64,000 bases of DNA from Actinokineospora baliensis (GTDB lineage Bacteria > Actinomycetota > Actinomycetes > Mycobacteriales > Pseudonocardiaceae): NCBI RefSeq assembly GCF_016907695.1, contig NZ_JAFBCK010000001.1, positions 5,506,001 through 5,570,000 of the forward strand. Direction: 5' to 3'. A program made the translations under genes and the position numbers. The stretch's first letter is position 1; the number at the start of each line of letters is the position of its first letter. The notes under the pieces were generated by a model, which was not told where the DNA came from, did not search any database, and saw only the letters and a list, made by a program, of their open reading frames with translations. This document shows, in pieces, positions 1 to 64,000 of this stretch.

Positions 1-2006
1 ACCGGTACTTCGTCCCAGTCCACAGTGGAGGCGTCGGGACCGACACCAGGGCACTGGTGGCGTTCGGGACGACCACGCGGGGCACGTGTCCCGACACGGT
101 CGGCTGCCCGACGGTCCTCGCCACCCAGGCGCAGGTGGGCACGACCTTCGGCTTGGCGTACGACAAGAACCGCAAGCGGTTGTTCCAGAGCGCCTTCGCC
201 CGGCGGCACACCCTCTACGGACCTGACGGTGGCAACGCCATCCACACGGTGCCCGCAGACGGCAGCAGCGCACCGACGCTGTTCGCCACGGTGCCCGGCG
301 CCGCGGTGACCGCCCACGACACCGCCAACCTGGTCAAGGACGCCGGGTTCACCGAAGCGCCCACGAAGGAGAGCATCGGCGGCTTGGCGCTGTCGGAGGA
401 CGGTTCCACGCTGTACGCGGTGAACCTGCTGACGCGGGCGCTGGTCAGCTTCGACGCGACGGGTGCGACCGCCGCCTCTCCTGAGGCCACGGTGCCGATC
501 CCCGACCCCGGCTGCGCCGCGGCCACTGACTGGCGACCGTTCTCCGTGTCCGTTCACGACAACAAGCTCTACGTCGGCGGGGTGTGCAGTGCGGAGAGCA
601 CGCAGAGCCGCTCGGACCTCAAGGCCGTGGTCTACGTCTACAACGGTAGCCAGTTCACCACGGTGCTGACCCAGGTCCTCGACTTCGAACGCGGCGAGAT
701 CCTCGTCAACGCGACCGGCAGCGCTCAGGGCAACCACTGGAACCCCTGGAACACCGCACTGTCCACCTGGGGCAAGCACGACGTGAACGGCGGCGGCGCG
801 ATGATCGACCCGCAGCCGCAGTTGGCCAGCCTGGCTTTCGCCCGCGACGGGTCGATGATCCTCGGTTTCCGCGACCGGTTCATGGACGTCGTGGCCTGGG
901 GTGGGTTGGATCCCCGACCGGGCAACAACTCCGCCCAGAACGGGTTCTCCGGCGGCGACATCAACATGGCTTGCGCCAACCCCGCTGGCGGGTACTCGTG
1001 GGAAGGCACCGGGGCCTGTCCGGATCACGCGGCCACCACCAACGACGGCCAGCAGAGCGCGGGCGTGGTCGAGTACTTCTCCGGCGACTACTTCGCCCCG
1101 CAAGGGCCTGCAACGCGCGGTCCGCACCAGGAGTCCGCGCAGGGCGCTGTCGCGTACATCCCGCAGCAGCAGTGGGTGGTCAGCACGCAGATGGACCCGA
1201 CGACCCGCGTCATCACCGGCGGGACCGGCTACTACGACATCACCACAGGTCAGGGGCCTGGCAACAACGCGAACGCCAACGCCTACGAGTTCGTCGGCCC
1301 GAACCAGAACGGGTTCGGCAAGGCGGGTGGCCTCGGCGCGATCGCCTACCAGGCGGCGAACGCGCCCGTCCAGATCGGCAACCTGGTGTGGTTCGACGGT
1401 GACCACAACGGCATCCAGGACCCGGCCGACGTCCGGCTACCTGGCGCGACGATCAACCTGCTGGACTCCACCGGGAAACAGGTCGCCACGACCAAGACCG
1501 ACGCGGCGGGCGAGTACTACTTCGGCGGCGTGGGCGCGTCCTACGAGCTCACCCGGGGAGCCAAGTACACGGTCCAGTTCAACGTCTGCACCGCGAACAC
1601 CGACAAGGTCCCCAACCGCCCACCCGCCACCGACCTCCGCTTCACCCTCCCCCTGGTCGGCACCGACCGCGTCCACGACTCCAACGTGACACCACCCACC
1701 TCCGGCCAGCTCTGCAACGGATCCGGCCCCGTCACGGCCCCCGACAACCCCGGCGAGGTGGACCACACCATCGACGCGGGCGTCTACATCCCCCCACCCC
1801 CGACGACGACAACGACGGTCCCGCCCACAACCACCTCGACCACCACCGCCGCTCCCGCTCCCCCGGCACCGAGCGGCTCACGTCCGCCTTTGGCTGAAAC
1901 GGGAGTCTCGGGCATCCCGTGGCTGGTCGGGCTGGGCGTACTGGTCCTCGGAGCGGGCGCGGTGCTCGTCTACGCGGGCCGCAGGCGCCGAGCGAACCGG
2001 GACTGA
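1..2006 (+). CDS. Sortase-anchored surface protein with SdrD-like domain (5' partial)
   Basis: The frame is open from the window edge, so the N-terminus, including any signal peptide, lies outside. The first two thirds look like a beta-propeller-type extracellular region, with motifs such as LSEDGSTLYAVN. An SdrD B-like immunoglobulin-type domain follows at about 1372-1780 (IGNLVWFDGDHNGIQD, then DAAGEYYFGGV). After it come a Pro/Thr-rich wall-spanning stretch (about 1792-1890), the sorting signal LAETG (1890-1904), a hydrophobic segment and a basic tail. LAXTG is the motif recognised by class E sortases of high-GC Gram-positives, so covalent attachment to peptidoglycan is expected. The ligand or role is unknown. 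A strong hairpin follows the stop. Confidence 0.85.
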   Translation, partial: RYFVPVHSGGVGTDTRALVAFGTTTRGTCPDTVGCPTVLATQAQVGTTFGLAYDKNRKRLFQSAFARRHTLYGPDGGNAIHTVPADGSSAPTLFATVPGAAVTAHDTANLVKDAGFTEAPTKESIGGLALSEDGSTLYAVNLLTRALVSFDATGATAASPEATVPIPDPGCAAATDWRPFSVSVHDNKLYVGGVCSAESTQSRSDLKAVVYVYNGSQFTTVLTQVLDFERGEILVNATGSAQGNHWNPWNTALSTWGKHDVNGGGAMIDPQPQLASLAFARDGSMILGFRDRFMDVVAWGGLDPRPGNNSAQNGFSGGDINMACANPAGGYSWEGTGACPDHAATTNDGQQSAGVVEYFSGDYFAPQGPATRGPHQESAQGAVAYIPQQQWVVSTQMDPTTRVITGGTGYYDITTGQGPGNNANANAYEFVGPNQNGFGKAGGLGAIAYQAANAPVQIGNLVWFDGDHNGIQDPADVRLPGATINLLDSTGKQVATTKTDAAGEYYFGGVGASYELTRGAKYTVQFNVCTANTDKVPNRPPATDLRFTLPLVGTDRVHDSNVTPPTSGQLCNGSGPVTAPDNPGEVDHTIDAGVYIPPPPTTTTTVPPTTTSTTTAAPAPPAPSGSRPPLAETGVSGIPWLVGLGVLVLGAGAVLVYAGRRRRANRD

Positions 2007-2050
2007 CCTGTGGTGTGCCCGCCCGTTTCGGCGGGCGGGCACACCGCAGG
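2007..2050 (+). terminator. Hairpin terminator after the surface protein
   Basis: A 19-bp stem with one non-Watson-Crick position pairs 2007-2025 with 2032-2050 around a 6-nt loop. It starts at the stop codon of the surface protein. There is no U-tract, as is common for actinobacterial terminators. Confidence 0.7.
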
Positions 2051-2185
2051 CCCACGGCGATAGCGTTGTCCGTCACACGGACGCCGGGAACGCGTGCCGT
2101 ACCCCGACCGGTCGGTGCTTGCCGCTAGGGTGCTCAGCGGTATCGAGGAGCCCCGCGCGGGCCACCACCGAGGAGGACGCCCGCT

Positions 2186-2758
2186 ATGCGGATCGCCGCT
2201 GTTTGCACCGTTGCCGTGCTGTCGTTAGTCGGCGCGTGCTCGTCGACTTCGGACAGTGGCGCACCTGCTGGTGGCACTCCCGCCGGTAGCGCGGCCCCGG
2301 TGAGCACGGCCGCTGCCGCCGCGTACCCAGCGGGCCAGGACGGTGCGGCGAAGCTCGTGGAGGACCTGCGCACCAGTACCGATCCGGCCGCGTTGGTGAA
2401 GTCCCTCGCCCCGACCAGCGCCGACTTCGACACCGTGTTCGAAGCGGAGTTCGCCAGGAAAGCCGAAGCCTTCTACGGCGCGTCCACCGCGGAGATCGGC
2501 GCGGTGGCCAAGCCGGAGCAAACCGAATCCAAGGTCTGGTCGGCCTCGAGCGAGGACCTCAAGGCCAACTCCGGTGAGGCGGCGCAGTTCCCCGGCGGCT
2601 ACGCCAAGGTCGCCCCGCACCTCAAGCCCGGGCTGACGCTGTACCGGTGGAAGTACGTCAAGCCCGGCTCCGACACCGGTATGGCCTACGACGGCCTCGT
2701 CCACACCGGTACCCGCTGGGTGTGGTTCCCCAAGCCGTGGCGCGTTCTGGACGCCTAG
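2186..2758 (+). CDS. Predicted lipoprotein of unknown function
   Basis: This 190-aa protein starts at an ATG preceded by GAGGAGG at a good distance. The N-terminus is a lipoprotein signal peptide with the lipobox LVGAC, so Cys18 should be lipidated and the protein held on the outer face of the membrane. A low-complexity Ser/Ala/Gly linker follows, then a mostly helical globular part ending in a tryptophan-rich segment (RWVWFPKPWRVLDA). No enzymatic motif is visible and I do not recognise the family. Its stop codon overlaps by 3 bp the stop codon of the convergent acetyltransferase. Confidence 0.8.
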   Translation: MRIAAVCTVAVLSLVGACSSTSDSGAPAGGTPAGSAAPVSTAAAAAYPAGQDGAAKLVEDLRTSTDPAALVKSLAPTSADFDTVFEAEFARKAEAFYGASTAEIGAVAKPEQTESKVWSASSEDLKANSGEAAQFPGGYAKVAPHLKPGLTLYRWKYVKPGSDTGMAYDGLVHTGTRWVWFPKPWRVLDA

Positions 2759-3303
2759 CCCGCTTGTTCGTCGGCGATCAGGCGCAGTGTGGTGAACAGG
2801 GAGTTCCCGTGGACGTCGTCCACTTCCACCCTGTCGGTTTCGGTGAATCCGGCCTTGGCCAGTACACGTCGAGAAGCGGTGTTCCACTCGCGGACCGTGG
2901 CCCATAGGCGCGGGTAGCCGGATGATTTCGCCCAATCGACGACCGCCAACGATGCCTCGGTCGCGAATCCTTGGCGCCAGAATCGGCGCAGGAGTTCGAA
3001 TGCGATCTCCGGTTCCTCCGGAGCGCCATAGGTGTTGTCGATAAGGCCGCAATAGCCGACGACGACGCCCGTGGTCTTCACCTCGATGGCCAGGAGCCCG
3101 AGGGAGCTCGGCCGGTTGGCGCGGATGGCGTCCTCGAGATCGGCGACGGTGGGGCGCCCGTCGGCGCCGATGCGGCGGTGGGCTGGCACCCGGGGGTCGC
3201 GTTCGATCCACAGCTCGCGCTGGACGGCGGCCTCCGCGACCCGCCAGGGCCGCAGCAGCAAGCGCGCCGTCTCCAGCGTGATCCCGTCACCCGCACCGGT
3301 CAT
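2755..3303 (-). CDS. GNAT family N-acetyltransferase
   Basis: The protein is 182 aa from an ATG at 3303 with GGGAGAG upstream; the frame is open further but that extension has no coding character. The sequence has the layout of RimJ/RimL-like GNAT proteins: an early ETARLLLRPW strand, a central VVGYCGLIDN strand, an acetyl-CoA loop (RRFWRQGFATEA) and the closing motif ATVREWNTASRRVLAKAGF. It should transfer an acetyl group from acetyl-CoA to an amine, probably a protein N-terminus or a small molecule. The substrate cannot be read from sequence. It is transcribed convergently with the lipoprotein gene. Confidence 0.85.
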   Translation of the reverse strand: MTGAGDGITLETARLLLRPWRVAEAAVQRELWIERDPRVPAHRRIGADGRPTVADLEDAIRANRPSSLGLLAIEVKTTGVVVGYCGLIDNTYGAPEEPEIAFELLRRFWRQGFATEASLAVVDWAKSSGYPRLWATVREWNTASRRVLAKAGFTETDRVEVDDVHGNSLFTTLRLIADEQAG

Positions 3304-3614
3304 GGTGGCAACTCTCCCACGACCGGGCGGTCGTCGCGCATAGACGCCTGGACCATCCACTGTTTCGCGTCGACACTCATCCCGACAGGGAATCACCACC
3401 TGAGTTCCGCTGATTTCACGGCGGGCTTTGACTTTCGGAAACACCGCCGTAATCGCCGACAAGGGTGCTAGATTCGTAGACCCATGATCGTCACGGTTAT
3501 GGGGATGTTCGTAGCGTTCGTGTCCGTCGACAAGCGAGACGTACTGGGGCCGGCCATTAGGCCGGTCGGTGTCGGGACTTTCTGAAAGTTGTGGCTACGA
3601 AACTAGGGGTGCCA
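3304..3614. other. Intergenic region between divergent genes
   Basis: These 311 bp separate the reverse acetyltransferase from the forward protease and must hold both promoters. There is a possible -10-like TAGATT near 3473 but no convincing paired -35. I see no gene and no strong hairpin. Confidence 0.5.
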
Positions 3615-4844
3615 ATGAAACACGCGTTACGAAGGACCCTTGCGATCGCGGGGGCTTTTGTCGTATTGCCGATCGCAGGGGTCTCGGCGCAGGCCGCGGG
3701 TCCGCGCGCGCTCACGGCCGATGTCGTCGCGTCGATGACGCCGGAGCAGCAGGGCAAGCTGCTTGAGCCGCTGCGGGTGGCGGCCGACGCGGTGGCCAAG
3801 GTGGGCCAAGGGGCCAGGTCGGACATCTACACGCAGGTCGAGATGGCCGCCGACTACCGGAAGATCAACGTCTACCTCACCGACGTGCGGCAGGGGCGGG
3901 ACTTCATCGCCGCGGTGGGCAAGCTCGACCCGAAGGTGGACACCCGGCTGATCACCATCGTGCCGGGCAAACGGACCTGGCAGCAGGTCAGGCAGGACCT
4001 CCTCGACGTCTCCAGCCGCTCCGACCTGGGCTTCTCGGTCGTGCTGGCGGGCAGTTCGGTCGACGGCGGCACCGTGGAACTCGCGGTGGACAAGCCTGAG
4101 GCGGCGCGGGCGCACTTCGCCTCCACAGCGGTCGCACGGCAGCGCGGCGCGGCGGGCGCACCGGAGATCCGCGTCAGCCAGGCCCCCACGACCAAGCTGC
4201 TGACCCGCTGGAACGACACCGCGCCGTTCTACGCGGGTGCGGCGCTCGGCCCCGGGTCCGGTGGGCAGTCGTACTGCACCAGCGGCATCCCGGCCATCAG
4301 CACGTGGGACGGCCGCCAATGGCTGGTCACCGCGGCCCACTGCTACGGCGTCGGCGCCAACGTCTACACCGCGGGCGGCAACTTCATCGGCCAGGTCAAG
4401 TACACCCGCCCCGCCATCGACTCGGCGTTCATCGAGACCCGGACCAACCGCTACACCTGGGACGGCACCGACGCGACCGGCTACACCCGCTACCTCAACG
4501 GCGTGCGCAACGTGGCCGTCGGCGACTTCACCTGCCAGCTCGGCTACAACTCGAAGGTGATCTGCAACATCCGGACCACCCAGGCGGGCACCGCGAGCTG
4601 GTCGGCCAACGGCACCACCGTCCGCGGCAGCTGGGGCGTCCCCCACAACGGCGGCGTCGTCGGCCGCGGCGGCGACAGCGGCGGCCCGGTGATCTACATC
4701 AACGACCCCAACTCCCGACAGCTCAACGGCATCATCAGCGTCGGCTCCGGCTGCGACGCCAGCAAGGTCTGCTCCGGCGGCCTCGGCTGGGTCGACGTCT
4801 GGTCCATCTTCAACGACTTCGCCATCAAGCTGAACCCGTCCTAG
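3615..4844 (+). CDS. Secreted S1-family serine protease (alpha-lytic/streptogrisin type)
   Basis: The ATG at 3615 was chosen over one 24 nt upstream because AGGGG sits just before it and the signal peptide (MKHALRRTLAIAGAF...AQA) then starts normally. After it comes a pro-region of roughly 165 aa, then the mature chymotrypsin-fold protease. The catalytic triad is visible as His242 in TAAHC, Asp269 in IDSAF and Ser355 in GDSGGP. Cysteines near the His and Ser loops could form the usual disulfides. Length (409 aa) fits a prepro-protease folded by its pro-domain and then secreted. A hairpin terminator follows directly. Confidence 0.92.
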   Translation: MKHALRRTLAIAGAFVVLPIAGVSAQAAGPRALTADVVASMTPEQQGKLLEPLRVAADAVAKVGQGARSDIYTQVEMAADYRKINVYLTDVRQGRDFIAAVGKLDPKVDTRLITIVPGKRTWQQVRQDLLDVSSRSDLGFSVVLAGSSVDGGTVELAVDKPEAARAHFASTAVARQRGAAGAPEIRVSQAPTTKLLTRWNDTAPFYAGAALGPGSGGQSYCTSGIPAISTWDGRQWLVTAAHCYGVGANVYTAGGNFIGQVKYTRPAIDSAFIETRTNRYTWDGTDATGYTRYLNGVRNVAVGDFTCQLGYNSKVICNIRTTQAGTASWSANGTTVRGSWGVPHNGGVVGRGGDSGGPVIYINDPNSRQLNGIISVGSGCDASKVCSGGLGWVDVWSIFNDFAIKLNPS

Positions 4845-4853
4845 TCCCGCACG

Positions 4854-4886
4854 CCGGGTCCCGCGAGCAGTGCCCGCGGGACCCGG
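4854..4886 (+). terminator. Hairpin terminator after the serine protease
   Basis: A perfect 12-bp GC-rich stem pairs 4854-4865 with 4875-4886 around a 9-nt loop, 10 nt past the protease stop. Confidence 0.75.
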
Positions 4887-4931
4887 TCATCTCACCACGT
4901 TGGTCGACAACGAGCGACCGCCCGGTCCGGC

Positions 4932-5672
4932 ATGACTTACGCCCCCAGTCGCACTCATGATCCGGGGGTGGTGTCACCGGGCCTGGACGTGGGCAAGGGC
5001 AACCACCACGCTGTCGGCTTGGACGCGGCAGGCAAGCGACTGCACGACGGGCCACTGCCCAGCAGCGAGACCAAGCTGCGCACGCTGTTCGACAAGCTCG
5101 CCAAGCATGGCGCGCTGCTGGTGGTGGTCGATCAACCCGCGACGATCGGCGCTGCCGGTCGCGGTCGCCCGCGCCGCAGGCCACCAGGTCGCCTACCTCC
5201 CCGGCTTGGCCATGCGACGCATCGCCGACCTCTATCCCGGGCGGGCGAAGACCGACGCCAAGGACGCGTTCATCGTCACCGCGATCCTGACAGCGATGGA
5301 CGAACAGGCGGTCACCGTCCCAGGCACCGCAGCAGCCGACACCGTGCTGCCCCGCCTGGCCGACAGCCTGAAAACCGTGCTCCAACAACGCAAACAGGTC
5401 GACGCCGAGGTCGAAGGGATACTCGATGCGCACCCTCTCGCCGGGGTCCTGACCTCGATGCCCGGCATCGGGGTCAGGACCGCCGCCCGGATCCTGCTGG
5501 AGATCGGCGACGTCTCCAGCTTCGCCTCCTCGGCCCACCTGGCCGCCTAGGCAGGCATCGCCCCGGTCACCAGCAGCTGGCCCGCCGCCGCTGCGACGTC
5601 CTGTTCGCCATGCTCCGCAACAAGACCTACTACAGGCCACCTGAGCCTGTTCCCGCCCTGGCCGCGACTTGA
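4932..5672 (+). pseudogene. Decayed IS110-family transposase
   Basis: The DEDD-type RuvC-like N-terminal domain is recognisable (SPGLDVGKGNHHAVGLDAAG, then LVVVDQP in one frame). At about 5150 the homology jumps to the next frame (GHQVAYLPGLAMRR, then RAKTDAKDAF). The C-terminal helix-hairpin-helix domain of Transposase_20 (TSMPGIGVRTAARILLEIGD) ends at a stop at 5550. Homology resumes with AGIAPVTSS and then, in yet another frame and after loss of the middle of the domain, RRCDVLFAMLRNKTYY. At least one frameshift, one stop and one internal deletion make it non-functional. IS110 elements lack classical terminal inverted repeats and none are seen, so the ends are not defined. Confidence 0.88.
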
Positions 5673-5817
5673 CAACCCCATAGGGACCCCCGGTGAGGGT
5701 GGGGGCTGCGGTGGCGCGCGGGGCAGTGGCAGCGGCTTGGGCCCCAGGGGGCTTTGTCGGTGTCTGCGGGTAGCCAGCGGACTGGGCGATCGAGTGAGCG
5801 GGGGCATGTCGGGTGGG

Positions 5818-6615
5818 TCAGGTCACGAGGGGGATCACGGGTTCGTAGGCGGCCAGGTGGTCCGGGGTCCAGCTGGTGCAAGCCTGGTCGTGGGTGACCA
5901 CGCGGTAGATCAGGGCGCGCAGGAGCAGTTGCGGCCACTCGGGGAGGTGCGCCCAGCGGGTCAGCAGGACGGGGTCGGCGTCGTACCAGCAGAGGGCGTC
6001 GGCGACGGCTATTGCGGCGGCCCAAGGGGCTGGGCGCCAGTACGGGGGCCAGTCGATGATGGCTGGAGGCTGACCTGGGGCGAAGAGGACGTTGCCCGGG
6101 AGGTCACCGTGGATCAGTTGGGGGGTAAGGGTTATCGGTCGGCGGGCGGCGATCAGGGGGGCGAGTAGGCGCGCGGCGGGTGGGGATGGCTGGTGGGATG
6201 ACTCCTGCCAGGCGACCCGGTCGCCGTGGGACCAGGGGTCGGTGCGGTGGTCGAGGAACGCGGGACGGGGCAGGTGGGAGATCGCGGCGTGGAAGGCGAT
6301 CCCGGCGCGCACCTCGTCGTCCGTGCGGGTGACGTCCGGTTCGCCTTCGACGAAACGACCCGCTTCCCACCCGTCGTGGATCCAGTGCCCCGTGATCGTC
6401 CGCAGCGGGCGGGCGATCCGGAAGTCGGGCGATTCGGCGAGACCGTGCAGCACCTCGGCGCGCCACAGCGTTTCGGCCGGGAACTCGACCGGTTTGAGGA
6501 TCACGCCGCCCGCGCGCCACGTGCCCCCCTTGCCGCCGTCGAGCGGGAGCGGGTCGTCGCGCACGCCGAACGCGGCGAGTACGGAGTCCGGTGGCGCGTC
6601 GGCCTGCGAGGTCAC
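5818..6615 (-). CDS. Aminoglycoside phosphotransferase-fold kinase (TIGR02569-like)
   Basis: The GTG at 6615 gives 265 aa; the upstream extension lacks coding character. The protein has the phosphotransferase catalytic loop HGDLPGNVLF, followed by IDWPPYWRPAPW, which stands in for the Mg-binding IDW/DFG segment. The N-terminal lobe has GGKGGTWRAGGVILKPV, containing the ATP-anchoring lysine. This pattern matches the actinobacterial TIGR02569 family, whose substrate is not established. I would not call it a resistance enzyme. The ribosome-binding site is weak, so the gene may be leaderless. Confidence 0.75.
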   Translation of the reverse strand: MTSQADAPPDSVLAAFGVRDDPLPLDGGKGGTWRAGGVILKPVEFPAETLWRAEVLHGLAESPDFRIARPLRTITGHWIHDGWEAGRFVEGEPDVTRTDDEVRAGIAFHAAISHLPRPAFLDHRTDPWSHGDRVAWQESSHQPSPPAARLLAPLIAARRPITLTPQLIHGDLPGNVLFAPGQPPAIIDWPPYWRPAPWAAAIAVADALCWYDADPVLLTRWAHLPEWPQLLLRALIYRVVTHDQACTSWTPDHLAAYEPVIPLVT

Positions 6616-6932
6616 GACGCGAAACCGTACTGTCGGATGATCATCACCGCGAGCGCCTTTTCCGCCGCGGCGCACTGGCCGTTCACCGCCACCGACGCGT
6701 TTCGTGACGATCTCACTCGATCGGGGCATTTTCAGTACATGATCGACGAGTAGTCTGGCGGCGCGGGGGATCGGGCTCTCCGACCCGAAGGGACGCGCAC
6801 AGGCGCTGTCGGTTCCGCGCACCATCGAGTTCACGCACGGTCGACCCAGGTGCGCCGCGCAGTCAAGCGGCGTCCACACACGACAGTGCCATCACCCGCG
6901 GTCGCGGGCGGCGCGGACCAGGTTCAGGGGCC
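6616..6932. other. Intergenic region upstream of the Rhs toxin operon
   Basis: These 317 bp lie between divergent genes. AGGGG just before 6933 serves as the toxin ribosome-binding site. I see no further gene, long repeat or strong hairpin. The promoters for both directions must be here. Confidence 0.5.
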
Positions 6933-9900
6933 ATGGCCAGGACAACAGCTCTCTTCGGCGTGCTCGCGGTGTCGGCGGTGTTGGCCGCCTCGGCGCAACC
7001 TGTCTACGCCGCACCCACCCCGACGGCGGCGGCCCAAGTGGAGCCGACGCGCAAGTCCACCCGGTGCCCCACGACCGCGACACCACCCCCGGCGGTCGAC
7101 CGGTCGGAAGCGCCCGCGCCGCGGCAGTTCGCCTTCGCACGACAGAAGACCGCTGCGACCTACACCGCGCCGGACACTCCACTGAGGATGATCCCGGGTG
7201 ACACCTACCCGGTCAAAGTGGAGCTGAGCAACACCACCACAACCACTTGGACCAAGGGTTCCCTCGCTCTGTCCTACCACTGGACCCTGGCGCCTGGCGA
7301 CCAAGACGGGCGGACCGCGACCCCGCTGCCCTCGGACCTCACACCCGGACAGTCGGCGACCATCGAGGTTCCGGTCGTCGCCCCGATCGCGGCGGACATC
7401 GGCAACACGCGCGAGCAGTGGGTGTTGCGGTGGGACCTGCGCGACACCAAGACCCGCCGCTGGCTGTCGGACAACGGTGGCCCCGCCACGCTCGACCAGC
7501 CCACCACGGTGGAGAACCCGACCTCGGACCAGCTCGGACTGGAGAAGTACTTCCAGTTCACCGGCACGGCCACCGGCGGCGGCACCGCGGTCAGCGTCAA
7601 CCAGTACAGCGGCAACGCGGTCCTGAGCCACAACATCCTCAACAACCCCAGCCGCGGTCTGTCCACTTTCGCCAGGATCACCTACAACAGCCTCGACGCC
7701 TCGAACTCCTACGCGGGCCGTGGTTGGTCGGTGACCGCATCGACCCTGCAGCGCCTCGGCACGCCGCTGCAGTTCGACGGTCTACTCGGGACGATCCTCA
7801 CCGGACACCCCAGCAAGATCACCCTCGTCGACGGCGACGGCACTGGGCACACCTTCGAGCTTAACAAGCACGACACCGGTGACACGGCCCGCTGGACCTA
7901 CGACCCGCCCGCCGGGTTCCACACCCTGCTGCGCCGCGACCCCGGCCGTGACGACAGCAAGCGCTGGGTGTTCACCGGGCCCGACCGGACCTCGATGTAC
8001 TTCGACGCTGAGGGCTACCAGAGCGCGTCGGTCGACCGCAACGGCAACCAGATGACGTTCCACTACGAGCGGGGCGCCATCGGCAACCGCGGCGGCAAGC
8101 TGCTCACCCACCTGACCGACGCGGCGGGCAGGCGCACCCTCACCCTCGACTACTACCGCCCCGGTGACGACGCCACCGTGTTCCACGGCGACCGCCGCGC
8201 CACCGAGAAGGCGGGCCTGTCGCTGCTCAACCAGCTCCGGTCGATCACCGACGCCTCCGGCAGGGTGGTCACCTTCGCCTACACCGACAACGGGCAGCTG
8301 CGTGAGCTCGTCGACGGCGCGGGCACCCCCGACGCGAAGGTCTACGGGTTCCTGCACGACAGCGCGGGCGTGCTGGCCAGGGTGGTGGACCCCAACGGCG
8401 GCGCCAGCCAGGTCCAGTATTACGACCGCGGCGATCGTGAGCGCAAGGGCCGCGTGCGCGCAGCGGTCGACCGGGCAGGCGGGGTGCTTGGCTTCGACTA
8501 CGCCGACCCCGACGGCGACAAGGGTTCGGCGATCGCCTCCCGCACCACCGACGCCAACGGGCACAGCACAGACTACGTCGTCGACGGCTACGGCCGGGTC
8601 GAGCGGATCAGCAATGCGAAGGGCGAGACCACCCAGCTCGCCTGGGACGCCGACAACAACGTCGTGCGGATCCGCGAGGACAACGGCGCCACCACCACGT
8701 GGCGGTACGACCCCAAGACCGGCTACCCGCTGGAGATCCGCGACGCCGAGAGTCACGCCCAGGGCTACCCGGGCACCGCGCTCACCTACCGCACCGAGCT
8801 CGACGGGTACGTCGCCGACCTGGTGGAACGCCGTTCCCCGGAGGGTCGCCGCTGGTTGTTCGTCCATGACGAGCGCGGCAACCTGGTGTCGATCACCGAC
8901 CCCAAGGGCACCGCGACCCCGGACGAGGGCGACTACACCTCCCGCTACACCTACGACGAGCTCGGGCACCTCACCACCACGACCGACGCCAACGGCCACC
9001 GGACCACCTACGCCGACTACGACGCCAGCGGCTACCCGCGGCGGATCACCGACCCGCTCGACTGCTCGTCGTTGTTCGCCTACGACGAGGTCGGCAACGT
9101 GGTGTCCACACTGGACGCCAAGCGGCACACCAGCACGTTCGGCTACGACGTGTTCCGGCGACCGCTGGCGAGCCGGGTGCCCAAGGACGCCGCGGCGGGC
9201 GCCTACATCACCACGCCGGGCGCGGTCTACGACGGCAACGACAACGTGGTCAAGCTGGTCGCCGCCAACGGCGCGGTCACCAGCACCCAGTTCGACGCCC
9301 TGGACCGCCAGGTCGCGGTGACCTCGCCCCGCGACGACGGACCGGACGCACCGGTCAAGACGGCGACCTTCACCTACGACCCGGTCGGCAACCTGATCCG
9401 CCAGGTCGACCCCAAGGGCACCCTCACGCCCGACCCGGACGACTACGTGACCGCGTTCCGCTACGACGAGGTCGACCAGGTCGTCGAGGTCACCGACGCG
9501 GCGGGCAAGCGGATGACCGTCGGCTACGACCGGGTGGGCAACACCACCCAGGAGGCCGACCGGCGCAAGACCGCCACCGCCGACCCGGACGACTTCACCA
9601 TCCGGCACCGCTACGACCTCAACCACCGGGTCGTCGAGAGCACCGACGCCACGGGGGCGACGACCAAGACCAAGTACTCCCCCGACGGCAACGTGGTGGA
9701 GACCGTCGACGAGGACGGCAACGCCACGACGACCACCTACGACGAGCGATCACTGCCCGTCGAGCTCAAGGAGCCGCACGACAAGGACGTCTACTTCACC
9801 ACCCGCTACGAGTACGACCAGGTCGGCAACCGCACCAAGACCACCACCCCGCGCGGGGTGCGGACCGGTGACGACCCCGACGACTTCGTGCACGCGACGG

Positions 9901-12900
9901 TCTACGACGAGCTCAACCGGGTCGCCGAAGAGGTCCTGCCGTTCGACCGCGACGACAGCTCCGTCCCCGAGGCCGACCGGATCCTGAACTCCTACGACGA
10001 GCTGGGCAACCTCACCGAGGTCAGTTCCCCGCCGTCGAAGGGCCAGTCGGCGCGCAACAAGACCCGCTACACCTACTACGACAACAACTGGACCCGCACG
10101 TCCACGGACGCGTGGGGCATCAGCACGCTCTACGACTACAACGCCATCGGCCAGCAGACCAACCGCACCCGGCTCAGCGAGGGCGGCGGGTCCGCGCGGG
10201 TCCAGTCGTGGACCTACCACCCCGACGGCAAGAAGAAGACCCGCTCCGACGGTGGTGTCCCGGTCGGGCAGCACGTGGTCGTGGTCGACAACTCCGACGA
10301 CGACACCGAGGTCACCGGCACGTGGGCGACCGTAGCCGACGAGGGCCAGTACGAGGGTTTCGACTACCGCACGCACCCGGCGGGCTCGGGCGACGACAAG
10401 GTCACCTGGAAGGCCGACATCCCCGCGTCGGGCACGTACGAGGTGGCGGTCCGCTACACCGGGGCCACCGCGAACGACGCCCGCTACACCGTCGAGCACA
10501 ACGGCGGCACCGCCGAGGTGACGGTCGACCAGAGCAAGCGCCCCGGTGAGTGGGTCGCGCTGGGCAGCTACGAGTTCACCGAGGACGAGGTCAAGAAGAT
10601 CACCCTCGGCACCTCGGCGACCGGCTCGGTCACCGCGGACGCGGTCCGGCTGGTGCGGGACAACCGCGGCGACACCGACGCCGAGGAGAAGCGGTTCGAG
10701 TACCGCTACGACGCCAACGACAACCAAGTCCTGTTGCGCGACAACAGCTCCGGGGCGCTGGTCGACGAGTACTCGATCCGCTACGACGTGCTCAACCGGG
10801 CCGACCTCGTCGAGGAGCGCGAGTCGGGCGCGGTCAAGCGCAAGACCGCGTTCTCCTTCAACGAGAACGGCAACGTCACCAAGGTCGAGCACGACGACCA
10901 GGTCGCCGTCTACGACTACGACGCCAGGGACCTGGTGACCAAGGCAGTCAACCGGCAGACCGGCGACGACGCCAGGGAGAAGACCACCACCTTCGCCTAC
11001 ACGGCGCGGGCGCACCTGGCCAAGCAGACCAAGCACAACGGCAACACCGTCGACTTCGAGTACTACCTCGACGGGCTGACCAAGCACCAGGTGGAGCGCA
11101 AGTCGGGCGGCGCGGTCGTCAACGAGCACCGGCTGGAGTACGACGACAACAAGAACCGCACCCGCGACGTGGCGAAGAAGCAGGACGCCGACAGCAAGGC
11201 GGTCAAGGACAACGACTTCCGGTACACCTTCGACCCGCGCGACCGGGTGCGCGAGGTCAAGAAGACCGGCGACTCGCCCTCGACCGAGACCTACGAGCAC
11301 GACGCCAACAACAACGTCAGCAAGCAGACCGTCGGCGGCACGACCACGGAGTACGCCTACGACCGCGACCGGCTGCTGTCGGCGACCACCGCGGGGACCA
11401 CCTCCACCTACGGCTACGACCCCTGGGGCAGGTTGCGCAAGGTCAGCTCGGCGGGCAGGCAGGTGGAGAAGTACGTCTACGACGGCTTCGACCACACCGC
11501 CGAGCACCGCGCGGGCTCCGGCGCCGCGCAACGCACCACCAAGTACGCCTACGACCCGCTCGACCGGACCGTGTCGGAGACCAGCACCGGTGGCGGCGCC
11601 AAGGACAAGAAGGTCGAGCTGCTCTACCTCGGCCTGTCCGAGCAGGTGCTCACCGAGAAGCTCAACGACAAGGTCAGCAAGTCCTACCAGTACTCCCCCG
11701 ACGGCGAACTGCTCTCGCAGATCAACGTCAAGGACGACGGCGGCAAGGAGGACAAGTACTACGCCTTCAACCCGCACTCGGACGTCGAGTCGATGTCCGG
11801 GGAGTCCGGCGACGCCACCGCCACCTACGGCTACACCGCCTACGGGCAGGACGACCAAGCCGGGTTCTCGGGCGAGGACAAGCCGGGCGCGCAGGAACCG
11901 GGCGCGCAGCCCGCCAACTCGTACCGGTTCAACAGCAAGCGGTTCGACTCGTCGTCGGGCAACTACGACATGGGGTTCCGCGACTACAGCCCGAGCCAGA
12001 ACCGGTTCCTCACCCTCGACCTGTACAACGGCGCCCTCGACGACCTCGGGTTGAGCACCAACCCGTTCACCGCCAACCGCTACAGCTTCGGCGGCGGCAA
12101 CCCCATCTCCGCGGTGGAGATCGACGGACACCTGTTCGGGCTCTCCTTCAGCGACATCGGCCACGCGGCGCTGGACGTGGCGGGCTTGATCCCGGGCGTC
12201 GGGGAGATCGCCGACGTCGCCAACGGCATCTGGTACGCCGCCGAGGGCAACTACGCCGACGCGGCGCTGTCGTTCGCCTCGGCCGTGCCGCTGGCCGGGT
12301 ACGGGGCCTCGGCGGTGAAGGCGGGCAAGTACGCCAAGAAGGGCGCCGACGCGGTCCAAGCGGGCGACAAGGTCAAGGACGCGGCGAAGACCGCGAGCAA
12401 GGTCGACCCGCCGCCCGCCGCGAAGGCCGCCGACCCGCCGCCCGCGGCCAAGCCGAAGGCCGACCCGCCGCCGACACCGAAGAAGGACGCCGCGCCCTCG
12501 TGCAAGGGCAACAGCTTCGCGGGCGACACCCCGGTGGTGATGGCCGACGGCAGCCGCAAGCCGATCTCGCGGGTCCGCGTGGGCGAGCTGGTGCTGGCCA
12601 CCGACCCGGTGACCGGGGTCAGCGCGGCGGAGCCGGTCACGGAGGTGATCACCGGGTTCGGCGTCAAGGACCTGGTCGAGCTCACCGTCGGCGGCGGCAC
12701 GGTGGTGGCGACCGCGGGGCACCCGTTCTGGGTGGCGGGCGAGCAGGACTGGCGGCCCGCGGGCCTGCTGCGGGTCGGCGACCAGGTCTCCGTCGGCGGC
12801 GAGACGGCCCGGATCACCGCCGTCCGCACGTGGACGTCGTACCTGCGGGTGCACAACCTGACCGTCGACGGGATCCACACCTTCCACGCGGGCGCCGCGG

Positions 12901-13322
12901 GTGTGGTCGTGCACAACGACGGCTGCGACCCCTTCAAGGACCTCGCCGACTACCGCGCCAGGGAGGGCATGCCCAAGGCGGGCGCGGCCGACGACGTGCA
13001 CACCGCCGCCCGGCTCGACGTGGGCGGGCAGAGCTTCTACGGCCGCAACGCGCACGACCTGCCGGTGGACATGAAGGTCAACGCCCAGACCAGGACGCAC
13101 GCCGAGGGGCACGCGTTCCAGCAGGCCAAGAACGCGGGCGCGACCGGGGAGCGGGCCACGCTCTACGTCGACCGCGACCTGTGCCGCTCGTGCGGCCGGT
13201 ACGGGGGTCTCGGCTCCCTGATGCGGGCCACCGGCGTGTCCGAACTGGTGGTGCACTCCCCAGCCGGCAGGTTCCTGGTGACGGCCAGCAGGCCGTCGGT
13301 ACCGCGACCGCTCGGAGGATGA
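6933..13322 (+). CDS. Rhs/YD-repeat polymorphic toxin with Hint and DddA-like deaminase C-terminus
   Basis: The protein is 2129 aa with an N-terminal signal peptide (about residues 1-27), so it is exported. A beta-sandwich-like N-terminal region is followed by about 1300 residues of YD/RHS repeats (for example RYDEVDQVVEVTDAAGKR). These are interrupted near residues 1110-1245 by a golvesin-C-like domain (VVVDNSDDDTEVTGTW ... YEVAVRYTG). The RHS core end (YRFNSKRFDSSSGNYDMGFRDY) precedes a Pro/Lys-rich linker. A pretoxin Hint domain (about 1856-1995, starting at CKGNSFAGDTPVVMADG) ends in His-Asn before Asp1996. The last 134 residues carry HAEG (His2056, Glu2058) and CRSC (Cys2084, Cys2087), the zinc and proton-shuttle residues of a nucleic-acid cytidine deaminase. 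Hint cleavage should free the toxin. An Imm1 gene follows 8 bp downstream. Confidence 0.9.
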   Translation: MARTTALFGVLAVSAVLAASAQPVYAAPTPTAAAQVEPTRKSTRCPTTATPPPAVDRSEAPAPRQFAFARQKTAATYTAPDTPLRMIPGDTYPVKVELSNTTTTTWTKGSLALSYHWTLAPGDQDGRTATPLPSDLTPGQSATIEVPVVAPIAADIGNTREQWVLRWDLRDTKTRRWLSDNGGPATLDQPTTVENPTSDQLGLEKYFQFTGTATGGGTAVSVNQYSGNAVLSHNILNNPSRGLSTFARITYNSLDASNSYAGRGWSVTASTLQRLGTPLQFDGLLGTILTGHPSKITLVDGDGTGHTFELNKHDTGDTARWTYDPPAGFHTLLRRDPGRDDSKRWVFTGPDRTSMYFDAEGYQSASVDRNGNQMTFHYERGAIGNRGGKLLTHLTDAAGRRTLTLDYYRPGDDATVFHGDRRATEKAGLSLLNQLRSITDASGRVVTFAYTDNGQLRELVDGAGTPDAKVYGFLHDSAGVLARVVDPNGGASQVQYYDRGDRERKGRVRAAVDRAGGVLGFDYADPDGDKGSAIASRTTDANGHSTDYVVDGYGRVERISNAKGETTQLAWDADNNVVRIREDNGATTTWRYDPKTGYPLEIRDAESHAQGYPGTALTYRTELDGYVADLVERRSPEGRRWLFVHDERGNLVSITDPKGTATPDEGDYTSRYTYDELGHLTTTTDANGHRTTYADYDASGYPRRITDPLDCSSLFAYDEVGNVVSTLDAKRHTSTFGYDVFRRPLASRVPKDAAAGAYITTPGAVYDGNDNVVKLVAANGAVTSTQFDALDRQVAVTSPRDDGPDAPVKTATFTYDPVGNLIRQVDPKGTLTPDPDDYVTAFRYDEVDQVVEVTDAAGKRMTVGYDRVGNTTQEADRRKTATADPDDFTIRHRYDLNHRVVESTDATGATTKTKYSPDGNVVETVDEDGNATTTTYDERSLPVELKEPHDKDVYFTTRYEYDQVGNRTKTTTPRGVRTGDDPDDFVHATVYDELNRVAEEVLPFDRDDSSVPEADRILNSYDELGNLTEVSSPPSKGQSARNKTRYTYYDNNWTRTSTDAWGISTLYDYNAIGQQTNRTRLSEGGGSARVQSWTYHPDGKKKTRSDGGVPVGQHVVVVDNSDDDTEVTGTWATVADEGQYEGFDYRTHPAGSGDDKVTWKADIPASGTYEVAVRYTGATANDARYTVEHNGGTAEVTVDQSKRPGEWVALGSYEFTEDEVKKITLGTSATGSVTADAVRLVRDNRGDTDAEEKRFEYRYDANDNQVLLRDNSSGALVDEYSIRYDVLNRADLVEERESGAVKRKTAFSFNENGNVTKVEHDDQVAVYDYDARDLVTKAVNRQTGDDAREKTTTFAYTARAHLAKQTKHNGNTVDFEYYLDGLTKHQVERKSGGAVVNEHRLEYDDNKNRTRDVAKKQDADSKAVKDNDFRYTFDPRDRVREVKKTGDSPSTETYEHDANNNVSKQTVGGTTTEYAYDRDRLLSATTAGTTSTYGYDPWGRLRKVSSAGRQVEKYVYDGFDHTAEHRAGSGAAQRTTKYAYDPLDRTVSETSTGGGAKDKKVELLYLGLSEQVLTEKLNDKVSKSYQYSPDGELLSQINVKDDGGKEDKYYAFNPHSDVESMSGESGDATATYGYTAYGQDDQAGFSGEDKPGAQEPGAQPANSYRFNSKRFDSSSGNYDMGFRDYSPSQNRFLTLDLYNGALDDLGLSTNPFTANRYSFGGGNPISAVEIDGHLFGLSFSDIGHAALDVAGLIPGVGEIADVANGIWYAAEGNYADAALSFASAVPLAGYGASAVKAGKYAKKGADAVQAGDKVKDAAKTASKVDPPPAAKAADPPPAAKPKADPPPTPKKDAAPSCKGNSFAGDTPVVMADGSRKPISRVRVGELVLATDPVTGVSAAEPVTEVITGFGVKDLVELTVGGGTVVATAGHPFWVAGEQDWRPAGLLRVGDQVSVGGETARITAVRTWTSYLRVHNLTVDGIHTFHAGAAGVVVHNDGCDPFKDLADYRAREGMPKAGAADDVHTAARLDVGGQSFYGRNAHDLPVDMKVNAQTRTHAEGHAFQQAKNAGATGERATLYVDRDLCRSCGRYGGLGSLMRATGVSELVVHSPAGRFLVTASRPSVPRPLGG

Positions 13323-13329
13323 GCCACCC

Positions 13330-13722
13330 GTGACCGTGCTGAGCATCCACTCCTGGACCGGCCAACGCGAGCAGTCCGAGGAGGTCACCGACCCCACCTG
13401 GGCCGACGCGGAGTCCGCGCTGCGCAGGCTGGACAACCGGGTGACCAGCCAGGTCGGTGTCGAGACCGACGCGGGCGACTACGTCTCCGTCGGCGGCGGC
13501 GACGGCCGCTACCACGTCGTGCTCGGCACCGCCGACGACGACCTGTTCACCCTGCGCGGGGGCGCGGGGGCCGAGGACGAGACCGCCCAACTGGTGGTCG
13601 GCGGGCAGCTCGGCAACTACCCGGCCGACCAGGTCGTCGACTTCGACCTGGCGGCCCGGGCGGTGCGCACGTTCCTCGCGGAGCACTCCGCCGACCCAGA
13701 CCTGGACTGGCTGCGCGAGTAG
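13330..13722 (+). CDS. Imm1-type immunity protein
   Basis: This 130-aa cytosolic protein starts at a GTG with GGAGGA upstream, 8 bp after the toxin stop. It follows the Imm1 pattern: an N-terminal strand, a helix (WADAESALRRL), a beta-rich middle, then VVGGQLGNYPADQVVDF, a helix and a final DLDWLRE. Imm1 proteins are known as immediate neighbours of deaminase-superfamily toxins in polymorphic toxin systems. Here it should bind and block the C-terminal deaminase of the preceding protein, protecting producer and kin. The assignment rests on the pattern and the position together; no catalytic motif is expected. Confidence 0.8.
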   Translation: MTVLSIHSWTGQREQSEEVTDPTWADAESALRRLDNRVTSQVGVETDAGDYVSVGGGDGRYHVVLGTADDDLFTLRGGAGAEDETAQLVVGGQLGNYPADQVVDFDLAARAVRTFLAEHSADPDLDWLRE

Positions 13723-13753
13723 CCGGTCCGCCGCGCGACAAGGAGGAAGCAGC

Positions 13754-14803
13754 ATGAGGTTCACCAGGGCAGCGGTCCTGGCCGTGGTCGTGGTCGCCAC
13801 GACCGCGGTCCCGGCGGTGGCGGGTGGTGGCACCGACCTGCCGCTGCCCGCGTTCGGCGACATCGCCGTCGACCAGGTCCACCAGCGGGTGTTCGTCAGC
13901 GGCGGGCCGACGGCGAACGGGATCGTGGTGACCGACCTGCGCGGCAAGGTGGTCAAGCGGCTCGACGGCCAGCCCGGCGCCACCGGTCTGGAGCTCAACG
14001 CCGACAGCACCCGGCTCTACGTGGCGCTGGCCGCCGGTGACGCCATCTCGGTCATCGACACCACGACGCTGGCCGAAACCGACCGCCACGCCACCGGTAC
14101 CTCCAGCTGCCCCACCCACCTGGCCCGCACCGGCGCCCTGATCTGGTTCGGCTACGGCTGCGCCGCCGACTGGAACGCCAAGATCGGTCGCCTCGACCCC
14201 GCGGCAACACCCCCGGTCGACACCAGCAAGCCCTACGGCGGCGCCACCTACCAACGCGCTCCCCTGCTGTCGTCCACCGGGGCCGAGAACGGTCCGCTGG
14301 CCGCGGGGCAGCTGTCGCTGAGCCAGTCCACCATCCGCACCTACACCCGCTCCGGTTCCGACCTCACCGCCGCTGCCACCAGCGACACCGTCGGCGCGGG
14401 CCTGGTCGACCTGTCCACCACACCGGACGGGTCCACGCTCTACAGCGCCACGACGTCCCGCACGACGGTCGACGCCTACGCCCCCACCACCCTGGCCCGC
14501 CGCGGCGCCTTCACCACCGGCACCCGCCCGATCGCCGTGGCCGCCTCCCCCGACAACGCCTTCGTGGCCACGGCCGTCGCCACCAACGCCCCCGACGACG
14601 TCAAGGTGTACCGGGCGGGCGGCACCTCGCCGGTGGCGACCTTCGAGATCCCCCGCACCGAGGTGGCCGCCACCCGGGGCCTGGCCTGGACCCCCGACCT
14701 GTCCCGGCTGTACGTGATCACGCAGACGATCACCGACCCGGCACCCCACCTGCGGGTGATCACCGACCCGACGGACGACCCCTGCGTCCTGCTCTGCGAC
14801 TAG
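13754..14803 (+). CDS. Secreted YncE-like beta-propeller protein
   Basis: The ATG at 13754 is preceded by AGGAGG at optimal spacing. The 349-aa product has a clear signal peptide (MRFTRAAVLAVVVVATTAVPAVAGGG) and then repeating propeller blades such as FGDIAVDQVHQRVFVSGG, LNADSTRLYVALAAGD and TTPDGSTLYSATTS. These proteins usually bind ligands or scaffold complexes rather than catalyse reactions. It sits 31 bp after the immunity gene on the same strand and probably shares its mRNA, but nothing in it ties it to the toxin mechanism. A bidirectional hairpin ends the unit. Confidence 0.8.
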   Translation: MRFTRAAVLAVVVVATTAVPAVAGGGTDLPLPAFGDIAVDQVHQRVFVSGGPTANGIVVTDLRGKVVKRLDGQPGATGLELNADSTRLYVALAAGDAISVIDTTTLAETDRHATGTSSCPTHLARTGALIWFGYGCAADWNAKIGRLDPAATPPVDTSKPYGGATYQRAPLLSSTGAENGPLAAGQLSLSQSTIRTYTRSGSDLTAAATSDTVGAGLVDLSTTPDGSTLYSATTSRTTVDAYAPTTLARRGAFTTGTRPIAVAASPDNAFVATAVATNAPDDVKVYRAGGTSPVATFEIPRTEVAATRGLAWTPDLSRLYVITQTITDPAPHLRVITDPTDDPCVLLCD

Positions 14804-14837
14804 CACTTCTCATGTAGCACCCACTTGCTTCGATGAA

Positions 14838-14870
14838 CCGCCCCGCTCACCGGGTGGGTGAGCGGGGCGG
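14838..14870. terminator. Bidirectional hairpin terminator between convergent genes
   Basis: A perfect 14-bp stem pairs 14838-14851 with 14857-14870 around a 5-nt loop. It lies exactly between the stops of the propeller gene (forward) and the chitinase gene (reverse), so it can serve both. Confidence 0.8.
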
Positions 14871-14876
14871 GTGGGG

Positions 14877-16175
14877 TCAGCGGTGGTGCAGGCCAGCGGA
14901 GAGGCCCCGGATCAGTTCGCCCTGCGGGGTGTCGCCGTCCAGGGACCAGATCATGGCGCCGCCCAGGCCGCGGTCTCGGATGTAGCGGCCCTTGCGGGTG
15001 AGTTCCGTTGGGTCGTCGTAGGTCCAGAACGTGGTGCCGTTGAAGAGCCAGGCGTGGCCTGCTTTGTTGTCGCGGTGGAGTTTGTAGGTTCCGGCGGCGA
15101 GCAGGCCCTTGAGGATGCGGTAGTCGTCGTAGCCCGCTTCGTAGGTGCCGGGGGCGGGGCCGGTGGACTGTTGGAACAGGCCGTTGTTCTGGTTGGGCAG
15201 GCCGGTCCAGCCGCGGCCGTAGTAGGGGACGCCCAGGGTGATCTTGGCTCGGGGGGCGCCGCGGTCCAGGTAGGCGTTGACGACGATCTCGCCGCTGTCC
15301 TTGGGGGTGGTGGGGTCGCCGTCGGGAACGCGCAGGGCGGACTGCTGGTTCGCGGTCCGCTCCCAGGCGCCGTGGTAGTCGTAGCCCTGGATGGTGGCGA
15401 AGGTCAGGAGGCGGAACACCTCGGTGGTCTCGTAGCCGCGGTCGAGGGCCTCGCGGTTGGCGGGCAGGAACGCGGTCAGGTCGTAGCGCTTGTGCTCGGC
15501 GCGGCCCAGCCGGTCGAGTTGGGTGCGGTACTCGCGCAGCAGCGCGGTGAAGTTCTGCTTGTCCTCGGGGCGCACGACGTTGCCCGCGTTGCCTTCAGTG
15601 GCGGGCCATTCCCAGTCGAGGTCGATGCCGTCGAACACGCCCTTGGCGGCACCGGCGGGCGCGCCGGGCAGGTTTCCCTTGAGCCACAGGTCAATGCAGG
15701 ACTTCACGTGCGCGGCACGCGACTGCGGGGTCAACGCGGCGTTGGAGAAGTAGGTGGAGCCGATCCAGCCGCCGAGGGAGATGTAGACGCGCAGCTTGGG
15801 GAACTTCTGCTTGAGTTGCTTGAGCTGGTTGAGGTTGCCCGCCAGCGGTTGCCCGGGCCGGTCAGCCTTGCCGTTGACGGAATCCCGAGCGGGGATCAGC
15901 CGCTGGTAGTCGGCCGCCGGGTCGGAACTGACGCACCCGCCGCGTTCGTCGAGCAGGCCGAAGGCGTAGTTGACGTGCGTGAGCTTCGCCGCCGTGCCGT
16001 TGTCCACGGTGTAGCGGACGGGGATGCCCCTGTCCTGGTAGCTCCACTGCGTGTAGTACCCCACCGTGCGCACCCCGGCGTCGCCACCGTGGGCCTGCGC
16101 GGGCGTCCCGCCCACCGCCAACCCCGCGGCCACGGCGCCGGCCGCGACCAGGGCGCCCCACCTCTTCCCGGACAT
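14877..16175 (-). CDS. Secreted GH18 chitinase
   Basis: The ATG at 16175 follows GGGGAGGA and starts a typical signal peptide (KRWGALVAAGAVAAGLAVGGTPAQA); ATGs 30 and 36 nt upstream are less well placed. The 432-aa protein is a single GH18 TIM barrel. It has the SLGG strand (VYISLGGW), the catalytic DxxDxDxE motif as DGIDLDWEW (Glu189 the acid/base) and later QGYDYHGAW and GGAMIWSLDGD. It should cleave beta-1,4-GlcNAc linkages in chitin outside the cell by substrate-assisted catalysis. There is no visible carbohydrate-binding module, which is shorter than many actinobacterial chitinases. Confidence 0.93.
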   Translation of the reverse strand: MSGKRWGALVAAGAVAAGLAVGGTPAQAHGGDAGVRTVGYYTQWSYQDRGIPVRYTVDNGTAAKLTHVNYAFGLLDERGGCVSSDPAADYQRLIPARDSVNGKADRPGQPLAGNLNQLKQLKQKFPKLRVYISLGGWIGSTYFSNAALTPQSRAAHVKSCIDLWLKGNLPGAPAGAAKGVFDGIDLDWEWPATEGNAGNVVRPEDKQNFTALLREYRTQLDRLGRAEHKRYDLTAFLPANREALDRGYETTEVFRLLTFATIQGYDYHGAWERTANQQSALRVPDGDPTTPKDSGEIVVNAYLDRGAPRAKITLGVPYYGRGWTGLPNQNNGLFQQSTGPAPGTYEAGYDDYRILKGLLAAGTYKLHRDNKAGHAWLFNGTTFWTYDDPTELTRKGRYIRDRGLGGAMIWSLDGDTPQGELIRGLSAGLHHR

Positions 16176-16354
16176 GGTCCTCCCCAACACTCGGGTCATG
16201 GTCCAGACCAATCTAGGGGAAGATCGCGACCGGGCATACGCCCAGACGGGGCGATCCGGACATCCGGCCCGCCGCAGACGAGCACCACCACATATCGTCG
16301 CTGTATCGAAAACCGCATACGCCGTCGCAACGGGCCGCTGGGTTCACTGCGCGG

Positions 16355-17074
16355 GTGAACCGCACCCGCCGGACGCGCACGCTCGTGCTCATCTGCCTTG
16401 CCGTACTCACCCTGGTCGGCGCCTTGTTCCTGGTCCGGCGGCCGTTGTTGATGGCGGCTCCGGCGTGCTTCACGGGGCAGTGGCGGTGGTGTTTCGGCAC
16501 GGAGAACGGCGTGGTGTTGATGACGCTGGTCGGGGTGCCGGTGGCCGGGCTGGTGGCGTGGGGCCTGGCCAGCCTCCGGCTCGCGGTGGGGGCCCCATCA
16601 GCGTGGCGGAGGTCCTTGGCCGAGGTGGGCATGGTCTACGGGACCGCGCCGTGGGTGTGGTTGACGTTGATGCCGGGGTCAGGCGCGGGGATCGTCCCCG
16701 GTCGGCTGAGCCTGGTTCCGCTGCGGGACCTGGTCACGATGGGGCCGTTGGGGATCGGCGGGAACCTGCTGGTGTTCGCGGCGCTCGGCTTCTTCGGACC
16801 GATGCGGTTCGCGGCGTTGGCGTCTCTCCCGCGGGTCCTGGCGCTCGGCGCGGGCTGCTCGGTGGTGATCGAGACCGCGCAGTACGCCTTCCAGTTGGAC
16901 CGGGTGTCGTCGGTTGACGATGTGCTGGTCAACGCGGTGGGGGCCGCTCTGGCGGCGTTGGCGGCGCGGCGATGGTGGTGCGCCCCGAACAAGCTTCCGT
17001 TGCCAGGTCACCGGGTGTCCGAAAATGAGGTGAGAAGCGCACCGGGTGTGCGTAGCGTCGATCACCGTGCCTAG
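16355..17074 (+). CDS. VanZ-like family membrane protein
   Basis: This 239-aa integral membrane protein begins at a GTG with a hydrophobic N-terminal helix (TLVLICLAVLTLVGALFLV) and has about five transmembrane segments. The VanZ-like signature is the block GNLLVFAALGFFGPMRF, followed by VIETAQYAFQLDRVSSVDDVLVNAVGA. VanZ confers low-level teicoplanin resistance by an unknown mechanism, but most family members have unknown roles, so no resistance function is claimed. Its 3' end overlaps the methyltransferase start by 29 bp, suggesting the two are translated from one mRNA. Confidence 0.82.
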   Translation: MNRTRRTRTLVLICLAVLTLVGALFLVRRPLLMAAPACFTGQWRWCFGTENGVVLMTLVGVPVAGLVAWGLASLRLAVGAPSAWRRSLAEVGMVYGTAPWVWLTLMPGSGAGIVPGRLSLVPLRDLVTMGPLGIGGNLLVFAALGFFGPMRFAALASLPRVLALGAGCSVVIETAQYAFQLDRVSSVDDVLVNAVGAALAALAARRWWCAPNKLPLPGHRVSENEVRSAPGVRSVDHRA

Positions 17075-17834
17075 TGATGACCCGGCGGACGGGTGGTTCT
17101 CGGAAAGTGTGGCAGTCGACTACGACACTCCAGGAGGTGCGAACGCCGTTGAGGCGGTGACGCCAGTGGTGGAGGTGCTCGAGGAACTGGCAAGCGGTGG
17201 ACCGGCGCTCGAGTTCGCCGTCGGCACCGGGCGGATCGCGGCACCGCTGGCCGACCGTGGCGTGCCGGTGAGCGGGATCGAGATGAGCCGGGCGATGGTG
17301 GCCAGACTCGCGGGCAAACCGGGCGGCGATGCGGTCGAGGTCACCATCGGGGACATGACCTCGACCCGCGTGAGCGGCGAGTTCGCACTGGTGTACCTGG
17401 TGTACAACACGATCAGCAATGTGACCACACAGGACGGTCAGGTCGAGGTCTTCCGCAACGCCGCCGCGCACCTGCGTCCGGGCGGGCTGTTCCTCATCGA
17501 GGTGGGCCTGCCCGACCTGCGCCGCCTGCCTCCGGGGCAGGACACTGTTCCGTTCGCGATCGCGCCCAACGGCGATCGGGCGGGCTATGTGGGATTCGAC
17601 CAGTACAACGTGGCGACCCAGGAGTTCACGTCCAACCACGTCACGGTATCGCCGGACGGAACGGGCCGGTTCCTGCGCGTTCCGTTCCGGTACGCCTGGC
17701 CCGCGGAGATGGACCTGATGGCGCGGATCGCCGGGATGCGGCTGAAGCACCGCTGGGCGGACTGGGACCGGTCGGCGTTCACGGACGCGAGCACGAAACA
17801 CGTGTCGATCTGGGAGAAGCTCCCAGCGGAGTAG
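17046..17834 (+). CDS. Class I SAM-dependent methyltransferase
   Basis: The product is 262 aa from the GTG at 17046 (alternative GTG at 17067). SAM-binding motif I is LEFAVGTGRIAAPLADRG, followed by an acidic motif II end (GIEMSRAMV), motif III (VTIGDMTS) and motif V/VI (LRPGGLFLIEVGLPDL). This is the Methyltransf_25 type common in actinomycetes. The acceptor is unknown. It is coupled to the VanZ-like gene upstream and separated by 147 bp from the radical SAM operon, so it need not belong to that pathway. Confidence 0.83.
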   Translation: MCVASITVPSDDPADGWFSESVAVDYDTPGGANAVEAVTPVVEVLEELASGGPALEFAVGTGRIAAPLADRGVPVSGIEMSRAMVARLAGKPGGDAVEVTIGDMTSTRVSGEFALVYLVYNTISNVTTQDGQVEVFRNAAAHLRPGGLFLIEVGLPDLRRLPPGQDTVPFAIAPNGDRAGYVGFDQYNVATQEFTSNHVTVSPDGTGRFLRVPFRYAWPAEMDLMARIAGMRLKHRWADWDRSAFTDASTKHVSIWEKLPAE

Positions 17835-17981
17835 TTCCGCGCTCACCACACACAACCCGCGCGAGGAATCGGCGTACGTACAACTGCGTATTGCCGCTGC
17901 CAGGCCACTCTTGATTTCGTTGTGCACGGTCGACGTCGACCGATTCAGGGGTGATCAGGCCGCTCCCGGTGGGGGGACAGT

Positions 17982-19340
17982 GTGGTTTACACGTATCTGC
18001 AACAGGATTTGGTCGAGCCGGACTGGCGCCGGTTCCCCGGCTGGCGGGACATCACCGCCGAGCAGTGGCGGGATGTGCAGTGGCAGCGATCCCACTGCGT
18101 CAAGACGCCGCGGCAGCTGCGGGAGGTGACCGGCGACCTGGTCGGCGACGGGTTCTTCGACGACGTGGTGCTCGACCAGAGCACCTCGGCGACGATGTCG
18201 ATGTTGCTGACCCCGCAGCTGGTCAACACGATGGTGCCGCACGGACCGCCGGACGAGGACGGGCTGCGGGCGGATCCGGTGCGCCGCTACCTGCTGCCGA
18301 TCGCCTCGGACCGGCGGGTGGATTGGCCGAGTCATCCGCACGCGAGCCGCGATTCGTTGCACGAGGCCGAGATGTGGGCGACCGAGGGCCTGACCCACCG
18401 GTACCCCACCAAGGTGCTGGCCGAGGTGGTGTCGACCTGCCCGCAGTACTGCGGGCACTGCACCAGGATGGACCTGGTCGGACCGTCCACCCCCGGGGTC
18501 GACAAGCTCCGGTTCGCGCTGCGGCCCGCCGACCGGCTCGACCGCATCCTGGCCTACCTGCGCGCCACCCCCGGTGTCCGCGATGTCGTGGTGTCCGGCG
18601 GCGATGTGGCGAACCTGCCGTGGCCGCGGCTGGAGGAGTTCGTCACCCACCTGCTGACCATCGAGTCCATCAGGGACATCCGGTTGGCCAGCAAGGCGCT
18701 GGTCGGATTGCCGCAGCACTGGCTGGTGCCCTCGACGGTGGCCGGGATCGAGCGCGTCTGCCGGATCGCCGCCCAGCGCGGGGTCAACATCGCGCTGCAC
18801 ACCCACGCCAACGCGGCGTGCCAGGTGACACCGCTGGTCGGCGAGGCGGCTCGAACGCTGCTGGGTGCCGGATTGCGTGACGTCCGCAACCAGGGGGTGC
18901 TGCTCGCCGGGGTGAACGACAGCCAGCGGGCCTTGCTGGACCTGTGCTTCGCGTTGCTCGACGGCGCGAGCATCACCCCCTACTACTTCTACATGTGCGA
19001 CCTGATCCCGCAGGCCGAGCACTGGCGGCTGCCGCTGCACCAAGCCCAAGCGCTGCAGGACTCGCTCATGGGCTACCTGCCCGGTTTCGCCACCCCGCGC
19101 CTGGTCTGCGACGTGCCGTACGCGGGCAAGCGGTGGGTCCACCAGGTCGTGTCCTACGACCGGGTGCGCGGGATCTCCACGTGGGCCAACGACTTCAAGG
19201 GCCCGTTCGACCCCGTCGAGACCGCGGGGCGGCGCTACGAGTACGTCGACCCGATACACAGCCTGCCCGAGGAAGGTCAACGGTGGTGGGCCGAACAGGC
19301 TCGGCGGCACCCCGACCTCGCGCTGATCGGGGAACGCTGA
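17982..19340 (+). CDS. KamA-type radical SAM aminomutase-like enzyme
   Basis: The GTG at 17982 follows GGGGGGACA and gives 452 aa, close to lysine 2,3-aminomutase length. The [4Fe-4S]-SAM motif is C153-PQY-C157-GH-C160. KamA-family landmarks follow: VVVSGGDV, the ITPYYFYMCDLIPQAEHWR segment (PLP/substrate region) and DVPYAGKRW, where KamA has a glycine-rich loop with the PLP lysine. Family members shift an amino group from C2 to C3 of lysine, glutamate or arginine. The substrate here is not readable, and the lysine loop is shorter than in clostridial KamA, so specificity or mechanism may differ. It opens an operon of eleven genes joined by tiny overlaps; its stop overlaps the next ATG by 1 nt. 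Confidence 0.85.
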   Translation: MVYTYLQQDLVEPDWRRFPGWRDITAEQWRDVQWQRSHCVKTPRQLREVTGDLVGDGFFDDVVLDQSTSATMSMLLTPQLVNTMVPHGPPDEDGLRADPVRRYLLPIASDRRVDWPSHPHASRDSLHEAEMWATEGLTHRYPTKVLAEVVSTCPQYCGHCTRMDLVGPSTPGVDKLRFALRPADRLDRILAYLRATPGVRDVVVSGGDVANLPWPRLEEFVTHLLTIESIRDIRLASKALVGLPQHWLVPSTVAGIERVCRIAAQRGVNIALHTHANAACQVTPLVGEAARTLLGAGLRDVRNQGVLLAGVNDSQRALLDLCFALLDGASITPYYFYMCDLIPQAEHWRLPLHQAQALQDSLMGYLPGFATPRLVCDVPYAGKRWVHQVVSYDRVRGISTWANDFKGPFDPVETAGRRYEYVDPIHSLPEEGQRWWAEQARRHPDLALIGER

Positions 19341-20653
19341 TGTGGTTCACCGACCCCGAGGCCCGGGCCACCCTGCGGGAGGCGCGCTCGCAGCAGGACC
19401 TGCTCGACGCCTGCGACTACCACGCCGACACCGTCGCCCGCGTCCAGCACGACAAGCTCGCCGGGCTGTGGGAGCGGGCATCGGGGGTGCCGGGTTTCGC
19501 CACCCTGCCCGGGTTCGCCGACCGCGACCTGTCCGCGCTGCCCGTGACCACAAAGGACCGGGTGAAGGACGATCCCGACGCCTTCACCCGGTTCGACCTC
19601 ACCGGCGTCACCAGGTACTACGAGAGCTCCGGCTCGTCGGGACGCACCACGCCGACCCCGCGGACGGCGGCCGACCTGATCGGCAACACGCTGTCGGTCG
19701 CCGGGTTGTGGCGCAGGGCATTGGGGCCCGACCCGCTGCGCGTGGCGGTGATGCTGCCCTCGGACATCCTGCCCGCCGCCGATCTCGCGATCGGAACCTG
19801 CGAGTACCTCGGGCACACGACCCTGCGCTGCTACCCCTTCACCACCGGCGTCAGCGATTGGGACCGGTTGGTGGGCCTGTTCCGCCGCTACCGCCCGCAA
19901 GCCGTGTTCGCCGCGCCCGGGGTGTGGGCGCAGTGGACCCGGCTGCTCAAGCAACGCGGTGAACTCCCCGACCTCCGCACGAGCGTCACGACCGTGCTGC
20001 TCCTCGGGGAGGTCAGCCTCGCCGCCCAGCGGCGGAGACTGGGCGCCGACTGGGAAGCGGCCGTCCTGGACGCCTCGTACGGCAGCACCGAGACCGGCAC
20101 CATCGCCGCCACCTGCGAGGCGGGCAGGCTGCACCTGCTCACCCCCGGCCACCTGGTCGAGATCCGGCAGGGCGAGGTGATCGGCCCGCCGCGGCCGGGC
20201 GCGACCGGCGAGCTGATCACCACGACCTTGAACAACCACGCCCGCCCGCTGCTGCGCTACGGCACCGGCGACATCGTGAGCGTCGGTGCCCAGCCGTGCC
20301 CCTGCGGACTGGCGCTGCCCACGATCGCCGTGCACGGGCGCGGCGACGACACCCTCACCTGGCGCGGCACCACGCTGTCCGAACACTCGCTCGGCAGCCT
20401 GGTGTACGAGGACTCCCGGGTGACCGGCTACCTCGTGCAGGTCGCCGAGGGCAACGCCAAAGCGCGGCTGGTGCTCGAACGCGACGTCGACGTTCCCGGC
20501 GATGCCGAGATCGCCGCGTCCGCGCGCGACCGGTGCACCGCGGCGGGCGTGGAGTGGGACGACGTCGTGGTCGTGTCGCAGCTGCCCGCGATCAGCAAGG
20601 CGGGTGCCAGCCAGAAGAGCTGGAAGCGGACCAGTATCGCGAGGATGGCATGA
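19340..20653 (+). CDS. PaaK-like adenylate-forming ligase
   Basis: This 437-aa protein has the phosphate loop SSGSSGRTT (residues about 93-101), the adenylation core YGSTETGT and the ribose/hinge RYGTGDIV. The C-terminal subdomain follows PCPCGLALPTIAVHGRGDD, the layout of phenylacetate-CoA ligases. It should activate a carboxylic acid as an acyl-AMP and pass it to CoA or, given the carrier protein three genes downstream, to an ACP thiol. Its start overlaps the radical SAM stop by 1 nt. The amino acid product of that enzyme or an aryl acid from the ammonia-lyase are the obvious candidate substrates (inference). Confidence 0.82.
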   Translation: MWFTDPEARATLREARSQQDLLDACDYHADTVARVQHDKLAGLWERASGVPGFATLPGFADRDLSALPVTTKDRVKDDPDAFTRFDLTGVTRYYESSGSSGRTTPTPRTAADLIGNTLSVAGLWRRALGPDPLRVAVMLPSDILPAADLAIGTCEYLGHTTLRCYPFTTGVSDWDRLVGLFRRYRPQAVFAAPGVWAQWTRLLKQRGELPDLRTSVTTVLLLGEVSLAAQRRRLGADWEAAVLDASYGSTETGTIAATCEAGRLHLLTPGHLVEIRQGEVIGPPRPGATGELITTTLNNHARPLLRYGTGDIVSVGAQPCPCGLALPTIAVHGRGDDTLTWRGTTLSEHSLGSLVYEDSRVTGYLVQVAEGNAKARLVLERDVDVPGDAEIAASARDRCTAAGVEWDDVVVVSQLPAISKAGASQKSWKRTSIARMA

Positions 20654-22356
20654 CCGGCACGCGCACCGACGACGGCGGCGCACGCCAGCCGGACGCCGAC
20701 CTGTGGTGCAGCTACGCCGCGGTGCGCGCGCTGCGCTGGATGGGCACCGCGCCCGCCGATCCGGACTCCGTGGCGGGCTTCCTGCTCGCCAGGCGCAACG
20801 ACGACGGCGGGTTCGGCTGGCAGCGCGGCCTCCCGTCGGACGTGTGGGCCACCTACTACAGCGCGCAGGGCTTGGCCGACCTCGGCCGCGAGTGCCCGGA
20901 GCCGGACCGGCTGGCGAAGTGGCTCGCGTCGACCCGCACCCCCGACGGCGGGTTCGGGATGACACCGGGTCAGTCAGCCGACGTCTGGGCGACCTATTAC
21001 GCCTGCAGGCTCACCCACGAGGTACTGGGCACCCCGGTCGAGCGGGGCGATGATCTCGCGGATTGGCTCGCGGCGCTGCAGACCGGCGGTGGTGGACTGA
21101 GCTGGGCACCCGGCGGGACGGCGACGGATGTCCGCGCGTGCTACTACGGTGCGCTCGCCTGGGAGTCCGCGGACACCGGTCCTCCCCCGTGGGACCGGGA
21201 TCGGCTGGTCGGCTGGCTGCACGACCAGCAGCGCCCCGACGGCGGGTTCGGTTTCGCACCCGGCGAGGAGCCGTGCACCTGGGCGGCTTTCCGCGCCACA
21301 GGGGCGTTGCGCGCCCTCGGAGCCCGCCCGCTCGACACCCCGGGCCTGGTCGACTGGCTGTCCGCACGGGAGCTTCCCGGCGGCGGGTTCGAGCGCTGGC
21401 CGGGCTACGGGCAGGCGGACGTCTGGTCGGCGTTCACCGTTGTCGGCGCCTTGGCGCACCTGGGCTCGGAGCCGTCCGCCGACGCGGCAGGCCGGGTGTC
21501 CACTGTGGTCAGGTCGTACCAGTTGCCCGGGTCCGGTTTCACCTATCGGGCACCGGCGACGGCGGGCGACAGCCTGGCGACAGCGGCCTTCGTGCTGGAG
21601 CCGGGCAAAGCCCGCCCCGACGAGCTCGCCGCCGCGCGGGACTGGTTGCTCCGCGCGCAGACCCCGTACGAGGGCGGCGTGATGTACATGCCCGGTCGCG
21701 GCGCCGAAGTGCGGTGCACGCTGTGGGCCGCCTCCGCACTGCGGCGCACCGGTTCGGTGCTCGACGGTGACCGCCTTGGCCGGTGGCTGCGCGGCCTGCA
21801 GAACACCGATGGCGGGGTGGGCTACTGGGTCGGCCGCGGCTCCAACCTCACCTCGACCGCCTCGGCGGTGGAGTCAGCGGTGGTGTCGGGCCTCGACCCG
21901 GCCGCTGTCCTCGACACCGCGCGGGTGGCCGACTTCGTCCACCGGTGCCTGTCCGGCGCGTCGGCGGCGGACGTCCCCGGCGGCCCGTTGTCGCTGACCG
22001 CCACCGCCCACGCCGCCCGCACGCTGGACGCGATCGGCGCGGGCCCGCAGGCCCGCGCGGTGGCGAACACCATCGTGGCGCACGCCAGCCCGCTCGGCGG
22101 CTGGTCCGCGATCCCCCGGCACCTACCCGACCTGGCGTCCACCTACCAGGCCGTGCTGACCGCCCAAGTACTCGACCTGCCGTGGGACCGCGCGTCCGCG
22201 CGCAGGCTGCTCGACCGGCTGCGCACCGGTGACGGGTACGCGTGGAGCCCGCTCGGCCACCGCGGCGGCGGGCCGCTGGCGGACTGCCTCGGCGGACTGC
22301 TGGCGCTCGCGAGCACCGATGGCGGCACCGCCCGCCTGCCCCGCCTGAACCTGTGA
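20650..22356 (+). CDS. Prenyltransferase/squalene-cyclase-like alpha/alpha-toroid protein
   Basis: The 568-aa product starts at an ATG overlapping the preceding stop by 4 nt. It is made almost wholly of roughly 50-residue repeats with the DGGFG-type turn: DGGFGWQRG, DGGFGMTPG, GGGLSWAPG, DGGFGFAPG, GGGFERWPG, GGVMYMPG and DGGVGYWVG. This is the alpha/alpha-toroid fold of prenyltransferase beta subunits and squalene/oxidosqualene cyclases. The class II terpene cyclase DXDD motif is not seen, nor an obvious zinc Asp-Cys-His set. It may be a non-terpenoid toroid, a scaffold or an enzyme of unknown reaction. There is no isoprenoid gene nearby. The function remains open. Confidence 0.75.
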   Translation: MTGTRTDDGGARQPDADLWCSYAAVRALRWMGTAPADPDSVAGFLLARRNDDGGFGWQRGLPSDVWATYYSAQGLADLGRECPEPDRLAKWLASTRTPDGGFGMTPGQSADVWATYYACRLTHEVLGTPVERGDDLADWLAALQTGGGGLSWAPGGTATDVRACYYGALAWESADTGPPPWDRDRLVGWLHDQQRPDGGFGFAPGEEPCTWAAFRATGALRALGARPLDTPGLVDWLSARELPGGGFERWPGYGQADVWSAFTVVGALAHLGSEPSADAAGRVSTVVRSYQLPGSGFTYRAPATAGDSLATAAFVLEPGKARPDELAAARDWLLRAQTPYEGGVMYMPGRGAEVRCTLWAASALRRTGSVLDGDRLGRWLRGLQNTDGGVGYWVGRGSNLTSTASAVESAVVSGLDPAAVLDTARVADFVHRCLSGASAADVPGGPLSLTATAHAARTLDAIGAGPQARAVANTIVAHASPLGGWSAIPRHLPDLASTYQAVLTAQVLDLPWDRASARRLLDRLRTGDGYAWSPLGHRGGGPLADCLGGLLALASTDGGTARLPRLNL

Positions 22357-22364
22357 GGACGGCC

Positions 22365-22799
22365 ATGCCGACGACCATCATCGCCACCCCGGTCACCGAT
22401 CCCGGCTTCCAGCGCCGGATCGCCAAACAGCTCACCTTCTGGTGGCGCGACCGCGGGGTCACCCCCGAGCACGTGGTGACCCGGTTCGCCGTCGAGCGCG
22501 GTGACCAGGTCTACCTGGGTCCCTACCCGCTCTCGATGCGCGACGAGCGGCCGTTCGCCTTCGCGCAGTGCGTCGTGTCGCACCACCGGGGGCCGGACTT
22601 CCGCGCCGCCTGCGCGGCCGAGATCCGCCGGGTCCTGAGCCCGGAGATCCCACCGGACCGCGTGTTCGTGGTGGTGCAGCCGACGGATCCGGCCGACCAC
22701 CTCACCCCGCACGACCTCCGCCGAGCCGAGACCGGCACCACGAACGACACCGGCACCACGAACGACACCGCTACCACCGACAAGGACGGGACCCGATGA
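22365..22799 (+). CDS. Small protein resembling the tautomerase/MIF superfamily
   Basis: This 144-aa protein starts MPTTIIATPVTDPGFQRRIA, so Pro2 would become N-terminal after Met removal, as in tautomerase-superfamily catalysts. The body shows two beta-alpha-beta units; the second (FAFAQCVVSHHRGPDFRAA, then IPPDRVFVVVQP) is laid out like the second half of MIF. This is an inference from the pattern, not a confident family call. The C-terminal 25 residues are a Thr/Asp/Asn-rich tail generated by an 18-bp tandem repeat. It is the fourth gene of the operon and overlaps the ACP start by 4 nt. It may isomerise a keto/enol or enamine intermediate. Confidence 0.5.
   Translation: MPTTIIATPVTDPGFQRRIAKQLTFWWRDRGVTPEHVVTRFAVERGDQVYLGPYPLSMRDERPFAFAQCVVSHHRGPDFRAACAAEIRRVLSPEIPPDRVFVVVQPTDPADHLTPHDLRRAETGTTNDTGTTNDTATTDKDGTR
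22731..22766 (+). repeat. Two perfect 18-bp tandem repeats inside a coding tail
   Basis: The 18-bp unit (ACCGGCACCACGAACGAC) occurs at 22731-22748 and again at 22749-22766, followed by a degenerate third partial copy. Being a multiple of three, it lengthens the encoded TGTTND tail without a frameshift. Confidence 0.9.
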
Positions 22800-23089
22800 C
22801 CGCCGACCCGACCCAAGACGAGATCCGCGAGCGGGTCCGGACGTTGGCGAGCGCCCTGCTCGGGACCGCCGTGACCGCCGACCAGGACGAGGTCGGGCTC
22901 GCCGACATCGGCCCCGACCGCTACGACAGCCTGGGCGTCCTCGATTGCGTTGCCACGGTGGAGCGCGAGTTCGAGGTCCAGGTCGACCTGGTGGACGACG
23001 ACCTGCGCACCACCTTCCGCAGCGTCGCGTCGATCAGCGCGCTGGTCGGCCACAAGCTCACCGACGCCAGAGCGCTGGAGTGGCGATGA
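22796..23089 (+). CDS. Stand-alone acyl/aminoacyl carrier protein
   Basis: The 97-aa protein has the four-helix carrier layout with the 4'-phosphopantetheine site DRYDSLGVLD (Ser45) and a strongly acidic helix II (CVATVEREFEVQVDLVDDD). It should be primed by a phosphopantetheinyl transferase; none is in the window. Coupled by 4-nt overlaps to the tautomerase-like gene and the first ATP-grasp gene, it implies that at least one intermediate of this pathway is carried as a thioester. No ketosynthase or condensation domain lies in the operon, so chain extension by ordinary PKS/NRPS logic is unlikely. Confidence 0.87.
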   Translation: MTADPTQDEIRERVRTLASALLGTAVTADQDEVGLADIGPDRYDSLGVLDCVATVEREFEVQVDLVDDDLRTTFRSVASISALVGHKLTDARALEWR

Positions 23090-24447
23090 CCACGCCGATC
23101 CCCGGCACGGCGCGGCCCGAGGCCTTCGTGGTCCTCGGCGCGATGTTCGCCTTCCGGTACCCGCACCTGCTGCCCGCCGCGACCGAGCGCGGGCTGGTGG
23201 TCTTGGCGGTCGAGAGCCCCACCCGGTTCGCGCGGCTGATCGACGGTGCGCGCCGGTCGGACCCGACCCACCCGCTCGCGGGCTACGCGGACCGGGTCTG
23301 GCTCGACGGCGACCAGCACGAGCGGGTGCTCGACCAGGTACTGCGCTGGGCCAAGACGCACCGGATCCGCGGTGTGCTCGCCCTGGAAGAGGCCTTCGTC
23401 GAGGTCACCGGCCTGGTCGCCGACGTGCTCGACCTGCCGTCGCCGGGGCTGCGAGCCACCCGCGTCTGCCGCGACAAGCACCTGCAGCGGCGGTACCTGC
23501 GGCGGTGGAGCCCGCGGTCGGCGCTGACCAAGACCGGGTCGGCGCTCGACTGGGCGACCTTCCCCGCCGTCGTCAAGCCGGTGGGCCGGGAGGCCAGTTC
23601 CGGGGTGCGCCGGGTCGAGGACCCGGCTGGGCTGACCGAACTCCTCGGCACCTACGACCCCGGCGAGGACCTGCTGGTCGAGGAACTCGTCGCCGGGCCG
23701 GAGGTCTCGGTCGAATCCCTGGTCCAAGGCGGCCGGACCGTGTTCGCCTCGGTGACCGGCAAGGTGACCACCGAGGCCGCTTCGGAGTACTTCGTCGAAC
23801 TGGGCCACACCGTGCCCGACACCGACCTCGGCGCGCTGCGGCGGCGCGCGGTGCTCGACGCCAACGAGGCCGTGCTGCGGCGGCTCGAGTTCGCCGACGG
23901 GATCGCCCACGCCGAGTACCGGGTGCGCGCCGACGGCTCGGTGGTGCTGATGGAGATCGCGGCCAGGACCCCGGGCGACCAGATCGGCTTGCTGTACCAC
24001 CTGGCCTGCGGCGAACCGCTGGAACGGGCAGTGCTGTCGGTCGCGCTCGGCGAGCCCGCGTCCTACCCGGATCCGGTCCGCTTCGCCCGCGGCGACTACC
24101 ACCAGCACCCCGGCGGCGTTCTGCGCGATGTCCTCGTCGAGGGCGCCGACGTGCCGGTGACCTGGATCGCCGACCGCTGGTGCTGGCCGGACGTGCGGCC
24201 CGCCGCCGAGCCGGACGCGCCGGGGCGGCCGCGGATGGTCGTCGTCGGCCGCGCTCCCGGCCACCGGCTGACCCCGATCCGCCAGTCGGCCGACCGGGTG
24301 GTCATGTCGGTGGTGGACGCGCCGACCGCCGCCGAACTCGACGACCTGCGGGACCGGACCGCGCGGGCCGTGCGGATCGTCGCCGACCCGCCCGACCCAG
24401 GGCCCGCCCTCGACGCGGCCAGTGCCGGTGCGGGGGCCGGGGCATGA
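23086..24447 (+). CDS. ATP-grasp ligase, first paralogue
   Basis: The 453-aa protein has the ATP-grasp fold: an N-terminal Rossmann-like domain (VVLGAMFAFRYP), the ATP-binding lysine strand FPAVVKPVGREASSGV, the hinge EDLLVEELVAG and the metal-binding block HAEYRVRADG ... LMEIAARTPGDQIG. It resembles L-amino-acid ligases, which join a carboxylate (as acyl phosphate) to an amine. It is clearly homologous to the second ATP-grasp gene two positions downstream, sharing ADVLDLPSPG and QRRYL(R/A)RWSPR. It overlaps the ACP stop and the MFS start by 4 nt each. Its substrates are probably intermediates of this operon. Confidence 0.85.
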   Translation: MTTPIPGTARPEAFVVLGAMFAFRYPHLLPAATERGLVVLAVESPTRFARLIDGARRSDPTHPLAGYADRVWLDGDQHERVLDQVLRWAKTHRIRGVLALEEAFVEVTGLVADVLDLPSPGLRATRVCRDKHLQRRYLRRWSPRSALTKTGSALDWATFPAVVKPVGREASSGVRRVEDPAGLTELLGTYDPGEDLLVEELVAGPEVSVESLVQGGRTVFASVTGKVTTEAASEYFVELGHTVPDTDLGALRRRAVLDANEAVLRRLEFADGIAHAEYRVRADGSVVLMEIAARTPGDQIGLLYHLACGEPLERAVLSVALGEPASYPDPVRFARGDYHQHPGGVLRDVLVEGADVPVTWIADRWCWPDVRPAAEPDAPGRPRMVVVGRAPGHRLTPIRQSADRVVMSVVDAPTAAELDDLRDRTARAVRIVADPPDPGPALDAASAGAGAGA

Positions 24448-25721
24448 GCAACGCGCTGGTCACCGCGGTCCGCGAACGCCTGGAACCGCTGCGCCCGGTC
24501 GAGTACCGGCGGGTCGCCGGGGCGCTGATGATCACCAACATGGGCAACGGCATGCAGTTCATCGCCAACGTCTGGCTGATGCTGCAGCTCACCGACCACC
24601 CCTGGGGCGTCCCGCTGGTGCTGCTGGTCGGCGCGCTGCCGGGGCTCACCCTGGGGCCGCTGATCGGGATGGCGATGGACCGGTTCCCCCGACGGCGGCT
24701 GTTCGTGGTCACCGACCTGGTCGCGACCGCGGTGCTCGCCGTGGTGACGCTGCTGTCGGCGACCGGCGAGCTCCAGATGTGGCACCTGTTCGCCGTCGTG
24801 TTCTTCCTGGGCGGGGTGGAGTCCACCTCGGTGCCGACGGCGGGCGCGCTGGTCCGCGAGATCGTGCCGGAGGGCAAGCTGCTCGCCGCGAACGCCACCA
24901 CCGGGGTGGCGATCCAGATCGGTCAGGTCCTCGGGTCGGCTGTCGCCGGGCTGATGATCGCCGCGACCTCGGTGACCTGGGTGCTGGTGCTCAACATGGT
25001 CACCTTCCTCGGCTCCGCGGCGCTGGTCGCGGGACTGCGGGCGGCGGGCCACAGCTACTCCGCGCCCGAGGGGCCGCGGGACTGGCGGACCAGGTACGCC
25101 TGGTCGCGGCAGGGGTTCACGTACCTGCGCGAGCACCCGCGGCTGCTGCCGTCCTACGTGATGCTCGTGGTGCTGTTCGGCGTGCTCTACCTGCTCAACA
25201 CGCTGATCGCCCAGTACGCGGTCGAGGTGCTCGACGTCGGTTCCGGTGGGCTCGGGCTGATCGACGCGATGTTCGCCCTCGGCGCGGTGCTGGGCGGGAT
25301 CGCGCTGCCGATGGTCACCGCCCGCGCCGACGAGAGCAAGCTGGCGGGAGCGGGCGTCATCGGGCTCGGCGCCGGTCTGGTCGGGATGGGCCTGGCGAGC
25401 GGGTTGCTGGTCCCGATGCTGATGTACGCCTCGATGGGGGTCACCTTCCAGGCCTTCTACGTCTTCCGCAGCCGCGTCCAGGAAGCCACCCCGGTCGACC
25501 TCCAGGGTCGGGTGATGTCACTGATGATCACCTCCGTCGGCCTCTGCCGCGTGCTCGTCTACCTGGTCCTGGCCGCCGCCGCGGGCGCGGTCGCGCTGCG
25601 CGCCGTCTACATCGGCGTCGGCGGCGTGGTGATCGTGCTCGGGCTGCTGGTCACCATCGCGGCCGTCCGCGGGCGGGGCGAGCCGCTCACCCACCCGACC
25701 ACCTCCGCGAACGGAGCCTGA
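24444..25721 (+). CDS. MFS transporter (pathway exporter candidate)
   Basis: The 425-aa integral membrane protein has about 12 hydrophobic helices. The MFS loop 2-3 signature appears as GMAMDRFPRRRLFVVTD and there is a second-half loop MVTARADESKLAG. It matches the MFS_3/enterobactin-exporter-like group. Its start overlaps the first ATP-grasp stop and it lies between the two ATP-grasp genes, so it most likely exports the product of this operon by proton antiport. Self-protection of the producer is a reasonable second role (inference). Confidence 0.85.
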   Translation: MSNALVTAVRERLEPLRPVEYRRVAGALMITNMGNGMQFIANVWLMLQLTDHPWGVPLVLLVGALPGLTLGPLIGMAMDRFPRRRLFVVTDLVATAVLAVVTLLSATGELQMWHLFAVVFFLGGVESTSVPTAGALVREIVPEGKLLAANATTGVAIQIGQVLGSAVAGLMIAATSVTWVLVLNMVTFLGSAALVAGLRAAGHSYSAPEGPRDWRTRYAWSRQGFTYLREHPRLLPSYVMLVVLFGVLYLLNTLIAQYAVEVLDVGSGGLGLIDAMFALGAVLGGIALPMVTARADESKLAGAGVIGLGAGLVGMGLASGLLVPMLMYASMGVTFQAFYVFRSRVQEATPVDLQGRVMSLMITSVGLCRVLVYLVLAAAAGAVALRAVYIGVGGVVIVLGLLVTIAAVRGRGEPLTHPTTSANGA

Positions 25722-25722
25722 G

Positions 25723-27027
25723 ATGACCCGTCCAGCGGTCGTTCTGCTCGGTGGCCTGGTCGCCACCTGGAACCACCGATTCCTGCGGGCCGCGCACGAC
25801 CGGGACCTGCTGGTGTTGGTGGTGGACAGTCCGGAAACGGCACTCGGCGAGGCCGTCCGAACGGGTACCACGGCGGGCGGGGAGCACCCGTGGAGCCGGA
25901 TCGCCGAACTCGGCGAGCACGCCCCGGACGCCACGGGCCGCGTCCTCGACACGTGCCTGGCGTGGGCCCAGCGCTACGACATCCGCGGTGTCTGCTGCCT
26001 GCGCGAGGAGTTCGTGACCGCGACCGCGCTCGTGGCCGACGTCCTCGACCTGCCCTCCCCCGGCAGGCGGGCCGCGCGGGTCTGCCGCAACAAGTACCTG
26101 CAGCGGCGCTACCTGGCCCGGTGGAGCCCGCGGGCCGACCTGGTCACGGCGGCCACGCTGGCGGAGGTGGTCGACGACTGGGAGAGCTTCCCGGCGGTGC
26201 TCAAGCCGGTCGGCAGGCACGCCAGCTCGGGCGTGCGGCTGGTGCGCGACGCCGAAGAGCTGCGGGCGAGCCTGCCGGGATACGCGGCCGACGAGGTGCT
26301 GCTCCTGGAGGAACGGGTCGAGGGCCGGGAGTACTCGGTCGAGTCCCTCAGCCACCACGGCACGCGCCGGTACGCCGGGATCACCGAGAAGCGCACCACC
26401 GAGGACGACGGCGAGCCGTACTTCGTCGAACTGGGGCACACCACCCCGGCACCGCTGCCCGATGACCTGCGCGACCGGCTGCTGGCCACCCACGACGACA
26501 TCCTGCGCGGGCTCGACTTCGGCACCGGGATGGCGCACGGGGAGTACCGGATCGACGGCGGCGGCCGGATCAGCCTCACCGAGATCGCCGTGCGACCGCC
26601 GGGTGACGCGATCATGGAGTTGCACGCCCTGGCCACCGGCGGGTCGTTGGAGGACGCCGTCGTCGGCCTGGCCGTTGGTGAGGACCCGGCCGTGCCCACC
26701 GCGCCTGCCAGGTGGGCCCGCCAGGTGTTCCTCCCGCACGAGCCGGGAACGCTGACCGGGCTGGCCGTCGACCACCCGCTCGGTACCGGCGCCCACTGGT
26801 ACGACCGGTCGGCGGCGCGGGATCTGGTGCCGGAGGCGAGCCGCCCGGACGATCCGCCGACCCTCCGGTGCCTGCTCGCCCTCAAGCCCGCCGGGACGCG
26901 GCTCTCGCCGCTGCGCCAGTCCGCCGATCGCGCGGCGACGTTCGTCATCGACGCCGCCACCCGATCCGAGCTGGACGACCTGGAACGTGCCGTCCGGTCC
27001 GCCGTGCGGCTGGAGGTGACCCCGTGA
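25723..27027 (+). CDS. ATP-grasp ligase, second paralogue
   Basis: The 434-aa ATP-grasp enzyme is co-linear with the first: VVLLGGLVATWNHRFL at the N-terminus, FPAVLKPVGRHASSGV with the ATP-binding lysine, VLLLEERVEGREYSVES and GEYRIDGGG ... LTEIAVRPPGDAI. It starts one nt after the MFS stop and its end overlaps the DAHP synthase GTG by 4 nt. Two related ligases in one operon suggest two successive amide-forming steps with different acceptors, or ligation of two different building blocks. The conserved core but divergent C-terminal third supports different specificity (inference). Confidence 0.84.
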   Translation: MTRPAVVLLGGLVATWNHRFLRAAHDRDLLVLVVDSPETALGEAVRTGTTAGGEHPWSRIAELGEHAPDATGRVLDTCLAWAQRYDIRGVCCLREEFVTATALVADVLDLPSPGRRAARVCRNKYLQRRYLARWSPRADLVTAATLAEVVDDWESFPAVLKPVGRHASSGVRLVRDAEELRASLPGYAADEVLLLEERVEGREYSVESLSHHGTRRYAGITEKRTTEDDGEPYFVELGHTTPAPLPDDLRDRLLATHDDILRGLDFGTGMAHGEYRIDGGGRISLTEIAVRPPGDAIMELHALATGGSLEDAVVGLAVGEDPAVPTAPARWARQVFLPHEPGTLTGLAVDHPLGTGAHWYDRSAARDLVPEASRPDDPPTLRCLLALKPAGTRLSPLRQSADRAATFVIDAATRSELDDLERAVRSAVRLEVTP

Positions 27028-28211
27028 CCGCGCTCGGGCAGGTCGCGGTCGCGTCGGCGCAGGCCGTGCCCTGGCCGTCCGCGGCCGCCGTCCACGCGGT
27101 GACCCGTGAGCTGCGCGACCGCCCTCCGCTGGTGGACCTGGCGTCCTGCACGGCGTTGCGCGCCCGCTTGGCGGATGCCGCTCGGGGCCGCGCACTCGTA
27201 CTCCAAGCGGGCGACTGCGCGGAGATGTTCCACGAGGTGACGCCCCATGCCACCGAGCGCAAGTGCGCGCAGCTCGAGCTCCTCGGCCAGGCGATGACCG
27301 GGCGGACCGGGCTACCCGCTGTCCTCATCGGACGGATGGCGGGCCAGTTCGCGAAGCCGCGCAGCTACGCCACGGAGCCGGGGCCGGACGGGGTGCCGAT
27401 CCCGGTGTACCGCGGGGACGCGGTGAACAGCGCGGCGCCCGACCCGCTGGCCCGCGTAGCCGACCCGCGCCGGATGCTCGCCGCGTACACGCACTCGGCG
27501 GCGGTCTTGGACCACCTGTCGGCGCGACGCGCGGCCGTCCCCGTCTGGGCCAGCCACGAGGCGCTACTGCCCGAGTACGAGGAACCGCTCGTCCGCCAGG
27601 AGCACGGCACGCGGTACGCCGCGTCCGGTCACCTGCTCTGGGTGGGTGAGCGGACCCGGTCGGTGCGGGGACCGCAAGTCCGACTGCTGGCGGACGTGGC
27701 GAACCCGGTCGGCGTGAAACTCGGCCCCGGTACCAGCGCCGCGGCGATCATCGAGCTGGTCGAGGCGCTCGACCCGCGGCGCGAACCGGAACGGCTCGTG
27801 CTCATCACCCGACTGGGCCGCGACCGGGTGCGCGAGGTCCTGCCGGGCCTCGCCGCGGCGGTGGCGGCCACCGGTGCCCGACCGGTCTGGCTGTGCGATC
27901 CGGTGCACGGCAACACGATCCGGCTGGCCGATGGCCGCAAGACCCGCGTGGTGCCCCACCTGGTCGCCGAGGTCCGCGACTTCGTCGCCGTGCTGACCGC
28001 GGCGGGTCTGCACCCGGCCGGTCTGCACCTGGAGAGCTCGCCGGACCAGGTGACCGAGTGCGTCGACGAGGTCGAGGACCTCTCCGGCGCCGGGCCCGTG
28101 CTGCCCTGGTACGCCTCCGCCTGCGACCCCAGGCTCAACCCCGGGCAGGCGGTGCGGGTCACCCGCGCCTTCCTGGACGCGTTCACCCGGCCCGCGGTGG
28201 TGCGCCCGTGA
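27024..28211 (+). CDS. Class II 3-deoxy-7-phosphoheptulonate (DAHP) synthase
   Basis: The enzyme condenses phosphoenolpyruvate with erythrose 4-phosphate at the entry to the shikimate pathway. Class II landmarks are QAGDCAEMF (metal-binding Cys), GRMAGQFAKPRS, NPVGVKLGP, ITRLGRDRV and CDPVHGNTI. At 395 aa it is shorter than housekeeping type II enzymes such as that of Mycobacterium and closer to secondary-metabolism versions such as PhzC. That suggests loss of allosteric additions and relaxed feedback control. It overlaps the second ATP-grasp stop and the ammonia-lyase start (GTGA). Its presence implies that the pathway draws on aromatic amino acids or another shikimate product. Confidence 0.93.
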   Translation: MTALGQVAVASAQAVPWPSAAAVHAVTRELRDRPPLVDLASCTALRARLADAARGRALVLQAGDCAEMFHEVTPHATERKCAQLELLGQAMTGRTGLPAVLIGRMAGQFAKPRSYATEPGPDGVPIPVYRGDAVNSAAPDPLARVADPRRMLAAYTHSAAVLDHLSARRAAVPVWASHEALLPEYEEPLVRQEHGTRYAASGHLLWVGERTRSVRGPQVRLLADVANPVGVKLGPGTSAAAIIELVEALDPRREPERLVLITRLGRDRVREVLPGLAAAVAATGARPVWLCDPVHGNTIRLADGRKTRVVPHLVAEVRDFVAVLTAAGLHPAGLHLESSPDQVTECVDEVEDLSGAGPVLPWYASACDPRLNPGQAVRVTRAFLDAFTRPAVVRP

Positions 28212-29794
28212 GCGGCCCGGTGCTCGGTGACGACTCCCTGCGGCCCGGCCAGGTCGCCGACCTCGCCCGATCCCCCGGTGCCCGGCCCGCCCTCTCGGCG
28301 CGCTCGCGTGCCGCGATGGCGGAATCGGTGCGGTTGCGCGACGCGGTGATCGCCTCCGGCAGGGCGGTCTACGGGGTCACCACCGGCTTCGGCGACAGCG
28401 GGAGCAACCAGTTGGCGCCCGCGCTCGCGGCGGACCTGCAGCGGTCGCTGATCCAGTACCACCTGGTGGGTTCTGGCCCGGCCGCCGCCGACGACACCGT
28501 GCGCGCGACGATGCTGATCCGGGCCAACTGCCTGGCCCGCGGCTACTCCGGCATCCGCGCCGAGGTGGTCGACCTGCTGCTCGACCTGCTCGCGCACGAC
28601 CTCGTCCCGGTCGTGCCGGAACGCGGCTCGGTCGGCGCCAGCGGCGACCTGATCCCGCTGTGCTACATCGCCGACGTGCTGACCGGCGGCGGCGAGGTCC
28701 GCCACCGCGGCGAGCGGATGCCCGCCGCGGCCGCCATGCGGTCCCGCGGCCTGACACCGGCCCGGCTGGGACCCAAGGAAGCGCTGGCACTGATCAACGG
28801 CACCTCCTTCATGTCCGCCTTCGCCGTGTTGGCCGCCGCGGACGCCGAGGCGTTGGCGGTGATCGCCGAGGCGTGCACCGCGCTGGCCGTCGAGGCGGTG
28901 CGCGGCTACAGCGGCGCGTTCGCCCCGTTCCCGCACGACCACAAGCCGCACCCGGGCCAGCGGCGCAGCGCCGAGTCCGTCGCGGCGGCGCTCGCGGGCT
29001 CCGAACTGGTCACCGATGACGCCGGGGCCCCTGCGCCGAGCGGGAACGGGCGGTTGCCCAGACCCGTGCAGGACCGGTACTCGCTGCGCTGCGCGCCGCA
29101 GGTGATCGGCGTTCTGCGGGACACGCTCACCTGGGTCGACCAGTGGCTGCGCGTCGAGATCTGCTCCACCAACGACAACCCGCTGTTCGACCCGGCAGGC
29201 GCGGCGGTGCACAACGCCGGGAACTTCTACGGCGGTCACGTCGGCCTGGCCATGGACACCCTCAAGACCGCCGTCGCCAGTGTCGCCGACCTGCTCGACC
29301 GGCAACTCGCGTCGGTCGTGGACGAGCGGTACAGCAACGGGTTGCCCGCGAACCTGGCCCCCGTCGACCCCGCGGGCCCCTGGCTGGACCACGGGTTCAA
29401 GGGCGTGCAGATCGCCGCGTCCGCGCTGGCGGCCGAGGCGTTGAAGCTCGGCACGCCCGCCACCGCGTTCTCCCGGTCCACCGAGGCGCACAACCAGGAC
29501 AAGGTGTCCATGGGCACCATCGCCGCCCGCGACGCCCGCACCGTCGTCGACCTGACCTTCGACCTGGCGGCGTTGCACCTGGCCGCGCTGTGCCAGGCGG
29601 TCGAGCTGCGCGGTCCCGCCCTGGCGGGCGCGGGCAGCCGCGCGGTCTTCGACGCCGTGCGGGGGCACGTCGGGTTCCTGTCCCGCGATCGGCGGCTCGA
29701 CACCGAACTGGCCGCCCTCACCGAAGCGTTGCGCGACGGGCTGATCACCAAGGCCCTCGCGCCACTCCAACCCCACCCGGAGGCCCACGCATGA
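28208..29794 (+). CDS. MIO-type aromatic amino acid ammonia-lyase (or aminomutase)
   Basis: The 528-aa protein belongs to the HAL/PAL/TAL family. The autocatalytic methylidene-imidazolone triad is Ala144-Ser145-Gly146 in GSVGASGDLIPLCYIA, the catalytic tyrosine is in YGVTTGFGDSG, and NDNPLF and the C-terminal QDKVSMGT segment are present. At the selectivity position after LIQY it has His85-Leu86; bacterial tyrosine ammonia-lyases have His-Leu here, whereas histidine lyases have Ser-His. So 4-coumarate (or beta-tyrosine if it is a mutase) is a reasonable prediction. With the preceding DAHP synthase and two CoA-ligase-like enzymes, it likely supplies a cinnamate-type or beta-aromatic building block. 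Confidence 0.88.
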   Translation: MSGPVLGDDSLRPGQVADLARSPGARPALSARSRAAMAESVRLRDAVIASGRAVYGVTTGFGDSGSNQLAPALAADLQRSLIQYHLVGSGPAAADDTVRATMLIRANCLARGYSGIRAEVVDLLLDLLAHDLVPVVPERGSVGASGDLIPLCYIADVLTGGGEVRHRGERMPAAAAMRSRGLTPARLGPKEALALINGTSFMSAFAVLAAADAEALAVIAEACTALAVEAVRGYSGAFAPFPHDHKPHPGQRRSAESVAAALAGSELVTDDAGAPAPSGNGRLPRPVQDRYSLRCAPQVIGVLRDTLTWVDQWLRVEICSTNDNPLFDPAGAAVHNAGNFYGGHVGLAMDTLKTAVASVADLLDRQLASVVDERYSNGLPANLAPVDPAGPWLDHGFKGVQIAASALAAEALKLGTPATAFSRSTEAHNQDKVSMGTIAARDARTVVDLTFDLAALHLAALCQAVELRGPALAGAGSRAVFDAVRGHVGFLSRDRRLDTELAALTEALRDGLITKALAPLQPHPEAHA

Positions 29795-31101
29795 CCACCA
29801 CGACCAGTCCCGCGGCCGAGGCGGACGCGCCGCGCCCGGTGCCACCGCTGGTGACCGAGCCGCTGCGCGAGCGGCTGCGCCGAGCCGACGCGGGCGACTT
29901 CCCGGCGGCCGCGTGGCGCGACGAGCTGACCGGGTGGAGCCGCGAGGCGGACGCCAGGTACCGCGCCTGCGTGTACCTGCGGCCGGTCCCGGAGAGCCCG
30001 CTACCGATCGCGGTCGGCGTCAAGGACACCTTCGACGTCGCTGGCATGCCCACCACCTGGGGCATGCGCCGCTACCGCCACCACCCGAGGACCTCGGCCG
30101 CCGCGCTCGACGGCCTCGCCGCGGCGGCGGTGACCGCCAAGCTGGTCACCACTGAGATCAACATCGGTATCGGCTCCGGCTGCGTCAACCCGTACCTGCC
30201 CGACATCGACCCGACCGGCTCCAGCACCGGGCCCGCCGTGGCCGTGGCGGCCGGGATCTGCGACCTCGGCCTCGGCAGCGACGTGATCGGCTCGATCCGG
30301 GCGCCCGCGGGCCGGTGCGGGCTGGTCGGCCTGCGCACCACGCACGACCCGGCCCGCCTCGTCGGTCTGCTCCCGTTGGCGCCGACCATGGACACCGTGG
30401 GCTGGATCACCAGGACCGCCGACGACCTGGCGGTGCTGTGGAACCGACTGGGGCTGGGACCGGGTGTGGTCGGCGACGGGCGCACCCGGCGCCGGATCGG
30501 GATCGTCGCCGACGGGCAGCCCGCCCCGGCCGTCGCGGCCTCGGTGGCGCACACCGCGGGGGTCTTGCGGGAGGCGGGCCACGAGACCGTCGCGGTCGAC
30601 CTGGGCGACCTGTGGCGGTGGCGCGGCGCGGCGTGGGAGCTGTGCGCCCGCTCCGCGCACGACCTCCTGCGGGAGATCACCGGCGAGGTCCTCGACCCGT
30701 TGACGCTCAACAGCATCGAGTTCGGCGCGGGCGTGGCGCGGGAGCGGGCCGACGAGGTCCTGGCCGCCCAGCCCCGGCTGCGGGCCCTCGCCGCGGACCT
30801 GTTCGCCGCTGCCGGGGTGGACGCGTGGCTGATGCCGCTCGACGCCGATCTCCCCCGCAGGCGCGGCAAGCCGCCGACACAGGTGTTCCCCTCGCCCGAC
30901 CTGCCCGACTTCGACCACGAGATCGGCTACAACCCGGTGGCCAGCATCGCGGGCCTGCCCGCCATGGCCTGCCCGGTCGGCATCACCGACGACGGCATCC
31001 CGCTGTCGGTGCAACTGGTCGGCCCGCGCAACAGCGACGCGGTCCTCATCGAACTCGGCCGCGAGCTGGCCCCGCTGCGGCCCGCGTACCACCCGCGCTG
31101 A
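29791..31101 (+). CDS. Amidase-signature family hydrolase
   Basis: The 436-aa enzyme has the complete Ser-cisSer-Lys triad: Lys78 in VGVKDTFDVAG, the cis-serine Ser144 in TGSSTG and nucleophile Ser168 in GSDVIGSIRAPAG. The closing block is IAGLPAMACPVGITDDGIPLSVQLVGP. Family members hydrolyse or transfer amides. In this operon, removal of a protecting aminoacyl group or amide exchange on an ATP-grasp product would fit, by analogy with protecting-group logic in beta-amino-acid pathways (inference). The start overlaps the lyase stop by 4 nt. It is the last gene of the forward operon and converges on a small LuxR gene; a 14-bp palindrome at 31108-31121 lies at the junction. Confidence 0.88.
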   Translation: MTTTTSPAAEADAPRPVPPLVTEPLRERLRRADAGDFPAAAWRDELTGWSREADARYRACVYLRPVPESPLPIAVGVKDTFDVAGMPTTWGMRRYRHHPRTSAAALDGLAAAAVTAKLVTTEINIGIGSGCVNPYLPDIDPTGSSTGPAVAVAAGICDLGLGSDVIGSIRAPAGRCGLVGLRTTHDPARLVGLLPLAPTMDTVGWITRTADDLAVLWNRLGLGPGVVGDGRTRRRIGIVADGQPAPAVAASVAHTAGVLREAGHETVAVDLGDLWRWRGAAWELCARSAHDLLREITGEVLDPLTLNSIEFGAGVARERADEVLAAQPRLRALAADLFAAAGVDAWLMPLDADLPRRRGKPPTQVFPSPDLPDFDHEIGYNPVASIAGLPAMACPVGITDDGIPLSVQLVGPRNSDAVLIELGRELAPLRPAYHPR

Positions 31102-31114
31102 GCGGGGGCGGTGA

Positions 31115-31546
31115 TCACCGCGCGCCGGGGACGAGTCCGAGCCGCTGGGCGCGCAGGACCGCGCCCAGCCGGTCGGACGTGCCCAACTTCCGGTACAGGC
31201 GCTCCTGGTGCTTGGTCACCGTCCGCGGCGAGAGCCCCAACCGCCTGGCCATCCCGGTCGCGCTGTGCCCGGCGCACAGCAGGTCGAGCACCTCCTGCTC
31301 GCGCGGGGTGAGGCGCACCGGGTCGGCGGTCTCGACCAGCATCCTGGTCAGCACACCGTCCAGTTCGGACACCGACCTGGCCAGGGTCTCCAGTGCGCGC
31401 AGCACCGTGGGGACCGGCATGAGCCGCGCCTCGACGGCCCCGGTCAGCCTGGCGACCATCACCTCGACCGCTTCCCCCAGCGCCGAGACGCCCTCCTCCA
31501 CCGGCTCCTCGCACCGCGGCGCGCACGACGAACGCTCGACTGGCAC
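31115..31546 (-). CDS. Small LuxR-type HTH regulator
   Basis: The GTG at 31546 is 5 nt after GGGGAGG, giving 143 aa. The N-terminal half is a short helical region without a recognisable receiver or ligand domain. The C-terminal LuxR/FixJ HTH is clear: LTPREQEVLDLLCAGHSATG, followed by RRLGLSPRTVTKHQERLYRKLG. It is probably a cluster-situated DNA-binding regulator controlled by its own level or by a partner, because no phosphoacceptor aspartate domain is present. It lies 50 bp downstream of the SDR gene on the same strand. Confidence 0.82.
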   Translation of the reverse strand: MPVERSSCAPRCEEPVEEGVSALGEAVEVMVARLTGAVEARLMPVPTVLRALETLARSVSELDGVLTRMLVETADPVRLTPREQEVLDLLCAGHSATGMARRLGLSPRTVTKHQERLYRKLGTSDRLGAVLRAQRLGLVPGAR

Positions 31547-31596
31547 GCACACCTCCCCGCGTCGTCCCCGGTGTCCCCCGACACCGGGGTCCGGCC

Positions 31597-32343
31597 CTAC
31601 CGGCCGAACAGCCACCCACCGTTGACGTGCAGCACGTGCCCGCTGATGAACGACGCCTGCGCGCTCGCCAGGAACTCGACCGCGTGCGCGACGTCGTCCA
31701 CGTGGCCCGCGCGGCCGACGACGGTCTGCTCGGCGAGCCACCGCTGCCGCTCGGCCGGGAAGTCCGTCGTGAAACCGGTGTCGGCGATGAACCCCGGGGC
31801 GACCACGTTCACCGTGATCCCCAGCGGGCCCAGCTCGCGGGCCATGCCGAAGGACAGCCCGGTGAGGCCCGCCTTGGCGGCGGCGTAGGCCTGCGCGGCA
31901 CCCGCGCCGCTGCCACCGGAGTACCCGGCGATCGAGCTGATGTTCACCACCCGGCCGCCCGGGCTGCTCAGCAGGTCCCGCAGGGCCGCGGTGAGCAGGT
32001 AGGCGCCCTTGAGGTTGGCGCCGAGCACCTCGTCCAGGTTGGCCTCGCCCGCCTCGATGTCGGCCAGCGTCACCGGGAGCAGGTACCCGGCGTTGTTGAG
32101 CACCACGTCCACCCGCCCGTGCTCGGCGCGCAGCCACTCGGCGAACGCCACCACCGCGTCCTTGGCCGACACGTCGACTTGGCGCGCGTGCACACGGGGC
32201 CCCAGTTCGGCCGCGGCCTCGGCCAGCACATCGGCGCGGCGGCCGAGGATGACCACCTCGTTGGCGAGGGCGAGCCGGGCGGCGATCGCCTTCCCGATGC
32301 CGGTACCTCCGCCGCTGACCACGGCTACCGTCGGTTCGGACAC
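31597..32343 (-). CDS. Short-chain dehydrogenase/reductase
   Basis: The GTG at 32343 is preceded by GGAGGAAGACG and gives 248 aa, the classical SDR length. Visible motifs are the cofactor glycine motif GGGTGIGKA, NNAG, the catalytic Ser in NISSIAG and the YAAAK Tyr/Lys pair. The family reduces ketones or oxidises alcohols with NAD(P)H. The residue after the first strand is not a clear acidic NAD determinant, so cofactor choice is open. It sits in the reverse block with two adenylate-forming enzymes, 86 bp from the larger ligase, and probably acts on their activated acyl product. Confidence 0.9.
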   Translation of the reverse strand: MSEPTVAVVSGGGTGIGKAIAARLALANEVVILGRRADVLAEAAAELGPRVHARQVDVSAKDAVVAFAEWLRAEHGRVDVVLNNAGYLLPVTLADIEAGEANLDEVLGANLKGAYLLTAALRDLLSSPGGRVVNISSIAGYSGGSGAGAAQAYAAAKAGLTGLSFGMARELGPLGITVNVVAPGFIADTGFTTDFPAERQRWLAEQTVVGRAGHVDDVAHAVEFLASAQASFISGHVLHVNGGWLFGR

Positions 32344-32429
32344 CGTCTTCCTCCATCCGTCGAACCCCCGGGCGCCACTCGCCCGGGGGGCGTTCACCAT
32401 CTCCGGTCATCGGCGCCGCGCAGCGACCA

Positions 32430-33614
32430 CTACGCCAGGTCACCCGACCGCAGGAGCACCGGCGTCTTGGCTGTGCGCTCGTTCACCCGCAGCCGGTCCA
32501 CCACCACGACCTGGAAGCCGTCGTCGTCGCCGCGCAGCGCGAAACGCAGGTCGATCTGGGAGTCCACCAGCGCGGCGCGCAACGCCGCTGTGTCCACATC
32601 GGACCCCGGGGTCGGCACGACCCGGATCTCCAGCCGCTCCGGCTCACCGTCGAAGCAGACGGCCTGCGCCGCGGCGACCGACGGCTCCAGGAGCGCGAGC
32701 TCGACCAACTCCTGCGGGCTGACCAGGGTACCCGCGAACTTGATCAGCACGCCCTCCCTGCCGTGCACGGCGAGAGCCTGCTGCGCGGCACCGCACGGGC
32801 ACTTCGCCCAGCTCACCAGGTCACCGACCCGGTAGCGGAGCACCGGGGCGACCGCGTCGGGGTGCGTCGTGGTGATCAGCGCCGCGCCGTCGACGACCTC
32901 AACGTGCTGGTGCGGCAACGGGTGGAACGTCCTGGGGTGGCAGGTCGGGCCGTTGTGCCCGATCACCCAGGTCTCGGTCGAGCCGTAGTTGCCCCACAGC
33001 CCGATGCCCAGCTCACGGCAGAGGCCTGCGAGCGCGTCCGGGCAGGGTTCACCGAAGAACACCGCGGTGCGCAACCGGTCGAGGATCGGGTGGCCGGTCG
33101 CCACCGCCAGGTCGAGCACCTGCCGGAGCGTGGACGGCGTACCGGTGAGTGCCGTCGTGCCGTGCCGGTGCAGGAAGTCCAGCCAGTGCGGCCACTCCTC
33201 GGCCTCGACGTGGCCGAGGCCGATCACGTCGGCCCCGCAGTGCCGCGCGAGGGCGTTGTAGAAGTAGTGGGCCGACCAGAGGCGACCCGGCATCGCGAGG
33301 TTGGCCAGCACGTCGTCGGACCGCAGTGGCCGCCAGTGCGCCGCGATCGCGGCGGTGTGCATCTCGATCGGGATCCAGGCGATCTTCGGTGCCGCGGTGC
33401 TGCCACCGCTGGTGAACAGGTAGGCCCCCGACCTGCCTCCGTCCCCGGCGACCGGGGTCATGGCCGCGGTGATGTCCTCGCGGGTCATCTCCGGCAGGTC
33501 GGTGAACGCGAAGTCGCCGCTGAGGTCGAGTCCGGCGTACTTGTCGGCGAAGAAGGGCAGGGCGGCCGCCCGCCGCGCGATGGCGCGCAGCACGGCTTCC
33601 TGGTCGTCGGTCAT
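32430..33614 (-). CDS. PaaK-like adenylate-forming ligase (second)
   Basis: The 394-aa protein starts at an ATG overlapping the previous reverse gene by 4 nt. It has the phosphate loop LFTSGGSTAAPK, the core NYGSTETW, the hinge RYRVGDLVSW, the PCG cysteine pair (KCPCGAAQ) also seen in the other PaaK-like enzyme of this locus, and the C-terminal KFAGTLVSPQEL. It should form an acyl-AMP from a small carboxylic acid and transfer it to CoA or a carrier protein. Resemblance to the ligase at 19340-20653 suggests two different acids are activated, or that one enzyme serves the LanM side of the locus. Confidence 0.82.
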   Translation of the reverse strand: MTDDQEAVLRAIARRAAALPFFADKYAGLDLSGDFAFTDLPEMTREDITAAMTPVAGDGGRSGAYLFTSGGSTAAPKIAWIPIEMHTAAIAAHWRPLRSDDVLANLAMPGRLWSAHYFYNALARHCGADVIGLGHVEAEEWPHWLDFLHRHGTTALTGTPSTLRQVLDLAVATGHPILDRLRTAVFFGEPCPDALAGLCRELGIGLWGNYGSTETWVIGHNGPTCHPRTFHPLPHQHVEVVDGAALITTTHPDAVAPVLRYRVGDLVSWAKCPCGAAQQALAVHGREGVLIKFAGTLVSPQELVELALLEPSVAAAQAVCFDGEPERLEIRVVPTPGSDVDTAALRAALVDSQIDLRFALRGDDDGFQVVVVDRLRVNERTAKTPVLLRSGDLA

Positions 33615-34591
33615 CGGGTCCTCGGTTCCTCGTCGGTGCGCACCCGGTCCGCGCGCGCCGCGGGGACCGGGTTGATGGACCTGGGGCGTTGCCAGGCGGG
33701 AAGTTCGGCGACCGCGGCGGCGAGGGAGCGAAGCGTCCGCGGGTCGGCGCGGTCCACCGTCACGGTGAACCACTCGCCGCGCACCGGATCGGGTTCCGGG
33801 ACGCACCGCAGCACGGCGCCCGGCACCGCCGCGGCCAGGGTGGCGCGGACGGCGTCCAGGCTCAGCCGCCTGCCGTTGATCTTGACCAGCCCGGCCGCCC
33901 GGCCGTGCCACCGGAAGGAGCGCGCACCCACGACGGTGATGTCGTCGTCGAGGGTGATCTCCGCCGGTGGCGGCGAGCCGTCGCGGGCCGCGATCCGGGG
34001 ACTGCGCAGTGCCAGGCGCCCGGAGCCCGCGGCGAGCAAGCCAGGCGCGAACCGGACATCCGGCGCGAGTTCCCAGTCCGCGCCGCCGGGGAACACCCTG
34101 GTGGCGACCAGTCCGGTCTCGGTCGACCCGAACAGCTCCACCAGCCGGGCGCGGTCGCCGAGCGCCGTGACGACGGTGTGCGCGAGCGGCGGGATCCGGG
34201 CGCTGCTGAACACGAGCGTCACCCGGTCGCAGCCGTCGAGCGCGGGCAAGGACCGGGCCAGCACCGAGAACGAGGCGGGCAGGGTGACCAGCAGCGGGGA
34301 GCCGGACGCGGCGAACGGCCGGGTGATCGGCACGTGCCGCACCCCGACGCCGAGCAGAGCGGGCAACCGGACCCCGAGCAGGTGCCCGTAGAGGTGCTCG
34401 ACCGGTGCGTGCGTGTGGACGGCGTCGACGGCGTCGCCGCCGAGCAGGGTGGCGAGCAGCCGCGTCTCGGCGGCCAACTGGTCCTCGTCGCGCGACCACC
34501 GCACCGGTGGCCCGGTCGAGCCGGAGGTGGCGAACCGGACGGGCGCGGCGCTCACGGGCGCCTCGCCGGTGCCGCCGAATGGTTGAACCAC
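33611..34591 (-). CDS. Compact AMP-dependent synthetase-like protein
   Basis: The frame is open to 34726 but the upstream part looks non-coding; the GTG at 34591 is my choice, with an ATG at 34666 as alternative. The 326-aa version begins shortly before the P-loop FATSGSTGPPVRW, has the adenylation core ELFGSTETGLVATR and the C-terminal hinge GLVKINGRRLSLDAV. The usual N-terminal roughly 150 residues of acyl-CoA synthetases are missing, as in the minimal acyl-adenylating proteins of aryl-polyene-type clusters. It is translationally coupled to the larger ligase (4-nt overlap), so they may work as a pair. The final lysine of A10 is not obvious, so activity is uncertain. Confidence 0.68.
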   Translation of the reverse strand: MVQPFGGTGEAPVSAAPVRFATSGSTGPPVRWSRDEDQLAAETRLLATLLGGDAVDAVHTHAPVEHLYGHLLGVRLPALLGVGVRHVPITRPFAASGSPLLVTLPASFSVLARSLPALDGCDRVTLVFSSARIPPLAHTVVTALGDRARLVELFGSTETGLVATRVFPGGADWELAPDVRFAPGLLAAGSGRLALRSPRIAARDGSPPPAEITLDDDITVVGARSFRWHGRAAGLVKINGRRLSLDAVRATLAAAVPGAVLRCVPEPDPVRGEWFTVTVDRADPRTLRSLAAAVAELPAWQRPRSINPVPAARADRVRTDEEPRTR

Positions 34592-34774
34592 ATGTCCCCG
34601 CCCACCAGATCGCCCTACCCCGAATCGACCACGCAGATGCTCACAGAGCCACCGAAACGCGGACATGGGTAGCCGGTACCCAGATTCGCCGCGCCCGCAC
34701 GCGCGTTGCGGACCGCTTCTCAGCACCCGGAACGTCGTTCACCGGGCGGGCACGCGCTTTGGCACGATGTCGCG
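34592..34774. promoter_or_regulatory. Divergent intergenic region between ligase block and lanM
   Basis: These 183 bp separate the reverse ligase/SDR/LuxR block from the forward LanM unit and should hold both promoters. There is no good Shine-Dalgarno before the LanM GTG; a -10-like CACGAT lies about 7-12 nt upstream, which would fit leaderless transcription. One 26-codon forward reading frame (from 34592) has no ribosome-binding site and no cysteine. Confidence 0.45.
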
Positions 34775-37700
34775 GTGACTTCGTCCTGGTGGGCCGCGGG
34801 GCTCAACCTGCGGGAGCGACTGGCCACCGCCCCCGGTGCGGTCGCCGGGTCCACCGAGCACGCCGCCGAGGCGCTCGCCAGGTGGCGCGAAGCGCACGGT
34901 CTGGCCGAGTCGGGCCAATTCGCCGTCCGGCTGGCGGACGCGGGGATCACGCAAGCCCACCTGCTCGCGCTGTTGGCCGAGCAGCCCGCGGCCTTGGCCG
35001 GGCGCACGGACATCCCGGCGTGGGCCCAAGCGGTGGCGGCGGCCGTCGCGGCCGCACCCGTTGCCCCGGTGTGGGAGCGGGAGGCGCCAGAGGCGTTCGC
35101 CGTGCCGTTGCGACCGTTCCTCGACGCGGCGCGGACCCGGCTCGCCTCCGCCCGACTCCCGCCCTCCGTGGACGAGCGACGGGTGCTCGCCGGGTTCACC
35201 GACGCCCTCGCCGCCAAGCTCGCCCGCCTCGTCGCACGGACCGCGGTCCTCGAACTGCACCGGGCGCGCGAAGCGGGCCGCCTCACCGGCGACACGCCCG
35301 CCGACCGGTTCGCCGACTTCCTCGCCCACCTCGGCACGACAACCGGGTTGCGCGCCCTGTTCACCGAGTACCCGGTACTCGGCAGGCTGCTGGCGCGGAC
35401 CTGCGACCAGGCGGTCCAGACCACCCTGGAACTGCTCGACCGGTTCACCGCCGACCGGCGGGCGATCGTCACCGATCTGCTGGGCGGCACCGATCCCGGG
35501 CCGCTGACCGCCATCGACTCCGGGGCCGGTGACCGGCACCAGGGTGGCCGGGCCGTGGCGATGCTGCGCTTCGCGTCCGGGGCGACGGTCGTCTACAAGC
35601 CGCGGTCGGTGTCGCTGCACGCCCACTTCGGCGAGCTGGTCACCTGGTTGAACGCCAGGGTGCCCGCGCTCGGTCTGCGCGCGGCGGCCGCGATCGCGCG
35701 GCCGGGCTACGGTTGGGTCGAGTTCATCGCGCACCGCGAGTGCGCGGACGACGCGGGGGTCGCCAGGTTCTACCGCGCGCAGGGCGCGTTGCTCGCCCTG
35801 CTCTACGCCGTGGACGGAACCGACATCCACTTCGAGAACCTGGTCGCACACGGCGACACCCCCGTGCTGGTGGACGTGGAAACCCTGTTCCACCCGACAT
35901 TGCCCCTTCGCGCGCTGGCGGGCGAGGACCCGGCGGTCGCCGCGTTCGCCGCCTCGGTGCACCGGGTCGCGCTCCTGCCGCACCTGGTGCTCGGGGAGCA
36001 CGGCGCGCTCGACATCTCCGGTCTCGGCGGGGACAAGGGCGGTCAGTACCCGATCGACGGGGTCGCCTGGGAGGGCGCGGGCACCGACCGGATGCGCCTG
36101 GTGCGGCGAACGGCCGAGTTCGTCGGCGCGGCGAACCGCCCGGCGCTCAACGGGACCCACGCGGACCCGGCCGCGTTCCAGACCGCGCTGCTGGGGGGCT
36201 TCCGCGCGGGCTACGACGCCATCGTCGCGGGTCGCGACGAGCTGCGGCGGGCGCTGGACCGCTTCGCGGGCGACGAGATCCGGATCGTGGCACGGGCGAC
36301 CAGGTCGTACTCCACGGTGCTCGACGAGTCGACGCACCCCGATGTCCTGCGCGACGGCCTGGACCGGGACCGGCTCTTCGACGTGCTGTGGGCCGAATCG
36401 GCGCACGACCCGGTCCGCGCCCGGCTGGTCCGGCACGAGCAGGCCGACCTGTGGGCGGGCGACATCCCCTTGTTCACCGGGCGGGCGGACAGCCGGGACG
36501 TGTGGACCTCCACCGGGACCCGGTTGCCCGATCTGCTCGACGGTTCGGGCCTGGTCGCCTCGGTCGCCAAGCTCGCCAGGATGGGTGCGGACGACCGGCG
36601 GGCCCAGGAATGGCTGATCAACGCGGCGCTCGCCACCAGGACAGCGCGCCCAGACCACGAGGGGCGCGAGGCGCTTGCCAGCCGCGCGGCACCCGCCGCG
36701 GACCAGCGGCGGCTGCTCGCGGCCGCGTGCGGCATCGCCGACCACCTCGTGGCCACCGCGGCGCGGGACGACCGCCGCGCCAACTGGCTGGGGTTGGAGG
36801 CGATCGAGGGCGAGCACTGGTCGGTGCTCCCGCTGGGCGCGGGACTCGCCGACGGCTATGTCGGCGTCGCGCTGTTCCTGGCCCAACTCGGCGCGCTGAC
36901 CGGGATCGCCTGTTACACCGACCTCGCGGCGCGGGCGTTGCCCGCGCTGCCACCGCTGATCGGGGCGTTGGCCGAGACACCGGAACTCGTCGAGGCCGTC
37001 GGTCCCGGTGGGCTGCGCGGCTTCGGCGGCATCAGCTACGCCGTGGCCCGGCTGGCCCGCCTGCTCGACTCGACCGAGCTCGCCGAGTGCTTGCCGGTCG
37101 CCGTGGAACTCGTCGGCCGCGGTGACAACGGCCGCGCCGGGTTCGCCGACGGGCGCGCGGGGGCGGTGGCCGCGCTGCTCGCCGTGCACGCCGAGACCGG
37201 GCTGGCGCGAGCGGCCGCGCTGGCGGGCGGGTTCGCCGACCTGCTCGTCGACGGGATCCAGGACGGATCCGTGGCGGGCGGGTTCGCCGACGGCTCGGCG
37301 GGGATCGGGTACGCGCTGTCGCGGTACGCGGCGATCGGCGGTGAGCGCTACGCCGTGGCCGGGCTCGCGGAGCTGCGCCGCGCACCCGGTCAGGACCTCG
37401 ACGATCCACGCGGCGTGAACCACGCTTGGTGCACGGGCATGGCGGGCACGGTGCTGGCGCACGCCGCGTCGGATGACTCCGGCCTGGTGGACCGCTGGGT
37501 GGCCGCACTCGGCGACCAGGGTCCGCTGCGGGACAACAGTCTCTGCCACGGAGAACTCGGCGTGCTCGAGGCACTGACCGCACTGGCCCACCGCGGCCAC
37601 GAAGCGGCACAGGTCGTCCAGTCGCGCCGCGCAGGCCAACTGCTCGACGCGCTGGAACGGCACGGTCCGCGCTGCGGTACACCCGCCGCTGTGCCCGCAC

Positions 37701-37801
37701 CCGGCTTGTTGTCCGGTTTAGCCGGAATCGGCATCGGTCTGCTGCGCCTGGGTTTCCCGGAATCAGTGCCACCGGTGCTCTTGTTGGCCCCGGGGAACTA
37801 A
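34775..37801 (+). CDS. lanM: Class II lanthipeptide synthetase LanM
   Basis: The 1008-aa bifunctional enzyme has an N-terminal LanM dehydratase (DUF4135) with GDRHQGGR (Asp253, His255), the nucleotide-binding lysine in VYKPRS and the block TDIHFENLVAHGDTPVL followed by DVETLFHP. The C-terminal LanC-like cyclase keeps the zinc ligands Cys886 (AWCTGM), Cys924 and His925 (SLCHGE). Both halves therefore look catalytically intact. It would phosphorylate and eliminate Ser/Thr of a precursor to Dha/Dhb and add Cys thiols. No cysteine-containing precursor is encoded next to it; the only small gene is a Cys-free peptide 68 bp downstream. GTG 34775 is chosen because the frame upstream has no coding character. 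Confidence 0.92.
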   Translation: MTSSWWAAGLNLRERLATAPGAVAGSTEHAAEALARWREAHGLAESGQFAVRLADAGITQAHLLALLAEQPAALAGRTDIPAWAQAVAAAVAAAPVAPVWEREAPEAFAVPLRPFLDAARTRLASARLPPSVDERRVLAGFTDALAAKLARLVARTAVLELHRAREAGRLTGDTPADRFADFLAHLGTTTGLRALFTEYPVLGRLLARTCDQAVQTTLELLDRFTADRRAIVTDLLGGTDPGPLTAIDSGAGDRHQGGRAVAMLRFASGATVVYKPRSVSLHAHFGELVTWLNARVPALGLRAAAAIARPGYGWVEFIAHRECADDAGVARFYRAQGALLALLYAVDGTDIHFENLVAHGDTPVLVDVETLFHPTLPLRALAGEDPAVAAFAASVHRVALLPHLVLGEHGALDISGLGGDKGGQYPIDGVAWEGAGTDRMRLVRRTAEFVGAANRPALNGTHADPAAFQTALLGGFRAGYDAIVAGRDELRRALDRFAGDEIRIVARATRSYSTVLDESTHPDVLRDGLDRDRLFDVLWAESAHDPVRARLVRHEQADLWAGDIPLFTGRADSRDVWTSTGTRLPDLLDGSGLVASVAKLARMGADDRRAQEWLINAALATRTARPDHEGREALASRAAPAADQRRLLAAACGIADHLVATAARDDRRANWLGLEAIEGEHWSVLPLGAGLADGYVGVALFLAQLGALTGIACYTDLAARALPALPPLIGALAETPELVEAVGPGGLRGFGGISYAVARLARLLDSTELAECLPVAVELVGRGDNGRAGFADGRAGAVAALLAVHAETGLARAAALAGGFADLLVDGIQDGSVAGGFADGSAGIGYALSRYAAIGGERYAVAGLAELRRAPGQDLDDPRGVNHAWCTGMAGTVLAHAASDDSGLVDRWVAALGDQGPLRDNSLCHGELGVLEALTALAHRGHEAAQVVQSRRAGQLLDALERHGPRCGTPAAVPAPGLLSGLAGIGIGLLRLGFPESVPPVLLLAPGN

Positions 37802-37869
37802 CGTTTGTGGATCACGCGACGACTACAGCAGTAGGCAGACACACACACCGCCGATCGTGGGGAGATTAC

Positions 37870-38076
37870 GTGCGGGACGACGAGGTGCCAGTGGACGAGA
37901 CCGTCGACGGCGCCGCCACACCGGAGGGCGGCGAGCCGCACCCGGCAGGCCGGATCCGGCTCTCGCCCGGCCGGGCGATCGGCATGCGGGTCAGCGCGCT
38001 CGGCGGGCTGGCCATCGGCGCCATGGCGGTGACCGCGCCCGCCTTCTCGTTGGTCCACCCCACCAGCGGGCCGTGA
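37870..38076 (+). CDS. Cysteine-free small peptide, candidate LanM substrate
   Basis: The GTG at 37870 sits 6 nt after GGGGAG and gives 68 aa; an in-frame GTG at 37807 lacks a ribosome-binding site. The N-terminus is acidic and leader-like (MRDDEVPVDETVDG). A basic middle (GRIRLSPGRAIGMR) and a hydrophobic small-residue stretch follow, ending APAFSLVHPTSGP. There are Ser and Thr in the C-terminal half but no Cys, so no lanthionine can form within it. Possible readings are a precursor that is only dehydrated, a precursor whose dehydro residues react with another nucleophile, or an unrelated one-helix membrane peptide. Its place directly after lanM supports the precursor reading; the sequence does not prove it. 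Confidence 0.55.
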   Translation: MRDDEVPVDETVDGAATPEGGEPHPAGRIRLSPGRAIGMRVSALGGLAIGAMAVTAPAFSLVHPTSGP

Positions 38077-38113
38077 GCGGGGCGGGCAGAGCCGCCTCGA
38101 CGGGGATCCGTTC

Positions 38114-41032
38114 ATGCACAACCACGCGCCCGTGGTCGGCCGCGACGCCGAACTGGCGCGACTGCGGCACGCCCTCGCCCAGGCCAAGGCGGGCCGCGGC
38201 GGCGCCGTCTTCCTGACCGGGGAGCCGGGGATCGGCAAGTCGCGGCTCGCCATCGAGGCGACCGGCCTGGCGACCAGCGCGGGCATGCGCGTGGTGCGCG
38301 GCCGTACCAGTGGTATCGGTCCCGCCGTGCCGTTCCGGCCGCTGTCGGAGGCGCTGATGTCGTTGCCGCGCGGTGCGAACCCGCCGCCGGTCGACGCGCT
38401 CGGCCCGTACCGCCCGGTGCTCGGCAGGCTCGTCCCCGACTGGGGTGACCCCGGCGACGACGGGGGCGACGGCTCCCTGGTCGTGCTCGCCGAAGCGGTG
38501 CTGCGGCTGCTCTCCGTGCTCGGTCACGGCCGCGGCTGCCTGATCGTCCTCGAGGACCTGCACGACGCGGACGTGGAGACCCTGGCGGTCGTCGAGTACG
38601 TGGTCGACAACCTCGACGAGCTGCCCGCTGTCCTGCTGGCCACCTTCCGCAGCGGCCCGTGCGACGCCGCGGAGCTGGCGCAGTCCGCCCTCCAGCGCCG
38701 CACGGGCACCGTCCACGAGCTCACCAGGCTCGCGTTCCCGCAGGTGCGCGAGCTCATCGCGGCCTGCCTGGCGACCGGTGTCGACGAGGTGCCCGACGGG
38801 GTGGCCGAGCACTTGTGGGCCGACAGCGGCGGCAGCCCGTTCATGGTGGAGGAGCTGCTGCACGGGCTGGTGGACAACGGACAGCTCGTACCGAGCGACC
38901 TGGGGTGGCTGGTGACCGGTCGGATCCGCACCGAGGTCCCGACGAGCCTGATGCGCACCGTCCGCGACCGCACCGACCGGCTGGACCCGCAGGGGCGTCG
39001 GATGCTCTCGGTGGCGGCCGTGCTCGGGCACCGGTTCCCGCTGTCGGTCGTGCACCGGGCCACCGGCCTCAGCCACGCGGAGCTGCTGGCGCACCTGCAC
39101 GCGGGGGTGGCCGCCCGGCTGGTGGTCAAGGACGAACCCGCCCCGGACTGGTACGCCTTCCAGCACCCGCTCACCGGGGAGGCACTGCTCGCCCAGCTCA
39201 CGCCCACCGAACAGGCCGGGTTGTCGGCGCGGGCGGCTGCCGCCGTCGAGGCGATCCACCCGGGGTTGCCCGGCGAGTGGTGCCAGCTCGTGGCCGCGCT
39301 GCACCTGCGGGCGGGGGACAACACCCGCGCGGCCGAGCTGTTCGCCGACGCGGGCCGCAGGGCACTGGCCGACGGCGCGGCAGGCTCGGCGGTCACGCTG
39401 CTGGAGCAGGCCGAGCGGCTGCTCAGCCTGCTCGGGGACGCGCGGAGCCGGGCCGATGTCGTCGAGGCGCTGCTGTACGCCCTGGCCGAGGCGGGCGAGT
39501 TCGAGCGGGCGTTCCAGCTCGCGGACACGCTCGACGACCTCGGCAACGCGGGGCTGCCCGCCACGCGCAGGGCGGCGCTGCACGTGCGGCTGGCGTGGGT
39601 CGCGCACATCGCGGGCCGCTGGTCGGACGGGCTCGCGCAGGTGGCCATCGCCCGCGCGCTGCTCGGCCGGGACGCGGCCGACGAGGACACCGCACCGCTG
39701 GACGCCGTCGACGCCGACCTGGCGCTCGAGGCGCCTGGCATGCGGCGCAAGCAGGAGGCCGAACTCCTCGCCCGACGCGCGGTGGCCGCCGCCGAGCGGG
39801 CGTCACTGCCCACCATCGCCTGCCAGGCGTGGCTGGTGATCGGCGCGGTGGCCCGCGAACGCGACGTGGCCGAGTCCACCGCCTGCTACGAGCGGGTGCT
39901 CGACATCGCCACCCAGCACAGGCTACCGATGTGGCGAGTGCACGGTCTGGTCCGCGCCGCGGGCAACGCCTGGATCGCCGAGAGCGACCAGGAAGGACTG
40001 CTGCGGGCCGGGCGGGAGGCCCAACGGGTCGGCGCGATCGCCACGGAGCAGATCGTCAACGCCACCATCGCGCTGCACCTGGTGCTGTGCGGCGATTTCA
40101 CCGCCGCGGTCGGGGTGATCGACGAGTGCCTGGCCGCGGCCAAGCGGATGCAGCTCGAACTCGTCGGCAGGCACCTGCTGATGTCGAAGGCCACGCTCGC
40201 CGCGCACCAGGGACGGCGCCGCGACATGGAAGCGGCTCTGCTGGACTTCAAGCGCCTCGACGGTGAGCGGTCCCAAGAGCAACCAATGGCCCTCGGCATG
40301 GCCCGCGCGTTCTGCGCGTTGTTGGAGGAGAACCGGGCCCTCGCGCGCGAAGACCTGGCCGCTGCTCTGGCGAGCGACGACGTGGATCCGACGACGTTCA
40401 GCCTCTACGGCAGACACGGCGTGAGTCTGCTGTTGGAGGTTCTCGCCGGGGACGCGGGGTGGGAGCGGTACGAGGAGGTCCGCGCGACCGCACAGGGCGC
40501 GATGCGGTGGAACCGCCAGTTCGTCGAACTCGCCCACGCGGTCCTGTTAGGACGATGCGGTCGTGGAACCGAAGCGGTCTCGGCGGTCGCGGCGGCGCAG
40601 CGCAGCGCGCAGCCCTACGCCATGGCCCGGCACCTCGGCCTCCGGTTGGTCGCCGAAGCCGCCGCCGAAGACGGCTGGGGCGACCCGGCGGGGTGGTTGC
40701 GCGCGGCGGAGGAGTACTTCCACAACGCGGGGGCACCCGCCGTCGCGAGCGCGTGCCGAAGCCTGCTGCGGCAACTCGGCGTGTCCGTGCAACAACGCCG
40801 CACGGGCAGCGAGCGCGTACCAAGACGTCTGCGCTCCCTGGGAGTCACCCTGCGGGAGTTCGAGGTCCTGGAACTGCTCATCGAACGACTCGACACCAAG
40901 ACCATCGGCGAACGCCTCCACATCTCACCCAGAACCGTCGAGAAACACGCCTCCAGCCTCCTCGCCAAGACCGACACCCCCGACCGCCACGCACTGGCCA
41001 AGCGCGCCAACGCCCTGTTGTCCGATCCTTAG
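38114..41032 (+). CDS. Large ATP-binding LuxR (LAL) family regulator
   Basis: The 972-aa protein begins 37 bp after the small peptide gene. The N-terminal AAA/STAND-type ATPase has Walker A GEPGIGKSRLA (residues about 36-46) and Walker B CLIVLEDLHDAD. A long alpha-helical TPR-like middle follows. The C-terminal LuxR HTH is LREFEVLELLIERLDTKTI, then RLHISPRTVEKHASSLL. LAL proteins are typical pathway-specific activators of actinomycete biosynthetic clusters, so this is the best candidate activator for the LanM/ATP-grasp locus. Its stop overlaps by 2 bp the stop of the convergent MFS gene. Confidence 0.9.
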   Translation: MHNHAPVVGRDAELARLRHALAQAKAGRGGAVFLTGEPGIGKSRLAIEATGLATSAGMRVVRGRTSGIGPAVPFRPLSEALMSLPRGANPPPVDALGPYRPVLGRLVPDWGDPGDDGGDGSLVVLAEAVLRLLSVLGHGRGCLIVLEDLHDADVETLAVVEYVVDNLDELPAVLLATFRSGPCDAAELAQSALQRRTGTVHELTRLAFPQVRELIAACLATGVDEVPDGVAEHLWADSGGSPFMVEELLHGLVDNGQLVPSDLGWLVTGRIRTEVPTSLMRTVRDRTDRLDPQGRRMLSVAAVLGHRFPLSVVHRATGLSHAELLAHLHAGVAARLVVKDEPAPDWYAFQHPLTGEALLAQLTPTEQAGLSARAAAAVEAIHPGLPGEWCQLVAALHLRAGDNTRAAELFADAGRRALADGAAGSAVTLLEQAERLLSLLGDARSRADVVEALLYALAEAGEFERAFQLADTLDDLGNAGLPATRRAALHVRLAWVAHIAGRWSDGLAQVAIARALLGRDAADEDTAPLDAVDADLALEAPGMRRKQEAELLARRAVAAAERASLPTIACQAWLVIGAVARERDVAESTACYERVLDIATQHRLPMWRVHGLVRAAGNAWIAESDQEGLLRAGREAQRVGAIATEQIVNATIALHLVLCGDFTAAVGVIDECLAAAKRMQLELVGRHLLMSKATLAAHQGRRRDMEAALLDFKRLDGERSQEQPMALGMARAFCALLEENRALAREDLAAALASDDVDPTTFSLYGRHGVSLLLEVLAGDAGWERYEEVRATAQGAMRWNRQFVELAHAVLLGRCGRGTEAVSAVAAAQRSAQPYAMARHLGLRLVAEAAAEDGWGDPAGWLRAAEEYFHNAGAPAVASACRSLLRQLGVSVQQRRTGSERVPRRLRSLGVTLREFEVLELLIERLDTKTIGERLHISPRTVEKHASSLLAKTDTPDRHALAKRANALLSDP

Positions 41033-42225
41033 CCCGCCGCGGGAAGGTCACGCGTCGCGCGCAGTGGCGACAGGAACACCCAGCCAACCGCGAGCCAGGC
41101 ACCCAAGGCGGACACCAGGAGCAGCGGCCGCAGACCTGTGGCGTCGCCGAGCAAGCCAGCCAGGAGAGCGCCTAACGGGATCACGCTGCGGATGGTCCAG
41201 CGGATGGCGGCGTTCATCCGGCCTCGGAGGTCGGGCGGGCAGACGGACTGGCGATAGGTGATCTGCAGGACGTTGTAGAGGACAACGCAGAAGCTGTTCG
41301 CGAACAGTCCTATGGAGACCATCGCGGCGCTGGAAGCGAACGGGATCAACGCGGTCAACCAGCCGACGGAGAGCTTGCCGAGCCAGAGCATGCGGGACTC
41401 CCCCAGCCGCGTGGCCAGCGGGCGCACGAGCAGTCCGCCGACCACACCCCCGGCTCCACCGATGCCGAGCACGATGCCCGCCGTCGCGCTGGAGGTACCG
41501 AGGTCCCGGACCAGGAAGACGACCACCAGCGTGGTGGTGATCGCGTCGAAGAAGTTCGCAGTCGCGCTGCAGGCCACAACTCGGCGCAGGATCGGGTGGT
41601 TCCAGGCGAACTTGAGCCCCTCCAGCAGTTGTGGCTTGCTCGCAGACGCGGGCCGGTCTTGTGCGCGGATGAACGCCAGTGTCGCGGCGCTGACCGCGAA
41701 CGACGCGGCGTCGATGAGGAGCACGTTCGCTGGTGGGACAAGCAGGATGGCGAGACCGGCCAGGCTGGGGCCCAGGACGGTGGCGATCGCGTTGGTGGTC
41801 GCGAAGCGGCTGATGCCGTCGGTGAGGCGGTGTGCGGGGAGGAGTTCGGGGAGGTAGCTCTGCCAGGAGACCTCGAAGAGGACCGCGAACGTGCCGAGTA
41901 GGAAGGCTGCGGCCAGGAGGTGGGCGATGTGCAGGTCTCCCAGGGTTGCAGTTAGGGGGATCGCGGCGGCTACGAGGCAGCGGGTGATGTCGCAGAGCAG
42001 CATCAGGCGTCGTTTTGGTACTCGATCGACGATGACGCCTGCGGGGAGGGGGATGAGGAACCAGGCGATGGTGGCGGCGGCGCTGAGGAGGCCGACCTCG
42101 GTGGTGGACGCGTCCAGCGCGGTCACCGCGATCAACGGCAGCACCAGGACTGCTGTGGCCGACCCGAGATCGCTGACGGTCTGACCGGTCCATAGCAGCC
42201 TGAAGTCGCGGTCACGCCAGAGCAA
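41029..42225 (-). CDS. MFS transporter (enterobactin-exporter-like)
   Basis: I place the start at the TTG at 42225, which follows GGGGGAGAG, giving 398 aa; an in-frame ATG at 42354 would add a stretch without coding character. The protein has about 12 transmembrane helices, starting in FRLLWTGQTVSDLGSATAVL. The loop 2-3 motif is GVIVDRVPKRRLMLLCD, with equivalents in the second half (LVRPLATRLGESRML). It belongs to the MFS_3 group of drug/siderophore exporters. It is placed at the end of the biosynthetic locus and convergent with the LAL regulator; whether it exports the same product as the pump at 24444-25721 is unknown. Confidence 0.84.
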   Translation of the reverse strand: MLWRDRDFRLLWTGQTVSDLGSATAVLVLPLIAVTALDASTTEVGLLSAAATIAWFLIPLPAGVIVDRVPKRRLMLLCDITRCLVAAAIPLTATLGDLHIAHLLAAAFLLGTFAVLFEVSWQSYLPELLPAHRLTDGISRFATTNAIATVLGPSLAGLAILLVPPANVLLIDAASFAVSAATLAFIRAQDRPASASKPQLLEGLKFAWNHPILRRVVACSATANFFDAITTTLVVVFLVRDLGTSSATAGIVLGIGGAGGVVGGLLVRPLATRLGESRMLWLGKLSVGWLTALIPFASSAAMVSIGLFANSFCVVLYNVLQITYRQSVCPPDLRGRMNAAIRWTIRSVIPLGALLAGLLGDATGLRPLLLVSALGAWLAVGWVFLSPLRATRDLPAAG

Positions 42226-42382
42226 CGGCTCTCCCCCGTCCTGTTGATCATTGCCAGTGTGGGGGGTGGTGGTGGGCGGATGGGGGCGAGATTGGTCACT
42301 GGGTCGGCTCGTCGCTTCGCGCCTTGCATCGGATCGTCGGCTCGCCTGCGGCATCGCGCGCCGATCCGCGATTTACGTGCGG

Positions 42383-42528
42383 GCTCGATGTGGTGGACCT
42401 GTTTTGCGTGGGGCCCCTACGACAGCCGTGGCAGGACCGCAAAGCAGGGGCCGAAAAGCATGGCCCTGTCCGCGCAGGAACGCTACGACTGCCGCCACCC
42501 CACACAAAACAGGTCCACCCCATCGAGC
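42383..42528. repeat. 146-bp element with 31-bp near-perfect inverted ends
   Basis: The arms 42383-42413 and 42498-42528 are inverted copies matching at 29 of 31 positions; each contains GTGGACCTGTTTTG or its complement. The 84-bp centre holds a smaller hairpin around GGGGCC...GGCCC and is not coding. It could be a small non-autonomous mobile element (MITE) or a very stable transcript hairpin downstream of a gene. No flanking direct repeat of convincing length is visible. Confidence 0.75.
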
Positions 42529-42532
42529 AGAT

Positions 42533-42812
42533 GGCACCAGCGACTTCCGGGAGCGGTGGCGGGGTTGGCTCGGTGGGTTGGGTTTGGGTGGGCCGACTCG
42601 GTGGGCTGGGCTGGCACCAGCGACTTCCGGGAGCGGTGGCGGGGCTGGCGGGGTTGGCTCGGTGGGTTGGGTTTGGGTGGGCCGACTCGGTGGGCTGGGC
42701 TGGCACCTGCGGCTTCTGGGAGCGGTGGTGGGGCTGGCGGGGTTGGCTCGGTGGGCCCGGTGGGTTGGGCTGGCGGGGTGGGCCCGGCGGGCCGGGTTGG
42801 GGGTGGTCTGGC
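42533..42812 (+). repeat. G-rich tandem repeat array, about three 80-89-bp units
   Basis: Unit 1 (42533-42612, 80 bp) and unit 2 (42613-42701, 89 bp, with a 9-bp insertion) both start GGCACCAGCGACTTCCGGGA and continue nearly identically. Unit 3 (42702-42812) is degenerate. The + strand is dense in GGG and TTGGG runs, so G-quadruplex or R-loop formation is possible. Reading frames stay open on both strands simply because no stops occur in such sequence; I do not call a protein. Most of the roughly 760 bp between the MFS start and the IclR gene is this array plus the inverted-repeat element. Confidence 0.85.
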
Positions 42813-43023
42813 ACGATCAGGTCCATTGAGGACTGGTTGTGGCGAAGGATCAGGTCGTCGTAAGACCAAGGGGCGCAGGCCACTTACGCGTGAGCAAGTG
42901 CCATCAGCCCGCGCTGATGGCGATTGGCTATGTGCGCAGGTACGGCCGAAAGTCCGCCCTTGTGGGCCTCGGTTTCAGGTCACCATGGGGCAAGCGATCT
43001 CTAGGGCGGCGGGGGTAAGGGCG

Positions 43024-43674
43024 ATGGGCGGGGAACAAGCGGGTGGGCGGAAGGTGCTGGAGGGCGCTTTCGCGTTGGTTGAGGCGTTGAGCGAGGACGG
43101 GGAGGCTGGGCTGACTCGGTTGGCGGAGGCAACGGGTTTGCCGAAGGCGACGGCGTACCGGTTGTTGGAGCAGTTGACGGGGTTGGGGGCGGTGGCGAAG
43201 GTCCGGGGGCGGTACCGGGTCGGGCCGCGGATCGGTGTGTGGGGGCAGACGTGGTTGCCGGGGCAGGGGTTGGTGCGGGCGGCCAGGGGGCCGATGCGGG
43301 CGCTCGCCCGGGCCACGGCGACCACGATCGGCGTCGTCGTGCCCGCGGGGGAACGGGCGGTCCTGATCGGCGGCGTGGCGGGTAGACCGAACCGGCTCGT
43401 GCGGCTGGACGCGGGAACCGCGTGGTCTCGGGCCACGGCGGCGGGGAAGGCGTTGGTGGGACCGGTGGTGCTGGGGCCGGGCGGGGTGGGGGCGCCGGTG
43501 TTCGACCGGGAGGAGAACATGCGCGGCATCTGCTGCGCCGCCGTGCCGTTCGACGGTGGCGCGGAGGTGCCGGTGGCCGCCTTGGTCGCCATCACCGACC
43601 CGACGGTGCCCCTCCCCCAACTGGCCGCCGCCCTCGCCCGCACGGCGACCGCGATCCAGGGCGAGTGGAGCTGA
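43024..43674 (+). CDS. IclR-family regulator with shortened effector domain
   Basis: The winged-helix IclR N-terminus is clear: RKVLEGAFALVEALSEDG, then LTRLAEATGLPKATAYRLLEQ. The effector-binding domain follows but is short. After TAAGKALVG the usual middle helices are missing and the sequence jumps to REENMRGICCAAVPFDGG and the closing helix. At 216 aa it is about 30-40 residues below the family norm. I use the ATG at 43024; an ATG at 42985 is a possible alternative. It may still repress or activate adjacent genes, but its ligand pocket could be altered. Confidence 0.8.
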   Translation: MGGEQAGGRKVLEGAFALVEALSEDGEAGLTRLAEATGLPKATAYRLLEQLTGLGAVAKVRGRYRVGPRIGVWGQTWLPGQGLVRAARGPMRALARATATTIGVVVPAGERAVLIGGVAGRPNRLVRLDAGTAWSRATAAGKALVGPVVLGPGGVGAPVFDREENMRGICCAAVPFDGGAEVPVAALVAITDPTVPLPQLAAALARTATAIQGEWS

Positions 43675-43778
43675 TGGTCCACTCAGCGGACCGGCACGCG
43701 ACACCGGCGGACCGCTGTCGCCAGGATGAGCCGGACTTCATCCACCGCCGCGGTCGCGGCACAGCGAGGGCGGATCGC

Positions 43779-44333
43779 ATGCGCGCACTCCGAGCGATAC
43801 CGGCGGTCATCGCGGCGCTCCTGATCACCACCCTGGCCCCCGCGGCGGCCAACGCCGCGCCGCGGGCGGGCTGCCAGGAGATCTTCCCCCCTTTCGCCCA
43901 GCGGTGGAACGAGAAGCCGTGGGCCTACGGCTGCGCGATAGCCCCCGTCGCCGCCACGGCGGACGGGTCGTACCAGAACTTCGAGCGCGGGCAGATGGTG
44001 TCGTCGCCGCGCCACGGCCTGGTCATCTCCGGCTTCTGGTCGCACTACTGGGACAGCAGCGGCATGCACTACCGGATCGACTTCCAGTGGGGGCACCGCT
44101 ACCGGTACGACCTCTGGCAGATCCAACTGCACCGGGACAACACCTCCTACCAGGGGCAGTGGGAGTGCTTCCCGAACGACGGCCTGTGCAGCTCGACGGG
44201 CGGGATCTTCGGCTTCTACTACCTCATCGAACCCGGGCACTCGTACCAGTTCCGGGTCAGGGGTTGCTACCCGCTGCCCAGCGGCCGGCACTGCCCGGAG
44301 GGCTTGACGATCCCGGTCTGGCTCTGGTTCTGA
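43779..44333 (+). CDS. Small secreted cysteine-containing protein
   Basis: The ATG at 43779 follows GAGGGCGGA and begins a signal peptide (MRALRAIPAVIAALLITTLAPAAANA), giving 184 aa in total. The mature part starts GCQEIFPPFAQRWNEKPWAYGC and has LGFP-repeat-like features, six or so cysteines in spaced pairs and many aromatic residues (FWSHYWDSSGMHYRIDFQWG). It is likely extracellular and disulfide-stabilised. I do not recognise an enzymatic motif. No operon partner follows; a long hairpin lies 54 bp downstream. Confidence 0.72.
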   Translation: MRALRAIPAVIAALLITTLAPAAANAAPRAGCQEIFPPFAQRWNEKPWAYGCAIAPVAATADGSYQNFERGQMVSSPRHGLVISGFWSHYWDSSGMHYRIDFQWGHRYRYDLWQIQLHRDNTSYQGQWECFPNDGLCSSTGGIFGFYYLIEPGHSYQFRVRGCYPLPSGRHCPEGLTIPVWLWF

Positions 44334-44386
44334 CCACCCCGAACCGCGGCGAGCCAGTCACAGCAGGGGGACGGGCTCGTTGCGGA

Positions 44387-44460
44387 CCCGCCGCCCGTGT
44401 GGCACGACCGTTGCACTCTGTCGACCCGCAACGGGGAGCCGGTGCCACACGGGCGGCGGG
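44387..44460. repeat. 19-bp perfect inverted repeat with a nested 7-bp stem
   Basis: Arms 44387-44405 and 44442-44460 are exact inverted copies (CCCGCCGCCCGTGTGGCAC), and the 36-bp spacer contains its own inverted repeat (44408-44414 with 44428-44434). The combined cruciform lies in the 352-bp gap between the secreted-protein stop and the TetR stop. It may terminate both. Apart from it and a partial direct copy of CCACACGG(G)CGGCGGGGCGGG at about 44472, the gap (44334-44685) shows nothing. Confidence 0.75.
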
Positions 44461-44685
44461 GCGGGCAGAACCACACGGCGGCGGGGCGGGCCGAGCCGTG
44501 CGGGAGCGGGCTCGGGGGTGGGAGCAAGATCGAATCGGGATGAGCAGCCCCCGATATACAGCCTACCGGGGGGCACCGACAAGGACCGGTGGACGACGGG
44601 GCGGCTGTGGATAGACGGGGCGGCTGTGGACAACTGGGGGGCGCCCGCAGCGGTTGGACAGTGGCGGCAGGAGTTGGGCTGGGGA

Positions 44686-45291
44686 TCAGTGATCGGGGGC
44701 TACGAGGGCGAGGAAGTGGTCGACGGCGGCTTGGGCTTGGCGGCGGAGGTCCGGTGGGGGTGGGGGGTGTTCTCCCAGGAGGGCCCGGATCTGGTGGTCG
44801 CGGACCAGTAGGCCGTAGAGGAGGCGGAAGGACTCGGGTGGGTTGGGGACGTCGTTGGCGGCCAGGTAGGTCTCGATGAAGGGGCCGGTCGTGCGGCGGC
44901 CGTGGTGGAGGAGGAGGGCGGCCAGGTCGGGGTCGGCGATGGCGGCTCGGTTGATGGCCAGGGAGGGCGGGCTCAGGAGTAGGTGCAGGAGGCTTTCGGC
45001 GATGGCGGTCAGGCGGGGGCGGAAGGGGCCGGGGGTTTCCAGGGCGGCGGTGACCGCGGCGGCGACGGCGGCTGCTTGGCGGTGGATGAGTTCGGTGAGC
45101 AGGCCGGTGCGGTTGCCGAACCAGCTGTAGAGGCTCTCCTTGGACGAACCGGCTCTGGTCGCGACCGCTTGCATGGTCAGACCGTCGGAGCCGACCTCGA
45201 CCAGGAGGGACAGGGCGGCGTCCAGGGCTGCTTCGCGGCGGGCGGCTTGTTCGCCCGCGCGGGGCCTGCCGCGGCGGGGGTGGTCGGTCAT
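44686..45291 (-). CDS. TetR-family regulator
   Basis: The ATG at 45291 follows AGGAGA at 7 nt, giving 201 aa. The N-terminal HTH is typical: REAALDAALSLLVEVGSDGL, TMQAVATRAGSSKESLYSWFG and NRTGLLTELI. The C-terminal domain resembles TetR_C_7-type dimerisation and ligand domains. It is divergent from the DUF1772 membrane protein gene with a 91-bp intergenic region holding direct and inverted repeats, so it probably represses that gene and itself until an unknown ligand binds. Confidence 0.88.
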   Translation of the reverse strand: MTDHPRRGRPRAGEQAARREAALDAALSLLVEVGSDGLTMQAVATRAGSSKESLYSWFGNRTGLLTELIHRQAAAVAAAVTAALETPGPFRPRLTAIAESLLHLLLSPPSLAINRAAIADPDLAALLLHHGRRTTGPFIETYLAANDVPNPPESFRLLYGLLVRDHQIRALLGEHPPPPPDLRRQAQAAVDHFLALVAPDH

Positions 45292-45318
45292 GGGTGGTCT
45301 CCTGCTGGGGGGTGACAC

Positions 45319-45370
45319 AAATCCGAACCGGAGGGTACGGTTAAATCCGAACTCAACGGTTCGATTATAG
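45319..45370. promoter_or_regulatory. Candidate TetR operator and promoter
   Basis: The decamer AAATCCGAAC occurs twice 24 bp apart (45319 and 45343). Each copy begins an imperfect palindrome: AACCG-N7-CGGTT at 45326-45342 and CGAAC-N6-GTTCG at 45348-45363. A -10-like GATTAT (45363-45368) overlaps the second site just ahead of the DUF1772 gene. The AT-rich patch stands out against the surrounding DNA. Confidence 0.55.
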
Positions 45371-45382
45371 GGGGAACCCACC

Positions 45383-45910
45383 GTGTTCGACCGACTCTGC
45401 CTGTGGCTGGCCACCACCCTGATGGCCCTGATCGCGGGCTTCTTCTACGCCTACGCCTGCTCGGTGATGCCCGGCCTGGCGACCGTCGACGACCGGACGT
45501 TCGTCGAGGCCATGCGGGGGATCAACGCGGTGGTCCGCAACGTCGCCTTCGCGCCGAGCTTCTTCGGGGCGTTGCTGGTGACCGGCATCGCCGTCGCGCT
45601 GCAACTGCGCCTGCGCCGGGTCCTACCCTGGACCGCGGCGGCCCTGGTGCTCTACGCGGCGGCGTTCGTGCTCACGCTGGCGGTGAATGTGCCGCTCAAC
45701 GAGTGGTTGGCGACGGCGGACCTCGCCGATCCGGCGGCGGTGCGCGCGAGGTACGAGGGGCCCTGGATCACCTGGAACATCATCCGCACCGCACTGGCCA
45801 CCCTGGCGGTGGTGTGCCTCGTCGTCGTCGTCGCGCGGCGCGGGGCGGGCGCGTTGTCCGAAGTGGACCGATCGAGGCGCCCGGGTGTACCGGGCGCCTC
45901 GACGGGGTGA
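45383..45910 (+). CDS. DUF1772 (anthrone oxygenase-like) membrane protein
   Basis: The 175-aa protein starts at a GTG after AGGGGGA. Four transmembrane helices are evident (LWLATTLMALIAGFFYAYAC, a second near FFGALLVTGIAVAL, a third at AALVLYAAAFVLTLAV and a fourth at ALATLAVVCLVVVV). Between them are DUF1772 hallmarks MPGLATVDDRTFVEAMRGIN and NVPLNEWL. The family includes anthrone oxygenases such as TcmH-like proteins, but most bacterial members regulated by a divergent TetR gene have no known substrate. The final residues are encoded by a terminator-like hairpin. Confidence 0.82.
   Translation: MFDRLCLWLATTLMALIAGFFYAYACSVMPGLATVDDRTFVEAMRGINAVVRNVAFAPSFFGALLVTGIAVALQLRLRRVLPWTAAALVLYAAAFVLTLAVNVPLNEWLATADLADPAAVRARYEGPWITWNIIRTALATLAVVCLVVVVARRGAGALSEVDRSRRPGVPGASTG
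45872..45902. terminator. Bidirectional hairpin inside the 3' end of the DUF1772 gene
   Basis: A perfect 13-bp stem pairs 45872-45884 with 45890-45902 around a 5-nt loop. It is within the last codons of the forward gene, whose stop is only 3 bp from the stop of the convergent peptidase gene, so it can end both transcripts. Confidence 0.72.
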
Positions 45911-45913
45911 ACG

Positions 45914-47119
45914 TCAGCAGTTCGGGATGGTGGCGGTGGTGCTGATCAGGCCCGCAGCGACGTAGTCGGCGTCGGTGAGGCGGTACCAGACGTTGCTGTT
46001 GTTGACGGTGCTGCCGGTGGTCTTGCAGGAGATGGCCAGTGCGCGGCCGTTGGGGGCGGTGTACATCACCGAGCTCGCGGCGGAGTTGGTGTTGCTGCGG
46101 ACGTTGGCGCCGTTGGCGGAGTTGACGGTGCCCGCGTACGGCCCGCTGCCGGTGTAGCGGCCGTAGTTGTAGAGGGTGCCGCCGTCCTGGACCTTGGAGG
46201 TGCCGTGGGTGGCGAAGCCGTCGTAGTTGGAACCGTTGGTGTGGAAGGTCCAGCCGCCGATGGTCTTGCCGATGACGGACTCGAAGGCGAGGTTGTTGCG
46301 GTCGCCGGACCGGAGGGTGAAGTGGACGTGGGCGCCGTTGGCGCTGCCGCCGCACACGGTGTTGGTGCCCGCGGTCCCCAACTCGTACCCCTGGTCCACC
46401 GACGTGCCGTCCGCCGGGAAGCCGCTGCGCTGGTTCAGGTGGTAGTAACCCGTCGTGTACCCGTTGGCGTGCACGATGAGGATCAACGCCGTCTGGGTCG
46501 AGTTGGCGTCGACGCAGGCGCGGTAGATCCTGCCAGCGGCCGCGGCGCGGACCTGGGTACCGCTGCCGCCGAAGTCGAGCGAGCTGTAGAGCGACCCCTG
46601 ACCGTCGTTGGCGTGTGGACCGCCGCCCCAGCCGACGTTGCTGGAGGCGTTGACCGGTAGCGCCAGCCCGGTGTCGACCGAGCGCGCGGCGGCACCGGCG
46701 GCGGCGCGGTTCTGCTGGAACAGCCCCTTCTCCTCAGCGCTGACAACGGAGTTGGGCGCCTGGCGGGTCAAGGCGACGAAGGTCTCACTCCCGAGAACGC
46801 CGACCTGCCAGCGCCCGGCGACCCGGTGCGCTACGTAGAGGCTGGCGTCCGGCGCGTGGTCGCTCGCGTCGCCGGGGATCGTCGCGGCGCCGAAGGACCA
46901 GTCGCCGGTCGAGCGGCGGGACTCGACCACGGCGTGGCGCGCCAGGGCCGAGACGCCCCGCTGGGCGGCGACGGCGGGCCCGCGCTCGGCGAGCAGGGTG
47001 TCGGTCACGCTCTCGACGAGGCTGGGGCCTTGGGCGGCCTCGGCGGACCAGGGGATGAACGCGGCGAACGCCGTGGCGGCGACGATCGCGACGGCGGTGT
47101 GGCGGCGGGGACGTTTCAT
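45914..47119 (-). CDS. Secreted M23 metallopeptidase (LasA/beta-lytic-like) with SH3-like tail
   Basis: The ATG at 47119 has GGAGT 6 nt upstream and starts a signal peptide (RRHTAVAIVAATAFAAF...EAA). After a pro-region the M23A-type catalytic domain shows GGPHANDGQGSLYSSLDF, with the zinc His169 and the Asp as in LasA, then YHLNQRSGFPADG and the HxH motif AHVHF. The C-terminal about 75 residues (NGANVRSNTNSAAS to the end) resemble a bacterial SH3 wall-binding module. It should cleave glycine-rich or peptidoglycan cross-links outside the cell. Length is 401 aa. Confidence 0.87.
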   Translation of the reverse strand: MKRPRRHTAVAIVAATAFAAFIPWSAEAAQGPSLVESVTDTLLAERGPAVAAQRGVSALARHAVVESRRSTGDWSFGAATIPGDASDHAPDASLYVAHRVAGRWQVGVLGSETFVALTRQAPNSVVSAEEKGLFQQNRAAAGAAARSVDTGLALPVNASSNVGWGGGPHANDGQGSLYSSLDFGGSGTQVRAAAAGRIYRACVDANSTQTALILIVHANGYTTGYYHLNQRSGFPADGTSVDQGYELGTAGTNTVCGGSANGAHVHFTLRSGDRNNLAFESVIGKTIGGWTFHTNGSNYDGFATHGTSKVQDGGTLYNYGRYTGSGPYAGTVNSANGANVRSNTNSAASSVMYTAPNGRALAISCKTTGSTVNNSNVWYRLTDADYVAAGLISTTATIPNC

Positions 47120-47442
47120 GTCGGGACTCCGGCTGGACGCAGGGCAAGACACGGGCACCGAGCACGGGACCCGCTCGGGGCTCGTTCTTGTTGTCGGGGT
47201 TGTGGAGGCCCGAAAGCTACCCAGCGGCCCAGCCGACCTCCAGGGGTTTGTTACGCGTCGACCCGCGCACCCGTTCCCAACCGAACGCGCAGGTCAGGGG
47301 GTGTTGTTGGAAACAGATTTCCACTGCCGACCGATACCGCGTGAGGATCTCCCGTGATCAACGGCGGAGATCCCGGCCACGGTTCGAGTCGATCCGCGGC
47401 CGGATCCGGCAGGGTTCGGGGTGTCGACGAGGGGGGCGGACG
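47120..47442. other. Intergenic region between divergent peptidase and DedA genes
   Basis: These 323 bp contain a hairpin of 8-bp arms at 47345-47352 and 47366-47373 (GGATCTCC/GGAGATCC). Otherwise I see no gene or clear promoter. The peptidase leader side contains GCTGGGTAGC, which is not enough to call a riboswitch. Confidence 0.45.
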
Positions 47443-48114
47443 ATGGCCGACGGGGCGTTGATCGACGCGGTGCTGCCGGATGTGGCCGGGTTGCCGCCCG
47501 CGGCGGTGCTGGCCACCGTGTTCGTCGTGGCGTTCGCGGAGACGACGCTGGTGGTCGGGGTGCTGTTGCCCGGCGAGGTGCTGATCGCGGCGTGCATCGG
47601 CGTGCTCGGCACGGCGTGGACGCCGCTGGCGGGGGCGGCCGCGGCGCTGGGGTGCCTGAGCGGTCAGCTCACCGGCTACGCCATCGGCCGGGCGCTGGGG
47701 CCGCGGCTGCGGGAGAGCTGGATCGGGCGCCGCACCGGCCGGGCCCGCTGGAACCGGGCCGAGTCGGTGGTGCGCCGCTCCGGCGGGTGGCTGCTGGTCA
47801 CCGCCCGGTTCGTCGCCGTCCTGCACACGCTGGCACCGGCGCTGGCCGGGGTGTTGCGGATGCCCGCGCGCCGCTTCGCGTTGTTCGCCGCCCTCTCCTC
47901 GACCGCGTGGGCAGTGCTGTGGGCGACCGTCGGGGCCGCGATCGGGAGCCTCGTCGACGCGCAGGACCGGGGGTTGGTCACCTCGCTGCTGGTGGTCGCG
48001 GGCATCGCGATCGCGGCCGTGGTCGTCGGTTCGGCCGCGCGGATGAAGCTGGACGAGCCCGACGCCACCGCGTCCGAAGAGGACGATCGCGATATCGGGG
48101 CCACTGAGGACTGA
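47443..48114 (+). CDS. DedA/SNARE-associated family membrane protein
   Basis: The ATG at 47443 follows GGGGGGCGGA. The 223-aa protein has several hydrophobic helices and DedA hallmarks: ETTLVVGVLLPGEVLIAA near the N-terminus (the E...PGE motif) and the amphipathic re-entrant block VTARFVAVLHTLAPALAGVLRM. DedA proteins are thought to move lipids (undecaprenyl phosphate or phosphatidylethanolamine) across the membrane with proton coupling. The C-terminus is acidic and cytosolic. It is monocistronic as far as the sequence shows. Confidence 0.87.
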   Translation: MADGALIDAVLPDVAGLPPAAVLATVFVVAFAETTLVVGVLLPGEVLIAACIGVLGTAWTPLAGAAAALGCLSGQLTGYAIGRALGPRLRESWIGRRTGRARWNRAESVVRRSGGWLLVTARFVAVLHTLAPALAGVLRMPARRFALFAALSSTAWAVLWATVGAAIGSLVDAQDRGLVTSLLVVAGIAIAAVVVGSAARMKLDEPDATASEEDDRDIGATED

Positions 48115-48702
48115 TCAGTACCACTGTTCGCCCCGGTCCGGCGACTGGTGTGAACCCCTATCGATGACCCCAGTTGTCCAACGGCCATTCACCGGGTGGA
48201 TAGGGGCAGGCGCGCACAACGTGAATCGGTACCGCATACGTTGAGGACTGTCCAACCAGAACCCCTCTTGACCGCCAGAGACGTTGGCACTAAAGCGATC
48301 CGCGGTCAACCCGCCCGTTGCGCCGGTCGGTGGACAACAGGGTTCCTGGGACGCCGGGAGCGGCCGAACGAACACCGTGCTCCCTTCGGCCCAATTTGCC
48401 CACAATAGGTGCATTGGGTGCGCGGCTCGTGGTTCACTCGAATCGCACGATCGGGAGTGAACGGACACACCGCCCACACCAACTGGGCTACCCCCGAGCA
48501 CCCCGGCGGGCGCGCCACTCACCCAGCGCGACGGTGGTTTCCCGGTCATCCCAGGCAATCCCGTCGTTCACGGGTTCGACATCGACGTCGACCCTGGCTG
48601 TCATCCCCCGTACGACCCACCCGCACATCACACTCGCGAGCACCGCGCGGTGTGGCGCTTTGTGGCGCCCTCCGGCGGTGCCGCCCCCCATCCCTCGGAG
48701 AG
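48115..48702. promoter_or_regulatory. Long non-coding region upstream of the FT-NRPS-PKS cluster
   Basis: In these 588 bp I find no gene with coding character. Two inverted repeats stand out: CCCCTATC (48155-48162) with GATAGGGG (48199-48206), and GTTCACTC (48432-48439) with GAGTGAAC (48455-48462). The latter has a 15-bp spacer and looks like an operator for a dimeric regulator. TGTCCAAC also occurs twice (48175 and 48249). The region probably carries the cluster promoter, but no regulator gene for it is in the window. Confidence 0.45.
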
Positions 48703-49959
48703 GTGGACCTCGCCTTGTACGACGTCATCATCGTCGGTGCCCGGGTCGCCGGTGCGCCCACGGCCATGCTGCTGGCCAAGCACGGGCACCGCGTGCTGGT
48801 GCTGGACCGGGGCTCCTTCCCCAGCGACGCGGTCTCGACGCACTACATCCACCAAGCGGGCCTTGTGCAGCTGCAGAAGTGGGGGCTGCTCGACGAGGTG
48901 GTCGCCGCGGGAACGCCCGCCATCCGGCTGATGAACTACCGGCACGGCGACATCGACCTGATCGGGTTCGCCGACCCCATCGAGGGCATCGACGCCGTCT
49001 ACTGCCCGCGCCGCACGGTGCTCGACGAGATCCTGGTCAACGCCGCGCGCCGCGCCGGGGCCGAGGTCGTGGAGCAGTTCACCGTGACCGACCTGGTGTT
49101 CGGCGAGTCCGGCGAGGTGCTCGGCGTGCGCGGCCGCGAGGGCGACGGCGAGGTGCGGGAGCTGCGGGCCAGGCTGGTGATCGGCGCCGACGGCACGCAC
49201 TCGCAGGTGGCCAAGCGGGTGGGCGCCGAGCTCTACAACGTGCGGCCCGCCGCCGGGTTCATCTACTACTCGTACTTCTCCGGCGTCGACGACTGGGGCC
49301 TGCACCACAAGACCGGGTTCAACCACCGCTGGTTCGGCTCGTGGCCGACCAACGACGGGGTGACCATGGTCGCCACGATCTGCGCGCTCGACCAGCTCAA
49401 GGACTTCCGCTCCGACCCCGAGACCGCCTTCCAGGCCGTCATCGACGACGTCGAGCCCGCCATGGGCGCCCAGTTCCGCGACGCCGCGCGCCGGGCGGAA
49501 CCGCTGCGGCCCATGCGCTACCCGGACAACTACTACCGCCGCGCGCACGGCCCCGGCTGGGCGCTGGTCGGCGACGCCGGCTACCACAAGGACCCGATCA
49601 CCGGCTGGGGCATCACCGACGCGTTCCTGCACGCCGAGTTGCTGGCCGACCGGGCGCACGAGGGCCTGGCGGGCGAGCGCGCGATGGCCGACGCGCTGGA
49701 GGAGTACGTCAAGATCCGCGACGAGATCAGCGCGGGCGTCTACGACTTCACCACGGTCATGGCCTCGATGGAGCTGCCGCCGTTCTTCGACGCGGTGCTG
49801 CGCGCCATCGGCAAGACCCCGCACTGGACCAACAAGATGCTCGGCCTGATCGCGGGCGGCGTCGAGGACCACGAGATCTTCTCGCCGGACAACCTCGAGC
49901 GCATCTACCAGGACGCGGGCTTCCCCGAGGACAAGCGGATCTACGACCCGTCGGCCTGA
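48703..49959 (+). CDS. FAD-dependent oxidoreductase of the cluster
   Basis: Starts possible are GTG 48703 (used here, after GGAGAG) and TTG 48715. The 418-aa protein has the N-terminal dinucleotide-binding strand VIIVGARVAGAPTAML, where the second Gly of GxGxxG is replaced by Arg, as often seen in the geranylgeranyl reductase/halogenase-like branch. LVIGADGTHSQVAKRV and the FAD-ribityl motif LVGDAGYHKDPITGWGITDA follow. It lacks the tryptophan-halogenase WxWxIP motif, so a monooxygenase or dehydrogenase role is more likely. It lies 68 bp upstream of the Rieske oxygenase and is probably a tailoring enzyme of the hybrid synthase product. Confidence 0.85.
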   Translation: MDLALYDVIIVGARVAGAPTAMLLAKHGHRVLVLDRGSFPSDAVSTHYIHQAGLVQLQKWGLLDEVVAAGTPAIRLMNYRHGDIDLIGFADPIEGIDAVYCPRRTVLDEILVNAARRAGAEVVEQFTVTDLVFGESGEVLGVRGREGDGEVRELRARLVIGADGTHSQVAKRVGAELYNVRPAAGFIYYSYFSGVDDWGLHHKTGFNHRWFGSWPTNDGVTMVATICALDQLKDFRSDPETAFQAVIDDVEPAMGAQFRDAARRAEPLRPMRYPDNYYRRAHGPGWALVGDAGYHKDPITGWGITDAFLHAELLADRAHEGLAGERAMADALEEYVKIRDEISAGVYDFTTVMASMELPPFFDAVLRAIGKTPHWTNKMLGLIAGGVEDHEIFSPDNLERIYQDAGFPEDKRIYDPSA

Positions 49960-50027
49960 CCCGTCGCGGCCGACCCACCCCCCGTCGACCCCCTCCTGAC
50001 CGCGGTGCCACGAGGAGCCCAGCGCAG

Positions 50028-51221
50028 ATGACCAACAGCATGTTCGACCTGATCAGCGAGCAGGACGAGAACCGCCCGTACTTCGCCACCGGGGGTCGGG
50101 GCCGCACGCACGCGTTCTACACCGGCGAGGAGCAGTTCCGGCTGGAGATGGAGCAGGTGTACGGCAAGAAGTGGCTGCCGGTGGACCACGTGTCCCGCTT
50201 CCAGGAGAAGGGGTCCTACGCGACCCTCAACATCGGCAGCGGGTCGATCCTGCTCATCAACGGGGACAACGGGATCCAGGCCTACCACAACTACTGCCGC
50301 CACCGCGGCTACAAGCTGGTGGAGGAGCCCGCTGGCAAGCGGCAGAGCATCGTGTGCATCTACCACTGCTGGGTCTACGACCGCAACGGCAAGCTGAAGA
50401 GCCTCAACGGGACCTACTTCGACCACTTCTTCGACAAGGAGAAGAACGGGTTGCTGCCGGTGCGCACCGAGGTGCGCTTCGGGGTGGTGTTCGTCGCGTT
50501 CTCCGACGAGGCGGGCGACCTGGACGAGGCGCTCGGCGAGTTCGGCACCTTCGCCGCCGCCTACGACCTGGAGTCGCTGGTCTGCGCGCAGGCCAAGGAC
50601 TACCCGGTGGCGTCGAACTGGAAGCTGGTGGCGCACAACGTCAACGAGAGCCTGCACTTCCCCACCGCGCACAAGGACCTGCACAAGATCACCGACTTCG
50701 ACGACTCGGGCACCTACGAGCTGCGCGGCGACATCGTCGGCGCGTGGCAGGTGATCAGGTCGAAGTACAACTCGGTGTCGATGACCGGCCGCAGCGACCG
50801 GGCACCGATGCCCAACGTGCCGCCCGGCGACCTGCACAAGATCAACTGGATCACCATCCTGCCGAACCTGCTGTTCGGGTTCACCGCCGACTACGTGATG
50901 ATGCAGTGGGTCTGGCCGGAGAGCCCCGGCACCTGCACGGTGCGGCACTTCTGGCTGTTCCACCCGACCGAGACGGCCAAGCCGGACTTCTCGCACGAGG
51001 CCGTGTTCGCGTTGTGGGACAAGGCGAACTACGAGGACTGGGAGCTCTGCGAGCGCACCCACCGCGGCCTGTCGAACCCGATGTGGTCGCCAGGGCAGCT
51101 CTCGCTCGACGAGGAGGTCGTCTCCCAGATCGACCAGTGGGTGGCACAGCTGACCGAACCGGCCAGAACCGGCAACGGTGGCGGCGCGGAGAACAACGGC
51201 GCTGGGGCGGCTCGGTCATGA
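50028..51221 (+). CDS. Rieske non-heme iron oxygenase, alpha subunit
   Basis: The 397-aa protein starts after CGAGGAG. The Rieske [2Fe-2S] ligands are CRH (in NYCRHRGYK) and CIYH, 16 residues apart, and the mononuclear iron site is NVNESLHFPTAH with a distal Asp in LSLDEEV. The fold matches aromatic-ring-hydroxylating oxygenase alpha subunits, which hydroxylate, demethylate or desaturate using electrons from a reductase. No ferredoxin or reductase gene is adjacent, so electrons must come from elsewhere or possibly the FAD protein. Its stop overlaps the ATG of the giant synthase (ATGA), tying it to that pathway. Confidence 0.92.
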   Translation: MTNSMFDLISEQDENRPYFATGGRGRTHAFYTGEEQFRLEMEQVYGKKWLPVDHVSRFQEKGSYATLNIGSGSILLINGDNGIQAYHNYCRHRGYKLVEEPAGKRQSIVCIYHCWVYDRNGKLKSLNGTYFDHFFDKEKNGLLPVRTEVRFGVVFVAFSDEAGDLDEALGEFGTFAAAYDLESLVCAQAKDYPVASNWKLVAHNVNESLHFPTAHKDLHKITDFDDSGTYELRGDIVGAWQVIRSKYNSVSMTGRSDRAPMPNVPPGDLHKINWITILPNLLFGFTADYVMMQWVWPESPGTCTVRHFWLFHPTETAKPDFSHEAVFALWDKANYEDWELCERTHRGLSNPMWSPGQLSLDEEVVSQIDQWVAQLTEPARTGNGGGAENNGAGAARS

Positions 51222-54200
51222 CCGACTGCGTTGTCCTCGGCGGCACTCGTGTGGCGCTGCGGGTCACCGCCCGGCTGGTCGAGGCCGGGGTGCGGGTCCG
51301 CGCGGTGCTGACCGACGACCCCGTGTTCGCGGCGTGGCTGGCCGAGCGGGACATCCCGGTGCTGGCCCCGACCGCGGACCTGGTCGGCCCGCTCGCCGGG
51401 AACCCGGTGGACTACCTGATCAGCGTCGTCAACTTCCGGCTGCTCACCGCCGAGGAGCTCGCGCTGCCGCGGGTGGCGGCGATCAACTTCCACGACGGGC
51501 CGCTGCCGCGCTACGGCGGCAGCAATGTCGCGGCGTGGGCGATCTACGAGGGCGCGGCCCGGCACGCGGCGACCTGGCACGCGATGGTGCCCGCGGTGGA
51601 CGCGGGCCCGGTGCTGGCCGAGCGGTGGTTCCCGGTCCGGGAACACTCCACCGCGCTGTCGCTGACCTACGAGGCCGCCGAGGTCGGGATCGCGCTGTTC
51701 GAGGAGCTGGTGCCGCACGTGGTGGCGGGCACGCTGCCCGAGCCGGTGGACACCGGTGACCGGGAGCGGCGGTTCTACCGGCGTTCGCACCGGGTGCCGG
51801 GACTCATCCACGCGGGCACCAACGCCGTCGAGGCCGAGCGCATCAGCAAGGCCATGGACTTCGGGTCCTTCCCCAACCCGCTGGGCATCCCCGCAGTGGT
51901 GACCCCGCGCGGTGCGGTGTTCACCCAGCAGGTGCGGCGGATCGCGCGGGAGGACGAGAGCATCGGGTTGGTGGCCGCGGCGGCGACCGAGTCGGCGTTG
52001 AAGCTGTCCGCGCCCAACGCCGACCTGGTGATCAGCGACCTGACCGCGGTCGACGGCACCGCGCTGACCGGCCGGGCCGCGGCCCAGCGCCTGGGGCTCA
52101 CCCCCGGCGCGGCCGTCCCGGCGGCCGACCCCGAACTGCTCGCGGCCGTCGCAGGCGCCCTGGCCCCGTTGCGCCGCCACGAGCCGTGGTGGCGGGAGCG
52201 GTTGGCCGGTCTGCGCCCGGCGCCGGTGCCCGCCGCGGACTTCTCCGCCGCGACCGCGCACTACCACCGCTGCGAACTGGCGTACGTGCCGACCGACCAG
52301 GACGAGACCCGGGCGTTCGCCGGGGCGTTCCTGGCGGTGCTGGCCGAGCACATGGGTGAGCCGCGGTTCGACTTCTCCTGGACGACCTCGGCGTTGCTGC
52401 GGCGGTCGGACACCGCTCTCGGCCTGGCGTCGCCGCGGGTGCCGGTCCGGTTCGACGCCGAGGCGCCCGAGGACCTGGCCGTCCGGTTCGACGAGGCGAC
52501 CGGGAAGCTCGGCTACGCCACGGACCTGGAGCTGCGGCTGGGCCTGCTGCGCCGCACGCACGGGGCGGATGGACCCACGTTCACCCGGATCGTCCTGCTG
52601 GAGCGCGAGGACGAGGAAGAGGCCTCGGTCGACGCCGACACCGAGTTCGCGCTGCTGTGCCGCGGCGGGCTGCCGCCGACGCTGTTCGTGCGCGAGACGG
52701 CGATGACGCAGGACGCGGTGTTCGACCTGGTCGACCGCATTGAAGAGCTCGCCCTGACCGGCCTGGTCCTGGGCGGCGGTTCGACCAACGCGCAGGTCGT
52801 CCCCCTGCCCGAACCCACCGTCGAGGCGGTGGTCCCCGTCGAGATCGCTGACCCGACGGTCTTGGACCTGATCGCGGCGGCTGCGGCGGCCCGCCCGGAC
52901 GCCGTGGCGGTTCGGTCCTCGCGTGGCGAGATCACTTACGCGCAGCTGGACTCGTGGTCGGACTCGATCGCCGTTCGCCTGCACGACGAGGGCATCGACG
53001 GCGACAGCGTCGTCGGTGTGCTGACCGAGCGCGGCCTGGAGTTGCTGCCCGCGATGCTGGGCGTGCTCAAGGTCGGCGCCGCGATGCTCCCGCTCGACCC
53101 CGGGTTCCCCGCTGAGCGGTTGGCCCGCTACACCCAGGTCGCGGGCTGTGACCTGGTGCTCGCCGACGGCTGGACCCAGGCGGTGGCCGAACCGCTCGGC
53201 GCCGCCGACATCGGCGTCGACGACGGGTCCGCGCTGGCGATCCCGCCCACCGTGGGCGGCGACGACCTGGCGTACGTGCTGTTCACCAGCGGGTCGACCG
53301 GCGAGCCCAAGGGCGTGGAGGTCCAGCACACCGCGCTGGCGAACTTCCTGGTCGGCATGGCCGAGCGACTCGGGATCACCGAGGACGACCGCGTCCTGGC
53401 GCACACCACCACCGCCTTCGACATCTCCCTCATGGAGCTCCTGCTCCCGCTGACCGTCGGTGCGACCGTCGTCCTGGCCACGCGGTCCGAGACCGCGGAC
53501 CCGGCCAAGCTGGTCGAGCTGGTGTCGGGGGTGTCGATCGCGCAGGCCACGCCGAGCCTGTGGCGGCTGCTGCTCGACCTGGAGTGGGAGCCGCACCCGG
53601 GTCTCACCGTCTGCTCAGGCGGCGAAGCCCTACCGCCCGCCCTGGCTCGACGACTGGGTACGGGCGCGGCGTTGTGGAACCTCTACGGGCCAACCGAAGC
53701 AACGATCTGGGTCACCGCGCAGCGGGTCGAGTCCGTGGGGTCGTTCCTCCCGCTGGGCGCGCCGCTGCCCGGGGTGGGTCTGCACGTGCTTGACCACGAC
53801 GGTCAGCCCTGTGTGGAGGGTGAACTGCACCTGTCCGGCGAGCAGTTGGCCCGCGGGTACCGCAACCGACCGGAGCGCACGGCCGAGGCATTCGTGACCC
53901 GCGGCGGGCAGCGCCTGTACCGCACCGGTGACCTGGTCCGCGCGCACGACAAGGGCACCATCGAGTGGCTGGGCCGCCTCGACGGGCAGGTCAAGGTGCG
54001 CGGCAACCGGGTCGAGACCGGCGAGGTCGAGTCGGTGCTGGCCGAGGTGCCGGGTGTGGTGGCAGCGGCGGTCGTGGCGGTGCCGTTCGAGGGCACGGGC
54101 GAGCCGAGGTTGACCGCCTACCTGGTCGGTGCGGTGCCGGGCAAGACCGAGCTGGACGCGTTCGTCTCGGCGCGGCTGCCCGAGTACATGGTGCCGGGGT

Positions 54201-57200
54201 CGTACGTGGTGTTGTCCGCGCTCCCGTTGACCGACAACGGGAAGGTGGCCCGCAAGCTGCTACCCGCGCCGACGCGCGACACGGTTCTGCGCACAGAGCA
54301 GCCCCCTGTTCCCGATCCGACCACAGTTGCAGAGCCGGCCGCGGTTGCAGAGCCGGTCGCGGTTGCAGAGCAGGCCGTGATCCCCGAGCCCGTCGCACCC
54401 CCCGCGCCGGAAACATCCACTGTGGACTTTGCGGCAGTGGTGGCCGAGGTGTTCGCCTCTGTCCTCGGGCACCGCGAGTTCGGCGTGCACGACAACTTCT
54501 TCGACCTCGGCGGCGACTCCGCGTCCGCACCGGTCGCCGCCATCGCCCTGAGCAAGCGGCTGGGCACCGAGATCACCCCGCCCGCCCTGTTCGCCACCGG
54601 CACCCCCACCAAGCTCGCTCACCTCCTCGGTGGCACGCCCGAACCCACCGCCCCCGTAGAGCCGGTGCGAGTCCCGGCCGAAGTGGCGGTGCCTCGGGTC
54701 GCTGAGCCGCGCGACGATGACCTGGCGATCATCGGGATGGCGTGCCGGTTCCCCGGGGCGGCGACCCCGGATGAGTTCTGGGCGAATCTGGCGGGTGGCC
54801 TGTCGTCGGTGGGGTCCGCACCGGAGGGCCACCGCGGGTGGGCGCACCTGTGGACCAACGAGGACGAGGTGCCGACCGGCTGGGTGGAGCGGGTCGAGTG
54901 GTTCGACCCGGCCCGGTTCGGGTTGACCGCCCGGGAGGCACGCAGGCTGGACCCGGCGCAGCGGCTGTTGTTGAGCGTCACCGCCGAGGCCCTTGAGGGT
55001 GCCGGGCACGACGCCCGGTCGCTCGGGGCGGGTACCGGGGTGTTCTTCGGCACGATCTCCAGCGATTTCCCCGAGTTGGTGGCGGGCAGCATCGGGTCGG
55101 CCGACCCGCACGTGGCCACCGGCACGGCGCTGTCGATGCTGGCCAACCGGGTTTCGCACGTGTTCGGTTGGTCGGGCACGAGCGTCGCGGTGGACACGGC
55201 GTGCTCGTCGTCGCTGGTGGCGCTGCACATGGCGGCGCTGCACCTGCGCACCGGTGAGCTGGACGCGGCTGTGGTGGGCGCGGCGAACCTGGTGCTGACG
55301 CCGACCAAGACGCGGTCGTTCGCCCGCAACGGCATGCTCTCCCCCACCGGCCAGTGCCGGGCGTTCGACGAGGCCGCCGACGGGTACGTGCGCGGTGAGG
55401 GCGCCGGTGTGCTGGTGCTCAAGCGGCTCAGCGACGCTCTCGCGGCCAACGACCCCGTGCTCGCGGTGGTCCGCGGCACAGCGGTCAACCACGTCGGCGG
55501 CGGTGGGTTCCTCACCGCGCCCAGTGCGACAGCCCAGGAAGCGGTCATCCGGCGGGCGCACGCCGTCGCCGGGATCGACGGCTCCGGCATCGGGTACGTC
55601 GAGGCGCACGGCACCGGGACCCGACTCGGCGACCAGATCGAACTCGAGGCGCTGCGGTCCGCGTTGACCGGGGCGGCGCCGGGTTCGGTGCCGGTCGGCT
55701 CGGTGAAGACGAACGTCGGGCACCTGGAGCCCGCGGCGGGTGTGGCCGGGTTGATCAAGGCCGTGCTCGCGGTGCAGGCGGGGCAGGTGCCGCCGTCGGC
55801 GAACCTGAGCGCGCCGACCTCGGCGTTCGCGTTCGAGGACTCGCCGTTGTTCGTGCCGGACCGGCTGGTGCCGTGGACCGGGCCGAGGGTGGCCGGGGTG
55901 AGCAGCTTCGGCTTCGGCGGCTCCAACGCCCACGCCGTGCTGGCCGCGGCCCCGGACCGCCCGCTCGCCGACACCCCCGGCCCGCACCTGGTGGTGCTGT
56001 CCGCGGCGTCCGCCCCGGCCCTGCGGACCCTGGCCGACCGGCTGGTGCGGATGCTGCGCGCCCCGTACTGCCCGCCGCTGGCCTCGCTGGCTGCGGCGAG
56101 CCGGGAACGGGCACCGCTGGCGCACCGGCTCGCCTGTGTCGTGGATTCCGCCGAGCAACTCGAAGACAAGTTGATGCTGTTCCTGGCCGATGTCGTGGGC
56201 GCTCGCCTGCACATGGGTGTGGCCGCGGAAGCCCGCTCGGCGATCGCCGAGCCCACCGGTGACCGCAAGGCGCTGGAGCAGGCCGCGAGCGCGTTCGCGG
56301 CGGGCGGTGACCTGCCGGTGCGCCCACGTGGCGCGGCGGTGCGGTTCCCCACGGCACCGCACGAGGAGCAGCACCTGTGGCTGATGCCGCGGGTGGTCGA
56401 GCAGCAGCCGGTCGAACGGACCCGCACCTGGGCGGACCTTGCCGAGGCGGTCGAGCACGTCGTCCGCGGGGTCCCGACCCTGCCGGGCGCGGCGTACCCG
56501 GGCAAGGTGGCCGAACTGGTCGGGCGGACCCGCTTCGGGCTGCGCGACCTCACGCTGCGCGACACCGTCCGCTCCCCCGGTTCGCTGACCGGCCGGGTCG
56601 ACGGCGACGCGGTCGTTTTCCGCGACAGCGCGGGCACAACTGTGTGCGACGCGCGGATCGAGGAGCCGTCGGCCGAACCGCCGACCATCCCCGACTCCGC
56701 GACAGCACCGGTTGACCTGGCGCGGTTCTACCAGGACTTCGCCGAGGCGGGCCTGGGCTACGGTCCCGGGTACCGCTGCCTGACCGCACTGTCCACAGGG
56801 GACGGCTTCGCGATCGGCACCGTGCGGGTCGACTCGACGAGCGGACCGGTGGACGCCCGGCTGCTCGACGGCGCGTTCCAGGTCGCCTTGGCGGCGTGCG
56901 GTGCTCGTGGTCTGCACGTGCCGTTCGCGCTGGGGCGGTTGTCGGTGCTGGGCCCGGTGCCCGCGACGGCCAGGGTCGAGGCGGTGCGTGACCGCGCGGG
57001 ATCGGGTCTGCTGACCGCCAGCCTGGTGATCTTCGACGGGACCACCCCCGTGCTGGTCGCTCGCGGTGTGACGTGGAAGCGCCTCGACACCCCCGCTCCC
57101 GTCGTCCAGCCCGCTCCCGCCGCCGCGCCGGTCGCCCCGGTGGTCCGGGTGGGCGGGGCGCTGGCCGCGGCTGTGACCCAGTGGGTCGCCGACGCGCTGG

Positions 57201-60200
57201 AGACCGACGCCGCCGCGTTGGAACGGGACAGACCCCTGGAGGAACAGGGCCTGGACTCGATGGTCGCCGTGTCACTGGCGCAGGACCTGCGCGCCCGGCT
57301 CGGCGTGGACATCCCGGTCACCCTGGTCCTGGAGGTCGGCACGGTCGACGCCCTGGTCGCCGAGCTGCGCGACGGGTACGGCGTCGCCGATGTGCCCGCC
57401 GGGGTCCCCGCGCTGAACGGAGCGGGCTCGGACCCTTCGGTGGCGGAGGTCGCCCAGCCCTCGACCTCCGCCGTTGACCGACCCCTGGGCACGACCACCA
57501 ACCCCGCAGCCATCAACCCGGAGAGCACCGACATCGCGGTGATCGGTTTCGACGGGGTCTTCCCCCACGCCGCCGACCCCCAGGAGCTCTGGCGGGTGCT
57601 GACCGGGGCGCAGGACTGCCTCACCGAGGTGCCGCGGTCCCGATGGGACCTCGACGCCTACTACGCCGAGGACTCCGGCCCCGGCACCGTGTACCTGCGG
57701 CGCGCCGGGTTCGTCGACGAGCTCACCGGGTTCGACGCGGGCTTCTTCCGCATCGCCCCGACCGAGGCGCGCTGGATCGACCCGCAGCAGCGGCACCTCC
57801 TGCGCGTCGTGTGGCGGGCCATGGAGGACGCGGGCATCTCGGGGCGGTCCGGCCGCTCGGTGGGGATGTTCGTCGGCGCCAGCTACCAGCACTACCGCGA
57901 CCAGGTCGTCGGCGACGTCGTGCAGACCGCAGCGGGGTTGGGCAACCACAACGCCATCCTGGCCAACCGGGTCAGCCACTTCCTGGACCTGACCGGCCCG
58001 AGCATGACCATCGACACCCTGTGCTCGTCGTCGCTGGTCGCCCTGCACACGGCCGTCCGGGGCATCCTCGACGGCGAGTGCGAGCAGGCCGTGGTCGCTG
58101 GCGTGCACTTGGCGCTCTCGCCGCACTACTTCCAACTCGGGTCGCGGCTGCGGTCGTTCTCCCGCACCGGCGCGTCACGGGCGTTCGACGTGGACGCCGA
58201 CGGGTTCGTCCCCGGTGAGGGCGTGGTCGCGGTGGTGCTCAAGCCGCTGGCCGCGGCTCTGCGCGACGGTGACCGGGTGCGCGGTGTCATCAAGGGCACC
58301 GCGGTCAACCACGGCGGCCGCACGAGCGGGCTGACCGTGCCCAGCAGCACCGCCCAGCACGAGGTGATCTCCGCCGCGCTGGCCCGTTCCGGCGTCAACC
58401 CGGAGACCATCGGGATGCTGGAGGCGCACGGGACCGGCACGAGCCTCGGCGACCCGATCGAGGTCGAGGGCCTGACCAAGGCGTGGCGCAAGCACACCGA
58501 CCGCACGCAGTTCTGCGCGATCGGCTCGCTGAAGTCCAACATCGGTCACCTCGAGCCCGCGGCCGGGCTGGCCGGGCTGGTGAAGGTCCTGCTGGCGATG
58601 GAGCACGGCAAGATCCCGCCGACGCTGCACGTGAACCGGCCCAACGACCACATCCGGTTCGAGGACACGCCCTTCTACATCGCCGACCGGCTGCACGAGT
58701 GGACCTCGGACACGCCCCGGCGGGCCGCTGTCTCCGCGTTCGGCATGGGCGGCGTCAACGCCCACGTCGTCCTGGAAGAGGCACCGCCGCAGCACAGTCG
58801 CGATCTGTCCACTCAGGACAACACGCTGGTCAGGATCAGTGGCGCGACTGAGAACGCGGTGCGCGCACTGGCCACCGACTACGCCGAACACCTCGACCGG
58901 CACCCCGGTACCGAACTGGTCGACTTCGCGCACACCGCCAACGCGGGCCGCGCCGAGCACCGGTACCGAGCAGCGGTCCTGGCCACCGACCGCGCCGACC
59001 TCGCCGCGCAACTGCGGGCAGTGGGTGGCGGTGACCGGCCTGTGGTCCGGTCTGGGGCAAAGGCACCGCTGGCGTTCCTGTTCACCGGCCAGGGGTCGCA
59101 GTACCCGGGTATGGCGCGTGGGCTCTACGACAGCGAGCCGGTGTTCCGTACCGCGTTCGACGAGTGCGCTGACCTGGCGGAACCGTTGCTGGGCCGGGAC
59201 TTGCGGGGATTGGTGTTCGGCGCGGACGAGGCCGAGCTGACCAGCACCGAGCACGCCCAGGTCGCGATCGTCGCGGTCCAGGCCGCGCTGGTGCGGCTGC
59301 TGGCGGGTTGGGGCGTCGTTCCCGACGTCGTCGCTGGTCACAGCGTTGGTGAGCTCGCAGCCGCACATGCTGCCGGAGCGCTGTCCCTCGCGGACCTCAT
59401 CGGGTTGACGGTTCGCCGGGGTGCCGCCATGGCCGCGCAACCCACGGGTGGCGGGATGGCGGTGGTGCACGCTGACGCCTCGACCGTGCTGGCGGAGCTG
59501 GCCGGGCACCCCGAGGTCGAGGTGGCGGCGCTCAACTCGCCCACCAACACCACCGTGTCCGGGCCGCGTCCGGCGCTGGAGCGGTACCTGGCCACCACGG
59601 CGCACCGGCACACGGTGCTGACCGTGAGCCACGCGTTCCACTCGGCGATGATGTCCGGCGCGGTGCCGGTGTTCGCCGAAGCCGTGCGCTCGACCAGGTT
59701 CACCGACGCCACCGTCCCGTTCGTGTCCACCCGCACGGGTACCTGGCACACGGCCGAGTCGCTGCGCGAACCGGCGGGCTGGGCGGCGGCGATCCGCGAA
59801 CCAGTCCGGTTCTCCGACGCCGTGACCGCGGTGCACGAAGCCGGGGCTCGGGTGTTCGTCGAGATCGGCCCCGAGCAGGTGCTGCTCCCGCTGGCGCGGG
59901 CAGTGCTGCCCGAGGGCGCTGGCCGGTTCCTGCCGACGCTGCGCAAGCGGGTCGGCAACCAGACCACCTTGCTGACCGCGCTCGCCGAGCTCTACCGGGA
60001 CGAGGGCGTCGCCGTGGACTGGACGGCCGTGCACGCGGGCCGGGGTGGGCGGACCACGACGATCCCGGCGTACCCGTTCGAGCTCAGCCCGCTGGCCGCC
60101 CCGGCCGTGCAGGAGAGCGTGGCCACCGTGCCGCCCCGGGCCACTCCCCCGGCGCACCCGCTGTTCGACAACCACTACGAGCGTTCGAGCGAGGACCAGT

Positions 60201-60202
60201 GA
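51218..60202 (+). CDS. Hybrid NRPS-PKS: FT-A(Gly)-PCP-KS-DH-ACP-KS-AT
   Basis: The protein is 2994 aa. The formyltransferase (1-190) has Asn90, His92 and Asp128. A linker of unclear origin (about 300-530) precedes the A domain (about 541-1018; LFTSGSTGEPKG, Asp735, terminal lysine in LTDNGKV). Its substrate positions read by eye as D-I-M-Q-C-G-L-I-W-K, close to the glycine code. PCP Ser1101 follows. KS1 (Cys1329, His1464, His1502) has no AT after it. A DH (His1747 in HVVRGVPTLP, Asp1884) and an ACP (Ser2014) complete module 1. KS2 (Cys2269) and an AT with GHSVGE (Ser2709) and HAFH, a malonyl-type signature, end the protein. The formyl-glycine loading logic matches oxazole starters of conglobatin and oxazolomycin. 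Its stop overlaps the next gene (GTGA). Confidence 0.9.
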   Translation: MTDCVVLGGTRVALRVTARLVEAGVRVRAVLTDDPVFAAWLAERDIPVLAPTADLVGPLAGNPVDYLISVVNFRLLTAEELALPRVAAINFHDGPLPRYGGSNVAAWAIYEGAARHAATWHAMVPAVDAGPVLAERWFPVREHSTALSLTYEAAEVGIALFEELVPHVVAGTLPEPVDTGDRERRFYRRSHRVPGLIHAGTNAVEAERISKAMDFGSFPNPLGIPAVVTPRGAVFTQQVRRIAREDESIGLVAAAATESALKLSAPNADLVISDLTAVDGTALTGRAAAQRLGLTPGAAVPAADPELLAAVAGALAPLRRHEPWWRERLAGLRPAPVPAADFSAATAHYHRCELAYVPTDQDETRAFAGAFLAVLAEHMGEPRFDFSWTTSALLRRSDTALGLASPRVPVRFDAEAPEDLAVRFDEATGKLGYATDLELRLGLLRRTHGADGPTFTRIVLLEREDEEEASVDADTEFALLCRGGLPPTLFVRETAMTQDAVFDLVDRIEELALTGLVLGGGSTNAQVVPLPEPTVEAVVPVEIADPTVLDLIAAAAAARPDAVAVRSSRGEITYAQLDSWSDSIAVRLHDEGIDGDSVVGVLTERGLELLPAMLGVLKVGAAMLPLDPGFPAERLARYTQVAGCDLVLADGWTQAVAEPLGAADIGVDDGSALAIPPTVGGDDLAYVLFTSGSTGEPKGVEVQHTALANFLVGMAERLGITEDDRVLAHTTTAFDISLMELLLPLTVGATVVLATRSETADPAKLVELVSGVSIAQATPSLWRLLLDLEWEPHPGLTVCSGGEALPPALARRLGTGAALWNLYGPTEATIWVTAQRVESVGSFLPLGAPLPGVGLHVLDHDGQPCVEGELHLSGEQLARGYRNRPERTAEAFVTRGGQRLYRTGDLVRAHDKGTIEWLGRLDGQVKVRGNRVETGEVESVLAEVPGVVAAAVVAVPFEGTGEPRLTAYLVGAVPGKTELDAFVSARLPEYMVPGSYVVLSALPLTDNGKVARKLLPAPTRDTVLRTEQPPVPDPTTVAEPAAVAEPVAVAEQAVIPEPVAPPAPETSTVDFAAVVAEVFASVLGHREFGVHDNFFDLGGDSASAPVAAIALSKRLGTEITPPALFATGTPTKLAHLLGGTPEPTAPVEPVRVPAEVAVPRVAEPRDDDLAIIGMACRFPGAATPDEFWANLAGGLSSVGSAPEGHRGWAHLWTNEDEVPTGWVERVEWFDPARFGLTAREARRLDPAQRLLLSVTAEALEGAGHDARSLGAGTGVFFGTISSDFPELVAGSIGSADPHVATGTALSMLANRVSHVFGWSGTSVAVDTACSSSLVALHMAALHLRTGELDAAVVGAANLVLTPTKTRSFARNGMLSPTGQCRAFDEAADGYVRGEGAGVLVLKRLSDALAANDPVLAVVRGTAVNHVGGGGFLTAPSATAQEAVIRRAHAVAGIDGSGIGYVEAHGTGTRLGDQIELEALRSALTGAAPGSVPVGSVKTNVGHLEPAAGVAGLIKAVLAVQAGQVPPSANLSAPTSAFAFEDSPLFVPDRLVPWTGPRVAGVSSFGFGGSNAHAVLAAAPDRPLADTPGPHLVVLSAASAPALRTLADRLVRMLRAPYCPPLASLAAASRERAPLAHRLACVVDSAEQLEDKLMLFLADVVGARLHMGVAAEARSAIAEPTGDRKALEQAASAFAAGGDLPVRPRGAAVRFPTAPHEEQHLWLMPRVVEQQPVERTRTWADLAEAVEHVVRGVPTLPGAAYPGKVAELVGRTRFGLRDLTLRDTVRSPGSLTGRVDGDAVVFRDSAGTTVCDARIEEPSAEPPTIPDSATAPVDLARFYQDFAEAGLGYGPGYRCLTALSTGDGFAIGTVRVDSTSGPVDARLLDGAFQVALAACGARGLHVPFALGRLSVLGPVPATARVEAVRDRAGSGLLTASLVIFDGTTPVLVARGVTWKRLDTPAPVVQPAPAAAPVAPVVRVGGALAAAVTQWVADALETDAAALERDRPLEEQGLDSMVAVSLAQDLRARLGVDIPVTLVLEVGTVDALVAELRDGYGVADVPAGVPALNGAGSDPSVAEVAQPSTSAVDRPLGTTTNPAAINPESTDIAVIGFDGVFPHAADPQELWRVLTGAQDCLTEVPRSRWDLDAYYAEDSGPGTVYLRRAGFVDELTGFDAGFFRIAPTEARWIDPQQRHLLRVVWRAMEDAGISGRSGRSVGMFVGASYQHYRDQVVGDVVQTAAGLGNHNAILANRVSHFLDLTGPSMTIDTLCSSSLVALHTAVRGILDGECEQAVVAGVHLALSPHYFQLGSRLRSFSRTGASRAFDVDADGFVPGEGVVAVVLKPLAAALRDGDRVRGVIKGTAVNHGGRTSGLTVPSSTAQHEVISAALARSGVNPETIGMLEAHGTGTSLGDPIEVEGLTKAWRKHTDRTQFCAIGSLKSNIGHLEPAAGLAGLVKVLLAMEHGKIPPTLHVNRPNDHIRFEDTPFYIADRLHEWTSDTPRRAAVSAFGMGGVNAHVVLEEAPPQHSRDLSTQDNTLVRISGATENAVRALATDYAEHLDRHPGTELVDFAHTANAGRAEHRYRAAVLATDRADLAAQLRAVGGGDRPVVRSGAKAPLAFLFTGQGSQYPGMARGLYDSEPVFRTAFDECADLAEPLLGRDLRGLVFGADEAELTSTEHAQVAIVAVQAALVRLLAGWGVVPDVVAGHSVGELAAAHAAGALSLADLIGLTVRRGAAMAAQPTGGGMAVVHADASTVLAELAGHPEVEVAALNSPTNTTVSGPRPALERYLATTAHRHTVLTVSHAFHSAMMSGAVPVFAEAVRSTRFTDATVPFVSTRTGTWHTAESLREPAGWAAAIREPVRFSDAVTAVHEAGARVFVEIGPEQVLLPLARAVLPEGAGRFLPTLRKRVGNQTTLLTALAELYRDEGVAVDWTAVHAGRGGRTTTIPAYPFELSPLAAPAVQESVATVPPRATPPAHPLFDNHYERSSEDQ

Positions 60203-63200
60203 CGCGCACCGGCCGGATCGCCGAGACGTACGAGAAGTCCTTCCCCGCCCACGAGCCGTTGATCGCGCAGCACCGCTCCGGCGGCACCGGGCTGCTGCCC
60301 GCCGCCGTGCAGCTGGAGATGGCGGTGCTGGCGGTGGCCAAGCGCGCGGCGTTCACCCCGGTCGAGCTGACCGGGGTGGCGTTCCGCCGCCCGGTCGCGG
60401 TGCCCGACGGGGGCCGGGCGGACCTGCGCTTGGAGGTGGTGTCCGGGCCGACCACCGGGTTCGAACTGGTGACCGCCGAGGGCGCCGTGGTGTCGTCGGG
60501 TTCCGGACGGGTTGTCGCCGCGGGTGACCAGGTCCGCGCGTGGGCGGTGGCCTGTCCGACCAGCGTCGACCCGGCCGGGATCTACGCGGGGTGGGCGGCG
60601 GCGGGGCTTGAGTACGGCCCGCTGTTCCGCACCATGTCCGCGCTCGCGGTTGGCGATGGGACAGCTGAGGCGGTGCTGCGGACCGAGATGACCAGCGCGC
60701 CGTGGTACGCGCACCCGCTGCTGGTCGACGGCGTGTTCCAGGTGGCGAGCCGGGCGATCCAAGGCTCGAGCCCGCTGCCGGTGTTGCCGATCGGCGTTGA
60801 CCGGGTGGTGCTGCACGGGCAGTTGTCCGGGGCGGTCACCGAGGTCTCCGTCCGGGTGCGCCGCATGTCGGTGGAGGGCGCGTACTCGGTCGCGGACGCT
60901 CTGGTGCTTGACGCGTCCGGGGTGGTGTTGGCCGAGTTCAGCGGCATCCGGATGCGCGCCCTGCCCGGGCGGGAGAACCCGCTGATCACCCGCATCGCGT
61001 GGGAGCCGACCGGTGCGCCGTCGCCGCGTGGTCGCGCGAGCGGGACGTGGGTGGCGGCCGACCCGGGCGTGGCCGCGGCGCTGCGTGCTGAAGGTGCGAA
61101 GGTCGTGGGCTCGCTAGAGGAGACTCCCGACAAGGTCGAGGGTGTGGTGGTGGTCCTCGGCGACGAGCTGCGGGACGCCGTGCACGGGACTGTCGCGCTG
61201 CTCAAGGCGTTGGGGTCTCGGCAGCGGCAGGGCAGGTTGTTCGTCGTCACCGAGAACGGTCAGGCGGTACTGGACTCGGATCGTCCGGTGCCCGCCAAGG
61301 CGGCCGCGTGGGGGTTGTTGCGCAGCGCGGCCATCGAGTACCCGGGTCTGCGGCCCCGGCTGATCGACGTCGACGCGGCTTCGGTGGGTTCGCTGGTTGG
61401 TGAGCTCGGCGATGGGCCGGTCGAGATCGCGTACCGGGCTGGTGTGCGGTACGCACCGCAGCGGGTCACCGCGTCGCTGACCACCGACCGCCCTGGGGTG
61501 CGTTCGGGTGGCCGGTACCTCATTCTTGGCGGGCATGGTGGGCTTGGAGTCGTTGTCGCCCAACGGTTCGCTGCCGCCGGGGCGTCGGTCATCGCTCTGG
61601 TGAGCCGCTCGGGTAGGGCGAACCCAGCTGCGATCGCGGCCATCGAGGCGCACGGTTGCCGCGTTGTGTCGTACGCCGCCGATGTGGCGGTCCCGGGGGC
61701 GCTGACCGAGATGGTGGCCGCCTTCCGCAGGGACCACGGTGACCTGCACGGAGTCGTGCACGCCGCGGGAACCCTGTCGGACGGGCTCATCCGCTCCATC
61801 ACCGAGGACGACCTCGACCGCGTCCTCCGGCCCAAAGTGGACGGTGCAACGGCACTCGGGGCTGCCCTTGATGGGCTGGACTTGGACTTCGTGGCACTGT
61901 TCGCCTCGGTGTCGGGCACGTTCGGCAACCTGGGGCAGGGCGGGTACGCCGCTGCCAACGCCTACCTGGACGCCGTGGCGCACTCAGCTGGGGCGCCGTG
62001 GGTGGCTATCGACTGGGGGCTGTGGGGCGAGACCGGCATGGGCGTGGCGGTCGCCGATCAGTTGCGCGCCCGAGGGGTGCGGCCACTGGGGACCGAGGAG
62101 GCACTGCGGGCGCTGCTGGACACCCTCCGTGCCGACGTCCGCCAGGTCGTCATCGCCCACCGAGACACCTCCGACCCGTCGTTCGTCGCTGGGACTCCTG
62201 TCGAGGCGGCTGCCACTGAGGGGAACGAGGACCAGGTCCTGGCCGCCTTGAGCGAGTTCGTCGCCGACTGGCTGGGACTGCCGGAGCTGGACCCGTCGGC
62301 GGCGCTGACCGACCACGGCATGAGCTCGATCATGAGCGTGGACCTGGCCGAGGAGTTGACCCGCCGCTGGGGCAAGGCCGTTCCGGCCACCCTGTTCCTG
62401 GAGTACCCAGACCTGCGCTCCGTGGCCAAGGCCTTGGCCGAGCGACACGGCGTGACGCCGCCGGGCGCTGCTACCGAGCCCGAGCCGGCGCCCGTCGCAG
62501 CGGTCGTGGAGCGGCCGGGATCGAGGGCTGGTGGGCCGATCGTGGTGGCAGTGTCCGCGGATCTGCCCGATGCGCGCACCCTCGACACGTTCGCGGACAC
62601 CCGCGGCACCACTGGCCCCCGCGCCAAGGCCCATGCACCCGGAGCGACTGCACCACACGGCATCACGCCCCCTAGCACTCCCGCCGAGCCGAAGCCGACG
62701 CCCGCTGTGGCAGCCGATCGTCACGAGTCATCCCTTGCTGGGGCGATCGCCGTGGTGGCGGTGTCGGCGGATTTGCCTGGGGCGCACACCCTGGACGAGT
62801 TCTGGGCCATGCTGCGCGCCGGTGACCATGCGTTCACCGAGGTGCCGGGGCAGCGGTGGTCGATCGACGAGCACCACCGGCCTCGGTCGCCGGGGATGGA
62901 GGGTACCTACTGCCGGATCGGCGCGTTCCTGTCCGATGTGGACCGGTTGGAGCCCGCGTTCTTCGGGATCTCGGTGCGCGAGTCGGAGGAGCTCGATCCG
63001 CAGCAGAAGCTGTTGCTGGAGCACGCCTGGTCGGTCCTCGACGAGGGTGGGATGGCTGGGCGCCGCGACATCGGTGTGTTCGTTGGGGCTACGTACACCC
63101 ATTTCCGCGATGCGCGCGGGCTTGAGCAGGTCGGCCCGCACACCGCGCTCGGGTCCATGAACGCGTTGCTGGCCAACCGGGTGTCGTTCGCACTCGATCT

Positions 63201-64000
63201 CACCGGGCCGTCGCAGACTGTGGACACGCTGTGTTCGTCGTCGTTGGTGGCGGTGCAGCAGGCGGTGACCAGTTTGCGGGCTGGACAATGTTCGGCCGCG
63301 GTGGTCGCGGCGTGCCATGTCGGCCTAACCCCTTGGTACTACCGGAGTCTGAGCCAACTCGGCGCTCTGTCGGAGGAGCGGCCGCGGCCGTTCGACGACC
63401 GTGCGGCGGGGTTCGTGCCCGGCGAGGGCGCGGTGGCAGTGTTGCTCAAGCGGCTGGCGGACGCCGAGCGCGACGGTGACCACATTTGGGGTGTGATCCG
63501 TGGGGCCGCGGTGAACCACGGCGGCCGGGGCAGTGGGCTGTCGGTGCCGCGTGGTGAGGCGCAGAGCGCGGTGATCCGCGCTGCCCTGGCGGACGCGCGG
63601 GTGAAGCCGTCGGAGGTGTCGCTGGTCGAGGCGCATGGCACGGCGACGCGGCTGGGCGATCCCATCGAGGTGGCGGCGCTGAACGAGGCGTTCGCGGGCA
63701 ACGAGCGGCCGGTCGCCGTCGGGTCGGTGAAGGCGAACATCGGGCACCTGGAGCCTGCCGCGGGGTTGGCGGGCCTGGTGAAGGTGCTGCTGTGCTTGGC
63801 ACACGGGGAGATCCCGCCGCTGGCCGGATTCGCGACCCCCGGCGCACACCTGGACCTGTCGGCGGGCCTGCTCGACCTGCCCACCGAAGTCACGCCGTGG
63901 ACCGGTGCCCGGGTGGCCGGGATCAGCGCCTTCGGCATGGGCGGGACGAACGCGCACGTCGTCGTCGAGGCGCACCGGTCGTCGAGGCAGCAGCGGCCGA
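60199..64000 (+). CDS. Type I PKS beginning DH-KR-ACP-KS (3' partial)
   Basis: The GTG at 60199 overlaps the preceding stop; the frame stays open to the window end (1267 codons visible). It starts directly with a dehydratase (His25 in HRSGGTGLLP, Asp177 in DGVFQ), so it completes the module whose KS-AT ends the previous protein. The ketoreductase has GGHGGLG (444), Ser570 and Tyr583; the LSD motif and absence of the A-type tryptophan suggest a B-type. The ACP site is GMSS (Ser710). KS3 has Cys1012, His1146 (in HGTAT rather than HGTGT) and His1183. A partial duplication precedes KS3. The product would carry an alpha,beta-alkene after this module if both DH and KR act. Confidence 0.9.
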   Translation, partial: MTRTGRIAETYEKSFPAHEPLIAQHRSGGTGLLPAAVQLEMAVLAVAKRAAFTPVELTGVAFRRPVAVPDGGRADLRLEVVSGPTTGFELVTAEGAVVSSGSGRVVAAGDQVRAWAVACPTSVDPAGIYAGWAAAGLEYGPLFRTMSALAVGDGTAEAVLRTEMTSAPWYAHPLLVDGVFQVASRAIQGSSPLPVLPIGVDRVVLHGQLSGAVTEVSVRVRRMSVEGAYSVADALVLDASGVVLAEFSGIRMRALPGRENPLITRIAWEPTGAPSPRGRASGTWVAADPGVAAALRAEGAKVVGSLEETPDKVEGVVVVLGDELRDAVHGTVALLKALGSRQRQGRLFVVTENGQAVLDSDRPVPAKAAAWGLLRSAAIEYPGLRPRLIDVDAASVGSLVGELGDGPVEIAYRAGVRYAPQRVTASLTTDRPGVRSGGRYLILGGHGGLGVVVAQRFAAAGASVIALVSRSGRANPAAIAAIEAHGCRVVSYAADVAVPGALTEMVAAFRRDHGDLHGVVHAAGTLSDGLIRSITEDDLDRVLRPKVDGATALGAALDGLDLDFVALFASVSGTFGNLGQGGYAAANAYLDAVAHSAGAPWVAIDWGLWGETGMGVAVADQLRARGVRPLGTEEALRALLDTLRADVRQVVIAHRDTSDPSFVAGTPVEAAATEGNEDQVLAALSEFVADWLGLPELDPSAALTDHGMSSIMSVDLAEELTRRWGKAVPATLFLEYPDLRSVAKALAERHGVTPPGAATEPEPAPVAAVVERPGSRAGGPIVVAVSADLPDARTLDTFADTRGTTGPRAKAHAPGATAPHGITPPSTPAEPKPTPAVAADRHESSLAGAIAVVAVSADLPGAHTLDEFWAMLRAGDHAFTEVPGQRWSIDEHHRPRSPGMEGTYCRIGAFLSDVDRLEPAFFGISVRESEELDPQQKLLLEHAWSVLDEGGMAGRRDIGVFVGATYTHFRDARGLEQVGPHTALGSMNALLANRVSFALDLTGPSQTVDTLCSSSLVAVQQAVTSLRAGQCSAAVVAACHVGLTPWYYRSLSQLGALSEERPRPFDDRAAGFVPGEGAVAVLLKRLADAERDGDHIWGVIRGAAVNHGGRGSGLSVPRGEAQSAVIRAALADARVKPSEVSLVEAHGTATRLGDPIEVAALNEAFAGNERPVAVGSVKANIGHLEPAAGLAGLVKVLLCLAHGEIPPLAGFATPGAHLDLSAGLLDLPTEVTPWTGARVAGISAFGMGGTNAHVVVEAHRSSRQQRP
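62473..62803 (+). repeat. Partial duplication of linker plus KS N-terminus in the PKS gene
   Basis: About 125 bp at 62473-62597 (encoding EPEPAPVAAV, then VVAVSADLPDARTLDTF) are repeated at 62682-62803 (EPKPTPAVAA, then VVAVSADLPGAHTLDEF). The second copy leads into the intact KS3; the first runs into Pro/Thr-rich linker. The frame is kept. Confidence 0.8.

Follow-up and report, generated by a model that had tools for sequence, protein, structure and literature searches.

The 3′ end of an Rhs gene of Actinokineospora baliensis and the gene directly behind it form a genuine deaminase toxin/immunity module, for which the best classification is that of a PF14437-type hairpin deaminase paired with a DddI-like protein. 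The DNA examined comprised positions 5,506,001–5,570,000 of the forward strand of NZ_JAFBCK010000001.1; this 64-kb stretch is called the window, and all feature coordinates are window positions. A preliminary description had read the locus as a DddA-like toxin. With regard to family membership this label is not supported, with regard to mechanism it is partly supported. We consider it probable that this locus encodes a polymorphic toxin module with a secreted Rhs carrier, a deaminase tip freed by a Hint domain, and protection by Imm1; this reading is carried by the domains, the fold prediction, the pairing of tip and Imm1, their co-divergence, and the swapping of tips in the carrier slot.

Rhs carrier, Hint domain and deaminase tip

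The Rhs carrier protein (2129 aa; 6933..13322, + strand) was recognised as an ORF with RHS repeats (RHS_repeat, E 9e-61) and an Rhs-associated core (Rhs_assc_core, TIGR03696) at residues 1649–1733. Pfam domains above the cut-off were RHS repeats, Golvesin_C, PT-HINT, and MafB19-deam in this protein and Imm1 in the neighbouring ORF. Residues 1–26 form an apparent signal peptide as judged by eye, and the carrier is apparently secreted. Delivery without a type VI system, as claimed earlier on the basis of the signal peptide, agrees with the Pfam and NCBIfam searches, which detected no component of type VI secretion in the carrier. A Golvesin C-terminal domain (residues 1116–1242; 10278..10658, +; PF25275, 121 bits) lies amid the Rhs repeats and is present within the repeat region of 4/17 relatives, too. 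Elsewhere in the window, an apparently frame-broken IS110-type transposase gene (4932–5672) precedes the Rhs gene, and a chitinase-like glycosyl hydrolase family 18 gene (14877–16211, − strand) and a gene for an NRPS/PKS-like protein of 3343 aa with formyl transferase, AMP-binding, ketosynthase, and acyltransferase domains (50171–60202) were observed.

The pretoxin-Hint domain (12513..12917, +; Ser1861, TAGH 1927–1930, His1994-Asn1995) was matched by PT-HINT PF07591 at residues 1871–1996 with 44.7 bits (cut-off 27.7). Ser1861, His1930, and His1994-Asn1995, located by their motif positions, are taken by us to be the Hint catalytic residues. The Hint block ends with His1994-Asn1995 and Asp1996 directly adjoins it, so a tip cut out at residue 1996 starts right at the expected cleavage point; judging from the motifs, self-cleavage before Asp1996 is expected. 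The Hint domain of the preliminary description is borne out.

The deaminase tip comprises residues 1996–2129 (134 residues; 12918..13319, +). PF14437 (MafB19-deam, cut-off 27) matched it with 68.2 bits when the tip alone was searched and with 61.7 bits within the whole protein, which exceeds a chance resemblance. The motifs HAEG (residues 2056–2059) and CRSC (2084–2087) were found exactly where they had been reported, with 28 residues from His to the first Cys and 3 from Cys to Cys. By superfamily precedent, His2056 would be a zinc ligand and Glu2058 the catalytic residue in HAE (13098..13106, +), while Cys2084 and Cys2087 in CRSC (13182..13193, +) would be the further zinc ligands. His, Glu, and both Cys residues are invariant in 36/36 aligned sequences, i.e. 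the A. baliensis tip and 35/43 relatives (L007, L027, L038, L039, L043, L044, L045, and L047 were omitted). The structure model of the tip (pLDDT 85.5) has a deaminase fold with a hairpin at the C-terminus directly after helix 3. Profile match and predicted fold both uphold the earlier claim of a deaminase toxin tip.

According to the proposed mechanism, the secreted Rhs carrier would present or enclose the C-terminal deaminase domain, and Hint self-cleavage next to Asn1995 would free the 134-residue tip. The freed tip would enter a competing bacterium and deaminate nucleic-acid bases, most likely cytosine in DNA, leading to uracil, mutation, and death. The producer would be shielded by the Imm1 protein from the next gene, which may cover the active site of the tip in the way known for DddI and DddA. 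In this reading the toxin is a member of a PF14437-type family with C-terminal hairpin, separate from DddA in sequence and sharing the DddI-type immunity fold.

Family and probable substrate of the tip

The His-Cys spacing had been regarded as a pointer to DddA. A spacing of 28 residues was found in 33 of the 36 aligned sequences (30 residues in two, 31 in one), and therefore it marks the family of PF14437-type tips, not DddA in particular. The HxE plus CxxC zinc site is common across the deaminase superfamily and thus not diagnostic of SCP1.201/DddA-like proteins (PF14428). Gly after the catalytic Glu, also cited as DddA-like, is present in the A. baliensis tip, but it is a minority state in the alignment (Gly 3, Ala 33).

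PF14437 matched all 36 aligned sequences at E 1, whereas PF14428 was not listed for any of them at E up to 1, and a search of the A. baliensis tip together with 17 relatives did not list it with the limit at E 10 either; HMMER filters drop most matches above about 0.1 in both searches. Among 101 genomes of the host's order, PF14428 was found at 31 places in nine genomes; six of these places are in A. baliensis, and its tip is not among them. The family assignment of the preliminary description is not borne out. DddA-like domains from 26 of the 31 places were aligned, the other five being of insufficient length, interrupted, in an odd frame, or lacking a locus; PF14428 matched 26/26 and PF14437 0/26. 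Since these domains are matched by PF14428 only and the 36 tips by PF14437 only, there is no overlap between the two groups within the sets tested. PF14437 itself is broad, with matches in 12/14 control genomes and 61/61 genomes of the order, and the 26 top matches aligned from the order are presumably TadA-like, judging by the TadA motif. The A. baliensis tip aligns to positions 7–124 of the 142 profile positions; for the majority of the top TadA-like matches the alignment extends to 139–142.

In profile-profile comparisons, the tip family gave E 0.0063 over 71 columns with a probability of 5.9% against the 26 DddA-like domains, and E 0.022 over 34 columns when a broader alignment was used. 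Against the 26 TadA-like proteins, E was 0.17 over 37 columns (0.078 with the broader alignment), and DddA-like against TadA-like profiles gave a background of E 0.14. These values, which are weak for the DddA-like and the TadA-like group alike, leave room for a distant common origin of the tip family and DddA, but are no proof of it. Sequence searches of the PDB gave no match at E 10 with the tip and two unrelated matches at E 0.9 with the tip profile.

In DddA, Phe1375 stands just before the second zinc Cys and intercalates in dsDNA, and its exchange for Ala or Arg abolishes activity, as stated in the available part of PMC10442228. The corresponding residue in the A. baliensis tip is Ser2086, and in the set of 36 aligned sequences this position is Ala in 30, Ser in 6, and Phe in none; the DddA-like domains of the host's order likewise lack Phe at this position as judged by eye. 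The positions of DddA Ala1341 and Met1379 are Gln and Tyr in the tip, counted from the motif. These residues speak against the dsDNA mechanism of DddA and indicate no other, so the dsDNA part of the earlier reading is weakened. Membership of the tip in SCP1.201/DddA (PF14428) was rejected on the basis of profile, profile-profile comparison, and the Phe1375 position.

The same data bear on the question whether the tip could be a true but diverged DddA/SCP1.201-like dsDNA cytosine deaminase, which we consider unlikely. Its His-Cys spacing, its DddI-fold partner, the DddA-like profile comparison as the best of those tried, and the Foldseek search with the tip model, in which DddA chains had the highest TM-scores (0.53 and 0.52) among the 50 matches listed, would fit such a descent; the low profile probability, the shorter match with the broader alignment, the separation of the two groups by PF14428 and PF14437, and Ser or Ala in place of Phe1375 argue against it. 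Deaminase fold and likeness of Imm1 to DddI nevertheless support the looser claim that the tip works like DddA–DddI.

For a tip of the PF14437-type family, cytosine in DNA is put first as substrate, because many PF14428 proteins act on ssDNA (available part of PMC10847098, a commentary on Huang et al. 2023), SsdA prefers ssDNA (PMC7901873, available part), and C.G-to-T.A changes result from a deaminase toxin of Streptomyces whose partner is an Imm1 protein (PMC11062931, available part). By analogy to these proteins, cytosine in DNA is the most likely substrate, with ssDNA more likely than dsDNA, and RNA or adenine is possible.

It seems improbable that the tip is an RNA- or tRNA-directed deaminase acting on cytosine or adenine and functionally nearer to TadA than to DddA. 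PF14437 also catches TadA-like proteins of ordinary genomes, which would suit this idea, but the TadA-like profile comparison is the weaker one, a partner of the DddI type has been described for a DNA deaminase, and the tip model has a C-terminal hairpin directly after helix 3, where TadA is not known to have one. TadA kinship of the tip was rejected, as the profile comparison was weak with both alignments. TadA entries were absent among the 50 matches listed in the structure searches with the tip, which excludes nothing; TOD4 and TOD6 entries were present there. Deamination of free nucleosides or nucleotides, starving or poisoning the target, is very unlikely: it would agree with cytidine deaminases and blasticidin S deaminases as top structural matches of the tip model by Z among the matches listed, but the first zinc ligand of CDA-type enzymes is Cys rather than His, and the toxin deaminases tested in PMC7901873 act on DNA according to its available part.

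Imm1 partner, carrier slot and cyanobacterial relatives

The gene for the Imm1 immunity protein (130 aa, GTG start; 13330..13722, +) begins after a gap of 7 bases behind the Rhs stop codon. PF14430 matched it with 40 bits (cut-off 22.4), as had been expected for an Imm1 neighbour. The protein is alpha/beta, and its model has the same predicted fold as DddI. A PDB search with the Imm1-family profile had DddI in first place (E 0.017), and the DddI likeness was later settled by the fold; the Imm1 protein alone gave two unrelated matches (E 0.8). A scan of the tip/Imm1 junction for promoters and terminators had no match.

With one genome per species, 43 loci with tip relatives were collected, which by record title are 31 from cyanobacteria, seven from actinobacteria, and five others (one planctomycete and one each of Polyangium, Aquabacterium, Paracoccus, and Stenotrophomonas). 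The immunity gene was defined as the first ORF of 125–180 aa within 400 bases. Such an ORF (129–177 aa) was found behind the tip at 42/43 loci, and at 37 of these the distance to the tip stop codon does not exceed 13 bases; at the other five (L027, L038, L039, L043, L047) the tip frame is broken. The sole locus without immunity ORF (L045) has a broken tip, too. Alignment of the 42 immunity proteins with A. baliensis Imm1 and one database protein revealed five invariant positions, and PF14430 matched 40 of these 44 at E 0.01. Distances of tips and immunity proteins, calculated with the same eight loci omitted as above, correlated with r 0.92 over 36 pairs, a value reached by none of 2000 permutations, and with r 0.80 over the 12 non-cyanobacterial pairs (0/2000 permutations), both values being uncorrected for shared descent of the hosts.

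In the host's order, 30/31 DddA-like matches have an Imm1 match 33–357 bases behind. Imm1 occurs there at 52 places, 30 of which accompany DddA-like genes and one the A. baliensis tip. Imm1 is thus paired both with DddA-like genes and with a PF14437-type tip and serves two families. The available part of Zhang et al. 2012 (PMC3482391) lists Imm1 with SCP1.201 deaminases; a report of Imm1 paired with a PF14437 toxin was not noticed among the matches listed in the open-licence literature. Inspection by eye of 14 stretches covering 15 of the 21 Imm1 places without DddA-like gene, a count that excludes the Imm1 of the window, revealed no clear shared upstream toxin. The A. baliensis genome itself (G000:C1) has six PF14428 domains near 708401, 1221616, 1964750, 2354382, 4820395, and 7248468, each with an Imm1 match directly behind it, and three Imm1 genes without DddA-like gene upstream (L084, L085, L086), which are possible orphan immunity genes.

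Relatives of the carrier N-terminus were found at 13 places in 12 genomes besides A. baliensis among 120 genomes of the host's family. The C-terminus was readable in 11/13, with frame or contig ending early in two. The tip profile matched none of the 13 stretches at E 1, and several of the tips resemble HNH-type nucleases by eye. Downstream of Imm1 in the window lies a conserved gene for a secreted-looking protein without Pfam match (13754..14803, +), which bounds the far end of the toxin/immunity slot; it is found behind 5/13 carriers (L171, L172, L173, L174, L183) with 50–61% identity. The same carrier with other tips and a conserved flanking gene means that tip and immunity gene fill a slot between Rhs core and neighbour. 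With swapped tips on the same carrier and the immunity gene directly behind the tip, the locus has the hallmarks of a polymorphic toxin. The base composition of tip and carrier is alike (GC 0.73 vs 0.69, GC3 0.95 vs 0.96) and hence gives no signal of tip transfer.

The tip is rare nearby (2/200 genomes of the host's order). Among 72,556 plasmid records seven relatives were found, two of which are a HecA-family adhesin (Agrobacterium) and a hypothetical protein (Nostoc), each with an Imm1-like gene behind. In viral contigs, none of 44 stretches with the patterns was a tip relative, and in 115 genomes of the myxobacterial order, where the sce3516 prototype was looked for, 15 matches besides the known Polyangium locus (E 7e-6 to 0.08) were all partial.

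Open frames of just 131–145 codons were found for 17/31 cyanobacterial tip relatives. At L015, L019, L023, L026, L032–L035, L040, L136, and others, the short-frame deaminase is followed by Imm1 and a conserved ACG is the likely start. For the comparison of upstream codons, 23 cyanobacterial loci were used. Of these, 20 belong to the 31 above, and three were added by searching 386 genomes, which gave ten matches (five repeats, one fused upstream, one weak). Omitted from the 31 were loci fused upstream (L014, L016, L017, L038), with altered 5′ ends (L044, L047), or of another subclade (L022, L024, L025, L028, L029). The codon four before a conserved Phe is ACG at 14 loci, ATA at four, ATG at two, and ACT, AAA, and GTA at one each. 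An AGGA-like sequence lies just upstream in 12/14 ACG loci, and L015, L019, L023, L026, L033, L035, L040, and L136 have no ATG, GTG, or TTG from the upstream stop codon to the ACG. The assignment is to be read with the caveats that the fourth tip codon is TTG in L015, L019, L023, and L032, that the frame is open further upstream in L031, L032, L034, and L046, that the 14 ACG loci include four broken ones (L027, L039, L043, L045), and that there is kinship among the loci. For intact tips, dN/dS was 0.07–0.44 (12 chosen pairs, simple count), so the short deaminase frames seem to be under selection.

That DddI-type immunity guards two sequence-distinct deaminase families, the second including a carrier-free cyanobacterial deaminase/Imm1 operon with conserved ACG start, is an idea to which we give slightly less than an even chance. 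If true, the weak ACG start would hold the toxin below its immunity protein. It is hardly conceivable that toxin output rises because cytosine deamination converts ACG to AUG. ACG starts in such deaminase genes were not noticed as reported among the matches listed in the open-licence literature.

Significance and comparison with known systems

Compact bacterial deaminase toxins became base editors for mitochondrial and nuclear DNA, and three deaminase families compared in the available part of PMC7901873 each have their own sequence context. The PF14437-type tip family is compact (about 130 residues), is present in several phyla, and brings along an inhibitor; the DddA profile does not find it. 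The family raises the question how one immunity fold blocks two deaminase families with hardly any sequence resemblance, for which the six DddA-like/Imm1 pairs of the A. baliensis genome are a natural cross-protection test.

With DddA–DddI of Burkholderia cenocepacia (SCP1.201-like, BaDTF1, PF14428), the module shares a hairpin-type deaminase fold, HxE and CxxC, the position as toxin tip, and an immunity protein of the same predicted fold. It differs by another Pfam family without cross-match in the sets tested, by the replaced Phe1375, and by a carrier with apparent signal peptide and Hint, DddA being type VI-delivered (PMC7901873, available part). SsdA (BaDTF2, Pseudomonas syringae) differs by its SGW (Ser-Gly-Trp) motif, which is absent from the 134-residue tip, and by an all-helical immunity protein according to the same available text, in contrast to the alpha/beta Imm1. 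Like the MafB19-like deaminases (PF14437), the tip scores above the cut-off, as a member of a set matched throughout; the profile, however, is broad and also matches TadA-like proteins, and the tip stops at profile position 124 of 142 and has a predicted hairpin at its end. By the description in the available part of PMC3482391, sce3516-like toxins share the HAE motif, the hairpin division (HAE and, in the predicted model, the C-terminal hairpin are present in the tip), Hint, Rhs, and occurrence in actinobacteria and proteobacteria, but there the immunity protein is SUKH instead of Imm1. UmbC1–UmbD1 of Streptomyces coelicolor, compared by the description in the available part of PMC11062931, is likewise a polymorphic toxin secreted by an actinobacterium and combines a tip that deaminates cytosine with Imm1 immunity, yet it is carried by an umbrella particle, whereas A. 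baliensis uses an Rhs protein.
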